From: Oscillatoriales cyanobacterium
GTDB taxonomy: Bacteria; Cyanobacteriota; Cyanobacteriia; Cyanobacteriales; Laspinemataceae
Assembly (NCBI GenBank): GCA_011390955.1
Contig: JAABRM010000020.1
Coordinates: 1-64,000, forward strand
Direction of reading: 5' to 3'
Length of the DNA stretch: 64,000 nucleotides
Both the position numbers and the translations under genes were made by a program. Below are positions 1 through 64,000 of the stretch, piece by piece; position 1 is the stretch's first letter; each line of letters opens with the position of its first letter. The notes under the pieces were generated by a model that saw only the letters and a program-made list of their open reading frames with translations, was not told where the DNA came from and ran no database searches.

Positions 1-1
1 T

Positions 2-763
2 GCTGTTGATGAGTTACCGACCAAGATGCGCGAGACTTTTATTCTGCACTATTATGAAGCACTATCTCATCAAGAAATAGCCGAAAAGCAAGGAATTTCC
101 TACGCGAATGTTTGCAAGCGCATATCCGATGCGCGGAAAATTTTACGTCCTAAATTGCGGGGATATTTTATCGAGGAGGAAGAGGCGAGCACGGAAGTGT
201 CAGTTACACCTGTGGCAATAGAGCCCCTAATTGAGGAAACTCCCCTGGAGAATGCGGGAGTTGAAGCGATCGTTGGGGAGATGGTGACGTTATCGGTTGC
301 GATCGCGGAAGTGGAGTGTGTTGAGGGTGAGGAATCGCCTTTTGTAGCGGTATCTGTGGGGGATTCTGATTCGGATTCTGTTGCGGCGACTTCTGAAGGG
401 AGGTTGGAGGAACTTAATGCGATCGGGAAACAGATAGTAGGGGCAGTCCCCCGGTGGCTGTCCAGTTTTGGCGGTTCACTGCTGTTTCATGGTCTAAGAA
501 AATTGGTATTGGAAGTAAGGGGTGAGTGGTGCCGATGGTGTGGGGGGGACAATGGCAGCCGGTGGGGAAAGTTGCGGGAGAATGTGCGATCGTCCCGCTC
601 TCCTCCTTATTGTTTTTCCTATTTTCAATCCAATGTCCACGAGTCTGTTGGGGATGATGATGAGGTGAAAGTTTATGTTGAGTCAAACTTCCTTAAATTA
701 GCCTTATCCAAGGGTAACTTTTGGCGATGCCTTATTATGGGAAGGCTTGCGCGATCGGTGTGA
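2..763 (+). CDS. sigma-70 family protein, region 4 part (5' end outside window; probably decaying)
   Basis: The frame is already open at base 2, so the gene starts outside the window. The first 50 or so residues read like sigma-70 region 4: a short helix around MRETFILHYY, then the helix-turn-helix SHQEIAEKQGISYANVCKRI that would contact the -35 element. An acidic, low-complexity stretch follows to about residue 140. From about base 430 the translation no longer looks like protein (clusters of Trp, Arg and Cys), and coding-like sequence resumes in another frame near base 720. My reading is an ECF-like sigma factor with a C-terminal extension that has been frameshifted or partly deleted. The identification of region 4 is good; the functional state is doubtful. 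Confidence 0.55.
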   Translation, partial: AVDELPTKMRETFILHYYEALSHQEIAEKQGISYANVCKRISDARKILRPKLRGYFIEEEEASTEVSVTPVAIEPLIEETPLENAGVEAIVGEMVTLSVAIAEVECVEGEESPFVAVSVGDSDSDSVAATSEGRLEELNAIGKQIVGAVPRWLSSFGGSLLFHGLRKLVLEVRGEWCRWCGGDNGSRWGKLRENVRSSRSPPYCFSYFQSNVHESVGDDDEVKVYVESNFLKLALSKGNFWRCLIMGRLARSV

Positions 764-878
764 AATTTTGCCATCTATTAGGAAAGAGGAATTAAGTCAG
801 TACGTGCAGCAGTATCTTTCTGAATGGAAGAAACGGTTGGAATTGGCTAATTTTGTGTACGCGATCGATTATATTTAG
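720..878 (+). pseudogene. coding-like remnant, possible C-terminus of the preceding sigma protein
   Basis: In a frame different from the sigma-like reading frame, bases 720-878 translate to about 52 residues ending at a TAG. They include EELSQYVQQYLSEWKKRLEL, which resembles the TPR-like helices found after region 4 in some cyanobacterial sigma factors or in TPR proteins. There is no start codon or ribosome binding site. I infer a detached, frameshifted tail of the same ancestral gene. The resemblance is from memory and is weak. Confidence 0.3.
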
Positions 879-1227
879 CAGGCCGTCGCAAACTAGGGTG
901 CGAAAGGGTTTTCGTATCTTAGGCTGGTTTTATGGGATGGATTGGGTTAGGGAAAAAACGCCTCTACCTCGAACAATTCAGATATTGACTTTGGGAATCG
1001 TCTTTAAGGTGGAGAGAAGAAGAGTAAACAGGCTCCACACATTGGTGCGATCGCTTTCTGTGCTACTTCTGTTGATTAAACTCACCCCGTTCGAGAGCAT
1101 ACGGGTTTCTGCAATCCTGTACCTAATACAAGATTAGGCATTTGGTTAAGCTTCTGCTGACCAAGCGTAAAGAACATGCTCTAGATTCAAAAAATCAGGC
1201 AACAACACTTTTGTAAGGAGTAAAAAT
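879..1227. other. non-coding gap upstream of the lipoxygenase gene
   Basis: A 94-codon open frame at 853-1137 has no ribosome binding site and no recognisable protein composition, so I treat it as chance. The only clear signal is the AGGAG at about 1216-1220, which serves the gene starting at 1228. I see no convincing promoter, repeat or RNA gene here. Confidence 0.5.
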
Positions 1228-3348
1228 ATGTCTTTTCCAAATCAAGCACTTACAGTGCTATACGGTTTAATAAAATTTTTAGCGACGGTTCCTTTCGCCA
1301 AGAGATTGCTTATATCTAATCAATATCAATATGACGATACAGTGCTACGTCTACCTCTTCTACCTCCTCTAGCTATGACAAAAGTGGATACCATAATAGG
1401 AGGATTACCTAAACTGCCTAAAGAAGATGAATTGCCCGATCAAAAATGGATTACTTTGGTACTAAGTACACTAATTCTTCTCAAAAAAAATAATGATAAA
1501 AAATCTAGTGAATTTATCAATGAATCGGTTTCAAATGAGAATCAAATTAACTCGTTAGAGTCGATTAATGAACAAATTAAAGCTGCTAATGGACAAGAAG
1601 ATCTGACTAATGCTGTTTTAAAGCTAAAATCAGCATTAGGATTAGGAGATACTGACAAACAACGGGAAGCACCTTTTAAGACTGAAAATGACATCCAATT
1701 GGAAAGCAATCGCAGTGAATTGGAAGATGAATTTGATAAAATTGACCGGGAAATAGAGGATTGGTTAAGCCAAACCCTACAGGAAGAATCTGCAAGTTCT
1801 TTAAAAGCTGAGGAAGTTGAGCAAACTGACAAAGAATTATATAGTAATCTTCAAGAGATTGCTAGATTTTTAGGACGAGAATTAATTGGCAATCAACCAG
1901 ATTTTCAAGAGGTACTTGAAAGTACTGCTCCTAATCCTAGTCTAGAGGATTACGAAAACTTAATTGAACCGTTAAGCATCAAGCCAGCAACTTTAAGGAA
2001 TTTCCAACAAGATAAAGTTTTTGCTTATATGCAAGTAGCTGGCCCAAACCCAGTTATGCTAAATCAAATCAAAAAAATTGATTCTCGCCTGCCAATTACC
2101 AACGAACAATACCAAAATATTGTGTCCCAGGATTCTTTAGAGGCAGCACTACAAGAAGGGCGACTTTATCTAGCAGACTATTCTAAGCTAGGCGATGTAA
2201 TTAATGGTAGTGGTGGTGGATTTCAAAAGTATATATATGCTCCAGTGGCTCTATTTGCTGTACCACCAGATAAGAGTACAGATAAGAATTTGCTGCCGAT
2301 AGCAATTCGTTGTCAACAGACTCCAGGGGATGAAAACCCTATATTTACCCCCGGAGATGGAGACAACTGGATGACAGCTAAAACCATCTTACAAATGGCA
2401 GATAGTAATTATCACGAACTGATATCTCACTTAGCTCGGACCCACTTATTTTTAGAACCTTTTGTTCTCGCAACTAATCGCTGCTTCACTGAGAAAGATC
2501 ACGCTGTAAGACTTTTGCTGAAACCTCATTTAGAAGGTACCGTATTGATTAATTATGGCGCACATAAATTTCTATTAGCTGAACAAGGCTCTCTAGACTC
2601 GTTATTAGGTGGCACTATTAAGAGTAACGTTGAACTAGCTATCAAAGAAACTCTGAGCCAATTAGCTAACTTTAATGAAGTTGCCTTCCCTCGGACTTTA
2701 GAAAAACGCGGCGTTAATAATTATAAACAGCTACCAATTTATCCTTACCGAGATGATGGGCTACTGATTTGGGGTGCTATTCATCAGTGGGTTAAGGAAT
2801 ACTTAGGTCTGTTCTACGCCAGTGATAAATCTGTAGAGACAGATGAACAACTACAAAATTGGGCGCGTGAGTTGCTTTCTAAAGGAAACTGTAAGATTGG
2901 TGAAGAAAGTAACGGTCGTATTAAAACCCGAGATTATCTAGTCGAGGCCATCTCTACAATTATTTTTACAGCTAGCGCTCAACACGCTGCTGTTAACTTT
3001 TCGCAAAGTGGCCTAATGACCTACGCACCAGCATTTCCTTTAGGTTGCTATTCCCCAGCACCTACAAACCCCCAACAGCAGCAAAATTTTCTGGAGTTAC
3101 TACCGCCGTTAGACGACAAAGCTGAACTGCAAATAAAAGTTCTTTATTTGCTGGGCTCAGTCTACTATACGAAACTAGGCGATTACTCTGGCTCATCTTT
3201 TAAAAAGGAAAAAGTGGAAAAAGCTCTTAACAAATTTAAGGTTAACCTAGATGACATCGAAGCAAAAATTCGGACAGAAGATAGCAAAAGGCTGGTTTCT
3301 TACAGATATTTATTGCCTTCAAATATTCCTCAAAGCATCAATATTTAA
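1228..3348 (+). CDS. lipoxygenase (non-heme iron fatty-acid dioxygenase)
   Basis: This 706-residue protein should insert O2 into a polyunsaturated fatty acid to give a hydroperoxide. The iron-site signature is complete. The H-x4-H-x4-H motif is H396, H401 and H406, the last two matching soybean LOX-1 ligands H499 and H504. H586 and N590 lie in QHAAVNFSQ, matching H690 and N694, and the chain ends in isoleucine (I706), the usual carboxylate ligand. The block HLFLEPFVLATNR is typical of the family. The first 200 residues or so are acidic and helical and do not look like a PLAT domain, so the N-terminus is unlike plant enzymes. The start is fixed by AGGAG 8 bases upstream. Codon use is AT-richer than in the housekeeping genes further on. 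It stands about 1 kb upstream of the NRPS genes on the same strand; a link to the peptide pathway is possible but unproven. Confidence 0.88.
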   Translation: MSFPNQALTVLYGLIKFLATVPFAKRLLISNQYQYDDTVLRLPLLPPLAMTKVDTIIGGLPKLPKEDELPDQKWITLVLSTLILLKKNNDKKSSEFINESVSNENQINSLESINEQIKAANGQEDLTNAVLKLKSALGLGDTDKQREAPFKTENDIQLESNRSELEDEFDKIDREIEDWLSQTLQEESASSLKAEEVEQTDKELYSNLQEIARFLGRELIGNQPDFQEVLESTAPNPSLEDYENLIEPLSIKPATLRNFQQDKVFAYMQVAGPNPVMLNQIKKIDSRLPITNEQYQNIVSQDSLEAALQEGRLYLADYSKLGDVINGSGGGFQKYIYAPVALFAVPPDKSTDKNLLPIAIRCQQTPGDENPIFTPGDGDNWMTAKTILQMADSNYHELISHLARTHLFLEPFVLATNRCFTEKDHAVRLLLKPHLEGTVLINYGAHKFLLAEQGSLDSLLGGTIKSNVELAIKETLSQLANFNEVAFPRTLEKRGVNNYKQLPIYPYRDDGLLIWGAIHQWVKEYLGLFYASDKSVETDEQLQNWARELLSKGNCKIGEESNGRIKTRDYLVEAISTIIFTASAQHAAVNFSQSGLMTYAPAFPLGCYSPAPTNPQQQQNFLELLPPLDDKAELQIKVLYLLGSVYYTKLGDYSGSSFKKEKVEKALNKFKVNLDDIEAKIRTEDSKRLVSYRYLLPSNIPQSINI

Positions 3349-3611
3349 CAAATATAGAGCTTGATAAATTCAAACAAAATTTGACCTAGTAAAACGCAAC
3401 TAAGGTGGCATAATATCGTAAAGTGACTTAGACTAAAGCTAGTCCTAAAATAGGCTTACACCTATTCATTAAAGTATTTTGAGGTAAATTTATGCTTTTT
3501 ATTACTGTGAATGGGTTTGAGCCTCATTTACCTGTGTTGAACTAAATCACTCTGCCATAGAGAAATACCAGGGTAAACGCATCTAAATTAAGTTGGCATA
3601 AAATTATATTT
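3349..3611. other. short non-coding gap after lipoxygenase
   Basis: AT-rich spacer. I found no strong hairpin-plus-T-run terminator behind the lipoxygenase gene and no recognisable upstream portion of the thiamine-diphosphate enzyme fragment that follows. Confidence 0.4.
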
Positions 3612-4007
3612 GTGCATGGCTTATTCTCTAATAAAACCATTTTTAAAAATCTTAAATTTGATGCAATTAACCCTGAGTATCTCCGACTTGAAAGGCTAAA
3701 TGTTAACTTCGTTGTCATTGCGAAAGCATTCGGCGGTCAAGATGGGGAGATTGTGGAGAGTCGCCAGGATGTCAGAACTGCCGTGCAGCGAGGCATCGAC
3801 TATGTATTAAAAACCAACAAGTCGTACATCCTCGATATGCGGACGGCGAAAGACACGCCCCCACTCCAATCCAGCGAGGCGAAAATTCAGCAGATGTTCG
3901 CCCGTTATGTCGAGCAGCCGCCACTTAATTTTTTTCACCACTCAAATGAAAAATCTTTGCAGACGAGTGTTCTTGGCTTACCAGTGAACGTTCCGCTTAT
4001 TTCTTAA
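3612..4007 (+). pseudogene. C-terminal fragment of a thiamine-diphosphate-dependent enzyme (acetolactate synthase/benzoylformate decarboxylase type)
   Basis: Residues from about 33 on (NFVVIAKAFGGQDGEIVES, then a regularly spaced YILDMRTA) match the extreme C-terminus of ThDP-dependent decarboxylases and carboligases. The family is normally about 550 residues; only about 90 recognisable ones remain, with no PP or Pyr domain upstream, and the beginning of the frame is unrelated sequence. The part from about 3710 on is more GC-rich than the bases before it, in keeping with a junction there. It is a relic, not a working enzyme. Its place between the lipoxygenase and NRPS genes suggests past insertion and deletion at this edge of the cluster. 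Confidence 0.65.
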
Positions 4008-4146
4008 ACCAAAAACTTGCCCAATTTTTCCGTGATATCGTTGAGCAGATACTGGTGTTACATTTGGGCAACTAGGACGTGAGCGCTATCTTTTGGCTTT
4101 GGTTTCAGTACAGACAAAAAATCCACACATGATGTGATTCTTGCGG

Positions 4147-4240
4147 TATAATAAATGTGATAATCGCCCCTCTATCTATCTTTTAATTGATGAAGAAGTA
4201 GAGAGCGCGAGCGCCCATTCAACAGCAGCAGGGGCGATTA
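4147..4240 (+). promoter_or_regulatory. candidate promoter -10 box and leader inverted repeat upstream of the NRPS operon
   Basis: A TATAAT lies at 4147-4152, without a recognisable -35 box. Just downstream, AATCGCCCCT (4162-4171) is exactly complementary to AGGGGCGATT (4230-4239), about 58 bases apart, in the long untranslated stretch before the start at 4319. This could be an operon promoter with a structured leader. No riboswitch class is recognised. Confidence 0.3.
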
Positions 4241-4318
4241 CTAAACCATGACACGATCGCAGCTAGACCCTCTGCATGGACGACTTTAGCCTAATAAACA
4301 TTCATTCAACTTTGACTA

Positions 4319-7300
4319 ATGATGGCTCCTATCAATCAACCAGAAATTCCGGTACCTAATCCAGAACAACAACGTATAGGCGCAGAAATTTTAACAGAAG
4401 CCGAACGGCATAAAATATTACACGAATGGAATAACACTACAAGAGAATATCCCCACGATCGCTGCATTCACCACTTATTTGAGGAACAGGTAGAACGGAC
4501 ACCTAACGCTGTGGCAGTAGTTTTTGAAGAGGAGCAACTGACGTATCAACAATTAAACGCTAGGGCAAACCAACTGGCGCATTACCTGCAAGAAATCGGT
4601 GTGAAGCCAGAAGTTTTGGTAGGAATTTGTGTTGAACGCTCGTTCGAGATGATAGTGGGACTCCTGGGTGTTCTCAAAGCCGGTGGCGCATACGTTCCTC
4701 TCGACCCAGCTTATCCTTTGGAACGGCTGAGTTTCACGCTGCAAGACTCCTCGGTGCCGGTGCTGCTCACTCAGTCCAAACTGGCCGAGAACCTGCCTCT
4801 ACACTCTGCCCGGGTCATTTGTTTGGACTCGGACTGGGAAGAAATTGCTTTCCATAACAAGGAGAACCCCAGCACCATCGTCACCCCGGATAACCTAGCT
4901 TACGTTATCTACACATCAGGTTCTACAGGACAACCCAAAGGTGTCTTAGTGGCGCACCGGGGAGTGTGTAACTTAGCTACAGCACAAAGCAAGCTATTTG
5001 ACCTACACTCAGAGAGTCGAATTCTTCAGTTTGCCTCCTTTAGTTTTGATGCCTCGGTTTGGGAGGTTGTTATGGCTTTAGTACCAGGAGCGACACTGGT
5101 ATTAGCAAAACGGGAGTCTTTAATGCCAGGACGAGCGTTGTTAGAGCTATTACAAGAGCAAAAAATTACCCACGCTAACCTTGTGCCATCTGTGCTGGCG
5201 ACTCTCCCTGATGAGGAGTTACCTACTTTACAAAATATGGTCGTAGGGGGAGAACCGTGCCCTTCTTATTTGGTCGAAAAATGGTCAAATAAAAGGCGTT
5301 TTTTTAATCTGTATGGCCCAACTGAATTCACCGTCTGTGCTACCATTGCACAATGCTCTCAAGGCATGGATGTGGTGCCAATTGGACGACCGATCGCTAA
5401 CACTAAAATCTATATTCTCGACACTGAGAACCAACCCGTCCCCATTGGAGTACCAGGAGAACTTCATATTGGGGGCGTGGGGTTAGCACGAGGCTACCTT
5501 AACCGCCCCGATTTAACTGAGCAAAAGTTCATCCCTAATCCCTTTAGCAACGGATCTGGTTCTCGCCTATATAAAACAGGAGATTTAGCCCGTTATCTAC
5601 CAGACGGCAATATCGAATTTTTGGGGCGGATAGACAATCAGGTAAAGATTCGCGGTTTTCGCATCGAATTGGGCGAAATAGAGGCAGTCTTGTCTCAACA
5701 TCCAGCAGTTTTAGAAACTGCTGTCGTGGTGCAGCAAGATGTTTCAGATCGCCAATATTTAGCAGCCTATATTGTCTCGCAAAATTCCAGGGCGATTTCG
5801 CGCAGCGACCTGCGCGCTTTTCTCAAAGAGAAGCTGCCCGATTACATGGTTCCAGGAGTGTTTGTTATGTTAGATGCCTTGCCATTAACACCTAATGGTA
5901 AGGTAGATCGGCGAGCGCTACATGAATATTCTAAAAAGAGGGATATAGACGAATCAGAGGTAGAGTTATCTAATATAGACATTAGTGTCGAAAATAATAA
6001 ACGGAAAATTACAGAGTTGAAATCCACACCTACGGATAGCATCGGCCCAAGATTACTTTCTTTGGTGGCGAATTTGCTACGCATAGAGGTCGATGAAATA
6101 GATGTATCTGCCACTTTTTTAGACCTGGGCATTGATTCGCTACTTATTTTGGAAGCTATGCGAAGCATTCAAAATACTTTTGGAGTTCAGGTGGAAGCTC
6201 AACAGTTTTTTGAAGAGCTGGAAACTATAGACGCTTTAGCCACATACATCGAGCAGACTTTTCGCTTAGAAGAAGAGCCAAAAAAATATCAGAAGATTGA
6301 TTCAACAAAGACCATTGCCGGTTTAATGGCTAATGTAAAGCCTGTAAAACCGAGCCAAAACTTAACTCAACCTTTACAAGTACCACTAGCGGTTCCGACA
6401 AATAAATCGATGAACAGACCCAATGAAAATGTGGAGCCTCAGACAAGCGTAGAAAAGATTGTCTCGCAGCAGCTTCAATTAATGTCTCAACAGCTAGAGC
6501 TTTTGCGGAGAGAACAGGGTTCAACGGAGCGATCGCATCAGGAAAAAACTACCTTCTCTGAATTCGCCTCCCCCAAGTCATTTGAGGGAACAAACACCGT
6601 TAGCAATGAATGTCCAGTGTGTTCTTACAATGAATGGGACCCACTGGAAGAAGTGATTGTTGGCATTGTCGATGGAGCAATGATTCCATCCTGGCATACC
6701 ATCCATCGCGCTACGGTGCTTCCCGGTCAAGAAAAACAAATGGAGAGCCTAGCCAAGCGGACGCAAAAACAACCGCTTCCCTATCCAGAGTGGCTCGTTC
6801 AGGCTGCAAGCAAATGCGTCGAGGAATTTGCTCATATTCTTGAATCGGAAGGAGTTATTGTTCGTCGCCCTGATATTGTTGATTACTCTGCCTCTTTCCG
6901 TACACCGGATTGGGAAGTCATGAATGGCTTTTGTTCAGCCAATCCCCGCGACGTTTTCTTGGTAATTGGCAATGAAATTATAGAAGCTCCAATGGCCGAT
7001 CGCAGTCGTTATTTCGAGTCGTGGGCTTATCGCTCCCTACTTAAAGAATACTTAAAGGGAGGAGCCAAATGGGTCGCTGCCCCCAAACCGCAGCTACTCG
7101 ATGCCCAGTATGACCCAAATTACAAAACTCCCGTTAATGGTGAGGAAATGCGCTATGTCATCACTGAATTTGAGCCAACGTTTGATGCAGCAGACTTCGT
7201 GCGTTTTGGACGGGATATTTTTGTCCAGAAGAGTCATGTTACTAATAGCCTTGGGATTGAATGGGTGCGGCGTCACCTGGGCGATGAATATCGAGTTCAC

Positions 7301-7717
7301 GAGGTTCAGTCGCTCTGCCCACAAGCCTTGCATATTGACACCACTCTAGTTCCGCTTGCGCCAGGGAAGGTGTTAGTAAATCCTCTGTTCATAGATGTGG
7401 ATAATTTACCTGATTACTTCAAATCTTGGGATATATTGCTCGCACCGAAACCCAACCGAACGCCGATGACACTCTATGACACAAAAGTAATCAGTCAGTG
7501 GGTGAATATGAATGTACTCAGTCTCGATGAAGAGCGAGTAGTTGTCGAAAAATCACAGGAATCTATGATTGCAGCCTTAAAAGACTGGGGTTTCAAACCC
7601 ATTCCCTGCGAGTTTGAAAGTTACTATCCTTTCATGGGTTCTTTTCATTGCGCGACACTGGATGTCCGCAGACGTGGTGTACTGCGTTCCTATGAAATGG
7701 AGGAGGGCGCTCTATGA
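4319..7717 (+). CDS. NRPS starter protein: adenylation - carrier - glycine-amidinotransferase-like domain
   Basis: This 1132-residue protein has no condensation domain, so it most likely loads the first building block. An adenylation domain (about 40-535) shows YTSGSTGQPKGV, the NQVKIRGFRIELGEIE motif and NGKVDRR. My reading of its specificity code is D-A-W-N-V-G-L-V-C-K, which I cannot assign. The carrier site is LGIDS near residue 608. Residues 764-1126 are a full amidinotransferase of the AGAT/CyrA/SxtG type with its catalytic triad in place: D956 in FDAADF, H1005 in HIDTT and C1111 in SFHCATLDVRRRG. Such enzymes move the amidino group of arginine to an amine, so I infer a guanidino group is placed on the carrier-bound starter, or on a free amine supplied to it. 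The start has no good ribosome binding site; ATG at 4322 is equally possible. It overlaps the next gene by ATGA. Confidence 0.92.
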   Translation: MMAPINQPEIPVPNPEQQRIGAEILTEAERHKILHEWNNTTREYPHDRCIHHLFEEQVERTPNAVAVVFEEEQLTYQQLNARANQLAHYLQEIGVKPEVLVGICVERSFEMIVGLLGVLKAGGAYVPLDPAYPLERLSFTLQDSSVPVLLTQSKLAENLPLHSARVICLDSDWEEIAFHNKENPSTIVTPDNLAYVIYTSGSTGQPKGVLVAHRGVCNLATAQSKLFDLHSESRILQFASFSFDASVWEVVMALVPGATLVLAKRESLMPGRALLELLQEQKITHANLVPSVLATLPDEELPTLQNMVVGGEPCPSYLVEKWSNKRRFFNLYGPTEFTVCATIAQCSQGMDVVPIGRPIANTKIYILDTENQPVPIGVPGELHIGGVGLARGYLNRPDLTEQKFIPNPFSNGSGSRLYKTGDLARYLPDGNIEFLGRIDNQVKIRGFRIELGEIEAVLSQHPAVLETAVVVQQDVSDRQYLAAYIVSQNSRAISRSDLRAFLKEKLPDYMVPGVFVMLDALPLTPNGKVDRRALHEYSKKRDIDESEVELSNIDISVENNKRKITELKSTPTDSIGPRLLSLVANLLRIEVDEIDVSATFLDLGIDSLLILEAMRSIQNTFGVQVEAQQFFEELETIDALATYIEQTFRLEEEPKKYQKIDSTKTIAGLMANVKPVKPSQNLTQPLQVPLAVPTNKSMNRPNENVEPQTSVEKIVSQQLQLMSQQLELLRREQGSTERSHQEKTTFSEFASPKSFEGTNTVSNECPVCSYNEWDPLEEVIVGIVDGAMIPSWHTIHRATVLPGQEKQMESLAKRTQKQPLPYPEWLVQAASKCVEEFAHILESEGVIVRRPDIVDYSASFRTPDWEVMNGFCSANPRDVFLVIGNEIIEAPMADRSRYFESWAYRSLLKEYLKGGAKWVAAPKPQLLDAQYDPNYKTPVNGEEMRYVITEFEPTFDAADFVRFGRDIFVQKSHVTNSLGIEWVRRHLGDEYRVHEVQSLCPQALHIDTTLVPLAPGKVLVNPLFIDVDNLPDYFKSWDILLAPKPNRTPMTLYDTKVISQWVNMNVLSLDEERVVVEKSQESMIAALKDWGFKPIPCEFESYYPFMGSFHCATLDVRRRGVLRSYEMEEGAL

Positions 7718-10700
7718 ATCTGAACCAATTTTTAGCTGAACTTGCCCAACGCGGTGTCAAATTGTGGCTAGAGGGTGAAACGTTGCGTTTTCGCGCTCCC
7801 AAAGGCGTAATGACACCAGAAGAGCGGGACTTGCTGGTATTGCATAAAGCAAAAATTATCTCGTTGCTGTCCCCGAACAATACGAGCGCGAACGATACTG
7901 GAAAAACACTTGTAACCACCTCAGAACAACGGGAGATACCTCTATCTTTTCCTCAAGAACAACTGTGGTTTCTGAGCGAGTTAGACGCAAATAACGTTTC
8001 TTACAACGAACTCTTTGCTCTCCGATTTTTGGGTGTACTGAACATCGTTGCACTAGAGCAAAGCCTGAACAAGATCGTCGCTCGCCATGCAGCTTTACGA
8101 ACCAACTTTGCGACGGTTAACGGGCAGCCTGTTCAGTTCATTGCTGAAAGATTGACTTTGACATTTCCAGTCATAGACTTAAGCAATCTGCCTGCTTGTG
8201 ACAGAGAAAACGAAGTCCAACGATTAGCAACGGAACAAGCCCAAAAACCCTTTGACTTAGTTAGCGACTCCTTAATCCAAGCGACTGTAGTTAAGCTAAC
8301 AGAAACAGAACATATATTCTTGCTGAGAACTCATCACATTGTCTGGGATGGTTGGTCATTAGGTGTTATGTGGCGGGAGTTAGCAGCTTTCTACAATGAC
8401 TTATCCCAAGAACTACCTCTACTTCCAGCGCAGTATCCAGACTTTGCGGTTTGGCAGAGGCAATACTTGACAGGTGAGGTGCTAGATTCCTTACAAACCT
8501 ATTGGCAGCAACAACTATTAGATGCACCAACCCTGTTAGAATTGCCCACTGACCGAGTACGAGGAGTCACACAAACTTTTCGAGGAAAACATTATAGATT
8601 TGTTATTTCAAAGCTGCTTACGGAGGCTCTGATCGGTTTAAGTCGGCGGCAAAAAGTAACTCTTTTTATGACGCTCTTAGCTGCGTTTCAAACATTACTT
8701 TACCGTTATACTGGGCAAGATGATGTTGTAGTCGGTTCGCCCATTGCGAATCGCGATCGCTCCGAATTTAAGGATTTGATTGGGTATTTTGTTAATACGC
8801 TAGTATTACGCATATGTTTGGCAGGGAACCCAAGCTTTGAGGATTTACTGTCTAGGGTGCGAAAAGTAACGCTCGAAGCATACTCTCATCGAGAGCTACC
8901 GTTTGAGAAATTAGTAGAGATATTGCAGCCAGAACGCTCTTTGAGTTACACACCACTGTTCCAGGTGATGTTCATGCTGCTTGAAGAATTACCCGAAATC
9001 CAAATGGAAGGTTTAAGGGTAAGTCCATTAGCAATAGAAACTGGCACAACTCACTTTGATTTGGCTTTGTTTATAGAAAAGACTTCATCGGGACTAATTG
9101 GAGAATGGGAATACAATACCGACTTGTTTGATGAAGCCACGATCACTCGGATGTCGGGACATTTCCAGACTTTGCTGGAGGCGATCGCTGCCAATCCCAA
9201 GCAGAAGATTTCCGAATTGCCTCTGCTGACACAAACAGAGTGCCACCAGCTATTAGTTGAGTGGAATAACACACAAATTGAGTATCCCCAAGATAAGTGT
9301 ATCCATCAGTTATTTGAAGAACAGGTTGAGCATACACCGGATGCGGTAGCTGTAGTATTTGAAAGTAAGCAACTCACCTATCGAGAATTAAACACAAAAG
9401 CCAATAAATTAGCACATTACTTACAAACTTTAGGAGTCAAACCCGAAGTTTTAGTAGGCATTTGTATAGAACGCTCCTTGGAAATGATTGTGGGAATCTT
9501 AGGTATCATCAAAGCAGGTGGTGCTTACGTCCCCATAGACCCTGCTTATCCATCTGAGCGGATCGCTTATATGCTCAAAGATTCGCAGCTAGCAGTTCTA
9601 TTGACGCAAGAAAAACTGGTCGCCTCGTTACCAGAGCATCAAGCACAAGTAATTTGCTTAGATTCTGATTGGGAAGAAATCTCTACTGAGAGTGACCTTT
9701 CTCCTATCACTAGCGTGACACCAGAGAACTTAGCTTATGTTATTTACACCTCTGGGTCAACAGGGAAACCGAAAGGAGTTGGTGTTCCTCACCGAGCAGT
9801 AAACCGTTTGGTAATCAATACAAACTACATTTACTTCCAACCTCTAGATGTAGTTGCTTTTGCTTCCAACTTTTCATTCGATGCAGCTACATTTGAGATT
9901 TGGGGAGCCTTACTGAACGGTGCGAAACTTATTGTTATCACCAAAGATGTAGCAATTTCTCCTGATGAGTTTGCCGCTCAAATCCACTCGCAAGGCATTA
10001 CCGTATTATTTTTAACTACTGCCTTATTTAATCTACTAGCGAGAGAAGTACCCTCAGCTTTTAGATCGGTACGACACCTTCTATTTGGAGGAGAAGCTGT
10101 CGAGCCTAAATGGGTCAAAGAGGTACTCAAGAAGGGTTCACCTCAGCGATTGCTTCACGTTTATGGGCCTACAGAAAACACAACATTTACTACCTGGTAC
10201 TTGGTAGAGGATGTTTCAGAAGAAGCTACAACTATTCCGATTGGTCGTCCTATTGCCAATACACAGGTTTATTTATTAGATACTCAGTTGCAACCTGTTC
10301 CGCTCGGTGTTCCTGGAGAAGTATACATCGGTGGTGATGGGCTAGCAAGAGGATACCTCAACCGTCCTGATTTAACTGATGAAAAATTTATCCCCAACCC
10401 CTTTAGCAATCAACCGAGTTCTCGCCTCTACAAAACTGGAGACTTAGCCCGCTATCTCATAAACGGTAACATCGAATTTCTCGGTCGTATTGACAACCAA
10501 GTAAAAATTCGAGGTTTCCGTATCGAATTAAGCGAAATCGAAACCGCTATCTCTCAACACCCATCAGTCGCACAAACAGTCGTTATTGCTGTCGAAAATA
10601 ACATAGGCAATAAACAATTAGCAGCTTACATCGTCCCCCAACCACAAGCAGTAGCTTCTAGCGGCGACCTCCGCAACTTCCTCAAACAAAAACTGCCTGA

Positions 10701-13700
10701 ATACATGATTCCAGCCGTCTTTATCATGCTGGAAACCCTCCCCCTCACCCCCAACGGTAAAATCGACACAAAAGCTTTACCCAAACCAGAAACAGCAGAT
10801 CAACAGCTAGCCACAACCAAAGTCCCTCCTCAAACAGTCACCCAAAAAATCCTCGCCAGCATTTGGACAGAAGTTCTCCAAGTACGAGAAATAGGCATCC
10901 ACGACAACTTCTTTGAATTAGGTGGCGACTCCATCATCAGCATTCAAATAATCGCCCGTTGCCATCAAGCTAATCTCCAACTTACTCCTAAAGACTTATT
11001 TCAACACCAAACCATTGCTGAACTAGCTCAAGTTGTCACCTCCACCATAGAAATTAAAGCCGAGCAAGGGTTAGTCACGGGCATCGTATCCTTAACCCCC
11101 ATCCAACAGTGGTTTATCGAACAAAACTTACCCTCCTCTCACCATTTCAACCAATCATTCCTATTCGAAATATCCTCAGACTTAAAATCAGAACTCTTGC
11201 ATCAAGTTCTCCAACAATTGCTGCTGCATCATGATGCCCTTCGCTTGCGGTTAATCCCCAACAATGACACTTGGCAACTTCTTAACGCACCGAGTGAAGA
11301 AACTGAAATTTTCAATGTAATTGATTTATCCCAAATAGGACAAAGCGAACAAATTGCTGCTATTGAAACCCCTGCTAACCAACTACAGGCAAGCCTGAAT
11401 CTCTTAGACGGCCCGATTATCAGAGTTACTTTATTTAATCTAGGCAATCAAGAAGCTAATCGGTTACTAATTATCATTCATCACATAGCAGTCGATGGCG
11501 TATCTTGGCGGATTTTGTTAGAAGATTTAGTCACGGCATACCAACAACTCAGTCGGGGAGAAACAATTCAATTACCTGCCAAAACTACTTCCTTCCAAGA
11601 TTGGGCAATCAGGTTGACAGAATATGCACAATCTCAAACAGCACCTTCTGAGCTCGATTACTGGCTAACTCAATTAAACTCTCACATTGAACCGCTACCA
11701 GTAGACTATCCTGCTTCCATAGTAGAAAATAAAATCGCCGACACCGCCGTTGTATCAGTCTCCTTAAGTGTAGAACAAACCACCGCCCTACTCAAAGAAG
11801 TTCATAAAGCTTACAACACCCAAATCAATGATGTCCTACTCACAGCATTAGTACAAAGTTTTGCCCAGTGGACAGGAGAAAGTTCCCTGCTAATTGACTT
11901 AGAAGGACATGGAAGAGAAGAATTATTTGAATTGGTCAACCTGTCGAGAACAGTCGGTTGGTTTACCAGTATATTCCCAGTCTTATTAAAGATAGAGAAA
12001 GCTGAATTTACAGGGAAATCAATTAAATCCATCAAAGAACAACTGCGCCGCATTCCCCAACGCGGAATAGGTTATGGAATAATTCGCTATCTCAGTCAGG
12101 ATGAAACCACCCGCGAGCAACTACAAGAACTTCCCCAAGCACAAGTAAGTTTTAACTATCTGGGTCAGTTCGATCAAATGCTGTCAGCATTTCCCATCTT
12201 GGGATTAGCGAAAGAATCGAGTGGCTCACCAGTTAGTTTAAAAGGGAATCGCTCTCACTTTATAGAGATAGATGGATTTGTGGCAAATGGTCAACTTCAA
12301 CTAAATTGGGCTTATAATAAGAAAATTCATCAAACCTCCACAATTGAGCGTTTAGCTAACAGTTTTATAGAAGCATTAACTGGTACTATTTTCCACTGCT
12401 TGTCGCCAGACAATTTTGGTTATACACCAACAGATTTTCCTGATGCTGACTTAACTCAAGCAGAACTTGACGAGTTAGTAGAGTCATTAACGCCCAGAAC
12501 AATTCTTGAATCCATCTACCCGTTATCGCCTATGCAAGAGGGGATGCTATTTCATACCTTGTATGCTCCCGACTCTGGAATATACTTTGTGCAATCAGTC
12601 TTTACTTTGTGCGGAAATCTTCAGGTTTTGGCCTGGGAACAAGCTTGGCGACGAGTGGTAGAAATTCACCCAATTTTGCGGACTTTCTTTATTTGGAAAA
12701 ATCGTCCACATCCGCTTCAGGTTGTATGCAAGTCGGTCGATTTACCTTGGCATATTTATGACTGGCGTTCTTTGTCAGAAGCGGAACAGAAAGAAGGTTT
12801 AGAAACTTTCTTACAAACTGAAAGAGAGCGGGGTTTTGAGCTTGATAAAGTGCCATTAATGTGTGGCACTATCATTCGATTAACCGATAATGCTTATCAA
12901 TTTGTTTGGAGCTTTCACCACTTGTTAATGGATGGTTGGTGTTTGCCGATTGTTCTTAAACAAGCCTGGACTTTTTATGAAGCTTTTGATCGAGGTGAAA
13001 ATTTATATTTAGATGCCCCACCGCCTTATCGAAATTATATTGCTTGGTTGCGACAGCAAGACAGTGAAGCTGCTCAAAAGTTTTGGCGATCGCAACTTGC
13101 AGGCTTTACGGCTCCTACCCCTCTGATGGTAGATAAATCAGTAGGAGATTCATCCAAACAGCAGGATACCTATGATGAGCAGGGTATTAATTTATCAGCC
13201 CAGCTAACAGAGGCACTCTCGTCTTTGGCTCGGCAACATCATCTGACTTTGAATATTTTAATGCAAGGAGCTTGGGCTTTATTACTAAGTCGCTACAGTG
13301 GAGAATCAGATGTGGTATTTGGAGCGACTGTATCGGGACGACCCCCAGCTTTGTCGGGAGTGGAGTCGATGGTAGGGCTATTTATTAATACTTTGCCTGT
13401 ACGAGTGCAGATATCTGCTGAAACTGAATTATTGTATTGGCTAAAACAATTGCAGGTTTCTCAAGTTGAGCGAGAGCAGTATTCTTACAGTCCGCTAGTA
13501 GAAATTCAAGGTCAAAGTGATGTGACGAGGAACTTGCCTTTGTTTAATAGCATTGTTGTGTTTGAAAATTATCCGGTAGATTCTTCTTTATTAGAATCTC
13601 AAGAGGGTATAGAAATTAAGAATATTGGAGGTTTTGAAAAAACTAACTATCCTTTGACTGTGGGAGTTGTTCCTGGTGATGAGTTGTCTATTCAAATTAG

Positions 13701-15723
13701 TTACGATGCTAACCGATTTGATAATGATACTGTCAGCCGGATGTTGGGACATTTACAAACTTTGTTGTCAGGAATGGTGGCTCATCCAAGTGGGCGCGTT
13801 GGTGAATTGCCACTGCTGACTCTAAAAGAGAAGCAGCAACTATTAGCAGATTGGAATAATACTTGGGCTGAGTATCCACAGAATAAGTGCATCCATCAAT
13901 TGTTTGAAAAACAAGTGGAATTAACTCCTGATGCTGTAGCGGTGATTTTTGAACAGGAACAAATAACCTATCGAGAATTGAATGTAAGAGCCAATCAGTT
14001 AGCACATTATTTGCAAACTTTAGGGGTAAAACCTGAAGTTTTAGTAGGCATTTGTGCAGAGCGATCGCTCGAAATGATAATTGGTTTATTGGGCATCCTG
14101 AAAGCAGGTGGTGCTTATGTTCCACTCGACCCAGCATATCCAAAAGAACGTTTGGCTTTCATGCTAGAAGATTCTTCTGTACCAGTGCTGCTCACCCAAC
14201 AGAAGCTAGTCGAGAAACTTCCTCCTAATTCGGCTCGTGTTATCTGCTTAGATTCTGATTGGGAAGAAATCTCTTTCCACAGTCAAGACAATCCTTTAAG
14301 CGAAGTGCAGCCAGAAAATTTAGCTTACATTATTTACACATCAGGATCTACTGGAAAACCCAAAGGCGTTTTAATCGAACACAAATCGCTAGTCAATTAC
14401 ACGACGGTTGCGATCGCTGAATATCAAATCGAGAAGTCAGATCGCATTCTGCAATTCTCCTCAATTAGTTTTGATGTCAGTGCCGAAGAAATCTATACCA
14501 GCTTGGCATCGGGTGCAACACTCGTATTGCGTACCGATACAATGGTGGACTCCTTTGAGGGATTTTTGCAGAAGTGCCAGAACTGGGAAATAAGTGTAAT
14601 GGCTTTGCCCACAGCCTACTGGCATGAATTGACTGCTTTGTTGAACCCAAAAACTCTTGCATTACCCTCTTCTTTACGTTTGGTCATTCTTGGGGGAGAA
14701 AAAGCACTGCCAGAACGATTGAAAACCTGGTTTGAATGTGTAGGACAACAAGTACGTCTATTGAATAATTACGGCCCAACAGAAGCCACTATAGGAGCGA
14801 CCATATACGAGTTATTAGCAGACGATACGGCATTGAGGGAGTTGCCCATCGGTCGTCCTCTTGGGAATGTCTGTACCTACATCTTAGATCCGAACGGACA
14901 GCCTGTACCCATAGGCGTTCCGGGTGAGTTGCACATCGGTGGTGCTGGTTTGGCACGAGGTTATCTAAACCGTCCTGAGTTGACCACTGAGCGGTTCATT
15001 CGTAACCCCTTTAGTGACTCTCCCACTGAACGCCTTTATAAAACTGGAGATCAGGTTCGCTATCTGCCTAATGGTAATATTGAATACCTCGGTCGGATAG
15101 ATGACCAAGTGAAGGTTCGTGGTTTTCGCATCGAACTCGGAGAAATTGAAGCAGCACTCAGTCAACATCCCAGCTTACTCTCTGTCGCAGTTGCGCTTCG
15201 AGAAGATATTCCAGGCCAAAAGAGCCTAGTGGCCTACATTGTCACCGTTCAGGAGTCAGCACCCACCGTTAGCGAACTGCGCGACTTTCTCAAACAGCAG
15301 TTGCCCGATTACATGATTCCCAATGCTTTCGTTAGCCTACCGACACTGCCGATAACACCCAATGGCAAAGTAGATCGCCGGGTGTTGCCCGCACCAGATA
15401 TCAAGAGTTTGATTCAAACATTAGAGTTTGTCGCTCCTCAGACTCCAACAGAAGAATTAGTAGCATCTATCTGGAAAAAGGTTCTGGGAGTAGAGCAAGC
15501 AAGCGTCAACGATAATTTTTTTGAATTAGGTGGGCATTCGTTACTCGCGACTCAAGTCCTTTCCCATTTGAATTCTAGTTTAGGGCTGCATCTCCCTCTG
15601 TCTAAGTTGTTTGAGTTGCCAACGGTAGCCAGTCTTTCTAGCTACATTGATGCCACCCTTTGGACAAGCAAAAACATCGAAAATATTAATACAAGTCACG
15701 AAAGAGAGGAGTTTGAACTGTAA
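7714..15723 (+). CDS. NRPS, two modules: docking-C-A-PCP-E / C-A-PCP
   Basis: A 2669-residue non-ribosomal peptide synthetase. Residues 1-55 form a TubC-type docking domain (start MNLNQFLAELAQRGVKLWLE). Module 1 has a C domain (about 72-500, HHIVWDG), an A domain (about 530-1020), a carrier (LGGDS near 1070) and an epimerase (about 1125-1560, HHIAVDG, then VGWFTSIFPV). Its A code reads D-A-F-F-L-G-V-T-F-K, close to those for isoleucine or valine, so a D-Ile-like residue is likely. Module 2 has a C domain of the type that follows an epimerase (about 1600-2030, HHLLMDG), an A domain (about 2060-2560, code D-V-E-A-I-G-N-I-G-K, unassigned) and a carrier (LGGHS near 2605). All core motifs look intact. 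It overlaps its neighbours by 4 bases upstream and 1 base (TAATG) downstream, implying translational coupling. Confidence 0.95.
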   Translation: MNLNQFLAELAQRGVKLWLEGETLRFRAPKGVMTPEERDLLVLHKAKIISLLSPNNTSANDTGKTLVTTSEQREIPLSFPQEQLWFLSELDANNVSYNELFALRFLGVLNIVALEQSLNKIVARHAALRTNFATVNGQPVQFIAERLTLTFPVIDLSNLPACDRENEVQRLATEQAQKPFDLVSDSLIQATVVKLTETEHIFLLRTHHIVWDGWSLGVMWRELAAFYNDLSQELPLLPAQYPDFAVWQRQYLTGEVLDSLQTYWQQQLLDAPTLLELPTDRVRGVTQTFRGKHYRFVISKLLTEALIGLSRRQKVTLFMTLLAAFQTLLYRYTGQDDVVVGSPIANRDRSEFKDLIGYFVNTLVLRICLAGNPSFEDLLSRVRKVTLEAYSHRELPFEKLVEILQPERSLSYTPLFQVMFMLLEELPEIQMEGLRVSPLAIETGTTHFDLALFIEKTSSGLIGEWEYNTDLFDEATITRMSGHFQTLLEAIAANPKQKISELPLLTQTECHQLLVEWNNTQIEYPQDKCIHQLFEEQVEHTPDAVAVVFESKQLTYRELNTKANKLAHYLQTLGVKPEVLVGICIERSLEMIVGILGIIKAGGAYVPIDPAYPSERIAYMLKDSQLAVLLTQEKLVASLPEHQAQVICLDSDWEEISTESDLSPITSVTPENLAYVIYTSGSTGKPKGVGVPHRAVNRLVINTNYIYFQPLDVVAFASNFSFDAATFEIWGALLNGAKLIVITKDVAISPDEFAAQIHSQGITVLFLTTALFNLLAREVPSAFRSVRHLLFGGEAVEPKWVKEVLKKGSPQRLLHVYGPTENTTFTTWYLVEDVSEEATTIPIGRPIANTQVYLLDTQLQPVPLGVPGEVYIGGDGLARGYLNRPDLTDEKFIPNPFSNQPSSRLYKTGDLARYLINGNIEFLGRIDNQVKIRGFRIELSEIETAISQHPSVAQTVVIAVENNIGNKQLAAYIVPQPQAVASSGDLRNFLKQKLPEYMIPAVFIMLETLPLTPNGKIDTKALPKPETADQQLATTKVPPQTVTQKILASIWTEVLQVREIGIHDNFFELGGDSIISIQIIARCHQANLQLTPKDLFQHQTIAELAQVVTSTIEIKAEQGLVTGIVSLTPIQQWFIEQNLPSSHHFNQSFLFEISSDLKSELLHQVLQQLLLHHDALRLRLIPNNDTWQLLNAPSEETEIFNVIDLSQIGQSEQIAAIETPANQLQASLNLLDGPIIRVTLFNLGNQEANRLLIIIHHIAVDGVSWRILLEDLVTAYQQLSRGETIQLPAKTTSFQDWAIRLTEYAQSQTAPSELDYWLTQLNSHIEPLPVDYPASIVENKIADTAVVSVSLSVEQTTALLKEVHKAYNTQINDVLLTALVQSFAQWTGESSLLIDLEGHGREELFELVNLSRTVGWFTSIFPVLLKIEKAEFTGKSIKSIKEQLRRIPQRGIGYGIIRYLSQDETTREQLQELPQAQVSFNYLGQFDQMLSAFPILGLAKESSGSPVSLKGNRSHFIEIDGFVANGQLQLNWAYNKKIHQTSTIERLANSFIEALTGTIFHCLSPDNFGYTPTDFPDADLTQAELDELVESLTPRTILESIYPLSPMQEGMLFHTLYAPDSGIYFVQSVFTLCGNLQVLAWEQAWRRVVEIHPILRTFFIWKNRPHPLQVVCKSVDLPWHIYDWRSLSEAEQKEGLETFLQTERERGFELDKVPLMCGTIIRLTDNAYQFVWSFHHLLMDGWCLPIVLKQAWTFYEAFDRGENLYLDAPPPYRNYIAWLRQQDSEAAQKFWRSQLAGFTAPTPLMVDKSVGDSSKQQDTYDEQGINLSAQLTEALSSLARQHHLTLNILMQGAWALLLSRYSGESDVVFGATVSGRPPALSGVESMVGLFINTLPVRVQISAETELLYWLKQLQVSQVEREQYSYSPLVEIQGQSDVTRNLPLFNSIVVFENYPVDSSLLESQEGIEIKNIGGFEKTNYPLTVGVVPGDELSIQISYDANRFDNDTVSRMLGHLQTLLSGMVAHPSGRVGELPLLTLKEKQQLLADWNNTWAEYPQNKCIHQLFEKQVELTPDAVAVIFEQEQITYRELNVRANQLAHYLQTLGVKPEVLVGICAERSLEMIIGLLGILKAGGAYVPLDPAYPKERLAFMLEDSSVPVLLTQQKLVEKLPPNSARVICLDSDWEEISFHSQDNPLSEVQPENLAYIIYTSGSTGKPKGVLIEHKSLVNYTTVAIAEYQIEKSDRILQFSSISFDVSAEEIYTSLASGATLVLRTDTMVDSFEGFLQKCQNWEISVMALPTAYWHELTALLNPKTLALPSSLRLVILGGEKALPERLKTWFECVGQQVRLLNNYGPTEATIGATIYELLADDTALRELPIGRPLGNVCTYILDPNGQPVPIGVPGELHIGGAGLARGYLNRPELTTERFIRNPFSDSPTERLYKTGDQVRYLPNGNIEYLGRIDDQVKVRGFRIELGEIEAALSQHPSLLSVAVALREDIPGQKSLVAYIVTVQESAPTVSELRDFLKQQLPDYMIPNAFVSLPTLPITPNGKVDRRVLPAPDIKSLIQTLEFVAPQTPTEELVASIWKKVLGVEQASVNDNFFELGGHSLLATQVLSHLNSSLGLHLPLSKLFELPTVASLSSYIDATLWTSKNIENINTSHEREEFEL

Positions 15724-18700
15724 TGGATATAGTTGAGTTTGTAAATTATCTACGCAAGCTGGATATTAACCTGTTTCTCGAAGGCGATCGCCTGCGGTGC
15801 AACGCACCTCAAGGTGCTATCACCGCTGAACTAAAGTCAGAGATGAGCGGAAGGAAAGCGGAGATAATCTCCTTTTTGCAACAAGCCAATATTCAAACCA
15901 CTACCACGGCGATCGCGCCAATATCCAGAACAGAACAAAACACCTTTCCTCTTTCCTTTGCCCAACAGAGACTGTGGTTCCTCGACCAGTTACAGCCCAA
16001 CAGTTCCTTTTACAATATCCCCCTGGCGTTACATCTGAGCGGTCAGATTAATATTGCGGCTTTAGAAAGCAGCATCAACGAAATTATTCAGCGACATGAA
16101 GCCTTACGCACCAACTTCGTGACGGCAGAAGGTCAACCCGTCCAAGTTATTGCTTCAAATCTCAATTGTCAGGTGCAAGTGGTAAACCTGTTGCACCTGT
16201 GTGAAACTGAGCGAAAAATCGAGGTGCAACGATGCGTAAATGAAGAAGCGAATCGACCTTTTAAACTGGAGCGAGAGCCTTTATTTCGAGTTATTTTGCT
16301 ACCGCTAGACCAAACCGAATACGTCTTGCTGTTCACCATGCACCACATTATTTCTGATGGGTGGTCGCTGGGCGTATTTGTGAAAGAACTCATAGAACTT
16401 TACAAAGGCTTTTGCACTGGAAAGCCTGTAAATTTACCCTCGTTACCAGTACAATATGCCGATTTTGCGGTTTGGCAGCGGCAGTGGTTAACGGGAAAAA
16501 TACTCGAAACCCAGCTTGACTACTGGAAAGAACAACTCTCAAACTCTCCGGCTTTATTAGAATTGCCGACAGACAGACCAAGACCTGCTGTTCAAACCTT
16601 TCGGGGAGGGTATTACCATGCAGTTCTTCCCCAGGAATTGAGTGCGGAACTTACCGCATTGAGTAAGCGAGCGGGAGTTACGTTGTTTATGACGCTTTTG
16701 GCGGCGTTTCAAACCCTGCTCTACCGCTTATCCGGGCAAGATGATATCGTAGTGGGTACGCCCGTAGCGGGTCGTAACCGAGAGGAACTCGAAGGACTAA
16801 TTGGCTTTTTTATCAATACCTTAGTGCTGCGTACTGACTTCTCAGGTATCCCTACTTTTGAGCAGTTACTTAATCGAGTCCGGGAAGTGGCGATGCAAGC
16901 CTACGCCCATCAAGACCTGCCATTTGAGCAGTTGGTAGAGACATTGCAACCAACGCGAGATTTAAGCTACTCGCCCCTGTTTCAGGTGATGTTTTCCCTC
17001 GAAGACGCTTTAGTACCTGCCGTAGAACTGCCTGAGTTAACGATAAGTTCTTATCCCGTGGAAATCGGCACGGCGAAGTTTGACTTGGGCTTATCAATAG
17101 AGAATACCGCCTCTGGATTAATAGGAGTATGGGAATACAATACTGACCTGTTTGATGAGGCCACCATATTTCGGATAGCGGGACATTACCAGACCTTGCT
17201 AGAAGAAGTCGCCGCTAATCCCAAGCAGAAAATTTCAGAATTGCCCCTGCTGACAGAAACAGAGCGACACCAACTATTAGTAGAGTGGAACAACACTCGG
17301 GCTGAGTACCCCCAGGATAAGTGCATCCATCAGTTGTTTGAGGAGCAGGTGCGGCTAACTCCTGATGCTATAGCTGTGGTGTTTGAAGGGGAACAACTGA
17401 CCTATCGAGAATTGAATGCAAAGGCAAATCAGTTAGCGCACTACCTCCAAAGCTGGGGAGTAGGGCCTGAAGTATTGGTGGGTCTTTGTGTAGAGCGCTC
17501 TTTGGAAATGGTAATCAGTTTGTTGGGCGTCCTCAAAGCTGGTGGTGCTTATGTTCCACTCGACCCGAACTATCCGTCTGAGCGCTTGGGTTTCATGCTA
17601 GAAGATTCGTCGGTTCCAGTGCTGCTCACCCAGACGCAACTGGTCGAATTGCTTCCTCCTTCCTCGGCGCGTGTTGTCTGTGTGGATGGGGACATAGAAA
17701 AAATTGCTTTCCACAGTTCAGAAAACCCCAGCAGCGCAGTAACGCCGGATAACCTGGCTTACGTTATTTACACATCAGGCTCTACAGGAAAACCCAAGGG
17801 CGTCTTATTGGCTCACCAGGGACTGTGTAACTTAGCCACCGCACAGATCCAGCTATTTGACGTACAGCCAAACAGTCGCGTCCTCCAGTTTGCCTCTTTT
17901 AGCTTCGATGTGGCAACTTCAGATGTGGTGATTGCGCTTACTTCTGGTGCAACTCTATATCTAGCAACCAAGGATTCTATTTTGCCTGGATCTGGTTTGA
18001 TTGAAGTGTTGAGCGATAAAGCTATTACCCACGTTGAACTGCCAGTGTCCGTTCTCAGCGTGCTTCCGTTTGAAGAGCTTCCGGGATTGGGAACCATCGT
18101 TGTTGGGGGAGAAGCCTGTCCTCCTGACCTCGTGGGACGTTGGGCAACAGGGCGTCAGTTTCTCAATGCTTACGGGCCAACAGAAACCACCGTTTGCGCC
18201 ACCCTTGCTCTTTGTGACGGAAGTCAGAAGCCGACCATCGGGCGTCCCATCGCTAACACAAAAATCTATATTCTCGACACTGAAAACCAACCCGTACCGA
18301 TAGGCGTTTCGGGAGAACTTCATATCGGTGGTGTTGGTTTAGCCCGAGGCTACCTCAACCGTTCCGATCTGACTGATAAGAAATTCATTCCCAACCCCTT
18401 TAGCAATGAACTGGGTTCGCGCCTTTACAAAACAGGGGACTTAGCGCGTTATCTCCCCGATGGTAACATCGACTTTCTTGGTCGCATCGATAATCAAGTA
18501 AAAATTAGAGGTTTTCGTATCGAGTTGGGAGAAATTGAAGCGGTACTCGCAGAACATCCGAATGTGCGGGAAGTGGCAGTCATTGACCGAGAAGATACAC
18601 CTGGAAACAAGCGTCTCGTGGCTTATGTGGTTTCTAACCTCATCCCCGATCGCATCCCTTATCACAGTAAATGCGAACTAGAACTAGACGGTAACGCGCT

Positions 18701-21700
18701 CAAAATTGAGACACAGGATATCTCCACCGGCGGCGTCAGTCTAGTGGGGGTGCCAGTTCTTGATAAAGGTAGCAGTGTCCGCCTGCACCTGCAATTGCCT
18801 GGGGAGGAAGAACCGCGCTGGTTTTCTGGGACAGTGGTTTGGTCGCATCCCCCACAGGCAGGGATTCGCTTTCAGCTTACGCCGAGCGAACAGGCTCAAG
18901 TCACTCGAAGCGTAGGTTATCAGTTGGACACTCAAGAATTATGGAAAACTTTGCAACGCACTCTGACTCGCAACCTGCGCGACTATCTCAAACAAAAGCT
19001 GCCCGACTATATGGTACCGAGCGCCTTTGTACTGATGAAAGCGCTGCCGCTGACACCCAACGGCAAAATAGATACAAAAGCCTTACCCAAACCCTATTCA
19101 GCAGATCAACAACTAGCCATCAACTTTGTCGCACCCTGCACTGAAGCCGAACAAACACTAGCCAAAATTTGGTGCGAAGTCCTCCACCTTCAAAAAGTCA
19201 GTATCCACGACAACTTCTTTGAAGTTGGCGGAGACTCCATTCTCAGCATTCAAATTATTTCACAAGCCAATATTGCTGGACTCCAACTCACTCCCAAACA
19301 AATATTCCAACATCAAACCATTGCCGAATTAGCTGCCGTAGCAACTCCGACAGAAACTAATAAAGCAGAACAAGGTCTAATAACTGGGTCATTACCACTC
19401 ACACCCATCCAACATTGGTTTTTTGCTCAAAATTTTCCAGAATCCCACCACTGGAATCAAGCCTTTCTACTAGAAGTACCAGCAACATTCAAGCCCAACT
19501 TATTACAGCAATCCGTACAACAATTATTACTCCATCACGATGCTTTGCGCTTGCGTTTTACTGAATCCGAACAAGGTTGGCAACAATTTAACGCCCTACC
19601 GGATGAAATTGTACCCTTCTCCCTCATAGATTTGTCTGTACTGGCAGAAACCGCACAAGCAGAAACAATTGAAACTACTTCAGCCCAACTCCAAGCCAGC
19701 TTAAACCTCGCCACTGGCCCCATAGTGCGAGTCGCACTTTTCCATCTAGGAAATAGTAAACCTTCCCGCTTATTGCTAGTCATCCATCACTTAGCAGTAG
19801 ATGGAGTTTCCTGGCGAATTTTACTTGACGATTTACAGACAATTTATCACCAACTCGAAACCGGAAAACCAATTCAACTTCCTGCTAAAACCACCTCTTT
19901 CAAAGAATGGTCTGAAAAATTAACCGAATATGCCACTTTGCCAACTGCCAGAAAAGAATTAACTTATTGGTCAAACCTTTCCGCCTCAAAGATCACCCCT
20001 TTACCAGTAGACTATGTAAAAGGAACCAACACAAAAGCATCAGCCCGTAATGTATCTGTATCTCTGAACAAGGAAGAGACTCGTGCCTTACTCCAAGAAG
20101 TCCCCAAAGCTTACCACACTCAAATCAACGACATATTGCTCACCGCATTAGTGGAAGTCTTAGCTAATTGGACTCAATCTAACTCAGTTATTATTAACCT
20201 TGAAGGTCACGGACGAGAAGAAATTTGGCCAGATGTAGACTTATCCCGTACAGTTGGCTGGTTTACTACCATCTTCCCGGTACTGCTAAAATTAGAAGCC
20301 CCTGATAATTTAGGAGATGCTATCAAATCTATAAAAGAACAAATCCATGCCATACCCAATCGGGGTATCGGCTATGGTTTGCTGCGCTATCTGAGCGACG
20401 ATGCACAAATTGTTTCTTCCTTAAAAACATTACCAATTTCCGAAGTTAGCTTCAACTATCTAGGACAATTCGATTGGGGGATTTCATCCGACGGTCTATT
20501 TAAATTAGCTTCGGAATTAATAGGACCCGAACACAGCGAACTGGGACATCGCATTTATCTAATAGATATTAACTGTATCGTAGTAGAAGGTCAGCTAAAC
20601 GTAGATTGGAGTTACAGCGAAAACTTTCACAAAAGTGCCACAATTGAAAGGTTAGCCCAACAATATATAGAAGCACTAAAAACCCTGATTGTACATTGTC
20701 AATCTCCTGATGTTGGAGGATACACGCCTTCTGACTTCCCCTTAGCAAAATTAGACCAACAACAACTAGATAACTTACTGCTACAGTATCCAGATCTAGA
20801 GGATATTTATCCTCTCTCACCCATGCAGAGCCTATTCTACGCTCTGGGCGTGTTTGAGTCAGAGGTAGGTTTCGAGCAGGGGTACTGTACTCTTCACGGT
20901 AATCTTAATATATTGGCTTTTCAACAAGCTTGGCAGCAAGCGAGCGCCCGCAACCCCATCTTACGTACCGCTTTTGTCTCAGAAGGTCTTGAAAAAGCAC
21001 TACAAATTGTACTAAGCAGAGTTAATTTACCCTGGGAGCAACTAGATTGGCGGGGACTTTCTTCTGACTCACAGCAGGTGCAGCTAGATACTTTTATTCA
21101 AGCACAGCGACACCAAGGATTTGATTTATCATCAGCGCCGCTAATGCGGGTGACTCTGATTCGGCTAGATGAAGATGTTTACGAATTAATCTGGTGCTTC
21201 CAGCATTTAATATTAGATGGGTGGTCGTGGCCTTTACTTTGGAAAGAAGTGCTCCTTTTGTATAAAGCGTTAGATGCCGATCAAGAATTCCACTTAAAGA
21301 GCAGTCGCCCGTATCGAGATTATATAGCTTGGTTACAAGACCAAGACCAAGTAGCAGCAGAAACGTTTTGGCGGCAAATGTTGGCTGGGATAACCAAACC
21401 AAATTCTTTAATAGTAGGTGATTCTATTAACCAAGAGTCAGGCTACGCACAACTGGAAATTCAGCTATCACCAGAAGTTACGCAAAAACTTGAGACGTTA
21501 GCACGCAAGCAGCAATTAACATTGGGTACGATCGTACAAGGAGCTTGGGCGTTAGTGGTAAGTCGGTATAGCGGTGATGAAGATGTAATCTTTGGAACTG
21601 CTGTATCGGGTCGTCCTGCTAACTTGTTAGGAGTTGAATCAATGGTGGGGATGTTTATTAATAACCTCCCAGTGAGAGTCATGGTAAATGGAGAGAGTTT

Positions 21701-23813
21701 GTTTTTATCCTGGTTACAGGAGCTCCAAGATAAGTTGGTCCAGTTGCGTCAGTACGAGCATACACCCCTGGTACAGATTCAGCAGTGGAGCGAGATACCG
21801 GGATATCAGCGTTTGTTTGAGAGTTTAGTGGTATTTCAGAACTATCGGAGGGATGTTCTAGAAGACCAGGATACTACTGGTATAGAGATTAGTAATTTTG
21901 GGGGGTCTTTGAAAACCAATTACCCGCTAACGGTAATGGTAGTACCTTCTCAAGAATTGTCTCTAATTTTTGCATACGATCGTCATTGCTTTGATGAAGT
22001 AAGAATCACTCAGATGCAAAGGGATATGCAAACTGTGCTAGAAGGTATGGTGGCATTGAATGACTTACCGCTTCAAGAATTCCTCAATATTTTGCCATTA
22101 CAGTCTAATAGTAGGGTAAATCCCTCGGCAGTGACACCTGAACAGAAACGTTCTCAGCTAAAAAGTACATTCGTAGCACCTAGAGATGCTATGGAATTAC
22201 AGTTATCACAAATTTGGTCGGCAGTTTTTGGCATTCATCCAATAGGAGTGAATGATAACTTTTTTGATTTGGGAGGAAATTCTTTACTGGCAACTCAGGT
22301 TATTTCGCGCACTCAAGAAGTTTTTGAGATACAACTTTCTCTGCGTCATCTATTTGAAGCACCTACTATCGCTTTCCTGGCACAGGTGATCCATACTGTA
22401 TGTTTTGCACGTTTGAAGTCACAATCGGAGACTGTACCACCTCTTATAGCTATTGATCACGAGCCATACATACCGATGTCTTTTGCACAAGAGTATATGT
22501 GGTTATCACAGCAGTCTTACCCCAATAGTTGCGCTTACAATGCTTCTTTGGCTTTATGTTTTAATGGCGAGCTTTCTCTAGAAATGTTAGAAAAAAGTAT
22601 CAATGAACTTATCCGCCGCCATGAAATATTGCGTACTACTTTTCCTGTAGTAGAGGGTCAACCCGTGCAGGTGATTGTCCCAAAGCTAACCCTATATTTA
22701 AAGATAATAAACCTGCAAAATGTACCTCCAGCAGTGCGAGAAGTTGAAGCTTTAAAGGTTTCCAAGCGAGTGATGAAACACCACTTTGATCTGGAAGACG
22801 GTCCATTAATTGAGATCACCTTATTGCAGTTGTCTTCAGAAAAGCATTGGCTACTAATACCGATGCACCATATCATTACGGATGCCTGGTCAATGGGTCT
22901 CTTTGTGGAAGAGTTAGACATACTTTATAGCGCTTTCTCAAAAGGTTTACCTTCACCCCTTCCTGAAATGCCTTTGCAGTACGCTGACTTTACTCTCTGG
23001 CAGCGGCAGCGGTTCAATGAAGAAGTCTTGGCTCGGCAGCTTAATTATTGGCTGCAAAAACTGGCTGCTCCTTTACAAACGCAAGAATACCTGCCGGATC
23101 AAGAATCAAAGCCCAATCCTAACAGCGGTCGCGCCTCTTCCTACTCTGTAGTCTTGAGAGAAAATATAGTCGCATCTCTCGAAGACTTAAGCCGCTCCCA
23201 CAGCGTTACGATCTCCACCATCATCATTGCAGCCCTGAAGCTCCTTTTGTTTAAATGGAGCGGGCAAAACGACATTCTAGTAGTGACGACCATTGGTAAT
23301 CGAAGCACTCCAGAAATTGAAAAAATGCTCGGTTGCTTTCTTAATGACGTAATTTTGCGCTCACAGCTTGACGATGAACAAACAGGACTAGCTCTTGTAC
23401 AACGGGTTCAAGAAACACTCAATGAAGCGATCGAAAACAAGGAGATTCCTTTGCAAAAAGTTATTAAAGTTATCAGAAGCAAGAGAGAATTGACCATCTC
23501 GGCGAGTGTTACAATAGTTCCTCCTGTACATCGTTCTGACCGGATGTCTGAATGGGACTTCGCACCAGTTTTGCCCACAGAAGAACTGTGGGATGAGGAG
23601 ATTCCTCTAGAACTTTATATTTCTTCACCTTCAGAAGATTCTAAAACTATCGAAATTCACGCTCTTTACAAGAGAGATTTGTTTGACAGTGAAACTATCG
23701 AACGGGTGTTTAACTGCTATCAAGGAATCCTGCAACAACTGGCTGAGTCACCACAAATGAAGATTGCTTCGTTTCTGGGCTTTCAAGACAACAATCGAGC
23801 AGGTGCAGAATGA
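15723..23813 (+). CDS. NRPS: docking-C-A(PilZ-like insert)-PCP-E / C-PCP / C
   Basis: A 2696-residue synthetase with an odd layout. After a TubC-like docking domain (1-56) come a C domain (about 76-500, HHIISDG), an A domain (about 530-1120), a carrier (VGGDS near 1170) and an epimerase (about 1225-1660, HHLAVDG). The A code reads D-V-S-E-V-G-A-V-C-K (unassigned). The A domain is interrupted between motifs A8 (about 920-940) and A9 (LPDYMVP, 1093-1099) by some 110 residues resembling a PilZ domain. A second C domain (about 1695-2110) has QHLILDG, where the first His of HHxxxDG is Gln but the catalytic second His remains. It is followed directly by a carrier (LGGNS near 2185) with no A domain. 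A final C domain (about 2252-2670, HHIITDA) closes the protein and there is no thioesterase. The terminal C domain may release the chain with an amine or by cyclisation. The stop overlaps the exporter start by ATGA. Confidence 0.94.
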   Translation: MDIVEFVNYLRKLDINLFLEGDRLRCNAPQGAITAELKSEMSGRKAEIISFLQQANIQTTTTAIAPISRTEQNTFPLSFAQQRLWFLDQLQPNSSFYNIPLALHLSGQINIAALESSINEIIQRHEALRTNFVTAEGQPVQVIASNLNCQVQVVNLLHLCETERKIEVQRCVNEEANRPFKLEREPLFRVILLPLDQTEYVLLFTMHHIISDGWSLGVFVKELIELYKGFCTGKPVNLPSLPVQYADFAVWQRQWLTGKILETQLDYWKEQLSNSPALLELPTDRPRPAVQTFRGGYYHAVLPQELSAELTALSKRAGVTLFMTLLAAFQTLLYRLSGQDDIVVGTPVAGRNREELEGLIGFFINTLVLRTDFSGIPTFEQLLNRVREVAMQAYAHQDLPFEQLVETLQPTRDLSYSPLFQVMFSLEDALVPAVELPELTISSYPVEIGTAKFDLGLSIENTASGLIGVWEYNTDLFDEATIFRIAGHYQTLLEEVAANPKQKISELPLLTETERHQLLVEWNNTRAEYPQDKCIHQLFEEQVRLTPDAIAVVFEGEQLTYRELNAKANQLAHYLQSWGVGPEVLVGLCVERSLEMVISLLGVLKAGGAYVPLDPNYPSERLGFMLEDSSVPVLLTQTQLVELLPPSSARVVCVDGDIEKIAFHSSENPSSAVTPDNLAYVIYTSGSTGKPKGVLLAHQGLCNLATAQIQLFDVQPNSRVLQFASFSFDVATSDVVIALTSGATLYLATKDSILPGSGLIEVLSDKAITHVELPVSVLSVLPFEELPGLGTIVVGGEACPPDLVGRWATGRQFLNAYGPTETTVCATLALCDGSQKPTIGRPIANTKIYILDTENQPVPIGVSGELHIGGVGLARGYLNRSDLTDKKFIPNPFSNELGSRLYKTGDLARYLPDGNIDFLGRIDNQVKIRGFRIELGEIEAVLAEHPNVREVAVIDREDTPGNKRLVAYVVSNLIPDRIPYHSKCELELDGNALKIETQDISTGGVSLVGVPVLDKGSSVRLHLQLPGEEEPRWFSGTVVWSHPPQAGIRFQLTPSEQAQVTRSVGYQLDTQELWKTLQRTLTRNLRDYLKQKLPDYMVPSAFVLMKALPLTPNGKIDTKALPKPYSADQQLAINFVAPCTEAEQTLAKIWCEVLHLQKVSIHDNFFEVGGDSILSIQIISQANIAGLQLTPKQIFQHQTIAELAAVATPTETNKAEQGLITGSLPLTPIQHWFFAQNFPESHHWNQAFLLEVPATFKPNLLQQSVQQLLLHHDALRLRFTESEQGWQQFNALPDEIVPFSLIDLSVLAETAQAETIETTSAQLQASLNLATGPIVRVALFHLGNSKPSRLLLVIHHLAVDGVSWRILLDDLQTIYHQLETGKPIQLPAKTTSFKEWSEKLTEYATLPTARKELTYWSNLSASKITPLPVDYVKGTNTKASARNVSVSLNKEETRALLQEVPKAYHTQINDILLTALVEVLANWTQSNSVIINLEGHGREEIWPDVDLSRTVGWFTTIFPVLLKLEAPDNLGDAIKSIKEQIHAIPNRGIGYGLLRYLSDDAQIVSSLKTLPISEVSFNYLGQFDWGISSDGLFKLASELIGPEHSELGHRIYLIDINCIVVEGQLNVDWSYSENFHKSATIERLAQQYIEALKTLIVHCQSPDVGGYTPSDFPLAKLDQQQLDNLLLQYPDLEDIYPLSPMQSLFYALGVFESEVGFEQGYCTLHGNLNILAFQQAWQQASARNPILRTAFVSEGLEKALQIVLSRVNLPWEQLDWRGLSSDSQQVQLDTFIQAQRHQGFDLSSAPLMRVTLIRLDEDVYELIWCFQHLILDGWSWPLLWKEVLLLYKALDADQEFHLKSSRPYRDYIAWLQDQDQVAAETFWRQMLAGITKPNSLIVGDSINQESGYAQLEIQLSPEVTQKLETLARKQQLTLGTIVQGAWALVVSRYSGDEDVIFGTAVSGRPANLLGVESMVGMFINNLPVRVMVNGESLFLSWLQELQDKLVQLRQYEHTPLVQIQQWSEIPGYQRLFESLVVFQNYRRDVLEDQDTTGIEISNFGGSLKTNYPLTVMVVPSQELSLIFAYDRHCFDEVRITQMQRDMQTVLEGMVALNDLPLQEFLNILPLQSNSRVNPSAVTPEQKRSQLKSTFVAPRDAMELQLSQIWSAVFGIHPIGVNDNFFDLGGNSLLATQVISRTQEVFEIQLSLRHLFEAPTIAFLAQVIHTVCFARLKSQSETVPPLIAIDHEPYIPMSFAQEYMWLSQQSYPNSCAYNASLALCFNGELSLEMLEKSINELIRRHEILRTTFPVVEGQPVQVIVPKLTLYLKIINLQNVPPAVREVEALKVSKRVMKHHFDLEDGPLIEITLLQLSSEKHWLLIPMHHIITDAWSMGLFVEELDILYSAFSKGLPSPLPEMPLQYADFTLWQRQRFNEEVLARQLNYWLQKLAAPLQTQEYLPDQESKPNPNSGRASSYSVVLRENIVASLEDLSRSHSVTISTIIIAALKLLLFKWSGQNDILVVTTIGNRSTPEIEKMLGCFLNDVILRSQLDDEQTGLALVQRVQETLNEAIENKEIPLQKVIKVIRSKRELTISASVTIVPPVHRSDRMSEWDFAPVLPTEELWDEEIPLELYISSPSEDSKTIEIHALYKRDLFDSETIERVFNCYQGILQQLAESPQMKIASFLGFQDNNRAGAE
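18639..18971 (+). other. PilZ-like domain inserted in an NRPS adenylation domain (between A8 and A9)
   Basis: Residues 973-1083 of the NRPS have no counterpart in the other three A domains of the cluster. The insert begins with DRIPYHSKCELE (R977) and holds DISTGG (D999, S1001, G1004), the DxSxxG signature of PilZ cyclic-di-GMP receptors. Beta-strand-like segments follow, including FSGTVVWSHPPQAGIRFQL, typical of the PilZ barrel. Only one of the two arginines of the usual RxxxR pair is visible: Leu stands four residues before R977. Ligand binding is therefore uncertain. A8-A9 is the site where N-methyltransferase domains often interrupt A domains, so the position is structurally tolerated. 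Confidence 0.75.
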
Positions 23814-25117
23814 CAAAATTCCTGGCACTCCGTCAAATGCGCGTTTTCCTTATAGTCTGGTTTGGACAACTAATATCCCTAATTGGCTCGGGTCTGACTA
23901 ATTTCGCATTGGGAGTGTGGGTGTACCAGCGTACAGGTTCAGTCACCCAATTTTCGCTAATTTTGCTATTTGGTCTGCTGCCGAGTATCGTAGTTTCCCC
24001 GCTCGCTGGTGCAATGGTTGACCGATGGAACCGGCGATGGTGCATGATTCTATCGGACTCGGGCGCTGGTGTAACCACAGTGGCGATCGCCCTATTACTC
24101 GTTGCGGGCAACCTTCAGCTTTGGCAGATCTATCTTGCTGTTGGCCTTGATTCCGTCTTCAAAGCCTTTCAGTTACCTGCCTACACTGCTTCGACATCTT
24201 TATTAGTACCGAAAGAACAGTTACCTCGCGCCAATGGGATGGTGCAATCAGCACAAGCCTGCGCCCAACTCCTCTCGCCCCTGTTGGCAGGGGTCTTGCT
24301 TGGAATTATCCAGCTTGAAGGTGTGATTTTAGTTGACTTTGCAACTTTCCTATTTGCCCTCACCACCTTATTGTTGGTTCGCTTTCCTGATACTAAAACT
24401 GATGCCATTCCAAAAGAGGAAAAAACTTCTCTCTGGCAAGAGGCGATGGAAGGCGCGACTTATATTTTTGGTTGCCCCGGACTTTTAGCCTTGCTAATTG
24501 TCTTCGCCCTGGACAATTTTGTTGCCGGAACGGTTGAAGCTTTGCTCACCCCCTTGGTACTGTCATTCACCTCTGTCACCGTTCTCGGAACCATTCAATC
24601 TATGGGCGGTGCGGGGATGTTAGTTGGCAGTGTGGCTATCAGTATTTGGGGGGGAACTAAACCGCTCATCCGGGGCATTTTTGCTTTCGATATTCTCGCT
24701 CATTTGTGTATCCTAGCTTTGGGATGGCGTACTGACGCCACACTTTTCTCATTAGCTATGTTTTTATTTTTTTTCAGCGTACCTATTATCAATAGCTCGG
24801 TTTTTACCATCTTGCTGAGAAAAGTCCCTCCGGCTATTCAAGGCCGGGTCTTTGCTACAATGCAAGCGATCGCTCTCTCTTGTATCCCTCTCGCTTATGT
24901 TATAGCAGGCCCTCTAGCCGATCGCATATTTGAACCTCTCATGGCGGCTGACGGGTTACTAGCAGGAAGCATCGGACAAATTATTGGCGTGGGGCCAGGT
25001 CGCGGCATTGGCCTCCTATTTATTACGATGGAAATTATCGCCATATTGGTGACATTTTCCATTTACCGCTATCCTCGCTTGCGGTTTGTGGAAAAGGAAT
25101 TGCCCGATGTGATTTAA
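23810..25117 (+). CDS. MFS efflux transporter, probable peptide exporter
   Basis: A 435-residue integral membrane protein of the major facilitator superfamily, close in style to macrolide/enterobactin exporters. The opening MRVFLIVWFGQLISLIGSGL and the loop AGAMVDRWNRRW between helices 2 and 3 (MFS motif A) are diagnostic, and hydrophobic helices continue to near the C-terminus. Its start overlaps the stop of the third NRPS (ATGA), so the two are translationally coupled. Such exporters are common in cyanobacterial NRPS clusters, and I infer it secretes the product or gives self-protection. No frameshift or missing helix is apparent. The next gene begins 62 bases on, without an obvious terminator. 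Confidence 0.9.
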   Translation: MTKFLALRQMRVFLIVWFGQLISLIGSGLTNFALGVWVYQRTGSVTQFSLILLFGLLPSIVVSPLAGAMVDRWNRRWCMILSDSGAGVTTVAIALLLVAGNLQLWQIYLAVGLDSVFKAFQLPAYTASTSLLVPKEQLPRANGMVQSAQACAQLLSPLLAGVLLGIIQLEGVILVDFATFLFALTTLLLVRFPDTKTDAIPKEEKTSLWQEAMEGATYIFGCPGLLALLIVFALDNFVAGTVEALLTPLVLSFTSVTVLGTIQSMGGAGMLVGSVAISIWGGTKPLIRGIFAFDILAHLCILALGWRTDATLFSLAMFLFFFSVPIINSSVFTILLRKVPPAIQGRVFATMQAIALSCIPLAYVIAGPLADRIFEPLMAADGLLAGSIGQIIGVGPGRGIGLLFITMEIIAILVTFSIYRYPRLRFVEKELPDVI

Positions 25118-25179
25118 TCCAGCATAAAAACCTTAATTCTCATCAAAGAAAATCTTACCTTATTTTTGAGATATTCCTT

Positions 25180-26340
25180 ATGCAAAGACTTCCGTTAATC
25201 ATTTCTGACGAAACCCTCCGGGATGGCGAACAGCAAGCGGGGCTTTTCTTTCCTTATGAAACAAAAAAAACCTTAGCCCAACTCATCAGTCAAGCTGGAA
25301 TCCACCACATAGCCATAATGCCAGCCGTTCACGAAACCGAGGAACATTTACTCAAAACCTTGGTAGCAGAAGGCTTAGACAGTATAATGACGGCTTCCAC
25401 AATGCTGGGCAAAGAATTTATAGATCGAGCTAAAGCCTGCGGAATAAAGCAAATCATTCTCTTCTATGCCGTTTCAGATCGCCTTTTATTGTTAAGAGAT
25501 GCAGAAGCTCGCAATTTTACAGCGCCCCCAGAAGATGCACTTGTCCGCCGCGTCCGTCAAAATATGATTAATCAAGTTTTGGAAAATCTGCACTATGCTA
25601 CCAGTGCGGAAGTTGGTTTAAAAGTAGAGTTTGCTGCCGAAGATGCTAGCCGCGCTGATTTTAACTTTTTAGTGCAGTGCATTCGCGAATTCCAACCCTA
25701 CATTGAACACTTTATTCTTTGCGACACAATGGGTGTCCTTACTCCAGAGAAAACTTATGTATGGATTCACGACCTGTTAGAATTAACCCAGAATGCACCA
25801 TTAGGAGTACATTTTCACAATGACTTAGGCATGGCTTTGGAAAATACTATTCAAGCCGTCTTAGGTGGAGCTTCAATGATTTCAGGTACATTCCGAGGCA
25901 TTGGCGAACGGGCAGGTAATATTCCACTAGAGCAAGTCTTAACGGGACTTAAGTGGCGCTTTGGGATAGAAGTAGAAGGCATTAATTATGAAGCTCTCTC
26001 CCAAGTTACCGATTACCTAGATTCACTAGGAGTTCGTCCTGCTCCTCCTTACTCCAAAGCAGCCCTTCGTCACGAAAGCGGCATTCACGTTAACGGCTTC
26101 TTACGCGACCCAGAGAGCTACCATATTTTCCCTCACGCCGACCCAGAAATCTGGTTTGGAAAATGCAGCGGTTCTAGCAACTTTCAGTACCTATTTGAGA
26201 AGCAACTTAACCAACCGCTCACTCCTGAACAATATAATCGAATGCGAGACCAAATCAAATCCTTATCCATTCAAGAGCAGCGGTGCTTTTCTCCACAAGA
26301 GATTGTCAATTTATTTGAGGGAGGATTTTTCAATGGCTAA
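25180..26340 (+). CDS. hphA: benzylmalate synthase (isopropylmalate/homocitrate synthase family)
   Basis: A 386-residue member of the LeuA/homocitrate synthase family. The N-terminal DETLRDGEQ motif, the metal-binding pair in HFHNDLGMA and GIGERAGN are present. It lacks the C-terminal leucine-regulatory domain of true LeuA (about 510-550 residues), which argues against a role in leucine synthesis. In Nostoc punctiforme the same gene trio makes homophenylalanine: HphA condenses phenylpyruvate with acetyl-CoA to 2-benzylmalate. Here the gene follows the exporter and is followed by hphB, whose ATG lies inside the end of hphA (8-base overlap). This should supply the homophenylalanine or homotyrosine used by one of the NRPS modules. 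The function is inferred from family and context. Confidence 0.87.
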   Translation: MQRLPLIISDETLRDGEQQAGLFFPYETKKTLAQLISQAGIHHIAIMPAVHETEEHLLKTLVAEGLDSIMTASTMLGKEFIDRAKACGIKQIILFYAVSDRLLLLRDAEARNFTAPPEDALVRRVRQNMINQVLENLHYATSAEVGLKVEFAAEDASRADFNFLVQCIREFQPYIEHFILCDTMGVLTPEKTYVWIHDLLELTQNAPLGVHFHNDLGMALENTIQAVLGGASMISGTFRGIGERAGNIPLEQVLTGLKWRFGIEVEGINYEALSQVTDYLDSLGVRPAPPYSKAALRHESGIHVNGFLRDPESYHIFPHADPEIWFGKCSGSSNFQYLFEKQLNQPLTPEQYNRMRDQIKSLSIQEQRCFSPQEIVNLFEGGFFNG

Positions 26341-27391
26341 AGCGTATCGCGTAGTAGCACTTCCTGGCGAAGGCATTGGGCCAGAAGTGGTAGATGCTTC
26401 GGTAAAAATCCTCCAGCATTTAGCCAAATTAGAAGGATTTTCTCTAACTATCGACTATGCTTTAATTGGACAGCCCGCCTTCAATGAATTTGGAAACTTT
26501 TTTCCCACTCAAACTTCGCAATTATGCGAAGGGGCTGACGGAATTTTGTTTGGAGCCGTTACGAAAGGCGGGATTCTCGAACTGCGCCAGCACTTCGACT
26601 TTTTTATCAACCTTCGCCCCGTGCGTCCGTTTGAAATTTTATTGGATAAATCGAGTCTTCAGCCCCACAAAATTCAAGGAGTCGATATATTATTTGTTCG
26701 GGAGCTAATCAGTGGCATCTATTTTGGTCCATCCGGACGAACAGAAGACGAGAATGGCGCTTATGGCTATCATACAATGAAATACTACGACTGGCAAATT
26801 CGCCGCATCGCTAAAGTAGCTTTATCTAAAGCTAAAGAACGCCGAGGCTTTCTGACCGTCGCCCACAAAGAAAACGCTCTGCCCCAAATTCCTTGGAGCC
26901 GTTTAGTGCAGGAGGAGGCCCAACATTTCCCTGATGTTATAGTAGAGCCAATGCTAGTAGATAATTTAGCTATGCAACTCGTGCGAGAGCCTAAGCGATT
27001 TGATGTGATTCTAGCAGGAAATTTATTTGGAGATATCCTCAGCGATATCGGAGGGGCATTAGTCGGTTCCATTGGGCTATTGCCCTCTGCTAGTCTGAAC
27101 GAGCATGGGTTTGGCCTGTATGAAGCCATACATGGTACAGCACCAGATATTGCCGGTAAGGGTATTGCGAATCCTTTAGGGACGATTGGTGCAGTTATTT
27201 TAATGCTCCAACAGTGGGGTGAAATTCAGGCGGCTACCAGCCTACTTCAAGCCATAGAAAGAGTGTTAGCCCAAGGCTACCGCACGGCAGATTTAGCCCC
27301 CCAGGGTCAAGAAATTTTAGCCAATGCGGAAACTTTAACCGAGCTAATTGTCAAACAACTTTCTGAACGAACTTTGGTCAATAAAAAATAG
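26333..27391 (+). CDS. hphB: benzylmalate dehydrogenase (3-isopropylmalate dehydrogenase family)
   Basis: A 352-residue LeuB-like NAD-dependent beta-decarboxylating dehydrogenase. GEGIGPEVV at the N-terminus and the substrate/metal block DNLAMQLVREPKRFDVI, followed by GNLFGDILSDIGG and HGTAPDIAGKG, are family hallmarks. It would oxidise 3-benzylmalate to 2-oxo-4-phenylbutanoate, the keto acid of homophenylalanine. A longer frame is open from 26156, but the ATG at 26333, preceded by GAGGGAGG and starting MAKAYRVVALPGEGIGPE, fits the family start and makes an 8-base overlap with hphA. All three hph genes are tightly spaced, so co-expression is likely. Confidence 0.87.
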   Translation: MAKAYRVVALPGEGIGPEVVDASVKILQHLAKLEGFSLTIDYALIGQPAFNEFGNFFPTQTSQLCEGADGILFGAVTKGGILELRQHFDFFINLRPVRPFEILLDKSSLQPHKIQGVDILFVRELISGIYFGPSGRTEDENGAYGYHTMKYYDWQIRRIAKVALSKAKERRGFLTVAHKENALPQIPWSRLVQEEAQHFPDVIVEPMLVDNLAMQLVREPKRFDVILAGNLFGDILSDIGGALVGSIGLLPSASLNEHGFGLYEAIHGTAPDIAGKGIANPLGTIGAVILMLQQWGEIQAATSLLQAIERVLAQGYRTADLAPQGQEILANAETLTELIVKQLSERTLVNKK

Positions 27392-27401
27392 AGGAATAAT
27401 T

Positions 27402-29126
27402 ATGGAAAGCAATGCAAAAGTCTTAATAATTGGCGATGATATCAACACAGATGATATTATTCCCGCGAAACGATGTACTACTGCCGACCCTGAGTATTTA
27501 AAGCAGTATGCTTTTGAACATCTCATTGGAAAAGGTACTCTTTTAGGCTATGAAAAAATTGAAGCTGGACGCAATTTCGGCTGTGGGTCTAGTCGGGAAA
27601 ATGCGCCCATTGCCATTAAAGCTGCTGGCATTCAAAAAGTGTCTGCCCAGTCTTTTGCCGAAATCTTTTACCGCAATAGCATCAATATTGGTCTGCCTTT
27701 AGAGATTCTCTCTCAGCCCGTGAATAATCCAGTCATCGAAACGATTGTGAGGGCAGGCGGCTTAATTCCGTTTAACCAGAAGCGGCAGAAAGGTGAAATT
27801 TCCGTTCCGGAAAGTTCAACTCCTCCTAGAGCAATGACTATGGCAGAAAAACTTTTGGCACGCGCCTCTAGTAATGCTTACGTTCAGCCTGGAGAGACGG
27901 TGTTTGTTAAAGTCGATTTAGCCATGTCTCACGATGCCGTAGCCGCACCTGTTGCTGAAGTATTTTACCAGAATTTTGGAGAAGCAGCAAAAGTTTGGGA
28001 TGCCAATCGCGTTGTTTTAGTAGCCGATCACTTTATCCAAGTCAACGAGGTACGAGTAGACCCCAAAGCCACTTCACTATACTCAAAGATGGTGGAGTTC
28101 GCTGATTCGCAAGGCTGCCATCTCTTAGATGTGGTGTCCCCCGGAGAAGCTGCGGGGATTTGTCACGTTTTACTGCCAGAAAAGGGCTTTATTCATCCAG
28201 GTATGATTGTGGCGGGGACCGACTCCCACACTTGCACTTACGGTGCTTTTGGATGTTTTTCCACTGGAGTGGGAACGACGGATATGGCAAATATTTTTGC
28301 AATGGGGGATATGTGGGTGCGAGTGCCTCCCACTCTACTTTTTAAACTGGAAGGAACTTTGCCGAAATATATTACTGCCAAAGACATCATTCTGTTTATT
28401 CTCGGCAAAATTGGCTGTGACGGCGCTGCCGGGAAAGTTATGGAATTTCGAGGCAGTATTATCGATAAAATGCCAATGGAAGAGCGCATGACCCTCTCGA
28501 ATATGGCGATTGAGTGTGGTGCGATGTGTGGGTTAATTGCTCCTGATGAAACCACTCGCCAATACGTGCAAAACTCCGGTCAGGATTTATTTGAAGAAAT
28601 TGGCAGCGACCCCGATGCTTCTTATGAAGAAATCCATCAGTTCGATTTGAGCGATTTAGAACCGCAGGTTGCTCGTCCTCCCAAACCCGATTGCGTAATT
28701 GGTATTAGCCAGTTAGGAGAAATTCCGATAACTAAAGCTTTTATTGGTTCTTGCACTGGGGGGAAACTGTTCGATCTCGCTCAAGCTGCGGAAGTGCTTG
28801 AAAACCGCCGCATAGCTCCGGGTGTGAGCCTTTTTATTGTGCCAGCTTCTTTTGAGGTGCGCCAAAAGGCTGAGAAGTTAGGATATATGCAGATATTTGA
28901 GGCGGCGGGAGCCACCATTCTCAAATCAGGCTGCGGGGCTTGTATTAATGCTGGACTTGGGATACTCGGTAAAGAAGAGACAGGGGTCTATGCGACGAAT
29001 CGCAATTTCAAGGGACGCAGTGGCGATCCTACGGCAAAGAACTATTTGGCATCCCCCCGAGTGGTAGCTATTTCAGCAGTTGAGGGGAAAATTAGCGATC
29101 GCTTAAGCAATGTAGGCGTTGGATAG
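27402..29126 (+). CDS. hphCD: benzylmalate isomerase, LeuD-LeuC fusion
   Basis: A 574-residue fusion with the small subunit first (LeuD-like, about 1-165, with NTDDIIPAKR and GRNFGCGSSRENAP) and the large aconitase-type subunit second (about 168-574). Iron-sulphur cluster cysteines are visible in GSCTGGK and SGCGACINAG, and GTDSHTCTYG is the conserved upstream element. The D-C fusion order is that of cyanobacterial HphCD, which isomerises 2- to 3-benzylmalate; ordinary leucine isomerase has separate LeuC and LeuD. The start at 27402 is supported by GAGG and gives the family N-terminus. It begins 10 bases after hphB. No dedicated transaminase is present in the window, so a general aromatic aminotransferase would finish the pathway. 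Confidence 0.88.
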   Translation: MESNAKVLIIGDDINTDDIIPAKRCTTADPEYLKQYAFEHLIGKGTLLGYEKIEAGRNFGCGSSRENAPIAIKAAGIQKVSAQSFAEIFYRNSINIGLPLEILSQPVNNPVIETIVRAGGLIPFNQKRQKGEISVPESSTPPRAMTMAEKLLARASSNAYVQPGETVFVKVDLAMSHDAVAAPVAEVFYQNFGEAAKVWDANRVVLVADHFIQVNEVRVDPKATSLYSKMVEFADSQGCHLLDVVSPGEAAGICHVLLPEKGFIHPGMIVAGTDSHTCTYGAFGCFSTGVGTTDMANIFAMGDMWVRVPPTLLFKLEGTLPKYITAKDIILFILGKIGCDGAAGKVMEFRGSIIDKMPMEERMTLSNMAIECGAMCGLIAPDETTRQYVQNSGQDLFEEIGSDPDASYEEIHQFDLSDLEPQVARPPKPDCVIGISQLGEIPITKAFIGSCTGGKLFDLAQAAEVLENRRIAPGVSLFIVPASFEVRQKAEKLGYMQIFEAAGATILKSGCGACINAGLGILGKEETGVYATNRNFKGRSGDPTAKNYLASPRVVAISAVEGKISDRLSNVGVG

Positions 29127-29129
29127 CGC

Positions 29130-29462
29130 TTGGGAAAATCAGGGGAGCCTCGGTTTGGCTTTCCATTAAGAGCGATCGCCTCTCCAAAGGCGATTAAGGC
29201 GGTGAATCAGGTGATGGCGGATTTGCGGGTGGAAAAGCATCCGGATAAGGCGTTTATCGGGCGGATATCGCGGGGGTTTGATTTTTTGGGCTATTGGTTT
29301 TCACCGTCGGGTTTGGGGGTTGCCCGGATGACGGTGGAGCGGTGTTTGGAGAAGGTTTCCCGGCTTTACGAGCAAGGTGCGTCGATTGGGCGCATTGGGG
29401 AATATGTGGGGCGGTGGTGGCAGTTCTTTCCTCTGGTTTGGTGCGTTGCTTTGTTGACGTAA
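29130..29462 (+). pseudogene. C-terminal remnant of a group II intron-type reverse transcriptase
   Basis: The reading EKHPDKAFIGRISRGFDFLG, then YWFSPSGLGVA and RLYEQGASIGRIGEYVGRW, is the end of the thumb-like part of cyanobacterial RNA-directed DNA polymerases. The catalytic YADD part and everything upstream are missing, and there is no start codon in a sensible place. It begins 3 bases after the hphCD stop, so a retroelement or its deletion scar borders the biosynthetic operon on this side. Confidence 0.7.
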
Positions 29463-29484
29463 CCTACAGGATTAGTGATCGCAC

Positions 29485-31014
29485 TTAAAATCCAGTGTCA
29501 AAGATAATCGGGTTGGAACTAAGAATAGAGTGTCCGTCGTAAAAATCCGTGGCTCTAATGCAAATCATTGTTGGTAGTAGAGACAACGGATCCGGATACG
29601 CTGGTCCAAGATGGACTGTATATGCTTCATAATTTACTATATTTCCTTTTTCCACATATTCTAGAATCGGTCTCTCTACATCTCGGTACATTGGTATGTT
29701 ATTTCTTGTATGATAAAGTGGCACTAAATTTCTTGGTTCTGTCCCTGAGCCTCCTAAAACCCTTGCCAGTAAATGGGCTCTCACTATTATGTTACTTGTA
29801 CTGCGGGTGAAGAAAGGGAAGCTATATCCTCCCGTCCCCGTTCCCGTTCTTAACATTGCTTTCGTTATAGTCGCACTCACTCCGTCTCTCCTTCCATTTG
29901 CAATCGCATTGTACCTGACATATCCATTTGTACTTTTCACATTAGTTCCGTCTGGCATCACAGTGGTTTGTAGAAGTTGGGGTAAATTTTCTGCTAGGTT
30001 TATATTTATTATTTGAGATAGGTTATTAATTCTTGTGGTACTTCTTCCATATCTCCTAGTTCCTGGTTGCACTGGACCTTGATTTAGGCGTGTTCTATAG
30101 CTGTGTCTCTTTCTTCCACTTCTGGTATCAACCCTTTGGATGGTTGCTGACTGTTTATTTGCTGTTACTTCTTTTCCCTCTTTTTTTATATCCTGCTGTA
30201 TCCTGCGACCCTGTTGCACCACATGGGTTAACTCATGGGCAATCAACTCCTGCCCCCCACGACTCCCTGGCTCATACGCTCCCTGCCGAAAGAACACATC
30301 CTGCCCAGTAGTAAACGCCTTCGCCTGAATCGATCGCGCCAACCCATCCGCCTGCGCCCCCGTATGCACGCGCACGCCGCTAAAATCTGCACCAAACTCC
30401 CTTTCCATTGGCTCTCTTAGGGATAGCGACAATGGCTGTCCTCCACCTCTGGCTCGGTTTAATTCGCTTTCCCATTCACTAGAAACGTCTCCACCTTCCC
30501 CGCCAAGTGCCTGAATCGAGATTTTCCGCTGTACGGGATTGGATTCACTGCTGTTGAGATTGACTTGGGGTGCATGAATTCGATTCATAACTTGACGCGC
30601 CACCCGGTCAGCCTCTTGCTCGTACTTATCCCCTGCCGCCCCGACTGTCAGTTTTGCTTGGATGGGAAACCTTCGTGTAGAAGGTGGTTCTGGTGGTTGA
30701 ATAGAAATTTTTGCCAGCCGATTGTTGCCAGTGCTTGACCGTTGGATTTTCTCCGCTTCTTCCCCTGGATTGTCGTTTGCCACCACTTGCTCTGCACGTT
30801 GCACCGTTAACTGTGGCGTAAATGTTTCGTGTTGCGCGATCGCAATTCGTGATAGACGATTACTGCTTTCCGGTGAGCATTGAATATCCTGTGGCGTTGA
30901 ATTTTCGGTCTTCGCTGACTTTTGTTGAGGTGTGGCAAACGGACGTGGGGCAAACTGGCTGGTGGTTTTCTGGAAATTTCCTGCTGTCTTCCTTGAGATA
31001 AACTCTTTGGTCAT
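29485..31014 (-). CDS. DUF4157 (eCIS-type) protein with nuclease-like C-terminal domain
   Basis: A 509-residue protein with a disordered, Gln/Pro-rich N-terminus. A DUF4157 domain follows (about 170-270: MEREFGADFSGVRVHTGAQA and ELIAHELTHVVQQG with its HExxH-like zinc motif). DUF4157 proteins are linked to extracellular contractile injection systems and often carry toxins. The C-terminal 200 residues contain RAHLLARVLGGSGTEPRNLV (about 411-430), which looks like the His/Asn active-site region of DNA/RNA non-specific endonucleases (usually RGH or RAH with a downstream N). I infer a toxin cargo with nuclease activity. No sheath, tube or baseplate genes and no obvious immunity gene are nearby. 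It points against the hph operon, tail to tail with the RT remnant. Confidence 0.72.
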   Translation of the reverse strand: MTKEFISRKTAGNFQKTTSQFAPRPFATPQQKSAKTENSTPQDIQCSPESSNRLSRIAIAQHETFTPQLTVQRAEQVVANDNPGEEAEKIQRSSTGNNRLAKISIQPPEPPSTRRFPIQAKLTVGAAGDKYEQEADRVARQVMNRIHAPQVNLNSSESNPVQRKISIQALGGEGGDVSSEWESELNRARGGGQPLSLSLREPMEREFGADFSGVRVHTGAQADGLARSIQAKAFTTGQDVFFRQGAYEPGSRGGQELIAHELTHVVQQGRRIQQDIKKEGKEVTANKQSATIQRVDTRSGRKRHSYRTRLNQGPVQPGTRRYGRSTTRINNLSQIININLAENLPQLLQTTVMPDGTNVKSTNGYVRYNAIANGRRDGVSATITKAMLRTGTGTGGYSFPFFTRSTSNIIVRAHLLARVLGGSGTEPRNLVPLYHTRNNIPMYRDVERPILEYVEKGNIVNYEAYTVHLGPAYPDPLSLLPTMICIRATDFYDGHSILSSNPIIFDTGF

Positions 31015-31264
31015 GATTCTATTCCAGGGATTAGTAGTGGTTGGGTCTCAGGGTTGACTCAATATCTAAAATATTTTGCCACCCAGAAATATTTGGGATA
31101 TTCCACTTTTACCTTGTCTTTCTTCTTTTGTCTATTCTTTTTGCTCAAAATTTTCATTAATTATTATTTCGGGAGGTAACGAAATATTGAATAGTGTTAC
31201 GATTTTGTAAAAATTTTTCTGTAATAAGCACTCATACAAAATCAATTGCAGATTTTGATTCCCT

Positions 31265-31429
31265 AAAACCCTTGACCCAGCCACGGAAGTCGAGATTATG
31301 AATACCATCGATCATCTGGCTAAAGACCGTACCATTATTATGATCACCCACCGGATTGCTCATGCTTTACGTTCCGATAGAATGTTTGTCATAGAAAAAG
31401 GCCGGATTGTTGTCTCAGATGAACCCTAA
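31265..31429 (+). pseudogene. C-terminal remnant of an ABC-transporter ATPase
   Basis: Bases 31265-31429 translate to about 54 residues containing TLDPATEVEI (D-loop region), DRTIIMITHRIAHALRSDRM (H-loop histidine) and VIEKGRIV, ending in a TAA. This is the end of an exporter-type nucleotide-binding domain; Walker A, the signature motif and the membrane domain are absent. It may be what is left of an exporter or a bacteriocin/peptide ABC transporter once at this locus. Confidence 0.7.
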
Positions 31430-31620
31430 AGATTGACTTAAATAGCCCGCCAGAAACCGGGTTGCTGAAACAAAGATAATAGGACTTACGCAACGACTCT
31501 ATATCTGGGGTCTTGGTGCGTTACGCTTCGCTAACACACCCTACGAATAGCTTGGCTATTGTTGTCAAAGTTATCGCAGAAACCCGGTTTATTTTGCTGC
31601 CTAATCAATTCCCCGGCTGA
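31430..31620. repeat. dispersed palindromic repeats
   Basis: GAAACCGGGTT (about 31453-31463) and AGAAACCCGGTTT (about 31578-31590) face each other around a block running from GGTGCGTTACGC to ACACCCTACG (about 31518-31545), a motif seen again near 34530-34670. These are common cyanobacterial dispersed repeats. No gene is visible. Confidence 0.55.
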
Positions 31621-32067
31621 CTAAACCTCTAATTCACTCACCAGGATAATTTTCAATTCTGTCACCCGACTAAGTTGCACATCATTGGTTAAAAACGCCT
31701 CACAACCAGCTACCAAAGCAGTAGCAATTTGCAAGGCATCGGGTAATTTCAATCGGTATCGTGCCTCGATATCCGCCGCCAGTCGCCCAACTGCCACATC
31801 AATATTAGCCAAGGTTATCCCTTGGGTATTAGTGAGCAAATCTAAAAAATTTTGTGGTAAAGCACTATCACCAAGTCGGAGCGGTAGTACCATACATTCT
31901 GCTAAAGTCACTGGAGATGATATCGCCCGCAACTTACCCTTTTCAATTTCTTGAAATAAGGCATCTACTACAGGAAAAAACGGAGTTACTCCCTGCACAT
32001 AATAAATCACCGGGGCTGTATCGAGATAAATTTGGGATACCCCCTTTAGCGCCGAATAAATCTTCAT
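31621..32067 (-). CDS. PIN-domain toxin (VapC-like)
   Basis: A 148-residue PIN-domain RNase. The first acidic residue is in QIYLDTAPVIYYV, the central Glu in TLAECMVLPLR, and a C-terminal Asp in LKLPDALQIATAL followed by FLTNDVQLSRV, giving the usual acidic metal site. It starts with ATG overlapping the antitoxin stop by 4 bases, the classical arrangement of type II toxin-antitoxin operons. PIN toxins cleave RNA (often tRNA) and are neutralised by the cognate antitoxin. No damage is visible. Confidence 0.85.
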   Translation of the reverse strand: MKIYSALKGVSQIYLDTAPVIYYVQGVTPFFPVVDALFQEIEKGKLRAISSPVTLAECMVLPLRLGDSALPQNFLDLLTNTQGITLANIDVAVGRLAADIEARYRLKLPDALQIATALVAGCEAFLTNDVQLSRVTELKIILVSELEV

Positions 32068-32309
32068 AATCCCTCAAATAACCGCTGTTCTCGTTCTTGC
32101 CATTCCCCCCGTATTTCATTAACCCAATCTTGAGCATCCCGCCCCTCTAGTAAGTTGGGCGCTATCCCCCTAAACTCACTCAGCTTGTGTTTTTTCGGTT
32201 TAATAGTTTGCCGCTTCAATTGCTCCGTTGTATGGCTAATTACTTCCAATTGTTCCTCTGGGTTTAGTTGCTCAATTTCCCGTAAAACTTGCGCTAATAA
32301 CGGACTCAT
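32064..32309 (-). CDS. antitoxin of the PIN toxin
   Basis: An 81-residue small protein directly upstream of, and 4 bases into, the PIN-toxin gene. The N-terminal half (MSPLLAQVLREIEQLNPEEQ and following) is the helical segment seen in many cyanobacterial antitoxins that accompany PIN proteins. The acidic, Trp-containing tail (DWVNEIRGEWQERE) resembles a toxin-neutralising peptide. CAGGAGG upstream of the ATG is a strong ribosome binding site. The role rests on size and context; I do not see a classical AbrB or RHH motif. Confidence 0.7.
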   Translation of the reverse strand: MSPLLAQVLREIEQLNPEEQLEVISHTTEQLKRQTIKPKKHKLSEFRGIAPNLLEGRDAQDWVNEIRGEWQEREQRLFEGL

Positions 32310-32415
32310 AATCTTAACCTCCTGAGATTTTCCTAACTCGCTGCCTTTAATTTAGCAATTGCCGCCACCGTTGCGTCCTAAGCGATCGCCCAAACCAGGT
32401 TTCTTTCAAGAATAT

Positions 32416-32832
32416 TTATAAATTCTCCTGTAAATACCGCAAAAACAAAGCCGGAGTCACAATTTGAGTACCGTGGTAGTATTTCAGGGATAATAAATGA
32501 TTATCCACGGAGACTAAATAATCTGCCTTAGCCTCATAAGCTGCTGCCAAAAATTTATTATCGTCCGGGTCAATTTCATCAAGACGAGTGGCTTGATATG
32601 CCCCTGGAATATGGAGGGCGATCGCGGCAATTTTAGCAACCAACACCACTAAGGTCTGCTCAGAAACGCCCCGCTGCGATAACTTTGCCACTAACTCTTC
32701 TAAAAGTTGGGGTGACATAACCAGGGCAAATTCGCCGTCAACCCAACTATCCAATATTTTCACCGGACTGCTATTCGTTTTGCTGCCAAAAGCCGCCACA
32801 AAAACCGAAGTATCCAGGATAACTTTAAGCAT
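32416..32832 (-). CDS. PIN-domain protein, putative toxin (COG1569-like)
   Basis: A 138-residue protein with PIN landmarks: VILDTSVFVAAFGS near the start, ELVAKL in the middle, and DPDDNKFLAAAYEAKADYLV followed by DNHLLSL, supplying the remaining acidic residues. It belongs to the putative toxin-antitoxin PIN family that pairs with HTH proteins. Its start lies 8 bases inside the upstream HTH gene on the same strand, so the two form an operon. It is a second PIN pair within 1.2 kb of the first and only distantly similar to it. Confidence 0.82.
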   Translation of the reverse strand: MLKVILDTSVFVAAFGSKTNSSPVKILDSWVDGEFALVMSPQLLEELVAKLSQRGVSEQTLVVLVAKIAAIALHIPGAYQATRLDEIDPDDNKFLAAAYEAKADYLVSVDNHLLSLKYYHGTQIVTPALFLRYLQENL

Positions 32833-33247
32833 CTGTTTTTACTGTTTCCATATCTGGGGCGATCGACTTAGAATTAGCGATTTCTGCGCCGACTTGGGCG
32901 CGAACAGCTTGAAAATCTGCCCAGATTTCTTTAGCAGGACGGGGTGGCATTTCCTCAGCTAAAGCAAATCCCTGTTGAATAATCTCACGAGCTTTGGCTA
33001 ACACCTCTAGACTAGGAGCAGTGCGATCGATTTCCACTTCTTCCCAGTCTAAAAACAACAAATCATTAGGAGTACATTGGAAAAAAGCACAGAGTTTTGC
33101 CAATGTCACCAATTCTATACTCTGTGCCTCTTCCTTCTCTAATTGCGTCAGTTCTCGTTCATCAATTCCGGTAAATTCGGCAATTTCCTCGTTAGTAATA
33201 TCGCCACAGTTAGCCTTTAATTCAGATAGTTTAGTTATTACTTTCAT
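32825..33247 (-). CDS. XRE-type helix-turn-helix protein, probable antitoxin
   Basis: A 140-residue protein with an N-terminal Cro/C1-type HTH (about 8-70: ITNEEIAEFTGIDERELTQL, then LVTLAKLCAFFQCTPNDLL). The C-terminal segment, rich in Ala and Glu, is likely to contact the PIN protein. The gene precedes and overlaps the second PIN gene by 8 bases, which supports an antitoxin and autorepressor role. The usual XRE domain is complete. I did not identify an operator with confidence. Confidence 0.75.
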   Translation of the reverse strand: MKVITKLSELKANCGDITNEEIAEFTGIDERELTQLEKEEAQSIELVTLAKLCAFFQCTPNDLLFLDWEEVEIDRTAPSLEVLAKAREIIQQGFALAEEMPPRPAKEIWADFQAVRAQVGAEIANSKSIAPDMETVKTDA

Positions 33248-33510
33248 GGGATTTTAATATTTGATTTTGCTCTGATAATTGATTATAGCATATCTAGCAT
33301 AAAATTATCAACCAAAAATAACATGAACTCCTGATGCGGTCGTGGCGGTTTCATAAAAAGGACGCTCTTTTCCCTCGGCTGAGGTTTGCGCTTGGTGGGT
33401 TTTCAGCTTTTCCTCTAAAAGCGATTCCCGCTTCTGGGGAAAGTGATTGGACGACTTGGGCTAAAGATGCCACTAATTTACAGGGGTTTTCTTTCTTACT
33501 AAACCACGAT

Positions 33511-33655
33511 CGGGCGAAGCATGACCGGAGTAGGGGCGAAGCATTCCGGCAGTCTATTTAATATTTTAACAAATAGGTTATCTGCCGGAATGCTTCGCCC
33601 TTACAATATTTTCAGCAATAATTTGTCTGCGGTCATGCTTCGCCCCTACAGGTGT
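33511..33655. repeat. nested inverted repeat element
   Basis: TAGGGGCGAAGCATTCCGGC (33531-33550) pairs with the near-perfect complement at about 33582-33602. An outer pair, GGGCGAAGCATGACCG (about 33512) and GGTCATGCTTCGCCCC (about 33634-33650), encloses it. This is a non-coding, MITE-like or REP-like unit. The open frame at 33334-33561 runs into it and I regard it as chance. Confidence 0.6.
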
Positions 33656-33720
33656 TTGTGGTTTTTTCGCGGAGAAAATTGGTGTAATTTGGTGTAATAT
33701 TGATAAATTATCATGTGCCA

Positions 33721-33793
33721 AAGAAACCGGGTTTGTTCAACAAATCTTAGCTAAAGTCTCAAAGTTAAAAGTTATTCAAGAAACCCGGTTTCT
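33721..33793. repeat. AACCCGG palindrome pair
   Basis: AAGAAACCGGGTTTG (33721-33735) and CAAGAAACCCGGTTTCT (33777-33793) flank about 40 bases. The inner segment CAACAAATCTTAGCTAAAGT (33739-33758) recurs at about 34264-34283 after another copy of the palindrome, so the unit is larger than the palindrome alone. Confidence 0.6.
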
Positions 33794-33800
33794 CCATCGA

Positions 33801-34210
33801 CTAAAGACTATTCTCGTCCCGGAGACTTTGCACGACTTCCAGAGGCAAATCTGTCAACTTCATCACCTGCTCTACGGTCATTCCTGACTTGAGGAGATTT
33901 CGGGCAATTTGTTGTTTGCCTTGAAGGATTCCCCGTTGTTTACCCCGTTTCTCACCCCGTTGCTCACCTCGTGCTTCTCCAAGCAGTTCTCCTTCGCGGA
34001 GAATTGCTTGATAAATGACTGACTCTCTCATAATATCCCTCCTCCGGAATTTCACTAATCGTATATTCATCTAATACTAATCCAGCTAAAATCTGACTGG
34101 CGGCGGTGAGGTTAGCGATCGCGCCTTGCCTCTATTTTATCCAATTCAGTTGCCACTTGCTTTAAAACTTCATAGCGGTTGTTTGTATTACTCAAAACCG
34201 CAAAGGGCAA
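33801..34210 (-). pseudogene. remnant of an Rpn-family (PD-(D/E)XK) recombination-promoting nuclease
   Basis: Read on the minus strand, three pieces in different frames make a continuous family C-terminus. They are LPFAVLSNTNNRYEVLKQVA (about 34210-34150), NLTAASQILAGLVLDEYTIS (about 34110-34060) and IMRESVIYQAILREGELLGE, running to VMKLTDLPLEVVQSL at 33801. A frameshift sits at a GCGATCGC site near 34115 and another near 34060. The catalytic nuclease core upstream is missing. The Arg/Gly/Gln-rich stretch and the final degenerate helices are typical of these cyanobacterial 'Rpn family/putative transposase' proteins. Confidence 0.65.
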
Positions 34211-34749
34211 CAAACCCGGTAGCTGGAAAAAAATCTCCTAATGGTTCAGAAACCGGGTTTCTGCAACAAATCTTAGCTAAAGTCTGCTCAGAAATAATCC
34301 GTTCTTTGCCCTCACCCCAGACCCCTCTCCCTTTTTGGTAGAGAGATTTAGGGTGAGGGCAATGTGTTAAGTAGGGGCGTTCTCGCATTCGCCCCTACTG
34401 GTGAACAAGCTGTAGATCCACAGTAGACATTTTTAATAATTGCCCGTCACCAAGCCTGATTAAGGCTTTATATCTGATTTTTGGAGATGTCTATTCCAGC
34501 CTAGACGCACCATTACGAGGCAAAATGTAGGGTGTGTTCGCGGAAAGACATAAACAATTAACCTCTATTCCAGTCGTAACGCACCACGGTTTTGGTGGGT
34601 TACGACGCGGAATAAAGGTTATCGCTTTCATGCCAAAATTATCGCCGCGTCTAACCCACCCTACGAATTACTGGATACAGGACTACCGATAATGTTGGAA
34701 AATTTTATGCAATTAATTTTACATGAATATACATCCACAACGCTAAAAT
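34211..34749. repeat. non-coding stretch with dispersed repeats
   Basis: It holds a CAGAAACCGGGTTTCTG palindrome (34248-34264) and an inverted pair around CCCTCACCCC and GGGTGAGGGC (34307-34360). A larger inverted unit (about 34520-34670) has GTAGGGTGTGTT and AACCCACCCTAC at its ends, with TAACGCACC/GGTGGGTTA inside. No gene recognised. Confidence 0.55.
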
Positions 34750-36759
34750 TCAGTCATCAGCAAAATCGTCCGGCAATTCACTGATGAAGCCTAAATCTAA
34801 CGGGGCTAAGTCGAAGTAGGAATATTCTGAAATTAGCAAATCTTGAAGTGGTTTTTCTTCCAGAGAGTTGGGGGCGATCGCCGGGGTGGAGTTGGTGATA
34901 ATTGCCCATAGTAGGGGATTTTTGGGGATAATTTGGCGCGATCGGGCAAACTGATAAACTTGTTCGGCGGTTAATCCATAGTCAGACCTTTGTTGATAAA
35001 CCTGCCATAAAGCTAATAAAGGTTTCAGGTCTGCCGGTTGTAATTTGACCCATTTTCCTCCCATTTGAAAACATAATTTAGTTAGATAACCGTAGGCTTG
35101 CCAATGAGTCGGAATTGCTGGATTTTCAGCACTCAATATACAGCCTTTGGTTAAGTCAAATTTTTCATATTCCACAAGGCGTTTTAAGCTGGCACAAAGG
35201 CTTTGGGGATGGTTTTGTGGGGCGATCGCAATGCCAATTTTCACGATTTGGCCATTTTCTTTGGCGATCGCTCGTAATTGGATATATTTCCCTTTTTGAC
35301 TATGCAAACGGTCAACTCCTTCCAGGGTGACACCCCCAATGGTTTGTCCGATCGCCAACTCTAGGGAAAATTCCAGGATATCCGTTAATAAAGGGCGATC
35401 GGTCAAAGCGCGATCGACTTCTGCCTCGCTTAACCCTTCATGGTCTAAACTATTAGCCCGGGCAAATAGCCGTTCGATCTGTTCTGCGGGGGAAACTTCC
35501 ACGGATTGCACGTTATCCGCACACCAGGCTAAAATTTGCCGAACGGTAAGCTGTTCCCGACCTAATGCTTTTAGCTGATCCGCATCAAAAGGATAGACCG
35601 GAGTTGGTGGGGTTAATTGGTAGGTTTGATAAAAATTTTGCAGCCAAAGGGCAATTAACTGGACAATTTCCTCATCCACCATAGGTCGTAACCGAATTGG
35701 CTCGCCCATATCTGATAAATAAGAGGGAATTCCTTGGGGCAAATTTAGCACTTTATTATGCCAAGTTTGCGGGGTCATTACTGTTAACAGAATTAGGGGA
35801 TGCTTGAGTTGCGATCGGGGAATTGTATCAAACAATCTTTTCACCAAACTGGCCACAATTCTTTCTCGTTTTAACCCGGCTTCTCCTTTATCTCTGGATT
35901 CCACGCGATCGAAACAAATAATCACCCCGTAATAATCACTAATTAAAGTTAAAAGTTGTACCACCGTTTCCCAAGCATCCGTGTCCCGGTATTTGTCCGT
36001 GTGATTCGGCAGCCCCAACTGTTCGGCTTTTTCCGCCGTCAGGGGATGACCCGCTAACCATTTCAAAGCATAAGGAGTTTGGGCATTGCAAAGAGTCCAG
36101 ATAATCCCGCGAAGGATATCCGGTTCGCCAATATTCGGTTTAATTCTGAAAAAGGCTTCGGTCAGTTGATTAATCCAAATTTGGTTTTTCGCCAAGTTAT
36201 TCCCTTGGAGATTTTTTACCAACTCCAAAGGATGAAAAACTCTGGCCTCTGGGTTCACCACTTTTAAGGTTTGGTTGGCAATTTCCGCTGCCAATTGCCA
36301 CCATTGCATCACCCCTTGACTGCCTTTTTGTCGCAACCCATTGACGATGGTTTGTTGGAATTGGTAACGCAACAAGTTGGCATCAGTATATTGGCCTAAA
36401 GAAGTATAGATAAATAAGTTGCCCGGATGAGTTTTCAGGTGATGGCGAATGCGACCAATCAGATGACTTTTACCCGTCCCGGTTGAACCTGTAATCGCGA
36501 TCGAGGTCAGTTTGGGATGATAAGAATTTGCCGTCAGCAGTTCTAAGACCGCATCACTCGCATGACGGTTTAGGGTGGGAAGATCCGGGAAGGGTTCGCC
36601 CCAGATATCTTGGTCGGTGACTACCGGGGGTCGGACAAAGGGGTTGTCTGTGGCGATCGCCTCATGGATCTCTTGCAATAATGAAATAGAACATTCGGCC
36701 ATTTGGGGTTGGGTTATCTGCTTGGATCTAATAGTAACTCTTCTTCTAGTTTGCCTCAA
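34750..36759 (-). CDS. P-loop ATPase of unknown role
   Basis: A 669-residue protein with an N-terminal AAA/STAND-like ATPase core. Walker A is GSTGTGKSH at about residue 90, and a Walker B-like hydrophobic strand ends in an acid at VIICFDRVES (about 280). The ADP/ATP region is followed by a long helical C-terminal half containing ALGREQLTVRQILAWCADN, a winged-helix-like lid. It resembles large cyanobacterial ATPases annotated only as ATP-binding protein; domain order suggests an ATP-driven DNA or protein remodeller. It has no partner gene. The frame begins with TTG at 36759; an ATG at 36702 (MAECSISLL) is the more likely start, though neither has a good ribosome binding site. It stands among toxin-antitoxin genes, so a defence role is possible but not shown. 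Confidence 0.65.
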   Translation of the reverse strand: MRQTRRRVTIRSKQITQPQMAECSISLLQEIHEAIATDNPFVRPPVVTDQDIWGEPFPDLPTLNRHASDAVLELLTANSYHPKLTSIAITGSTGTGKSHLIGRIRHHLKTHPGNLFIYTSLGQYTDANLLRYQFQQTIVNGLRQKGSQGVMQWWQLAAEIANQTLKVVNPEARVFHPLELVKNLQGNNLAKNQIWINQLTEAFFRIKPNIGEPDILRGIIWTLCNAQTPYALKWLAGHPLTAEKAEQLGLPNHTDKYRDTDAWETVVQLLTLISDYYGVIICFDRVESRDKGEAGLKRERIVASLVKRLFDTIPRSQLKHPLILLTVMTPQTWHNKVLNLPQGIPSYLSDMGEPIRLRPMVDEEIVQLIALWLQNFYQTYQLTPPTPVYPFDADQLKALGREQLTVRQILAWCADNVQSVEVSPAEQIERLFARANSLDHEGLSEAEVDRALTDRPLLTDILEFSLELAIGQTIGGVTLEGVDRLHSQKGKYIQLRAIAKENGQIVKIGIAIAPQNHPQSLCASLKRLVEYEKFDLTKGCILSAENPAIPTHWQAYGYLTKLCFQMGGKWVKLQPADLKPLLALWQVYQQRSDYGLTAEQVYQFARSRQIIPKNPLLWAIITNSTPAIAPNSLEEKPLQDLLISEYSYFDLAPLDLGFISELPDDFADD

Positions 36760-36910
36760 ATTCTGACAAATAGTTGTGGAAAATTAATGTTATTTTCCTA
36801 AACCTTCAAAATTATAGCATCAAAGCATCAAAAATTATTGCGACAATTCCGAGGTTTATTTGGGCGCAAGCATTGCGCCCCTACTGTGACATTTTTAATG
36901 GTAAACGGTA

Positions 36911-37149
36911 TTACCAATTTTCTTCTCCTACCGCTTCACCCCAATCATCCTCATCATGCTGCATTTCAGGCGTTACATTTTCCATTCATCTAGGGTATAT
37001 TTGGGTTTTTTAGGAGAGAAAATAATGCGGTAGCCATCGGTATAAATTGACAGTAACGCCCCTTCTGTTAATCCCATTTGTAGCGCGATCGCTGAGGGCA
37101 ATCTCACTCCTAGGGAATTTCCCCATTTGCTGACTTTTTCTGTTGTCAT
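36911..37149 (-). pseudogene. mazE-like AbrB-family antitoxin with single-base frameshift
   Basis: From the ATG at 37149 the reading is MTTEKVSKWGNSLGVRLPSA, then IYTDGYRIIFSPKKPKYTLDEW, a SpoVT/AbrB MazE antitoxin. It stops after 58 residues at 36973. One extra A in the AAAA run before the stop would restore NVTPEMQHDEDDWGEAVGEE, the usual acidic toxin-binding tail, to a stop at 36911. AGGTG precedes the start. No MazF toxin gene follows. Confidence 0.65.
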
Positions 37150-37199
37150 TGTTTCACCTGAAAATCATTGATTAACTAAATACACCATTCATGGCTGTC

Positions 37200-37219
37200 A
37201 TTCCCGCGAATGCGGGAAT
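37200..37219. repeat. dRS3-like palindrome ATTCCC-N8-GGGAAT
   Basis: ATTCCCGCGAATGCGGGAAT. The same palindrome with an AAGG centre occurs inside two genes, at 46778-46797 and 49288-49307. It matches the form of the neisserial dRS3 repeat, but homology is not implied. Confidence 0.6.
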
Positions 37220-37240
37220 GGCTAAAATCATAAATCATCA

Positions 37241-37744
37241 TCAATTCAAAATCTGAATAGCATCAACTTGAAAACCACTCCCACGGGGTAAAGGTTTCCC
37301 ATCCATACCCATAGGATATTGTTCTATGGGACTTTGGGGGACATACGGTTGTGCTTCGATAAAATAGCCTTCAACTTGCACCCGTTGACCCTCATAATCT
37401 GCAAAACTTTCCCAGTCCACCGCATCAGAACCGCGTAAAATTACTCCTTCCTCTGCGGAACGTTCTGCTATTTCTATATCTCCTACATCTAGAACGAAAT
37501 AATCGCCGCCTCCCGCATTCCAAGACTCATAGCTTTTATGCCAAGGTTTGCGAATAACCACACCTGTTAATGTCACCTGTTCTCCTTTGATTTCTGGAGT
37601 AGTTTGTTGCATATTTACCTCTGGTGATTTATTGTTTGTTTCCTGATTTTTGGTTTCCCCTGTAACGGGGTTAGAACAGCCTAGTGTACCGCCGAAAAAT
37701 ACTAAGGCGATCGCTAATCCTGTCAAGCTGATTTTTCTCATCAT
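37241..37744 (-). CDS. hypothetical lipoprotein
   Basis: A 167-residue protein with a lipoprotein signal peptide: basic MMRK, a hydrophobic segment, then the lipobox GTLGCSN with Cys near residue 23, so it is probably anchored to a membrane facing the periplasm. After a polar linker the folded part (about 50-167) contains VTLTGVVIRKPWHKSYESWN, DYFVLDVGDIEIAE and GQRVQVEGYFIEAQ. These give an alternating strand pattern like a small OB-fold. I do not recognise a family. AAAGGAG stands 5 bases before the ATG. The neighbours are unrelated. Confidence 0.6.
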   Translation of the reverse strand: MMRKISLTGLAIALVFFGGTLGCSNPVTGETKNQETNNKSPEVNMQQTTPEIKGEQVTLTGVVIRKPWHKSYESWNAGGGDYFVLDVGDIEIAERSAEEGVILRGSDAVDWESFADYEGQRVQVEGYFIEAQPYVPQSPIEQYPMGMDGKPLPRGSGFQVDAIQILN

Positions 37745-37851
37745 ATACTCCTTTATATCAAAATTACAGAAACGCAGAAACCGAGTTTATTTATTTGGGA
37801 AAACAACCTGTTTTCTGACCCAGACCAGAAACCCGGTTTCTTGAGGAATTA

Positions 37852-40800
37852 CTACAGGCTAACTCCTTCTATTTCGTCCTCGGTTAAATCATATAAAGCC
37901 CGCAGCTTCTCTAATTTTTCCTCGGAAGGATGCCAAAATCCTCGCCCGTGGGCTTCTAACATTCGTCCGATAATATTCCGAAAAGCTTCCGGGTTAGACT
38001 TGCGTAATTTAGCCGCCATTTCTGGGTCTAAAGCATAAGTTTCGGCGGATCGATCGTAAACCCATGATTCTTGAAAATCTACGGTTCCTCCCCAACCAAT
38101 TAAAGCAGTCATCCGCTGGGATATTTCATAAGCCCCTCCTGACCCTTGATTGGCCATTGCATCAGCCCATTTAGGGTTTAATAATTTGGTACGATATTCT
38201 AACCGTAACAAGTCGTCTAAATTTCGGGGTGTGGTATCTTTAGAAAAGCTTTCCACAAAACTGGCTTTGACTTTTTTGCCGCTTTGTTTTTCCGCTGCCC
38301 GTTTTAAACCTCCCGTGTTGGCATAATATTCTTGGATATCTGTTAAACCATATTCTACCGAGTCGATTTGTTGCACAATGCGATCGCTGGTTTTTAACAA
38401 TTCTGCCATCACTTCTGGTCGGGCTTGACCTTTATCTTTGCGGCCATAACTAAACATATTCCGACTTTCCCAAGTCTTCGCCAACTCATCCCCATTTTCC
38501 CAACTCCCATCAACTACTTGGTCATTTACCAAAGACCCAAAATCACCGGCAGGATTAGAAAATAATCGCGCCGAAACATTCTCAACTCCCTTCGCTTTTA
38601 AAGCTAAAGCGTGTTGGCGAATAAAGTTTTGTTCCTCCGGTTCATCAGCCTCCGCTGCCCGCAAAAATAAATCATCCAACAATTCAATAATATTCACAAA
38701 ACTATCGCGGAAAATCCCCGAAAGATTGGCTAACACATCAATCCGAGGATGCCCCACTTCCGCTAAAGGTTTTAACTCATAACGCACAATGCGTCCGGTT
38801 CCTTCTTTCAGCGGTTCTGCCCCCACTAATTCTAACAGAATGCCCAGGGATTCTCCTTTAGTCTTAATCGCATCTAAACCCCATAACATCACCGCCACGG
38901 TTTCGGGATATTGGCCAGTTTCTTGCAAGTTTTGGGCAATAATTTTTTGGGCAATTTCTCGCCCCCGTTCATAAGCTGCCGGGGAGGGCATTCGATAGGG
39001 ATCTAAAGCATGAATATTCCGTCCGGTGGGCAAAACTCCCGGCCCATCGCGCAATAAATCTCCTCCGGGGGCAGGGGGAATATATTCCCCATTTAAACCA
39101 CGGAGTAAATTAGTCATTTCATCGGTAGTTTGCATTAACAAATCCTGAATTTTTGCCGCCAATACTGAGGTTTCTGGGTCGGCTGAATTGGGTGATTTCT
39201 TTTCCCCAAAATAGGCATCTAAATAAGATTTTAATTGGTCTGGTTCTGGGGGTTGGCCTAAAATATGTAAGCCTGAAGAAAATAGCCGTTGTTCTACCAC
39301 TTGCAAGTATTCATAAACTTGGATAAAATAGTTACGCAAAACTTCCATGCTAAACATTCGGGCATTTTCGACCGTAAACTCAATGCCTAGTTTCTTGGCT
39401 TCCGCTAAGGGGCGATCGCTGTCTAAACCCGTATCCACAATTTTTTGACAAATGGCTTCTTGTAAGGCCGAATTTTTTTGCGGGTCTTCCCGATATTCAG
39501 CGATTAAATCCCGCAGGGTAATCAATTCTTTATATAACCCAGCCCGTCCATAGGGGGGAACATTGTGAGAAATTAATACCCCATAACCGCGCCGTTTGGC
39601 TAAAATAGATTCTGAGGGATTATTCGCCGCATAGATATATAAATTGGGCAGATTTCCTAATAGAATATCTGACCAAGAATAGCCCGTATTGCCTAACGGA
39701 GATCCGGGCAGCCATTCCACCGTTCCGTGCATCCCAAAGTGAACGATCGCATGAGGTTGAAACTCATTTTGTAGCCATTTATAAAACGCCGCATATTGAG
39801 GATGCGGGGTCATATCCCGTTCAAACATTAACCGCATGGGGTCGCCGGAAATTCCTAAAGGTGGTTGCACCCCAATCCAGATATTTCCTAGCTGAATGCC
39901 GCCAATTTGAAATTGGTCGTCATAAGTTTTAATGCCCGTATTAGTCAGAGATTTCCATTGTTTTTCAATCCGGGTTTTCAGCAGGTAGCCTAACCATTTT
40001 TCTAAGCTTTTGACGTTAACGGTGGTAGTGAGATTACCCATTTTTTGGCGATTAACAGAAAAGGATTGACCTTCAGAAGCGATCGCCTGATCTGCTTCTT
40101 TAACTTGGCGAATAATTTCTTCCCCATCTTCCGGTAAATCACCCACCGTATAACCTTGGGTTTTCAGGGCATTTAATAAGTTTAATAAACTGCGAGGGAC
40201 ATTTAATAAAGCAGCAGTTCCCGTTGCCCCATAACCCGGAGGAAATCCGTATAAAATTATCGCAATTTTTCTTTCCGCTGGCGGAGTTTGGCGCAAATTC
40301 ACCCAATTTTTAATCCGTCCCGTTAACCGCTGTACGCGATCGGGAATTAGATAGATATCTTCACCAACTAAACCCCCCAAGGGAATAGTATCAATTGCCC
40401 CATCTAACTCTGGTAAAGCATATAAAACCACACTTTGTAAACCACCAATTCCTTGCCGCGTCCAAGAATGGATATCTTGAATCAGTAATGGGGCAGCAAT
40501 GATATAAGGAATATTTTTGGCCGTGAGAATTTTTTGGGCAATTTCTATCTGTCTGCCCGCTTCCATTGACCCGGCTGGGCCACCGACTAAAGGAAAGCCA
40601 ATGGTAGAAACAATCGTATCCACCTCTACCGCTTCTGGGGATAGAGAAAGGGTTTCAATATTGCCTTGTTTGCGTTGCATTTGTTCATAACTCGTGGTCA
40701 TCCAATCCCGGACAGCCACATGACCTTCTACCCCATTAATAAAAATAGGAACGGGAACAAGTCCCGCTTGTTCAAACTGATGAATCAGTTGGGGAATATA

Positions 40801-41583
40801 GGGTTGTTTGGTAATGACGTGCTTGCGATAAAGTAAAATGCCTACAACCGGCTTTTTTTTAGTTGGGCTAGTTTCGGTTTCGGGGATTTCCCAGAGACGA
40901 AAACCGGGGCGAGAAAAATACCATTCTAAATATTGCCGGGGTGATTCAAAATAGCCCTCTAATTCTGGGTGCAGTAAGCCCATGTTTGGGGTTTCTAGGG
41001 GTGGGGGAATTTCCCCCACGGTTAAGCCGAGATATTTTTCCGCTAATGTCCAACACATTGCGGCAACATTTTCTATGCCCCCGGCATTCCAGTATCCGTA
41101 AATAATTAGCCAGTTGCGTAAGTCTTGGACTTTACCAATGGGAATAAATTTTAGCAGTTTTGGCCCGGTTTTGAGGAAGCTAATATATCCCGCGAGTTTG
41201 TCTTCTTCTCTGCCACTAGAGAATTTGCTGAGGATAAATTGTACGGGTTTGGGCATTCCTTTGGGTTTGTCCCCAATGACAAATTTGCCCAATTGGGTCA
41301 GGGCCATTAATTCTAAGGCTGATTCAAAAATTAAGCGGATAGGAATGTTTTGTGCTCGTTCCCGCAGCCAGATGACTTGTTCATAGTCGAAAATTAAGCT
41401 GGCAAAGAATACGTCCGCCCCTTTTAAGGCGGTTTCGACAGCCGTTGGATCTGTGGTAATGTCGCGATCGCAGAATACCCGGATTTCCAGGTCAGGACAG
41501 CGAGAAGTCGCTATCTGGGCGGCTTTGCGGTACAGATCCGCGTTGAAGGCTTCAAATCCCGTGATTAATACAATGCGTTTCAT
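37852..41583 (-). CDS. magnesium chelatase subunit H-type protein (ChlH/BchH/CobN family)
   Basis: A 1243-residue large chelatase subunit. These bind protoporphyrin IX (or a corrinoid) and receive Mg (or Co) with ATP-driven help from the I and D subunits. Family blocks include the N-terminal domain up to LRNWLIIYGYWNAGGIENVA, AIVHFGMHGTVEWLPGSPLG, SDILLGNLPNLYIYAANNPS and GLNGEYIPPAPGGDLLRDGP, with RNIHALDPYRMPSPAA and ANQGSGGAYEISQRM near the C-terminus. It is shorter than the usual cyanobacterial ChlH (about 1330) and its N-terminus (MKRIVLITGFEAFNADLYRK) differs from the one I know for that protein, so it may be a second paralogue. No I or D subunit gene is nearby. No clear ribosome binding site. 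Confidence 0.82.
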   Translation of the reverse strand: MKRIVLITGFEAFNADLYRKAAQIATSRCPDLEIRVFCDRDITTDPTAVETALKGADVFFASLIFDYEQVIWLRERAQNIPIRLIFESALELMALTQLGKFVIGDKPKGMPKPVQFILSKFSSGREEDKLAGYISFLKTGPKLLKFIPIGKVQDLRNWLIIYGYWNAGGIENVAAMCWTLAEKYLGLTVGEIPPPLETPNMGLLHPELEGYFESPRQYLEWYFSRPGFRLWEIPETETSPTKKKPVVGILLYRKHVITKQPYIPQLIHQFEQAGLVPVPIFINGVEGHVAVRDWMTTSYEQMQRKQGNIETLSLSPEAVEVDTIVSTIGFPLVGGPAGSMEAGRQIEIAQKILTAKNIPYIIAAPLLIQDIHSWTRQGIGGLQSVVLYALPELDGAIDTIPLGGLVGEDIYLIPDRVQRLTGRIKNWVNLRQTPPAERKIAIILYGFPPGYGATGTAALLNVPRSLLNLLNALKTQGYTVGDLPEDGEEIIRQVKEADQAIASEGQSFSVNRQKMGNLTTTVNVKSLEKWLGYLLKTRIEKQWKSLTNTGIKTYDDQFQIGGIQLGNIWIGVQPPLGISGDPMRLMFERDMTPHPQYAAFYKWLQNEFQPHAIVHFGMHGTVEWLPGSPLGNTGYSWSDILLGNLPNLYIYAANNPSESILAKRRGYGVLISHNVPPYGRAGLYKELITLRDLIAEYREDPQKNSALQEAICQKIVDTGLDSDRPLAEAKKLGIEFTVENARMFSMEVLRNYFIQVYEYLQVVEQRLFSSGLHILGQPPEPDQLKSYLDAYFGEKKSPNSADPETSVLAAKIQDLLMQTTDEMTNLLRGLNGEYIPPAPGGDLLRDGPGVLPTGRNIHALDPYRMPSPAAYERGREIAQKIIAQNLQETGQYPETVAVMLWGLDAIKTKGESLGILLELVGAEPLKEGTGRIVRYELKPLAEVGHPRIDVLANLSGIFRDSFVNIIELLDDLFLRAAEADEPEEQNFIRQHALALKAKGVENVSARLFSNPAGDFGSLVNDQVVDGSWENGDELAKTWESRNMFSYGRKDKGQARPEVMAELLKTSDRIVQQIDSVEYGLTDIQEYYANTGGLKRAAEKQSGKKVKASFVESFSKDTTPRNLDDLLRLEYRTKLLNPKWADAMANQGSGGAYEISQRMTALIGWGGTVDFQESWVYDRSAETYALDPEMAAKLRKSNPEAFRNIIGRMLEAHGRGFWHPSEEKLEKLRALYDLTEDEIEGVSL

Positions 41584-41621
41584 AGATCGAGATCGATAGG
41601 TTCATCTCGATCTTAGGCTGA

Positions 41622-41780
41622 TTTTTCGATTTCGGGGTGAGAATTTTTGAACCACAAAGACACAAAGGACACAAAGGAGGGTTTAAGGAAGATTTAAGCC
41701 CGGTTCCCAGGGCGATCGCCTGTTTTTGTTAAAATTAAGTCAGTATGAGTACAGGTGGGCAATGCCCACCCTACTTTTAA
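41622..41780. repeat. 159-bp direct repeat, copy 1
   Basis: Nearly identical (4 mismatches by eye) to 42539-42697. It contains a GCGATCGCC octamer and ends with the palindrome GGTGGGCAATGCCCACC (41755-41771). The two copies flank an antitoxin/PIN-toxin pair. Confidence 0.85.
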
Positions 41781-41828
41781 GATCGATTTAAGATTAATTA
41801 AGTCATGGTTTAACTAGGAGGCGATCGC

Positions 41829-42152
41829 TTGAATTGGGATATTAGTCAAGTACAACAAAGTTTTCAGGAAATTATTAGTCGGACGCCAAAAGAACCGCAA
41901 CTAATTTATCAGGGCGATCGCCTTGTGGCAGCGGTGGTAGATCGTCGGGTATTTCAAGATTTTTTAACCTGGCAACAGCAGCGGCAAAAATATTCAATTG
42001 CTGATGCTTTTGCTGAGTTGCGTAATCTATGTGCCGAGGAAGATTATCTGCTGGAAATTCCCCAGCGCGAAAACCGAGAAAACCCTTTTGCTGAAAATTG
42101 TCACCCTGAAAATTGTGAAGATGTTTCTTTTAGACACGAATATAATCAGTGA
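41829..42152 (+). CDS. Phd/YefM-like antitoxin
   Basis: A 107-residue protein beginning MNWDISQVQQSFQEIISRTP with PQLIYQGDRLVAAVVDRRVF, the usual two-part start of Phd/YefM antitoxins (dimeric DNA-binding fold), followed by an acidic C-terminus. The start codon is TTG at 41829, chosen because AGGAGG lies 7 bases upstream and no better start exists. The end overlaps the PIN toxin gene by 32 bases in another frame. It is expected to bind the toxin and repress the operon. Confidence 0.75.
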   Translation: MNWDISQVQQSFQEIISRTPKEPQLIYQGDRLVAAVVDRRVFQDFLTWQQQRQKYSIADAFAELRNLCAEEDYLLEIPQRENRENPFAENCHPENCEDVSFRHEYNQ

Positions 42153-42525
42153 ATTAGCCCGACCTAACCCTAATCAGAATGTTATAGCTTGGTCGGCACA
42201 AGTTTCAGAAATTGCGATTAGTGCGATCGCGGTTGAAGAAATATTTTATGGTCTAGCTTGGAAGCCTAACTCTAGAATTCAAGCTTGGTTTGAAACCTTT
42301 CTTGACTCTAATTGTTTGATACTTCCAGTGACTCCGGCAATTGCCAAACTAGCTGGTAAAATGAGAGGTGAATTACAGTCTCAGGGAAAACCCAGGTCTC
42401 AGGCAGATATGATTATTGCTGCCACTGCCCAGATTCATCAATTAACTTTAGTGACGCGCAATATTAGAGACTTTGAAGGATGTGGAATTGTATTAGTTAA
42501 TCCTTTTTCGAGCGATCCTAATTGA
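42121..42525 (+). CDS. PIN-domain toxin (VapC-like)
   Basis: A 134-residue PIN RNase: MFLLDTNIISELARP carries the first catalytic Asp, AISAIAVEEIFYG the middle Glu, and RSQADMIIAATAQIHQLTLV followed by TRNIRDFEG the last acidic residues. All expected residues are present, so it should be active. An in-frame extension to 41998 lies within the antitoxin gene and reads as shadow sequence; the ATG at 42121 matches the family start. It overlaps the antitoxin by 32 bases, a stable coupled pair. Confidence 0.85.
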   Translation: MFLLDTNIISELARPNPNQNVIAWSAQVSEIAISAIAVEEIFYGLAWKPNSRIQAWFETFLDSNCLILPVTPAIAKLAGKMRGELQSQGKPRSQADMIIAATAQIHQLTLVTRNIRDFEGCGIVLVNPFSSDPN

Positions 42526-42538
42526 TGGGAATTTCATT

Positions 42539-42697
42539 TTTTTCGATTTCGGGGTGAGAATTTTTGAACCACAAAAACACAAAGGACACAAAGGAGGGTT
42601 TAAGGAAGATTTAAGCCCGGTTCGCAGGGCGATCGCCTGTTTTTGCTAAAATTAAGCCAGTATGAGTACAGGTGGGCAATGCCCACCCTACTTTTAA
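42539..42697. repeat. 159-bp direct repeat, copy 2
   Basis: Second copy of the repeat at 41622-41780, same orientation, including the palindrome GGTGGGCAATGCCCACC at 42671-42687. It begins 14 bases after the toxin stop. Confidence 0.85.
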
Positions 42698-43075
42698 TAT
42701 CTATCGAAAATGGTGAATCATTCATTTGCCAAAAAAGCGATTCCCTCGCCCGATCTGCGCGATTCCGCAAAGCGGAAGAATGGCGCGAATCGCCCATCTA
42801 TCTCCATTATCAAATAACTCCCAAGCGCATAATTTTAACGACTTAAATGGCTGATTTATACCTCAAGATAACTGTCCGCATAACCCTACTAATACTAGGA
42901 GATTAGCCCAACTGGTATTGACGGGCGGAACTGTCGCCGAAGTTACCCGGTTTCTGGGAAATTTCTCCCCGATTTAATCCTTTTTGGTCTTGATTTCCGT
43001 TCCTATTAGCAGTATAATCTTAAAAGTGACTCATTTTTTCATGGAGATGGGGTTCTCAAATCTCAAAAATTACCA
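42698..43075. repeat. non-coding stretch with repeat pieces
   Basis: It contains GCGATTCCGCAAAGCGG-like sequence (about 42763-42779), seen again near 57798, and GGCTGATTTATACCTCAAGA (about 42847-42866), identical to a stretch near 52063. No gene or RNA recognised; the promoter of the following pair should lie at its end. Confidence 0.5.
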
Positions 43076-43636
43076 ATGATTGATACCTTTAATTGTTCCC
43101 CCCAGCAGTTAGCGATTTGGCTGAGTCGTTTGGTGGAAATTTTGCGGAGTCAAGGTGGTTTAACTTGGCATAGCTTTGTGCAAACCGTCGCAGGTAAAAC
43201 CGCTACCATAGAAATTGATGGCATTCAGTTGAAATTAAATGCCAATCACAGCGAACCTCTCCAGGTGGATATTACTGATAATTCCGATAATTTAGAGTCA
43301 GTGGAAGCCTTGAATTTTGGCAGCGAAGCCGAAACCTTACGAGATTTAATTGGTGGTCGGTTGACGTTAGATCAAGCGGTAGCGACGGGTAAAATTCATT
43401 TGCGGGGAACTTTATCAGAGTTGTTAGATATTTATAAACTAGCAATGAATATCGTCGCCGACAGTGCTATTAATCCCCAACTACAGCGACTGTGGAAAGA
43501 ATTTGACGATCTGTGGTTCCGTCCCAGTTTTCCTCCCCCGGTTTTGTCTCTGGAAGCACAAGCCGCCACCCATGGGGAATTAATTCGGAAGGTTCCCCAT
43601 GATGTGTTGCAGATTTCAGTGGAACCGGAGAATTAA
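43076..43636 (+). CDS. SCP2-like (sterol-carrier/lipid-binding) protein
   Basis: A 186-residue protein. The central block GGRLTLDQAVATGKIHLRGT, followed by SELLDIYKLAMNIVADSA, has the look of an SCP2-type lipid-binding domain (the 'charge/substrate-binding then tail helix' end). The N-terminal strands (KTATIEIDGIQLKL) fit the sheet part. Two bases separate it from the glycosyltransferase, so they are cotranscribed. I infer it handles the lipid acceptor of that enzyme. Family assignment is moderate. Confidence 0.55.
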   Translation: MIDTFNCSPQQLAIWLSRLVEILRSQGGLTWHSFVQTVAGKTATIEIDGIQLKLNANHSEPLQVDITDNSDNLESVEALNFGSEAETLRDLIGGRLTLDQAVATGKIHLRGTLSELLDIYKLAMNIVADSAINPQLQRLWKEFDDLWFRPSFPPPVLSLEAQAATHGELIRKVPHDVLQISVEPEN

Positions 43637-43638
43637 AC

Positions 43639-44994
43639 ATGGTCGATCGCATCGTATTAGCAACCTATGGTTCTTTGGGTGATTTGTATCCTTATTTGGC
43701 GATCGCCCGAGGATTAAAAGCCAGGGGGTATCAGCCGATCGTCGCCGCCGCCGAAAAATACCGCAGTTATGTCGCGGCGGAGGAAATCGCATTTCATCCC
43801 CTGAGATTAGAGGACACTTGGGAACAGGATGGCAAATTTCTACCCATAGTGATGGACTCCCAACGGGAGGTCGAATACATTATTTGTTATCAATTGATGC
43901 CCCACTTGCGGGCGACTTACACCGACTTGATGGCAGCGGTACGGGGGGCGGATTTGTTAATAACTCATCCGCTGATTTTGCCCGGTCGAATTGTCGCCGA
44001 ACAAACCCAAATTCCTTGGATTTCAACGGTTCTATCAGCCTTTATGTCAGTTTACGATTCGCCTGGGGGCGATCGCTTCGCTTCACGCACCGAGGCGATC
44101 GCTTCCCCAGTCTCGGAGTATGAACGGTGTTTGCAATGGGTCGCCAAAGATGCCGAACAACGCCAACTCCGCAGTCGGCTTCGCCATTGGAGTGCCCCCC
44201 TGCGTCAACTGCGGAGTTCGTTGGGACTGCCACCAGGCCCCGATCCCCTGTTTGAAGGGCAGCATTCCCCCGATTTAGTGCTGGCTTTGTTTTCCCAGGT
44301 TTTTGCCAGACCCCAACCGGACTGGCCCAGGCAAACTGTCGTCACCGGGTTTCCGTTTTACGATCGCCCGTCCAATCAGGGGTTATCTGAGGAATTGAGA
44401 GAGTTTTTAGACAGCGGGCCGCCACCGATAGTGTTTACTTTGGGTTCAACGGTGGTATGGACTCCCGGTAATTTTTACTGGTCTAGCGCGATCGCCGCCC
44501 ACCAGTTGGGCTATCGGTCAGTGCTAATGATGGGCCCTGGCGCGGATGTTGTCGAGCCCAACCAATTGCCTGAAGGCGCGATCGCCGTCAATTATGCCCC
44601 CCACGGGCAAATTTTCCCCAGGGCGGCGGCGATCGTCCATCATGGCGGCATGGGAACCACAGGAGAAGCATTGCGATCGGGGCGGGGAATGCTGGTGGTT
44701 CCCCACAAGTACGACCAGCCAGAAAATGCAGCCCGCGTCGTCCGCCTGGGGGTCGCCCGAATGCTCCCACCCCAACAATATACTGCGGAGTTGGTAGCCC
44801 ACGAACTTCGACAACTGTTGTTTGAAGAACAATATGCCCAAAAAGCCGCTGCCATTGGAGAAGCGATCGGGGCGGAAAATGGCGTAGAAACGGCTTGTGA
44901 TGCGATCGCCAACCTTATCGGCCAGTACCGGAGTCGGAAACCCGCCAAATATTCCGACTCCCCCAATGATTCTCAGATCACATATTCCCCATAA
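43639..44994 (+). CDS. UDP-glycosyltransferase (GT1/GT28-like, sterol/lipid glucosyltransferase type)
   Basis: A 451-residue GT-B glycosyltransferase. The N-terminal VLATYGSLGDLYPYLAIARG is the glycine-rich acceptor-domain loop. The C-terminal nucleotide-sugar site has FTLGSTVVW, HHGGMGTTGEALRSG (about 332-346) and VPHKYDQPENAARV, the core of the UGT signature. Enzymes of this kind move glucose to sterols, carotenoids or other lipids. It follows the SCP2-like gene by 2 bases and runs tail to tail (22-base overlap) into a CrtC/AttH-like gene. The acceptor is unknown; the lipid-binding partner argues for a lipid. Confidence 0.85.
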   Translation: MVDRIVLATYGSLGDLYPYLAIARGLKARGYQPIVAAAEKYRSYVAAEEIAFHPLRLEDTWEQDGKFLPIVMDSQREVEYIICYQLMPHLRATYTDLMAAVRGADLLITHPLILPGRIVAEQTQIPWISTVLSAFMSVYDSPGGDRFASRTEAIASPVSEYERCLQWVAKDAEQRQLRSRLRHWSAPLRQLRSSLGLPPGPDPLFEGQHSPDLVLALFSQVFARPQPDWPRQTVVTGFPFYDRPSNQGLSEELREFLDSGPPPIVFTLGSTVVWTPGNFYWSSAIAAHQLGYRSVLMMGPGADVVEPNQLPEGAIAVNYAPHGQIFPRAAAIVHHGGMGTTGEALRSGRGMLVVPHKYDQPENAARVVRLGVARMLPPQQYTAELVAHELRQLLFEEQYAQKAAAIGEAIGAENGVETACDAIANLIGQYRSRKPAKYSDSPNDSQITYSP

Positions 44995-46040
44995 ACTAAG
45001 CCCGTGGCCAGCCATGTTTTTTCTCCGAGTTTAAGGGTAACGGCGGCGCTGCCGGTGAGTTCTTCAATAAAAGTATATTGCCGTTGTTGATTGTCGGGGA
45101 CGATTAATTCTACTACCGACTCAAAATCAATTTCAATTAGCAATTGGTCTTGTTCATCAGCGGCGATAATTTGCAAGGCGCTGGGGGTTTGCAATAAGCG
45201 ATCGCTAAATAATAGCGCCATAATTCCCGGCAACCTGGGGGGAATAACAGGCTGTTCCGACCAGTCCCAATTAATCTGTAAAGTTGCACCCAAAAACACT
45301 TTTCGCAATTGATGATTGACATAAATAAAAATATAGGGAAAGCCCCCTTGCGAATGGTCTTTGTTGGTGCGTCTGTCCAATACCAAAGTGATGGCGGTGC
45401 CATCAATGCAGGTGCCAAAAGCGACGAACCACTCCCAACCGATATCTTCCCCCCAGCGGAAGCGGCCAAAATTGCGATCGTGGTAGCAAAACCAGTTTGG
45501 GTGAATGGGAAACGATCGCCCACCAACGGATAAGTTTCCTCTCACCTGCAAGCCCGGTACTAATCCCCAGCCGATGAATCCACTGCCAAACGGTGAATTT
45601 TCCGTGACTAATAGGGGAGTGGCTGTAGCTGTCGCCGCCAATTCAATGAATAGCTGCGATCGCCGATCTTGTACTTCTAACCGCGTCTGGGTTCCGTTTA
45701 CTTGCAATTCCATCCCTTGACCTTGCCAATGTACGGGTTCCGGGCTGATTTGACTGGGGTTCCACTCTTGGGAAAAAGTCGTTCCTAAGCTGGCAAAAGG
45801 GGTGGGAGGGCGACAGTCTGAGTCGAGAAAATCAGCGGGAATTGTGACTATAAAACTGGTTTGAATTTCTCCAGTTCCCGGTCTGGCGATCGCCGTCAGA
45901 TTCACGAGGACTCTAATCTGAGTATCAGGATCTAATAATACATAATGATACCAATCTTTCCAATCTAGGGGTGCGGTGGGATCGTCGAGAGGGATTCGCA
46001 GTTGTTCCACCCGGGCAAGTTTTTGTTCGTCAATGGTCAT
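44973..46040 (-). CDS. CrtC/AttH-like lipocalin-fold protein
   Basis: About 355 residues. NWFCYHDRNFGRFRWGEDIG and WEWFVAFGTCIDG match the central part of the AttH/CrtC superfamily (carotenoid 1,2-hydratase and secreted hydrolase-like, two lipocalin-like barrels). Carotenoid hydratases add water to the end of acyclic carotenoids, but many relatives have unknown substrates. A TTG 54 bases upstream lies inside a GGTGGGC palindrome; I prefer the ATG at 46040 (MTIDEQKL). It is convergent with, and overlaps, the glycosyltransferase, and its neighbours suggest lipid or terpenoid modification. Function not established. Confidence 0.6.
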   Translation of the reverse strand: MTIDEQKLARVEQLRIPLDDPTAPLDWKDWYHYVLLDPDTQIRVLVNLTAIARPGTGEIQTSFIVTIPADFLDSDCRPPTPFASLGTTFSQEWNPSQISPEPVHWQGQGMELQVNGTQTRLEVQDRRSQLFIELAATATATPLLVTENSPFGSGFIGWGLVPGLQVRGNLSVGGRSFPIHPNWFCYHDRNFGRFRWGEDIGWEWFVAFGTCIDGTAITLVLDRRTNKDHSQGGFPYIFIYVNHQLRKVFLGATLQINWDWSEQPVIPPRLPGIMALLFSDRLLQTPSALQIIAADEQDQLLIEIDFESVVELIVPDNQQRQYTFIEELTGSAAVTLKLGEKTWLATGLVYGEYVI

Positions 46041-46116
46041 TTTTTCATCCACACTTGAATATGACTCTAAAAAAAAGTGGAGTAGGGTGGGCAAAATTTG
46101 CCCACCACGCGATAAC

Positions 46117-47778
46117 TTATCGTTGTAGGGAACCGGGCTCGCTGAGAACGTCTTTAATTGGCGGGATGGCGGGGTGGCGAGGTGGCGAGGTTGGGGCGGT
46201 TGGGGACACAGACGGTGCGGTAGATGCGATCGCCTGCAATGTCGTAGCTATCCTGGGGGAAACACAACTGATTCCCAAAACAATCTTGAGAAACCAAGCC
46301 TCCCCATCTATTCCTAATTGGTTCACCAAGTCCGCCGCCGAAGTCTGGGAATTAGGGATTGGGGAACCAGCAATATCCCACAACCACTGTTCCCAAAACT
46401 TGAGCAAACCCGCCCTAGAAGCCGGAGTCCCGACGGAATTGTGAAAAGCGGTAGCCGTCGCTTGACTGACAGCGATCCAACGGGGGACGGAGGCGGCGGC
46501 TAAACTCAAAACCCCATTTTTACAGAACCGGGTGAGTCGCAATCGATCCAGTAGCATTCGACCTGGGGGGGTTTTGGCGTAGTCGTCCCCTTTTTGGGCG
46601 AAAATTAGCCATAATTCTAACACCAACCAACGAGCCGGAAGTAAGTCTAATTCTGGCAATCGCGTCCCTAAATGATAGCCAGCAACGCTGATGGTTTGGG
46701 GGGAAGGGACTGTCATTCCCGCGAAAGGGACTGTCATTCCCGCGAAAGGGACTGTCATTCCCGCGAAGGGGACTGTCATTCCCGCGAAGGCGGGAATCCA
46801 AAGCCTATCGGCGGGGGTGGCTGGGTTTAATGGCTCAATTTTCTGGGTGGCGATCGCCTCTATATGGGAAGCAATTCGAGGCGATAATGACATCAATCCT
46901 AGGAGAAAATAACCCAACCAGCGATCGCTATCTGTTCCCAGTTTAGCCACAAATTCTGTAGCTAAAAATAATGGGGCGACGATGGGTTTAGCCGTTTCTG
47001 GGGCTTCTACGTCGCTTTCTACCAAACTCAACAGCCACCGTTCCCAAATATAAAGCAGACGTTGTTCCCGGCGATCGCCCTTGAGGACTTGACCGGACAT
47101 CGATAAAGTTTCCGAAATCCAATCGGGTACTTTTGCCGTAGCCAGCACTGTCGATACAGTGGAGAAAAAAGCAGTTTTTCGCAGTTGCGAGAGCAGTTTT
47201 AAACCCTTTGGGGTGCAGGTGTATTCTTCTCCTTTTTGGCTGATGGCTACTAATAATTCTGCCACCAGCCAGCGAGAAGGAATGCGATCGAGGTCGTTCA
47301 ATGCCGAAATCAATCCCCAGGCATTTTGGGTGGTTATGTCATAATAAATTGACGATTTATTATCCGCTAATTCTCTCGATGGAAAGCTGATATTAACCAG
47401 ATATTCTCTAGGCTTTTTCTCCGCAATTTCAGCTTTAATATTTAGGATAATCGCCAGAGGTTCTTCAAGTAATCCGGGAAATCTTAGCCAACTTTTAATA
47501 ACCTGTCCTGGTTGCAGTTCTAAAGGTAGTTTTACCGTCACAGTTTGAGTGGCGTTTCCCGATGCCCCAGAACCCAGATAAATATAGTCAGGTTCCACCG
47601 GATTAATGGTGGCAAAAATCTCCCCGTTATCGGCGAGCCAATTATCTAAAACTGGTCGCACCAGTAGAGTTTCACCGCTACCATTATGCAGGGACAGTCT
47701 CAGCACCAGTTCACCGCCGGGGTGAATTTCAGCTTGGACCGGGGGGGACATTGCGATCGGGTTTTTATCTTCGATCAT
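46117..47778 (-). CDS. unknown protein with internal duplication and repeat insertion
   Basis: A 553-residue protein I do not recognise. The first 130 residues are beta-rich (EIHPGGELVLRLSLHNGSGE). Two related helical units follow: PSRWLVAELLVAISQKGEEY with TPKGLKLLSQLRKTAFF (about 165-215), and PARWLVLELWLIFAQKGDDY with TPPGRMLLDRLRLTRFC (about 385-435). Between them about 35 residues (several copies of FAGMTVP) derive from a 21-bp tandem DNA repeat (46706-46800) and do not belong to the original protein. The C-terminus is Pro/Ser/Thr-rich. It lies upstream of the CrtC/AttH-like gene on the same strand. Role unknown. Confidence 0.6.
   Translation of the reverse strand: MIEDKNPIAMSPPVQAEIHPGGELVLRLSLHNGSGETLLVRPVLDNWLADNGEIFATINPVEPDYIYLGSGASGNATQTVTVKLPLELQPGQVIKSWLRFPGLLEEPLAIILNIKAEIAEKKPREYLVNISFPSRELADNKSSIYYDITTQNAWGLISALNDLDRIPSRWLVAELLVAISQKGEEYTCTPKGLKLLSQLRKTAFFSTVSTVLATAKVPDWISETLSMSGQVLKGDRREQRLLYIWERWLLSLVESDVEAPETAKPIVAPLFLATEFVAKLGTDSDRWLGYFLLGLMSLSPRIASHIEAIATQKIEPLNPATPADRLWIPAFAGMTVPFAGMTVPFAGMTVPFAGMTVPSPQTISVAGYHLGTRLPELDLLPARWLVLELWLIFAQKGDDYAKTPPGRMLLDRLRLTRFCKNGVLSLAAASVPRWIAVSQATATAFHNSVGTPASRAGLLKFWEQWLWDIAGSPIPNSQTSAADLVNQLGIDGEAWFLKIVLGISCVSPRIATTLQAIASTAPSVSPTAPTSPPRHPAIPPIKDVLSEPGSLQR
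46706..46800. repeat. 21-bp tandem repeat ending in a dRS3-like palindrome, inside a gene
   Basis: Four units beginning GGGACTGTCATTCCCGCGAA, at 46706, 46727, 46748 and 46770. The last continues into GGCGGGAATCCA, forming the palindrome at 46778-46797. Because the unit is 21 bp, the reading frame of the host gene is kept. Confidence 0.85.
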
Positions 47779-47884
47779 CTTGTTGACAATCTCTCTATTT
47801 GATGGTAAATTTGATGGTAAAATTTAGGGGGGCATAAATACAACTTTTTTAGGGGTTGCCAATCATCCTTAAATGAGGAAGTAG

Positions 47885-47901
47885 GGTGGGCATTGCCCAC
47901 C
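47885..47901. repeat. GGTGGGCATTGCCCACC palindrome
   Basis: One of five copies of a GTAGGGTGGGC...GCCCACC element in the window (others at 41755, 42671, 46086 and 49562), here between two minus-strand genes. REP-like; it may also act as a transcript-end hairpin. Confidence 0.6.
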
Positions 47902-47979
47902 ATGTTCTAATTAAAGAATTAAAAATTAAACATAATGTCTGAACACAACCCAGACTTAAAAAAGGCTACAAAAAAAAGG

Positions 47980-49749
47980 CTACAAATTTCGATAAATCAC
48001 ATAGTTAATTAATTCTTTCAGAAAGCGGCGATCGTGAACCGGGGTCTGCCATTTTTCACCGGGTCTGAGCGGAGTTTCTGGCTCCATAAAATCCAGACTG
48101 TCCAAAATATCGGCAGCTTTTTGAGCTAAAGATCGGGCAACGGCCCAGCCATGTTCGATGCTACCATACTGGCGCATTTGTTCCATAACAAATTCTACCT
48201 GTTCCGGAGTCTTTTCCGGTCGGGGAGTGGCGAGAATTTCCAACATTCGGCGGGATTCGACCGGACTACTATGGGCGATCGCATGATTGAGCATCAAAGT
48301 GCGTTTTCCCTCGTAAATGTCTCCGCCAATTTCCTTCCCATAAGCCTTCATATCTCCCACCAAGTTTAATAAATCATCTTGAATCTGAAAAGCAATGCCT
48401 AAAATCATGCCAAACCGAGTAACTCCCGCCAAAGGTTCCACCAAATCTTGAGGATTAGCCGAGGAATTCCCCACAATCAAACCGATGCGACAGGGTGTCA
48501 TAAAAGAATACCAACAGGTTTTTTTGACGCACATTTTAAAATAATCGCGATCGCTTAAATTGTCCGTATTTTCTGCCACCCAATCCAATTCCATCGCCTG
48601 TCCTTCCACCGATTGACGCGCCATAAACTCAATTTCGTGGAGTACATTCAGAGTTTTAGTAACCCCGATCGCCGATAAATTTTCCAGCAACAAACCCACA
48701 GCCAGTACATTGGTTGCATCCCCAACATTAATCGCCCGGGGAATCCCAATATTGTGGTGTAACGTCCCTTTTCCCCGGCGCGACTCTGACCCGTCCTCAA
48801 TATCATCGTGAATCAGAAACGCATTGTGATACAGTTCCAAAGCCGCCGCCGTCGATAGCGCCACCTGTCCCATGCCACCCACCGCCCGCGCGGCACTAAT
48901 ACACATGGTGGGGCGCAGCATTTTACCTCCCCGAAACGGGTAATCGAGCAACAAATCATATAACGGTTCGTAGGAACCGATAACTTCTCGTCGCCTGTCA
49001 ATAAATTCCTGAATTTTTGCCCCGATCGCGATCCGGGAGTCTTCTAATGCTTGGTTAATAATGGTTTTATCAAACTGGGCCGGGTAGGGGGTCGGGAGGG
49101 TCGCCTCTTCCACTTGAATATTTAAGTCTGCTTCCAGGTTCGCATCCTCCGGCAGAATCGAACCCCGGTTATTTTTACCGTCGGGACTGCGATCGCGAAG
49201 CGTTGCGGATGCCACATCGCTGACTGCAATGGTGGCGGTTTGGGGAGTGCTGGCAATGCCGATCGGCTGACTTGATGAGGGACTGTCATTCCCGCGAAGG
49301 CGGGAATCCACATCGCGAAGCGTTGCGGATGCCACATCGCCATTAGCCTCAGAAACCGCGATCGTTTGGGGAACTCCGCACTGTAATTCACCAGCCGAGT
49401 CCGTTTCCTCAGTGCGGTGAAATGGCACAACAGACTTACCATTCCCACAGCCATTTTCCCCCAATTGCGCGTTCGCGAAGCGTTGCGGATGCAACATCGC
49501 GAAGCGTTGCGGATGCAACATCGAGGAAGTAGATTTTTCCAACTCTGGGGATACCGAGTAGGGTGGGCATTGCCCACCGAAACTTTTGACAGCAAAGAAT
49601 CTAAAATCGATCAGGATTCCCACAATTATCAAATCAAACAGGATTCCCCAAAAGACTAAATTGGATGGAGGGCTAAGACCGAGCCAATTTAACAGCAATT
49701 CAAACATTGATCGAGTACAGCTAGAAGGGCAGATCGAAGGGTTGACCAC
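47980..49749 (-). CDS. trans-isoprenyl (polyprenyl/geranylgeranyl) diphosphate synthase with repeat-invaded N-terminus
   Basis: The C-terminal 370 residues are a complete isoprenyl diphosphate synthase: GGKMLRPTM, the first aspartate-rich motif in LIHDDIEDG (about 315), GKGTLHHN and the second in FQIQDDLLN (about 455). It builds an all-trans prenyl diphosphate for carotenoids, chlorophyll or quinone tails. The N-terminus is unusual: a hydrophobic segment (FWGILFDLIIVGILIDF) and then about 150 residues largely encoded by dispersed DNA repeats (DVASATLRD twice, MLHPQRFA twice, DSRLRGNDS once), all in frame. The first possible start is GTG at 49749; the ATG at 49707 (MFELLLNWLG) is also plausible. 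Relatives of this family are normally about 300-420 residues. The catalytic part looks undamaged. Confidence 0.85.
   Translation of the reverse strand: MVNPSICPSSCTRSMFELLLNWLGLSPPSNLVFWGILFDLIIVGILIDFRFFAVKSFGGQCPPYSVSPELEKSTSSMLHPQRFAMLHPQRFANAQLGENGCGNGKSVVPFHRTEETDSAGELQCGVPQTIAVSEANGDVASATLRDVDSRLRGNDSPSSSQPIGIASTPQTATIAVSDVASATLRDRSPDGKNNRGSILPEDANLEADLNIQVEEATLPTPYPAQFDKTIINQALEDSRIAIGAKIQEFIDRRREVIGSYEPLYDLLLDYPFRGGKMLRPTMCISAARAVGGMGQVALSTAAALELYHNAFLIHDDIEDGSESRRGKGTLHHNIGIPRAINVGDATNVLAVGLLLENLSAIGVTKTLNVLHEIEFMARQSVEGQAMELDWVAENTDNLSDRDYFKMCVKKTCWYSFMTPCRIGLIVGNSSANPQDLVEPLAGVTRFGMILGIAFQIQDDLLNLVGDMKAYGKEIGGDIYEGKRTLMLNHAIAHSSPVESRRMLEILATPRPEKTPEQVEFVMEQMRQYGSIEHGWAVARSLAQKAADILDSLDFMEPETPLRPGEKWQTPVHDRRFLKELINYVIYRNL
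49193..49523. repeat. four copies of a short dispersed repeat plus a dRS3-like palindrome inside the prenyl synthase gene
   Basis: TCGCGAAGCGTTGCGGATGC occurs at about 49194, 49313, 49473 and 49498, the last two in tandem. A dRS3-like palindrome lies at 49288-49307, directly before the second copy. All keep the frame open. Confidence 0.85.
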
Positions 49750-49910
49750 AGTTAATCATAAACTGTAGAAAATGTTATAGAATGGTATAAAAGCAAAAAC
49801 TTAACGGCTTGACACCCGGAACAAAACTCTTCTCTATTGGGAGACCTGTGACAAGGCAATTGGGTATATCCACCAGTTTTAAACTTCCTGAAAATAGCTC
49901 AGTAGAGTAG

Positions 49911-50021
49911 CTTTGCTGTCAAATAGGGCGAGTTGCGCCCGATTTTAAGCCTGTGGACAGGGTGCTGCCGACAGTCCTGGATGAAGCAGGAAGCGAACTC
50001 TCTATTCTTCGGAGTAGTTAA
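49911..50021 (+). pseudogene. possible C-terminal remnant of an IS200/IS605 TnpB
   Basis: An open stretch ending at TAA reads DFKPVDRVLPTVLDEAGSEL and on to a Ser-rich end. This resembles the variable tail (KPVE..., DEAGS...) of cyanobacterial TnpB proteins as I remember them. Nothing else of the RuvC/zinc-finger core is visible. Alternatively this is untranslated sequence. Confidence 0.3.
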
Positions 50022-50148
50022 AGTAGAACCAATTTTCTACAGTTTCGTACAACGGCAGATCACCACCGTTAAAATCGGATACATTTTGGCATTATTCATC
50101 ATTGCCTAGTGCTAGACAGGCAAAGAAAGCCAATTGACAGTCTTTAGA

Positions 50149-50178
50149 GAGGCTATCCCTAGGGATAGCCTCTTATTT
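50149..50178 (+). terminator. rho-independent terminator-like hairpin
   Basis: GAGGCTATCCCT (50149-50160) pairs perfectly with AGGGATAGCCTC (50161-50172) and is followed by TTATTT. It could end a plus-strand transcript from the 49.9-50.1 kb stretch, where I recognise no functional gene. Confidence 0.6.
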
Positions 50179-50306
50179 CCATCAATCAATGACAAAAAAC
50201 CCACCCCACCCACACCAGACAATGTAACCGGGTTTGATGATGGATTTCCACAATGGGAAATTGATCCCATCAACGGTAGAATAATTTGTCGCTGGGATTA
50301 CCTTTG

Positions 50307-51455
50307 TTAGGCAATTCCTAACAGTTGCTTCTGGGCATCATCAAGTTTAGCCCCGGTGAGGTTCGCATTACTGAAGTTAGCCCCAGTGATGTTGGCTCCC
50401 CGCAGGTCCGCATTTGTCAGGTTGGCATTGGTGAAGTTAGCCCCAGTCATGTCGGTTCCTTGCAGGTCTGCATTTGTCAGGTCAGCACCACAGAAGTTAG
50501 CATAGCCAAGATAGGAATAGCTGAGATTGGCATAGCCGAGATAAGCGTAACAGAAATTCGCGTAAGCCAAGTTAGCCTGGTTTAATTGGGCTCCAATTAG
50601 CTTCGCCTGACACAAGTTTGCAAAACTCAGATCCGCTTGGGTGAGAACCGCGTAGCTTAAATCGGCACAGCACAAATTAGCATAGCCCAGATAGGCATAG
50701 CCCAGATAGGCATAGCCCAGATAGGCGTGAGAGAGATAGGCGTAACCCAAGTTAGCCGCGCACAGGTTAGTGGCTCCTAAGTTAGTTCCACACAAGTAGG
50801 AAAAGCTCAGATCGATACCGCTCAGATTCATTTTGCTCAAGTCTACTTCCGGCAAGTAACTATTCGGAAAATCTCGCTTGCCAAAGTCATACGGAATCTT
50901 TATCTTTATGTAGCCTGGGGGTGTGGGGGCGCAGCCACCCTGTGGTTGTATGAAACTAGACTGGTCAACATTCGGCGGGGTCGGTTGTGGCTTTTGTCCT
51001 TCTGAACCCTCACTGGGCTGGGTCGGCTTCTCGCCTTCATTTGAACTGTCATAAGGTTTCTCTTCCCACCAGGAGGGGGCTGCATCGCCAATCGAAGGCC
51101 ATTCTAGCCATATACCGGGTTTATTGGTCAAACCCAGTTGACCGGGACGGCAAGACTGGGAGCCTTCTTTGGCTGTGGTTCGCAAGTCCCCAACGGGGTT
51201 TGCCATTTCAAGATTAAATATGCTCCGGGCTGGGACGGCATTGGCTGGGCTTCCACCGACGACAAAGTGCAATGTTCCTCTCGCGCCTTTGCTCAGATCG
51301 ATTTGCGTGTTGGAGTCCGTATAGACAAACTCTTTTAAATCGGTATGGTAAACAATCTCTTGATCGTTGGAGCGCTGAGAATTGCCATAGACAAAATAAC
51401 CTTTGCCGTAAGTTTGGCTATTGTTAGTGACTGTCCTGAAATAAACTTTTACCAT
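50307..51455 (-). CDS. pentapeptide-repeat protein
   Basis: A 382-residue protein. The N-terminal half has a beta-rich domain (VKVYFRTVTNNSQTYGKGYF) and a Pro/Gln/Ser linker. From about residue 205 to the end there are A(D/N)LxX pentapeptide repeats that should form a right-handed quadrilateral beta-helix. The middle block is odd: tandem AYLGY and ANLGY units give a column of tyrosines, followed by more usual ADLTN and ANLTG units. The start is the ATG at 51455, preceded by AAGGA; an open extension to 51572 has no support. Pentapeptide proteins have no single role; binding of a protein partner is likely. Confidence 0.85.
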   Translation of the reverse strand: MVKVYFRTVTNNSQTYGKGYFVYGNSQRSNDQEIVYHTDLKEFVYTDSNTQIDLSKGARGTLHFVVGGSPANAVPARSIFNLEMANPVGDLRTTAKEGSQSCRPGQLGLTNKPGIWLEWPSIGDAAPSWWEEKPYDSSNEGEKPTQPSEGSEGQKPQPTPPNVDQSSFIQPQGGCAPTPPGYIKIKIPYDFGKRDFPNSYLPEVDLSKMNLSGIDLSFSYLCGTNLGATNLCAANLGYAYLSHAYLGYAYLGYAYLGYANLCCADLSYAVLTQADLSFANLCQAKLIGAQLNQANLAYANFCYAYLGYANLSYSYLGYANFCGADLTNADLQGTDMTGANFTNANLTNADLRGANITGANFSNANLTGAKLDDAQKQLLGIA

Positions 51456-52232
51456 GATTGAAGTCCTTAATTTTGAAAGGCAATAAAATATCGAAATCGC
51501 CGTCTCTGCGGAACTAGACTCGGTGACGTAACACCGCCATCGAAAGTCATCAAAAATTAGCCCCCTCTCCAAACCGTCTGGTAGAGCGGATTTTTTGATA
51601 TTAATAATCAGCCGAGTTGAAATTCAACAACATCGGCTCCCCTGCAACATAAAGCCATGACACGACCGCGCCATCGCGATGCTGGATAGATAATATTGGC
51701 TAATTTTCGAGCGCAGGACTGTCTTCTTGAGTGGATTTTCAAGAGCGGTTCACGTTATATAACTGTTGCACCCGATCTCAACTTAGATTAAGTTCCGTAG
51801 ACCACCACAGATGCCGTTAAAGCCAGAAACTAGACGCGCACTACTGGCGATATGCCTCGCTCTGATTCCCCAAAATTAGTTCAGCGCTTAACCTAAGTTG
51901 GCAACTACCATAACAAATTTGCCGTTTTTTTGTCAACCAAGATACAATTTTTATTGTAAAGATTTATGAACCGGCAACAAACACCATCGAGAGCCTAAAT
52001 TGGCCATATCTATAAATGTTGTGTCTCTGTGGTGTGTCCGAGAAATTTAAATGGCAAATGGCTGATTTATACCTCAAGATAAATGGGAGCAAACGCGCAC
52101 CCTATTAATATCTATTAAAAAGATTAAAAAGCGATCGCCTACTTCTCCTCTAACCGGCGAAAATCTCTCTGGGCATAGCGTCCGCATAGCCTCCGCTTAC
52201 CGCCCATCTATATTCCTCAAAATCTCAGACAA
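51456..52232. other. long non-coding stretch
   Basis: No gene, tRNA or structured RNA recognised. It has pieces of dispersed repeats near its end: GGCTGATTTATACCTCAAGA at about 52063, shared with 42847, and CATAGCGTCCGCATAGC at about 52176. The AT-rich part near 51910-51970 may hold promoters. Confidence 0.4.
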
Positions 52233-52265
52233 AAACCACCCCCCCACTTGTGGAGGGGTGGTTTT
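52233..52265 (-). terminator. probable terminator downstream of psbN
   Basis: AAACCACC...GGTGGTTT hairpin with a GC-rich stem. On the minus strand the stem is followed by TTTTTGTCT. It lies about 100 bases beyond the psbN stop. Confidence 0.6.
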
Positions 52266-52364
52266 GTGGGATCCCATCAGATTCGCCCATCCTTGGGGGA
52301 AAATGAGAATCTAGATGAAGAATTGTTACAAAAGTAAACTTGGCCAAAGGGGGCTGAACTTGGC

Positions 52365-52502
52365 TTAGTCGTCGTGGTCATCAAACGGGTCAGCCAACTC
52401 TTTAGCCGGTGGTCCAAAGGCGGTATAGATGGAAAAGGCGGCGATCGCAACCACAATGACGGCAATGCCAATAATAAAATTAGTTTCCGGAGAGGATTCC
52501 AT
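52365..52502 (-). CDS. psbN: photosystem II assembly protein PsbN
   Basis: A 45-residue single-helix membrane protein: MESSPETNF, a hydrophobic segment rich in Ile, Val and Ala, then the family tail SIYTAFGPPAKELADPFDDH. PsbN assists assembly and repair of the photosystem II reaction centre. It is encoded opposite to psbH, with 85 bases between the two starts, an arrangement conserved in cyanobacteria and plastids. It is complete. Confidence 0.95.
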   Translation of the reverse strand: MESSPETNFIIGIAVIVVAIAAFSIYTAFGPPAKELADPFDDHDD

Positions 52503-52587
52503 GTGATTAGATAGGTTATGAGAACTATTTCTTCTATAATATTACGAATCGTTAAAACTTTCTGCGTACATTCATCAAAGGTGACTT

Positions 52588-52791
52588 ATGGCACAACGCA
52601 CTGGCTTAGGAGATTTGCTCAGACCCCTGAACGCTGAGTATGGTAAAGTGGCCCCCGGTTGGGGCACCACCCCGGTTATGGGTATTTTCATGGGGCTATT
52701 TTTTGTGTTCCTGCTGATCATTCTGCAAATTTACAACTCCTCTCTAATGATTGAGGGTGTGAATGTAGATTGGTCAACCCTGGGTAAATAG
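52588..52791 (+). CDS. psbH: photosystem II reaction-centre protein H
   Basis: A 67-residue thylakoid protein. The N-terminal [20 protein letters not shown] is on the stromal side, then [20 protein letters not shown] starts the single membrane helix, ending [19 protein letters not shown]. PsbH stabilises the Q_B region and binds near CP47. It lacks the plant phosphorylation extension, as is normal in cyanobacteria. AAGGTGA lies before the ATG. Divergent from psbN. Confidence 0.97.
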
Positions 52792-52992
52792 ACGCATTTC
52801 AGTTACAAGTTTTCCCGCAATAGCCCGCCGTTTTTAATTGGGACTTGCCCCAGTTAGCTCAGGCGGGCTTTAAAATCATAGAAAACATTTGCTCGATCGC
52901 ATTTTTCGCGGTATCAAGGTGGTAATCGCAAGACCATCGCCTTAAATCCAACTGTTCCAGATTGTTGTCAACTCAGAATCGGAGGTAGCTGT

Positions 52993-53289
52993 GTGAATAT
53001 TTTTGGGCTGGGTTTGCCAGAGATAATTGTCATTCTAGTGATTGCGGTATTAATCTTTGGACCAAAGAAGCTGCCGGAAATTGGCCGGAGTATGGGCAAA
53101 GCCATTCGCAGTTTCCAAGAAGCTTCGCGGGAATTTGAATCGGAATTTAAGAAAGAAGCGGAACAACTTGAAACTGCTGCTAAACGGGAGTCAGCGGTGA
53201 AATCGGCGGCGCAGGAGGATGCAGCATCGACCAAAGTGGCGATCGCCTCTCCCGAAGAAACCACCACGGGCACCTCTGGGCAAAGCTAA
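52993..53289 (+). CDS. tatA: twin-arginine translocase subunit TatA
   Basis: A 98-residue protein: a single N-terminal helix (FGLGLPEIIVILVIAVLIFG), the FGPKKLPEIGRSMGKAI hinge and amphipathic helix, then an acidic, Ala-rich tail. The FGP motif is the hallmark of TatA/B/Hcf106. TatA forms the pore that passes folded proteins carrying RR signal peptides over thylakoid and plasma membranes. The start is GTG at 52993, supported by GGAGG 7 bases upstream. It is followed 144 bases later by pth. Confidence 0.92.
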   Translation: MNIFGLGLPEIIVILVIAVLIFGPKKLPEIGRSMGKAIRSFQEASREFESEFKKEAEQLETAAKRESAVKSAAQEDAASTKVAIASPEETTTGTSGQS

Positions 53290-53432
53290 TCAGAAAATAA
53301 ATCGTTTTTCTGATTTGTTCGATCGAATGTTTGATCTCAGACCGGGTTAAATGTAATGTTTTGAGTGAGGTGAGAAACATCTGCATTAATATCTGCATTG
53401 CCATCCTCACTCAATCGTTTTTTCCACTTGTT

Positions 53433-54068
53433 ATGACAGAAGCAACAGAAGTTCCCAGTTTAGTGATTCCTCAGTTAATCGTTGGGTTAGGGAATCCCGA
53501 AAAGAAATACGAGCAAACTCGCCATAATATTGGTTTTGAAGCGGTGGATCTCCTAGCTCGTCGCTGGGGCATTTCCCTGCCAGAGAATCGACGCTTCCAA
53601 GGATTATTTGGAGAAGGAGTCGGGCCAAAAGGAGCAAAAATCCGTCTACTCAAGCCTTTAACCTACATGAATCGATCGGGACAAGCGATTCGTTCTGTCA
53701 CCGATTGGTATAAAATACCCCCCACATCCGTGTTAGTGGTCTATGATGATATGGACTTGCCCACGGGTCGGATCAGACTGCGGTTGTCCGGTTCCGCTGG
53801 CGGTCATAATGGGATTAAGTCCACGATCGCCCATCTTGGCACCCAAGATTTTCCTCGATTACGCATTGGCATTGGCAAACCAACAGACCCCAGTAACCTG
53901 GATACATCCACCGTTTCTCATGTCTTAGGCAAATTTGCCCCAGAGGAAAAGCCAATTATCTCAGAAGTCCTGGAATTGGTGGCTGATGCCGTGGAATTGA
54001 GTATTAAGCAAGGGGTAGAAAAAGCCATGAGTCTTTATAATGGTCGTACCGTGCCGCCCGTGAGCTAA
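53433..54068 (+). CDS. pth: peptidyl-tRNA hydrolase
   Basis: A 211-residue enzyme that frees tRNA from stalled peptidyl-tRNA. The substrate-binding N21 and catalytic H31 are in VGLGNPEKKYEQTRHNIGF. The partner Asp lies in VVYDDMDLP (about 102), and GSAGGHNGIKSTIAHLGT is the second signature. The frame is open from 53331, but the family start fits the ATG at 53433 (MTEATEVPSL). No strong ribosome binding site. A small conserved gene begins 48 bases after the stop. Confidence 0.94.
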   Translation: MTEATEVPSLVIPQLIVGLGNPEKKYEQTRHNIGFEAVDLLARRWGISLPENRRFQGLFGEGVGPKGAKIRLLKPLTYMNRSGQAIRSVTDWYKIPPTSVLVVYDDMDLPTGRIRLRLSGSAGGHNGIKSTIAHLGTQDFPRLRIGIGKPTDPSNLDTSTVSHVLGKFAPEEKPIISEVLELVADAVELSIKQGVEKAMSLYNGRTVPPVS

Positions 54069-54116
54069 ATCATCAATTAAATCATCAAACATCATCAAAC
54101 ATCATCAACTAAATCG

Positions 54117-54380
54117 GTGAGTGACAAGCATTTACCCAAAACGATCGCTCATGTAAGGGTGACTCAGCATTCTTGGCAAAAAGGGACTCTGGAAGGAGAG
54201 GTAATTGCCGGTCAATTTGTTTGGCAATTTCAATGGAGTTTTCGCCAGGGAAAACTGGCGATCGCTCCTTCCCGGGGACGGGCTTTAATTCAAGAACCTC
54301 TCGGCAGATTTTTGGAAAAATGTGATTACCAACTAGAACCAGGTGGGGATTATTTCTTTACCATTAAAGCCCAAATTTAG
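54117..54380 (+). CDS. small conserved cyanobacterial protein (DUF3146-like)
   Basis: An 87-residue soluble protein starting with GTG. KTIAHVRVTQHSWQKGTLEG, FVWQFQWSF and ALIQEPLGRFLEKCDYQLEP suggest an antiparallel sheet with one helix. It looks like the small family DUF3146 known only from cyanobacteria, as I remember it. It follows pth on the same strand by 48 bases and runs toward the next, opposite gene. Function unknown. Confidence 0.65.
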   Translation: MSDKHLPKTIAHVRVTQHSWQKGTLEGEVIAGQFVWQFQWSFRQGKLAIAPSRGRALIQEPLGRFLEKCDYQLEPGGDYFFTIKAQI

Positions 54381-54409
54381 ATTAGCTTTAGATTAGCTTT
54401 AGGTTAGCT

Positions 54410-54841
54410 TTAGGTATTACCTGGAGCATTAATTTTTGCCAAATATCTTTCAATCAGAATAATCGCCACAATATCGTCAACAGGTCGCGGGGGTTGTCTC
54501 ATCCCTTGGGGAATCAGCCGTTGCAGACCTTTAGGCGGATACATTTCCCAATAGCGATCGCGAGCTTCCAGACTACTATATCGCTCATCAATCATCGCAA
54601 TTTGCTCTATAGACCAGCCGGACTTTTCTAACTCTTTAATCCACTTTTTCGCCGTCGTTTGATCGCCAATAATCAGTTTTTCCGCCGGAAACTGTTGCGC
54701 GAGACTAAAAATAGTCGCGATCGCCTCACCCGATGGCACCACCTGATGAAATAGCAGAGTTCGATCTGACTTCATCACCGCAATGCCACATTTATCTTTA
54801 CCTGGGTCAAAACCTAAAAAAGTAATTGGGGAGTCATTCAT
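54410..54841 (-). CDS. RNase H-fold protein, RuvC/YqgF-like
   Basis: A 143-residue protein starting MNDSPITFLGFDPGKDKCGI, which holds the first catalytic Asp of the RuvC/YqgF fold (FDPGKDKCG). LIIGDQTTAKK and the C-terminal RPVDDIVAIILIERYL give the remaining acidic residues, as in Holliday-junction resolvase-like and pre-16S rRNA nuclease proteins. The open frame continues upstream to 55063, but that part is repeat-encoded (strings of Leu, Val, Trp and Cys), so the ATG at 54841 is the start. Opposite in direction to the small gene before it. Confidence 0.7.
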   Translation of the reverse strand: MNDSPITFLGFDPGKDKCGIAVMKSDRTLLFHQVVPSGEAIATIFSLAQQFPAEKLIIGDQTTAKKWIKELEKSGWSIEQIAMIDERYSSLEARDRYWEMYPPKGLQRLIPQGMRQPPRPVDDIVAIILIERYLAKINAPGNT

Positions 54842-54874
54842 GGATATTTTCTCATACAGGGAATAGGGTTGGGG

Positions 54875-55080
54875 GATTTTAGGGTGTAGGGTGTAGGGTG
54901 TAGGGTGTGGGGGGGGAGCAGGGGAGCGGAGGAGCAGAGGAGCGGGGGAGCGGAGGGGCAGAGAGAGGAGCAGAGGGGGCAAACAACCACCAACCACCAA
55001 CAAACAACCACCAACAAACAACCACCAACAAACAACCAACAACCAACAACAAACAACCAACAACCAACAACCAACAATAA
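54875..55080. repeat. low-complexity tandem repeats
   Basis: Three blocks in a row: GGGTGTA units (about 54881-54910), an AGCGGAGGAGC-type purine-rich run (about 54910-54980), and CAACAAA/CAACCAA/CCACCAA heptamers (about 54983-55078). These resemble the short tandemly repeated heptamers of filamentous cyanobacteria. Non-coding spacer between two minus-strand genes. Confidence 0.8.
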
Positions 55081-55082
55081 AA

Positions 55083-56750
55083 CTAATTATTCAACATAAT
55101 TTGCCCATTTTGAACCACCACTAAATTAATTTTTAGCGGGCCAGAAGTATAAGTTACATCTGACACAATCGCCTGCACAATCACTTCTTGATTATACTGC
55201 TTTAATTGCTCAATAAATTCAAGTAAGGTCAAACGACCTTCAGCAATTTGGATCGGCTCACCTAACATACCCGCACGACGAGCCCGAAAACTCGCCGATG
55301 CCAGTAACAAATCAAGCCTTTCTCGCAATTCTGCATCGGTCATCGTTGCTGGAGACACAGAAGTTCCCGCCAAAATTTCCCCGCGAAAAAAAACAATTTT
55401 ATTCACCGCTGCATCGGCGAACACTTGGACAATATTTTCCCCAACCAAATAGTTAGCGGAAGATAGAATTCTCACCACATAAGGTTGCCCATTATTAATT
55501 TGTTCCACCAGGCGCTCGAATTCCGTGGCGGTAATTTGTACCACTTGTTCTTGCACAACATTTATCCCCGGACGGATGCGTTGAATAGCGGCTGAATTCG
55601 CTTCTCGCAAAAGTTCTTCAGCCGCTTGACGTGCGCCTAATGGTTGGAGAACTCTAACTACTCCAGAGGCCAAAACTTGATTTTTTAAAATAGCAAAGTT
55701 TCCCTCTCGTAAAAACTGAAAGTTTTGCTCTAAGTTTTGAATATCTTGTTCTAAAAAAGCTTGTTGCCTTTCCAGTTCTTTCAGCCGATTTTCTCGTTCA
55801 GCAATCACTCGATCTCTTTGGGCAATTTCTGCCTGTCTGCGATCGATTTGTTGCTGCTGTTCAGTCAGTTCTCTTTGTTGTTCTTCAATTTGAGCCGTTT
55901 GTTGGGTAAGTTGAGCCATTTGTTGTTCAAGTTGAGCCGTTTGTTGGGTAAGTTGTGCCGTTTGTTGGGTAATTTGAGCCGTTTGTTGGGTAATTTGGGC
56001 TTGCTTCGCAGTAATTTGACTTTCCTGTTCGGCAATTTGACGCTTTTGTTGAGTAATTTCTCGATCGCGTTTTTCAACTTCCTGCTGACGCTGGGCAATT
56101 TCTTTGTCTCTTTGGGCAATTTGCAATTGCACTTCTTCTTTTTGTCGCAATAACTCTTGCCGTTCCCCTTGCAGTTTTTGAATTTCCCGACGCAAGTTTT
56201 GGGCTTGATCGGAAAAAGTGGCCAACTGACTTTGCGCCCGCTGATACTGAGATTGAATCAAACCGAGTTGCGTCTTAGCCCGTTGAAAATCGGTTTCAAT
56301 TTGGCTAAGTTTACTTTCGGTTTGATTCAGTTTTACCGCTGTTTCGCTTTGCCGATTAATTGCTTGCTGTAGATACTGGTTAATGGCATCTAATTTTTTT
56401 TGCGCTTGGGTTTGTTCCTTTGAGGCTTCAGCCAATTGTTTCTCTACTTGAGTTTTTTGTAGAGTCACTTCGGTAAGTTCTTCACGGGCTTCACGTAATT
56501 CTCGGAGTTTTTCATCGAGTTGGAAAATTCCCACCCGTAAAGATTTGCTCGTGGCAAACAGAATTCCCAACGTCGATGCGGAAATAATGGTGCCGGTAAT
56601 AATGGTGACAACGGTGGCGGTTTGTTTCGGTCGAAGTTTAAATAAACTGAGTCTGGCTTTACCGACTTTTGTCCCCAGGCGATCGCCCAGGGTTGCCAGT
56701 AAGCCACCTAAGACCAAAATGGCCAGAATCAAAATATAGGCACTGGTCAT
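55083..56750 (-). CDS. DUF3084 membrane-anchored coiled-coil protein
   Basis: A 555-residue protein. The N-terminal helix (AYILILAILVLGGLLATLGD), then GTKVGKARLSLFKLRPKQTA and a second helix (VVTIITGTIISASTLGILFA), place the rest outside or along a membrane. Residues about 75-345 form a long coiled coil with heptad-like QQTAQI/QQTAQL units and many Glu/Gln. The globular C-terminal domain (about 350-555; VLASGVVRVLQPLGARQAAE and NIVQVFADAAVNKIVFFRGE) is the DUF3084 signature. It is widely conserved in cyanobacteria with no firm function; a structural or envelope role is inferred. Confidence 0.85.
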   Translation of the reverse strand: MTSAYILILAILVLGGLLATLGDRLGTKVGKARLSLFKLRPKQTATVVTIITGTIISASTLGILFATSKSLRVGIFQLDEKLRELREAREELTEVTLQKTQVEKQLAEASKEQTQAQKKLDAINQYLQQAINRQSETAVKLNQTESKLSQIETDFQRAKTQLGLIQSQYQRAQSQLATFSDQAQNLRREIQKLQGERQELLRQKEEVQLQIAQRDKEIAQRQQEVEKRDREITQQKRQIAEQESQITAKQAQITQQTAQITQQTAQLTQQTAQLEQQMAQLTQQTAQIEEQQRELTEQQQQIDRRQAEIAQRDRVIAERENRLKELERQQAFLEQDIQNLEQNFQFLREGNFAILKNQVLASGVVRVLQPLGARQAAEELLREANSAAIQRIRPGINVVQEQVVQITATEFERLVEQINNGQPYVVRILSSANYLVGENIVQVFADAAVNKIVFFRGEILAGTSVSPATMTDAELRERLDLLLASASFRARRAGMLGEPIQIAEGRLTLLEFIEQLKQYNQEVIVQAIVSDVTYTSGPLKINLVVVQNGQIMLNN

Positions 56751-56933
56751 TACTCGTTGGTCGTTACTTTTTACTTTTTACTTTTTACTTTTTACTTTTA
56801 AGGGGCGGTTGATTGACAGGTTGATTTCCTCTGGTCGGAGGTGCGCGAAATGGCAAATAAATGCCTGGGATTGGGCATTGGCTGACCCAAATAATCGACG
56901 ATTAGTAAATCTTCCCGATCGACTATTTCCCCA

Positions 56934-57605
56934 TCAAGTGAATTGCTGACTTAAAGCCACCGGCTTGTGAACGGTGATTTTTTTCTTGTGAATGGAGATC
57001 ATTTGATCCTCTCGCAATTCCCCCAAAAGTCGGGTGACTGTGACTCTGGTGGAACCGATCGCCTCAGCGATCGCCTGATGGGACAGTTTCAAATCAATCG
57101 TAATCCCATCGGCGGTCGGTACGCCGAAATCCCGACAGAGAATTAACAGAAAACTCACCAACCGCGACCCCATATCTCGGTGTGCCAGGGTTTCAATCAT
57201 CATCTCTGTTTGCAAAATCCGCGATGACAAGCCCCGTAACATCAGCATCGACAGTTCTGGGTCATTTTTCAGGGCTTTTTCCACTTGTTCAATGGGCACC
57301 GAGAGCAACTCCACGGGAGTAAAAGCCACCGCATGATAAAACCTGTCCGAACGATTACCTGTAATCAGCGACAGCACACCAAACACACTGTTTTCCCGCA
57401 GCAGTGCGACGGTGATTTCCTCTCCAGCTTCGTACACTCTGGAGAGTTTGACGGCTCCTTTGAGGAGAAAATACACCCGTTCAGCAGGATCTCCGGGGAA
57501 AAAAATCGTTTTGCCGCGATCGAAATTTTCAACGGCGGGCGGAAATGTCCCGGTTCCCATCTGACGAAATACAGCTTCTAGGGGTCTATCTTGAGTCATT
57601 ACCAT
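56934..57605 (-). CDS. ntcA: global nitrogen regulator NtcA
   Basis: A 223-residue CRP/FNR-family regulator that senses 2-oxoglutarate and activates nitrogen-assimilation genes at GTA-N8-TAC sites. The cyclic-nucleotide-type barrel has [20 protein letters not shown] and [17 protein letters not shown], the dimer helix has [20 protein letters not shown], and the HTH is [20 protein letters not shown], all near-invariant in NtcA. The frame begins at TTG 57611; I choose the ATG at 57605 (or 57599). I looked for an autoregulatory NtcA box upstream and saw only half matches. Divergent from fabI across about 510 bases. Confidence 0.96.
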
Positions 57606-58115
57606 ATCCAATAGTCTATTAGGGGCCGAGTCAAGCTGCCGATCTGTTTCTGTCGGAGTTCAAGAAAGGTTCAACTGTCGGAGTTTAGAGAATGTTGTTT
57701 TTACAAAACTTAAACTTACAGTCAGTTGTTTTTTGTGTCCTGATATACACAATTAAGCCGAGAGCCGCGATCTAACAAAATCCCTAGGGGAAAGCGATTC
57801 CGCAAAGCGGATCGCTCCCGCGAATCGCGCAACTAGGTTCGGCGAATCTGAGCGAATTGCCCATCTTAGTGGCACTCAGTGGCACTCAGTGGCAAATTTC
57901 CCTGAGTAACTTGAGTAAATTTACACAAAGGAATTTAACATAACTGGGTGGAAGTGGGATGGTACATCCGTAAATCCACTCTGGTCTATTTCACACTTAA
58001 ACAAATAGCACAATTGAGACCAATTCGGGGTAAACTTGCCCAATTACAGGGATATTAAGCGTTGTCTGCTTCTCTTGAGAAGCGATCGCGCACCTTAGAT
58101 ATAGAATATATGCTC
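57606..58115. other. divergent ntcA-fabI intergenic region
   Basis: It should hold promoters for both genes. Visible elements are a repeat CGATTCCGCAAAGCGGATCG (about 57797-57816) related to one at 42763, and CAGTGGCACTCAGTGGCA tandem units (about 57872-57893). No convincing -35/-10 pair or NtcA box was found by eye. Confidence 0.4.
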
Positions 58116-58892
58116 ATGCTAGATTTAACCGGAAAAAATGCCCTCGTTACAGGAATTGCTAACAATCGCTCCATCGCCTGGGGCATTGCACAACAGCTTC
58201 ACCAAGCTGGCGCAAATATTGGGGTCACATACCTGCCTGACGACAAAGGTCGCTTTGAAAAGAAAGTCCAGGAACTCGTCGCACCACTCAACCCCAGCAT
58301 CTTTGAACCCTTAAATGTCCAAGATGACCAGCAAGTTCAGTCCACCTTTGAAGTCATCAAAGACAAATGGGGCAAGCTGGACATCCTGATTCACTGCCTA
58401 GCCTTTGCAGGCAAAGATGAACTCACCGGGGATTTTAGCAATACCACCCGTGAAGGATTTACTCGTGCCTTGGATATTAGCGCCTATTCATTAGTCAATC
58501 TCAGTGCAGCGGCGAAACCCTTAATGACCGAAGGAGGCGCGATCCTCACCTTATCCTATCTTGGTGGCGTCCGCGTCGTACCCAACTATAACGTCATGGG
58601 AGTGGCCAAAGCTGCCCTAGAAATGAACGTGCGTTATTTAGCTGCCGAACTCGGCCCATCAAATATTCGCGTCAATGCGATTTCTGCCGGCCCCATTCGC
58701 ACCCTAGCTTCTTCTGCCGTTGGTGGCATTTTAGATATGATGCGCCATGTGGAACAAATCGCCCCGTTGCGGCGAAATGTCTCCCAAGAAGAAGTGGGAA
58801 ATACGGCGGCTTTCCTCTGTAGTGACTTGTCCAGTGGCATCACCGGCCAAGTTATTTATGTAGACTCTGGCTACAACATCATGGGAATGTAA
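58116..58892 (+). CDS. fabI: enoyl-[acyl-carrier-protein] reductase (NADH)
   Basis: A 258-residue short-chain dehydrogenase that reduces trans-2-enoyl-ACP in the last step of each fatty-acid elongation round. The nucleotide-binding loop is GKNALVTGIANNRSIAWGIA. The FabI active site follows as Y158-x6-K165 in PNYNVMGVAK, and ISAGPIRTLAS near the substrate loop is typical. The frame is open from 58062, but the ATG at 58116 (MLDLTGKNALV) matches the family start and gives the usual length. No Shine-Dalgarno is visible. Complete. Confidence 0.95.
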   Translation: MLDLTGKNALVTGIANNRSIAWGIAQQLHQAGANIGVTYLPDDKGRFEKKVQELVAPLNPSIFEPLNVQDDQQVQSTFEVIKDKWGKLDILIHCLAFAGKDELTGDFSNTTREGFTRALDISAYSLVNLSAAAKPLMTEGGAILTLSYLGGVRVVPNYNVMGVAKAALEMNVRYLAAELGPSNIRVNAISAGPIRTLASSAVGGILDMMRHVEQIAPLRRNVSQEEVGNTAAFLCSDLSSGITGQVIYVDSGYNIMGM

Positions 58893-58897
58893 TCAAC

Positions 58898-59168
58898 AAC
58901 CCGGTTTCTTGAAGAAACCGGGTTTCTGGTTGTTGGTTGTTGGTTGCTTGTTGGTTGGGGAACGGGGAACAGTTATCAGGGAACGGGGGAAAGTCGTAGG
59001 GGCGAATGGCCATTCGCCCCTACAATTACCACAACCCCTGCAAGGATTGCTATATTCACTATTCACTATTCACCACTGTTGCCTGTTGCCTGTTCCCTGG
59101 AAAGTTGTTGGTTGTTGGTTGTTGCCAATAAATTAAAGAAACCCGGTTTCTTGAAGAAACCGGGTTTT
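58898..59168. repeat. pair of AACCCGG double palindromes flanking a low-complexity spacer
   Basis: AACCCGGTTTCTTGAAGAAA begins at 58898, and a second copy, AAACCCGGTTTCTTGAAGAA, begins at 59139. Both are hairpins ending in GGGTTT. Between them are TGGTTGT units, GGGGAACAGT-type repeats and GGGGCGAATGGCCATTCGCC (58999-59018). The hairpins could also end transcription of fabI and of the opposite gene. Confidence 0.7.
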
Positions 59169-59197
59169 TGGTCTTGAGTGAATTAATTGCTTAACTT

Positions 59198-60517
59198 TTA
59201 TTGGGCTGCTTTCCGAGTGGCTAACATTAAATTAGAGTCTTTGTAAAATTTATAGCCAATGCCAAAATCTAAAGGCTTAATCGTCTTATCGTTTTGATAA
59301 ATTTTTCGCAAATCCGGCTGATATCGACTGGCAAATAAATCAATCGGGGCAATGTATTGGCCGTAAAATGTCCGGTTCCATTTTGCTTCATCAAAATGTT
59401 TCACGGGCATCCCGGAATCATCTTGCAAAACCGCATAGCTTTGGTTGAGAATTAACTCCCGAATCGTGGAAAATGATTCATTATACATCAAATAAGAAGC
59501 CGCTTTCAAGTAAGTGACTGAATCTTGGGCATAAGCTTGGGCAAATTCTACTAACTGTGGGGTTTTCTTCAAGCCATCATTAGATAAATCCGTAGAAAAA
59601 TAATGCAGGGTTTTAGGTTCAGATTCTCCAGCGGGTAAAAACGAAATTTTGACGCCGGGAATCATTCCGGCTGGGGTGGTACTTGTTTCTAAAATTTGAA
59701 TTTTTGCCTCTGCATCCAAGCCGACGTATTGCACGTCCAAAATTTGATTGTTTGTGCGAGCCAAGAATAGTAATAGAACGGGCAAAACCCCTTGTTTGGC
59801 TAAATCTACTGCCATCGCTTTTGTGCGGAAAAAGCTATATTCAAGAATGGCATAAAGGGACTGATTAATAATTTCTAGTTGTTGCGATCGCTGGGCATCG
59901 GACATATTCTGCAAATCCGGGACTGTGCCCACAGGTTCTAGGCCAATCATTACATATTCTTTGGCGTTGGGGAAGAAAGAATAAGCGTATAAAAAATCAG
60001 GCCCGCTAAAAGGATAAAATATTGATGGCGCTGATTCATTGATGGTTTTGAGTTCCGCTTCAGCCCATTTTCTGACTTTAGCAAGTTGTTGATTTTCTAG
60101 TTGCGGCCAACCATTTTGAAAATATTGAGCATGATTTTTCCAAGCGGACGTATTTTGGATGGCAGCCAGAGAACTAGCATCATCGATTTTTATCCCGGCA
60201 ATTAACTTGGCAGTATCCGTTAATTTGGCCGATTTTTCTAAATCGAATTGGGCTAAGGGATCGGGCTTTGGTTCAGGGTTTGGGGTGGCTGTAGGTGCTT
60301 CTGTGACTGCCTCTGGGTTGTTTGCGGCGGTCTGAGTTGTGTTGGCAGTTTGGCTGCTATTTTCCGTTGGGCTGCCTTCAGTTTGCGGATTGTTACAAGA
60401 CTGAATAAAAACTAGGCTTGAGATGATGGCTAATAAAAGCGATCGCGTGACTTTTTGATTCATTTTTTGATTCATTTTTTGATTCATTTTTTGATTCATG
60501 GTAATTTTGATAGTCAT
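59198..60517 (-). CDS. hypothetical lipoprotein with repeated MNQK start region
   Basis: About 440 residues. A signal peptide (RSLLLAIISSLVFIQSC) ends in a lipobox Cys, then a Thr/Asn/Pro-rich linker, then a globular part (about 90-440) with FYPFSGPDFLYAYSFFPNAK, VGTVPDLQNMSDAQRSQQLE and TFYGQYIAPIDLFASRYQPD. I do not recognise the family; it may be a surface-anchored periplasmic protein. The N-terminus contains MNQK four times, from a 12-bp repeat, so several ATGs could serve. I list the ATG at 60517; the frame is open to 60556. Same strand as, and downstream of, the amino-acid permease, with 70 or so bases between. Confidence 0.6.
   Translation of the reverse strand: MTIKITMNQKMNQKMNQKMNQKVTRSLLLAIISSLVFIQSCNNPQTEGSPTENSSQTANTTQTAANNPEAVTEAPTATPNPEPKPDPLAQFDLEKSAKLTDTAKLIAGIKIDDASSLAAIQNTSAWKNHAQYFQNGWPQLENQQLAKVRKWAEAELKTINESAPSIFYPFSGPDFLYAYSFFPNAKEYVMIGLEPVGTVPDLQNMSDAQRSQQLEIINQSLYAILEYSFFRTKAMAVDLAKQGVLPVLLLFLARTNNQILDVQYVGLDAEAKIQILETSTTPAGMIPGVKISFLPAGESEPKTLHYFSTDLSNDGLKKTPQLVEFAQAYAQDSVTYLKAASYLMYNESFSTIRELILNQSYAVLQDDSGMPVKHFDEAKWNRTFYGQYIAPIDLFASRYQPDLRKIYQNDKTIKPLDFGIGYKFYKDSNLMLATRKAAQ
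60452..60499. repeat. 12-bp tandem repeat spanning the start codons of the lipoprotein gene
   Basis: Four exact units of TTTTTGATTCAT on the plus strand, which is ATGAATCAAAAA on the coding strand. Each unit carries an ATG, so a change in copy number would alter the N-terminus without breaking the frame. Confidence 0.9.
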
Positions 60518-60588
60518 AGACTTCTTAGGAGTTAAACCGCTGAAAATATTCAGCATTCAGCAAGCAAAGCAACAATTTAATCGGCAAG

Positions 60589-61929
60589 TTAATCGGCAAG
60601 TTTTTTCTTCACTGCCCAGAAATAAACCGGCAATCCCAGGGCGATCGTGACTAAACCCGCCACCGATTCAATCGGTTTATCTCTTAAGAGAAATATCATA
60701 ATCCACAGACTAATTAAGAGAAAAATTATTGGCGTAATGGGATAGCCCCAAGTTTTATAGGGTCGCGCCACTTCAGGGTAGCGAATTCGATGGAAAAATA
60801 CCCCTAAGACTGTGAGAAAAGAAGAAAGAGTTAGGGTAAAGCCCAGATAAGTAATCACAGATTCAAATGTGGCGGTGATAATAAAAAATATCACGATCGC
60901 CAATTGGAATAAAATCGCCGTATAAGGAATTCCCCGCGCATTTTTCTTGGCCAAAATTCTGAAAGCGGGGATATCTTCCCCGATCGCTTGAGTGACTCTT
61001 GGGCCGGCTAAAACCATTGAACTAATAGAAGAAATTAGGCCAAAAGAAATTAAGAATGCCATAATTTTCGCCCCGATCGCCCCAAAAATCTGATTCCCGG
61101 AAATATAACCAATTTCCAATTGTCCGGCTAGTCGATCGATGGGGGTGCTGTAGAGAAACACCAAGTTTAACAACAAATATAACACCATAACGATCGCCGT
61201 TCCCAGCAACAAAGACCGGGGCAGATTTTTGGCCGGTTGGTCAATATCACTGGCTAAATAAATCGCCGCATTCCAGCCGGAGTAAGAATAAGTGACATAG
61301 ACCATTGAAATGGCAAAAGGCGCACTAAAAATCAGATTGGGATCGGCGGCAGAGGGCAAAAAGCTAATATCTTGGGGAGTAGCCAGAACCAATCCGCAGG
61401 CAATAAATCCCACAATCAGCAGCACTTTTAACAGGGTAAATATCTGCTGAAATGAACTGGCAAGTTTCAAATCTTTGGTATTCAATAAAGAAATCACGAT
61501 CGCCACCAATAAAGCGATCGCCTGTGGGTAGAAACTGGGAGTATTTTCTGGTTCCCAAATGATTCTACAGAAATAATTTCCTAATGCGATCGCGGCAGCA
61601 GCGATCGGCGCCGCAAACCCCACCGTCACCGAAAGCCATCCCGAAAGAAAGCCTAAAGCCGGATGATATATCTTAGATAAATAGTGATATTCACCCCCAG
61701 ACCGGGGCATCGCCGCCCCCAGTTCACCGTAAGCCAGGGCGCCACAGAGGGCGAAAACTCCCCCAACAAACCATAAAAACAACAAAGAAAAACCGGACTG
61801 AATATTCTCCACCTGAAAACCCAGAGAAGTGAACACCCCGGTGCCAATCATATTCGCGACCACAAGACAAATTGCGGTCAACAAGCCGATCCGTTCAGGA
61901 TGCTGATTCTCTGTATCCTTCATTGTCAT
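60589..61929 (-). CDS. APC-family amino-acid permease
   Basis: A 446-residue transporter with about 12 hydrophobic helices. ERIGLLTAICLVVANMIGTG and VFTSLGFQV form the unwound first helix, where the amino group of the substrate binds. YGELGAAMPRSGGEYHYL is the classic signature of the APC superfamily (y+LAT/LAT-like antiporters and permeases), and YPEVARPYKTWGYPITP lies near the C-terminus. It probably imports or exchanges an amino acid across the plasma membrane; the substrate cannot be read from the sequence. Weak ribosome binding site. Opens a two-gene minus-strand run with the lipoprotein. Confidence 0.88.
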   Translation of the reverse strand: MTMKDTENQHPERIGLLTAICLVVANMIGTGVFTSLGFQVENIQSGFSLLFLWFVGGVFALCGALAYGELGAAMPRSGGEYHYLSKIYHPALGFLSGWLSVTVGFAAPIAAAAIALGNYFCRIIWEPENTPSFYPQAIALLVAIVISLLNTKDLKLASSFQQIFTLLKVLLIVGFIACGLVLATPQDISFLPSAADPNLIFSAPFAISMVYVTYSYSGWNAAIYLASDIDQPAKNLPRSLLLGTAIVMVLYLLLNLVFLYSTPIDRLAGQLEIGYISGNQIFGAIGAKIMAFLISFGLISSISSMVLAGPRVTQAIGEDIPAFRILAKKNARGIPYTAILFQLAIVIFFIITATFESVITYLGFTLTLSSFLTVLGVFFHRIRYPEVARPYKTWGYPITPIIFLLISLWIMIFLLRDKPIESVAGLVTIALGLPVYFWAVKKKLAD

Positions 61930-62119
61930 TGAAGTTTCTTACCCCCTGTTTAAGATCGATGCTTGATTTGCAAGACTGCTGCTCGTCAATATGTAGGTAG
62001 ATACTAACCCTGAAAATGATGGTCAGGAATTCGACTGCCTGAGCAAGTCACAAATACGCCTAAATTAACCCATATTTTTCAGCCTGTCCAGATTTTCAGT
62101 CCGCACACCGCATTTCTAG

Positions 62120-62159
62120 GACAAAACAAAGACCAGAGAATCATTAATTTCTCTGGTCT
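62120..62159 (-). terminator. rho-independent terminator after the sigma-factor gene
   Basis: AGACCAGAGAA (62130-62140) pairs with TTCTCTGGTCT (62149-62159). On the minus strand the hairpin is followed by TTGTTTTG. It lies about 100 bases after the sigma stop and before the permease start. Confidence 0.75.
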
Positions 62160-62256
62160 TGGGAATTTATTTGGCTTTGCCAGTGATTCTATTGGCTAAA
62201 AATTGCTAACAATATTTTTCGCTGGATTATTCTTAGCGGGATTATTCTTAGCTGGA

Positions 62257-63261
62257 TTAGCTGGCAAAATATTCTTGCACATTCGCCCGACGCCGCCGCA
62301 GGTGGGCTAAAGCTTGATGCTCCAATTGGCGAACTCTCTCCCGACTGAGTTTCAGGGCGGCACCGACTTTGGCTAAAGAAAGCTCGCGCCCATCTTTGAA
62401 GCCAAATCGGAGCATAATCACATCTTTTTGTTGCGGGGTCAATTCATCTAATAAACTATGCAAGTCTTCCCGCAACAACTCTTGCATGATGTAATTTTCC
62501 GGGGAAGCATCCACGTCTTCCAGCAGGTCTTGCAATTCCGTATCTTGGTTGTCCCCAACGCGCAAATCCAAAGAAACCGGCTGACGGGAAAGCAGCAGAT
62601 ATTCCCGAATTTGAGCGGGTTGCAGATCCAAAATTTCCCCAATTTCTGACGGTGTTGGGGTGCGACCCAGTTGTTGGCTGAGTTCCCGCTGCACTCGTTT
62701 GATTTTATTCAGTTTTTCCGTGATGTGAATCGGTAGCCGAATCGTGCGGGCTTGTTGGGCGATCGCCCGGGTAATTGCTTGGCGAATCCACCAGTAAGCA
62801 TAAGTAGAAAACTTATAGCCCCGCATGGGATCGAATTTTTCTACCCCCCGTTCCAAGCCGAGGGTGCCTTCTTGGATCAGATCCAAAAATTCCAGATTGC
62901 GCTTTTGGTATTTCTTGGCGATCGCCACCACCAAACGCAAATTAGATTCAATCATTTTTCGCTTCGCCCGCTGCCCCAGATCCAGCAATCTCTGAAGTTC
63001 AGAAACCGTCAAATTCACATAGTCAGCCCATTCTTGCTCAATTGGCTGGCGATTTAACTTTTTCGCCAAAGCTTCTTGATCCTCTAGGAGTTTCATCATA
63101 AGCTGTACCTGCTTCCCATACACAATCTCTTGCTCATGAGTCAGCAGGGGCACACGACCGATTTCATGTAGATAAGCCCGAATGCTATCACTCGTTTCAC
63201 TACGTCGTGTACTCATATTGCTTTGCCGGGTGGTGGTTGATTGGTTTTTGATCGTGGGCAT
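62257..63261 (-). CDS. group 2 sigma-70 RNA polymerase sigma factor
   Basis: A 334-residue sigma factor of the RpoD-like group 2 set of cyanobacteria (SigB-E type). Region 1.2 is DSIRAYLHEIGRVPLLTHEQ. Region 2 is LRLVVAIAKKYQKRNLEFLD and LIQEGTLGLERGVEKFDPMR, with the -10-reading YKFSTYAYWWIRQAITRAI. Region 3 is IRLPIHITEKLNKIKRVQRE, and region 4 LSLAKVGAALKLSRERVRQL contacts the -35 box. It lacks the long region 1.1 of the primary SigA. The ATG at 63261 (MPTIKNQS) is chosen over a TTG 18 bases upstream; MSTRRSETS at 63216 is another possible start. Which sigma it is cannot be decided safely without a tree. Confidence 0.9.
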   Translation of the reverse strand: MPTIKNQSTTTRQSNMSTRRSETSDSIRAYLHEIGRVPLLTHEQEIVYGKQVQLMMKLLEDQEALAKKLNRQPIEQEWADYVNLTVSELQRLLDLGQRAKRKMIESNLRLVVAIAKKYQKRNLEFLDLIQEGTLGLERGVEKFDPMRGYKFSTYAYWWIRQAITRAIAQQARTIRLPIHITEKLNKIKRVQRELSQQLGRTPTPSEIGEILDLQPAQIREYLLLSRQPVSLDLRVGDNQDTELQDLLEDVDASPENYIMQELLREDLHSLLDELTPQQKDVIMLRFGFKDGRELSLAKVGAALKLSRERVRQLEHQALAHLRRRRANVQEYFAS

Positions 63262-64000
63262 AGGGTTGCAGTTCTCCAAACAGATTAGATGCGTAGTCTT
63301 TTTGATGGCGACTTTTCCGGATCCCTAGAAAAAAATTATCCAGTCATCCAGGAGATATCTGATATAAGGAAGTCCTCGTCAAAGCTGGTATCCAGGCTGA
63401 TATCCAGGCTGGATACCAGGAATTTGTCTGAGTGACTCAGCCGCCACAGAAAATGAGAGGTAGGTTTATCCCGCTAAAGCGAAGTCGTTATGAGTTTGTT
63501 TTCTTATCTTAAGTCAAAATTAAAAGTTTGTAAAGAGTAACAAGATCGAGCGAAAGTATCGCTCCCTGCCCGCACAGGTATGAAATATGCCGTAAAATTG
63601 CTCTCCTCAATGATTTGACTAAATGTGACTAAATGAGTGGACGGGACTGACCCGGGCAAAGTGCCAAGGACGAATGACATGGATTCATCATCATTGAGCA
63701 TCATTTGTCATCACTGCACTATGACTACAGTGGGTTAGTCTCAAATTCCGGGTTATTAAGAAAAAAATTTTGCTTGATTCGATCGAACTGGTGTATCTGG
63801 TTAAAATACCCAGTAAATCAGGTTTAACTAGACTGATTTTCCTGACTGGCTGACTTTCCTTACTTCTATGATTACAATGTCGATTCGTCCTGCGCCAGTC
63901 GTATTTCCCGTGCGGTCAACCGAACATTCTCGATTTTCTGGACAGAGAGTTGCATAACAGTTCTTCAGATGGTCATTCACTCACCCATTAGCAGGCAGAT
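63262..64000. other. non-coding stretch to the window end
   Basis: It contains a small inverted pair, GGTATCCAGGCTGATATCC and GGATACC (about 63389-63417). A 29-codon frame, MITMSIRPAPVVFPVRSTEH and on to TAA (63868-63957), could be a small peptide but has no ribosome binding site. The 66-codon frame on the minus strand at 63504-63704 has no support. Confidence 0.35.

Follow-up and report, generated by a model that had tools for sequence, protein, structure and literature searches.

A PilZ domain inside the adenylation domain of a cyanobacterial non-ribosomal peptide synthetase, and its relatives

The third non-ribosomal peptide synthetase (NRPS) of a gene cluster in an Oscillatoriales cyanobacterium carries an extra domain within the mobile C-terminal subdomain (Asub) of its adenylation (A) domain; judged by sequence profile and modelled fold, this insert belongs to the PilZ domains of the cyclic-di-GMP (c-di-GMP) receptor family. 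The cluster lies in the window, the whole 64,000-nucleotide stretch of DNA that was analysed. We put at roughly 0.55 the probability that the insert is a c-di-GMP-responsive allosteric PilZ built into Asub, where it would tune a single module. The features of the protein are as follows, with the substrate code read at column positions that we take to be those of GrsA.

15723-23813, + strand: third of the cluster's NRPSs (2696 aa), domain order TubC_N - C - A(PilZ) - T - C - C - T - C (open reading frame and profile matches)
17337-18356, + strand: A-domain AMP-binding core (residues 539-878) with substrate code D-V-S-E-V-G-A-V-C-K (PF00501, E 3.9e-86)
18480-18539, + strand: motif A8 (GRIDNQVKIRGFRIELGEIE), including the hinge Asp (motif reading)
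18639-18971, + strand: PilZ insert, residues 973-1083 of ORF 15723-23813 (PF07238 profile, predicted fold, Foldseek)
18651-18653, + strand: conserved Arg977, taken for the second of the two arginines in the PilZ RxxxR (the profile match starts there, near position 7)
18669-18872, + strand: six-stranded PilZ barrel (insert-model strands 17-22, 25-34, 38-42, 52-57, 66-76 and 79-84; same span in the whole-domain model)
18717-18734, + strand: DISTGG, the DxSxxG ([D/N]xSxxG) motif of PilZ, residues 999-1004 (sequence)
18939-18998, + strand: predicted continuous helix LWKTLQRTLTRNLRDYLKQK, running from the C-terminal end of PilZ into the helix that precedes A9 in the A domain itself (whole-domain model, residues 565-584)
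18999-19019, + strand: motif A9 (LPDYMVP) (motif reading)
19056-19067, + strand: motif A10 PNGK, including the catalytic Lys (Gly-Lys invariant in the 21-row alignment)
19149-19361, + strand: thiolation (T) domain fed by the PilZ-bearing A domain, borders approximate (profile match)

The earlier note had placed a PilZ-like domain between A8 and A9, and its frame, coordinates and residue numbers proved exact. It had named a profile search and a fold prediction as able to overturn the assignment, and both upheld it. PF07238 matched the 111-aa insert alone with E 1.1e-13 (51.8 bits) and the whole 2696-aa protein with E 1.2e-11 (45.3 bits); as the gathering cut-off is 22.5, the match is not due to chance. 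No other Pfam family, and thus no catalytic one, matched the insert, which is not a tailoring enzyme of the kind described in interrupted A domains. The insert was predicted to form six strands of at least three residues and a C-terminal helix (pLDDT 84), and the best PDB folds for this model were c-di-GMP-bound PilZ domains, with a Foldseek probability of 1.00. Among the 25 Foldseek rows at E<=1e-3, 22 bear titles that we take to denote PilZ domains or PilZ carriers (BcsA, MotI, MapZ, PA0012, VCA0042, PlzA); the other three were 5y4r (twice, "a methyltransferase complex") and 4q63 ("uncharacterized"). A sequence search of the PDB with the insert returned weak matches alone (E 0.014 and worse), nine of ten presumably being PilZ or PilZ-bearing proteins. 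A misassembly or a chance motif match, to which we give a negligible probability, is refuted by the significant profile score, by the predicted fold and by the independent occurrence of relatives in named isolates and in metagenome assemblies.

The PilZ-bearing A domain is otherwise intact. Motifs A3, A5, A8, A9 and A10, the hinge Asp and the catalytic Lys were all present, as read from motifs and from the 21-row alignment. A8 and A9 are separated by 153 residues here and by 50, 50 and 50 residues in the cluster's three other A domains, which are uninterrupted as had been claimed. The extra domain thus occupies the known A8-A9 interruption site. Interrupted A domains have been described whose insert is a methyltransferase, oxidase, monooxygenase or ketoreductase (PMC11355689, PMC8097286). 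They share with the window's A domain the A8-A9 site, an intact host A domain and the presence of one or more units, but the inserts named in the parts of these sources drawn on here are catalytic, whereas the family described here is receptor-type and occurs with up to three units in tandem. No report of a PilZ domain within an A domain was found in the titles and abstract openings of the matches listed from the open-licence literature. In the open-licence articles checked, "pilz" occurred as author names, German words, references and in a table of c-di-GMP proteins of a fish pathogen. A 2020 catalogue of interrupted A domains reportedly treats methylation domains only. Insert-bearing proteins may well be annotated automatically in protein databases.

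The DISTGG motif and the upstream arginine, Arg977, were confirmed, as was the remark that one arginine of the RxxxR pair is missing: the window's insert lacks the first of the two. This residue is held to be important for c-di-GMP binding, and its absence from all 69 single inserts (a number that includes the two spaced-apart units of L068) and from all 12 first tandem copies counts against such binding. The loss of the Asp of the motif in L079 and L086 likewise counts against a c-di-GMP reading. The single-copy fold might then have ceased to bind nucleotides and serve as a scaffold, or offer a docking surface to a partner protein, to a neighbouring module or to the T domain, as XC1028/PilZ-type proteins do; we consider this unlikely. 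Against it, Arg977 shares with Ser the highest column conservation across 67 non-redundant single inserts, and the Asp position holds D or N in 65 of the 66 with a residue there, unlike in eight of 12 PilZ sites outside NRPSs. That the best fold matches are c-di-GMP-bound PilZ domains also speaks against a mere scaffold.

When the 109 columns of these 67 inserts were ranked by conservation, the second Arg, Ser and Gly came 1, 2 and 3 and Asp came 8. Arg occupied the Arg977 column in 66 of the 67, and in 92 of the 95 inserts with a residue there when the count took in every insert that reached 85 residues and 40 bits, identical ones once. Of 15 later tandem copies, 11 had an Arg at position -4 and nine the full RxxxR plus [D/N]xSxxG; for the latter 9/14 is the fairer figure, since one row (L054) is a gapped single insert. 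The 12 comparison sites, taken from the same or related genomes and read by eye, comprised four with RxxxR and DxSxxG and eight without the Asp, so that cyanobacterial PilZ domains need not carry the motif; the Asp-less sites may be other PilZ types rather than decayed ones. All eight still carried SxxG, and Ser and Gly are therefore probably kept for structure.

In the whole-domain model, which is a static prediction, a single unbroken helix connects the PilZ domain with the last helix of the A domain. This shared helix holds a second strongly conserved Arg, found in 87 of 91 inserts counted by the same length and score limits and in 62 of 65 non-redundant singles. The position of the first Arg of RxxxR falls on a strand or loop of the A domain, which could complete the site. 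These two observations favour a variant in which a different ligand, or one c-di-GMP instead of a dimer, is bound and an A-domain element or the shared-helix Arg replaces the first Arg, a variant that nevertheless appears improbable to us. The helix Arg is kept in tandem copies as well (11/12 first, 12/15 later), most later ones having RxxxR, and so is not a specific substitute for the first Arg; that replacement was not supported.

The search for further AMP-binding plus PilZ architectures, proposed in the earlier note, revealed relatives in at least 49 of the 388 genomes that were sampled within the window's order, a lower bound because up to 12 candidates were scored per genome at a threshold of E<=1e-8. 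Seven of the 49 (G425, G439, G543, G585, G618, G635 and G643) are counted on the search match, five of them being apparently identical, by frame length, with named loci; only a fragment of the A domain accompanies the insert in G394 and G409. A one-off event is accordingly rejected. Inserts comprised one to three PilZ units at one site of the A domain; some of the rows counted are A domains that the profile had split. Of 87 insert runs, 81 showed the order A-PilZ-T; the remaining six were cut, split, fragments or a stand-alone PilZ. PilZ was also detected in eight of nine further A8-A9 stretches, being missed in L040:12698-13258. A search of plasmid records gave no match.

Could the insert be a functionless passenger, copied and recombined along with NRPS modules? 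Its spread via recombining modules and the 339 of 388 genomes that gave no match at E<=1e-8 would fit such an origin, yet we regard it as very improbable. The dN/dS of inserts was 0.22-0.38 in nine comparisons, which indicates purifying selection, and the motif is conserved. Moreover, units were amplified in tandem, first copies falling mostly into clades apart from later ones, and no internal stop lay within the insert matches listed.

Substrate codes were compared between A domains with and without an insert. The 73 insert-bearing A domains had 36 codes and the 31 insert-free ones 22, with 12 codes common to both; a tie of the insert to one substrate was thus rejected. Retention of the insert through substrate swaps is what would be expected of anything in Asub, because swaps of the A core usually leave Asub untouched (PMC8097286). 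One analysis behind the recombination of modules and the independence from substrate left out 18 single-insert domains in which A3 or A5 was not found or the sequence before A8 was too short, and one further domain that was a duplicate or too short.

The window's genome contains 38 GGDEF matches, and the NRPS insert was the only PilZ detected in it by a loose first-pass search (genome 95.1% complete). An equally loose census took in 21 of the 49 genomes with inserts, plus three insert-free relatives. NRPS inserts were the only PilZ detected in 12 of these 21, an observation that, like the wide spread of the family and its tandem forms, goes beyond the earlier note.

The role for c-di-GMP suggested in that note gains support, of an indirect kind, from the conserved motif, the full motif in later tandem copies, purifying selection and the GGDEF-rich genome; the helix link also leads us to favour it. 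In this c-di-GMP-responsive reading, c-di-GMP or a related cyclic dinucleotide would bind the face formed by Arg977 and D999xS1001xxG1004 and displace the PilZ termini together with the shared helix. The displaced helix would alter the ease with which Asub swings between its adenylate-forming and thioester-forming positions. One module, and hence peptide output, would be tuned to cellular c-di-GMP, with the choice of amino acid unchanged. By analogy with BcsA, binding would somewhat more probably turn the module on than off.

In the cellulose synthase BcsA/XcsA the PilZ domain follows the catalytic domain, whereas in the window's NRPS it interrupts one, and single copies of the window's type lack the first Arg of RxxxR. 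Alg44, MotI/DgrA, YcgR and MapZ resemble the insert in fold (Foldseek probability 1.00 for each) and carry the canonical RxxxR; their PilZ domains are separate or terminal regulatory domains, while that of the window lies within an enzyme domain. Studies of how NRPSs are regulated usually look to transcription. Placed in the subdomain of the A domain that has to rotate at each cycle, a receptor would offer a cell signal a route onto the assembly line itself. Many cyanobacteria have a PilZ in an NRPS A domain, and this suggests that c-di-GMP may directly switch production of the peptides. Such PilZ-NRPSs are candidate outputs for the many diguanylate cyclases of these cyanobacteria. More tentatively, and with slightly less than even confidence, we propose a class of NRPSs under direct allosteric c-di-GMP control. 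Certain A domains would hold PilZ units in their swinging subdomain, sites of single copies would be completed by A-domain residues, tandem copies would have full sites, and the c-di-GMP of the filament would gate assembly module by module; in some cyanobacteria this may be the only PilZ-mediated c-di-GMP output. Attempts to engineer switchable A domains could also take a PilZ-bearing one as a natural template.

To look for a cluster conserved as a whole among relatives, 1036 aa from the C-terminal end of the NRPS were compared with 11 genomes. The best and third listed matches (60% and 49% identity) were both in G467, where they follow immediately downstream of PilZ-bearing A domains, in the same frames as insert relatives. 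The second-best listed match (57%) was in G455, in a frame without a known PilZ, and the remaining listed matches reflected general C/T-domain similarity.

The earlier note had proposed a PilZ-like domain inside the adenylation (A) domain of the third NRPS, and profile searches confirmed it.

15723-23813, forward strand: third NRPS, an ORF of 2696 aa with a single A domain
18639..18971, forward strand: PilZ insert, residues 973-1083, between motifs A8 and A9

The insert alone scored 51.8 bits against PF07238 (E 1.1e-13; cut-off 22.5). In the full protein, Pfam profiles returned AMP-binding (E 3.9e-86), the first half of AMP-binding_C and then PilZ at residues 977-1059. The A8-A9 spacing was 153 residues in this A domain and 50 in each of the cluster's three others, which are uninterrupted as had been noted. 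The rest of the domain was intact (A8 hinge Asp, A9, A10 PNGK). The protein ends C-C-T-C with one A domain overall, the second thiolation (T) domain having no A domain of its own, and no thioesterase match was found in it by profile. TIGR01720 matched at 1530-1685, which we take to indicate an epimerase-type C domain.

A domains must rotate their mobile C-terminal subdomain (Asub) between the two half-reactions. An Asub strand (LVAYVV) precedes the insert and the helix leading to A9 follows it; a whole-domain model predicts this helix (18939..18998) to be common to both PilZ and A domain. A ligand that stiffened or shifted the PilZ termini would bias Asub rotation; we infer that the insert confers c-di-GMP-type allosteric control, with a probability of roughly 55%.

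The binding motif (RxxxR plus [D/N]xSxxG) was assessed in 96 inserts, of which 69 are single, 12 stand first in a tandem and 15 stand later in one. The suspected loss of one RxxxR arginine proved general, as the first Arg was absent from all 69 singles and from 12/12 first tandem copies. Among the 15 later copies, one of which is not a true tandem, it stood at the correct spacing in 11 and the motif was complete in 9. A different ligand or binding mode could accompany such a motif, a reading we consider improbable. When 109 columns of 67 non-redundant single inserts were ranked by entropy, the second Arg (66/67), Ser (66/67) and Gly (65/67) held ranks 1, 2 and 3, and the motif Asp rank 8 (61 Asp and 4 Asn among 66 single inserts). 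None of 100,000 random four-column draws equalled the conservation of these four. Twelve non-NRPS PilZ sites (L109-L120), from nine insert-bearing genomes and one insert-free relative, were read by eye; 4 retained RxxxR plus DxSxxG, and 8 lacked the Asp, these eight still having SxxG. The eight may be degenerate sites or members of a different PilZ type. The Ser and Gly are therefore probably kept for structure, and some of these non-NRPS domains may not bind c-di-GMP. The informative residues are Arg and Asp, both retained by the NRPS inserts. A non-binding insert with a structural role is a competing explanation, unlikely in our estimation.

Searching the window's genome gave 38 GGDEF matches, of which a few are fragments, and just one for PilZ at a threshold as loose as E<=10. 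In a census of 24 genomes, every PilZ match lay within NRPSs in 12 of the 21 that bear inserts, and two other species of the window's genus gave no PilZ match. Non-NRPS matches sat in frames of 694-954 aa, a length consistent with the PilZ-bearing cellulose synthases of cyanobacteria mentioned in part of PMC12430437. Since Anabaena has another type of c-di-GMP receptor, CdgR, according to a section of PMC13075795, c-di-GMP need not work via PilZ alone.

A profile built from 13 inserts (E<=1e-8) detected the family in at least 49 of 388 genomes and 32 of 149 genera of the window's order, so the AMP-binding plus PilZ architecture that the earlier note suggested seeking does exist in other NRPSs. 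Carriers include Argonema, Microcoleus, Kamptonema, Nostoc, Pantanalinema, Amazonocrinis, Leptolyngbya and Oscillatoria. A phylum-wide single-protein search matched 33/386 genomes at E<=1e-3; by our reading 10 of these matches span the insert and the remainder appear mostly A8-only. One Parabeggiatoa metagenome bin carries an insert on a 6.6-kb contig that may be contamination. Across 87 insert runs in 75 frames, 81 had A before and T after; a C domain preceded A in 54 of these, and A came first in the visible frame in 27. Of the six exceptions, L046, L056 and L094 are frames that are cut or split, L068 and L071 are fragments lacking the A core, and L060 is a free-standing PilZ in Omnitrophota. 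The A8-A9 spacing was 153-161 residues with one copy, 256-282 with two and 357 in one triple. Three tandem units occur within one A domain at L094 and L096 (genomes G547, G560). The 355- and 359-aa frames L068 and L071 (G394, G409) hold two PilZ units and an A-domain tail only, and are either fragments or separate proteins. Four genomes repeat an Asub-PilZ-A9-A10 piece after the first, before the single recognised T (L032:9147-10355, L045:5977-7062, L069, L072); of these, L032 shows a truncated first T domain.

Inserts described so far at A8-A9, as given in PMC11355689 and PMC8097286, are enzymes (methyltransferases, oxidases, monooxygenases, ketoreductases), whereas the present one is of receptor type. 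No report of PilZ within an A domain was found in the open-licence literature searched. We regard it as a new form of interrupted A domain and a candidate first example of a second-messenger receptor lying within a catalytic domain of an NRPS. Elsewhere, one genome has a 310-residue A8-A9 insert, oxidase-like by eye (L042:16175-17185), and 465-residue ones, methyltransferase-like by eye (L042:7349-8824; L043:10759-12234).

Among 73 insert-bearing A domains there were 36 specificity codes, and 12 codes were found both with and without the insert. For ten close relatives of the window's insert (45 pairs), mean identity was 74% in the insert, 84% in the A8 and A9 flanks and 49% (minimum 26%) in the substrate-binding part, which fits the A-core swapping sparing Asub described in part of PMC8097286. 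Retention across these changes shows that the insert is independent of substrate; because such swaps spare Asub, retention alone is no proof of function. The dN/dS of inserts was 0.22-0.38 in nine comparisons. First and later tandem copies formed mostly separate clades, except the L041 pair, which grouped together.

Other genes of the window flank the cluster or belong to it.

1228-3348, forward strand: lipoxygenase gene (E 7e-57), located upstream of the NRPS cluster
4319-7717, forward strand: first NRPS, A-T then amidinotransferase, from PDB matches of its C-terminal part
25180-29126, forward strand: three downstream genes, HMGL-like, isopropylmalate dehydrogenase-like and aconitase-like, from matches
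29485-31014, reverse strand: frame with an eCIS_core domain (E 3e-33), adjacent to the cluster

Against the PDB, the 488-aa C-terminal part of the first NRPS matched SxtG, HsvA and arginine:glycine amidinotransferase (best E 7e-165). The trio presumably resembles precursor supply for homo-amino acids (homophenylalanine-type). The eCIS_core frame also matched DNA/RNA non-specific endonuclease, slightly below the cut-off, and is possibly a contractile-injection cargo.
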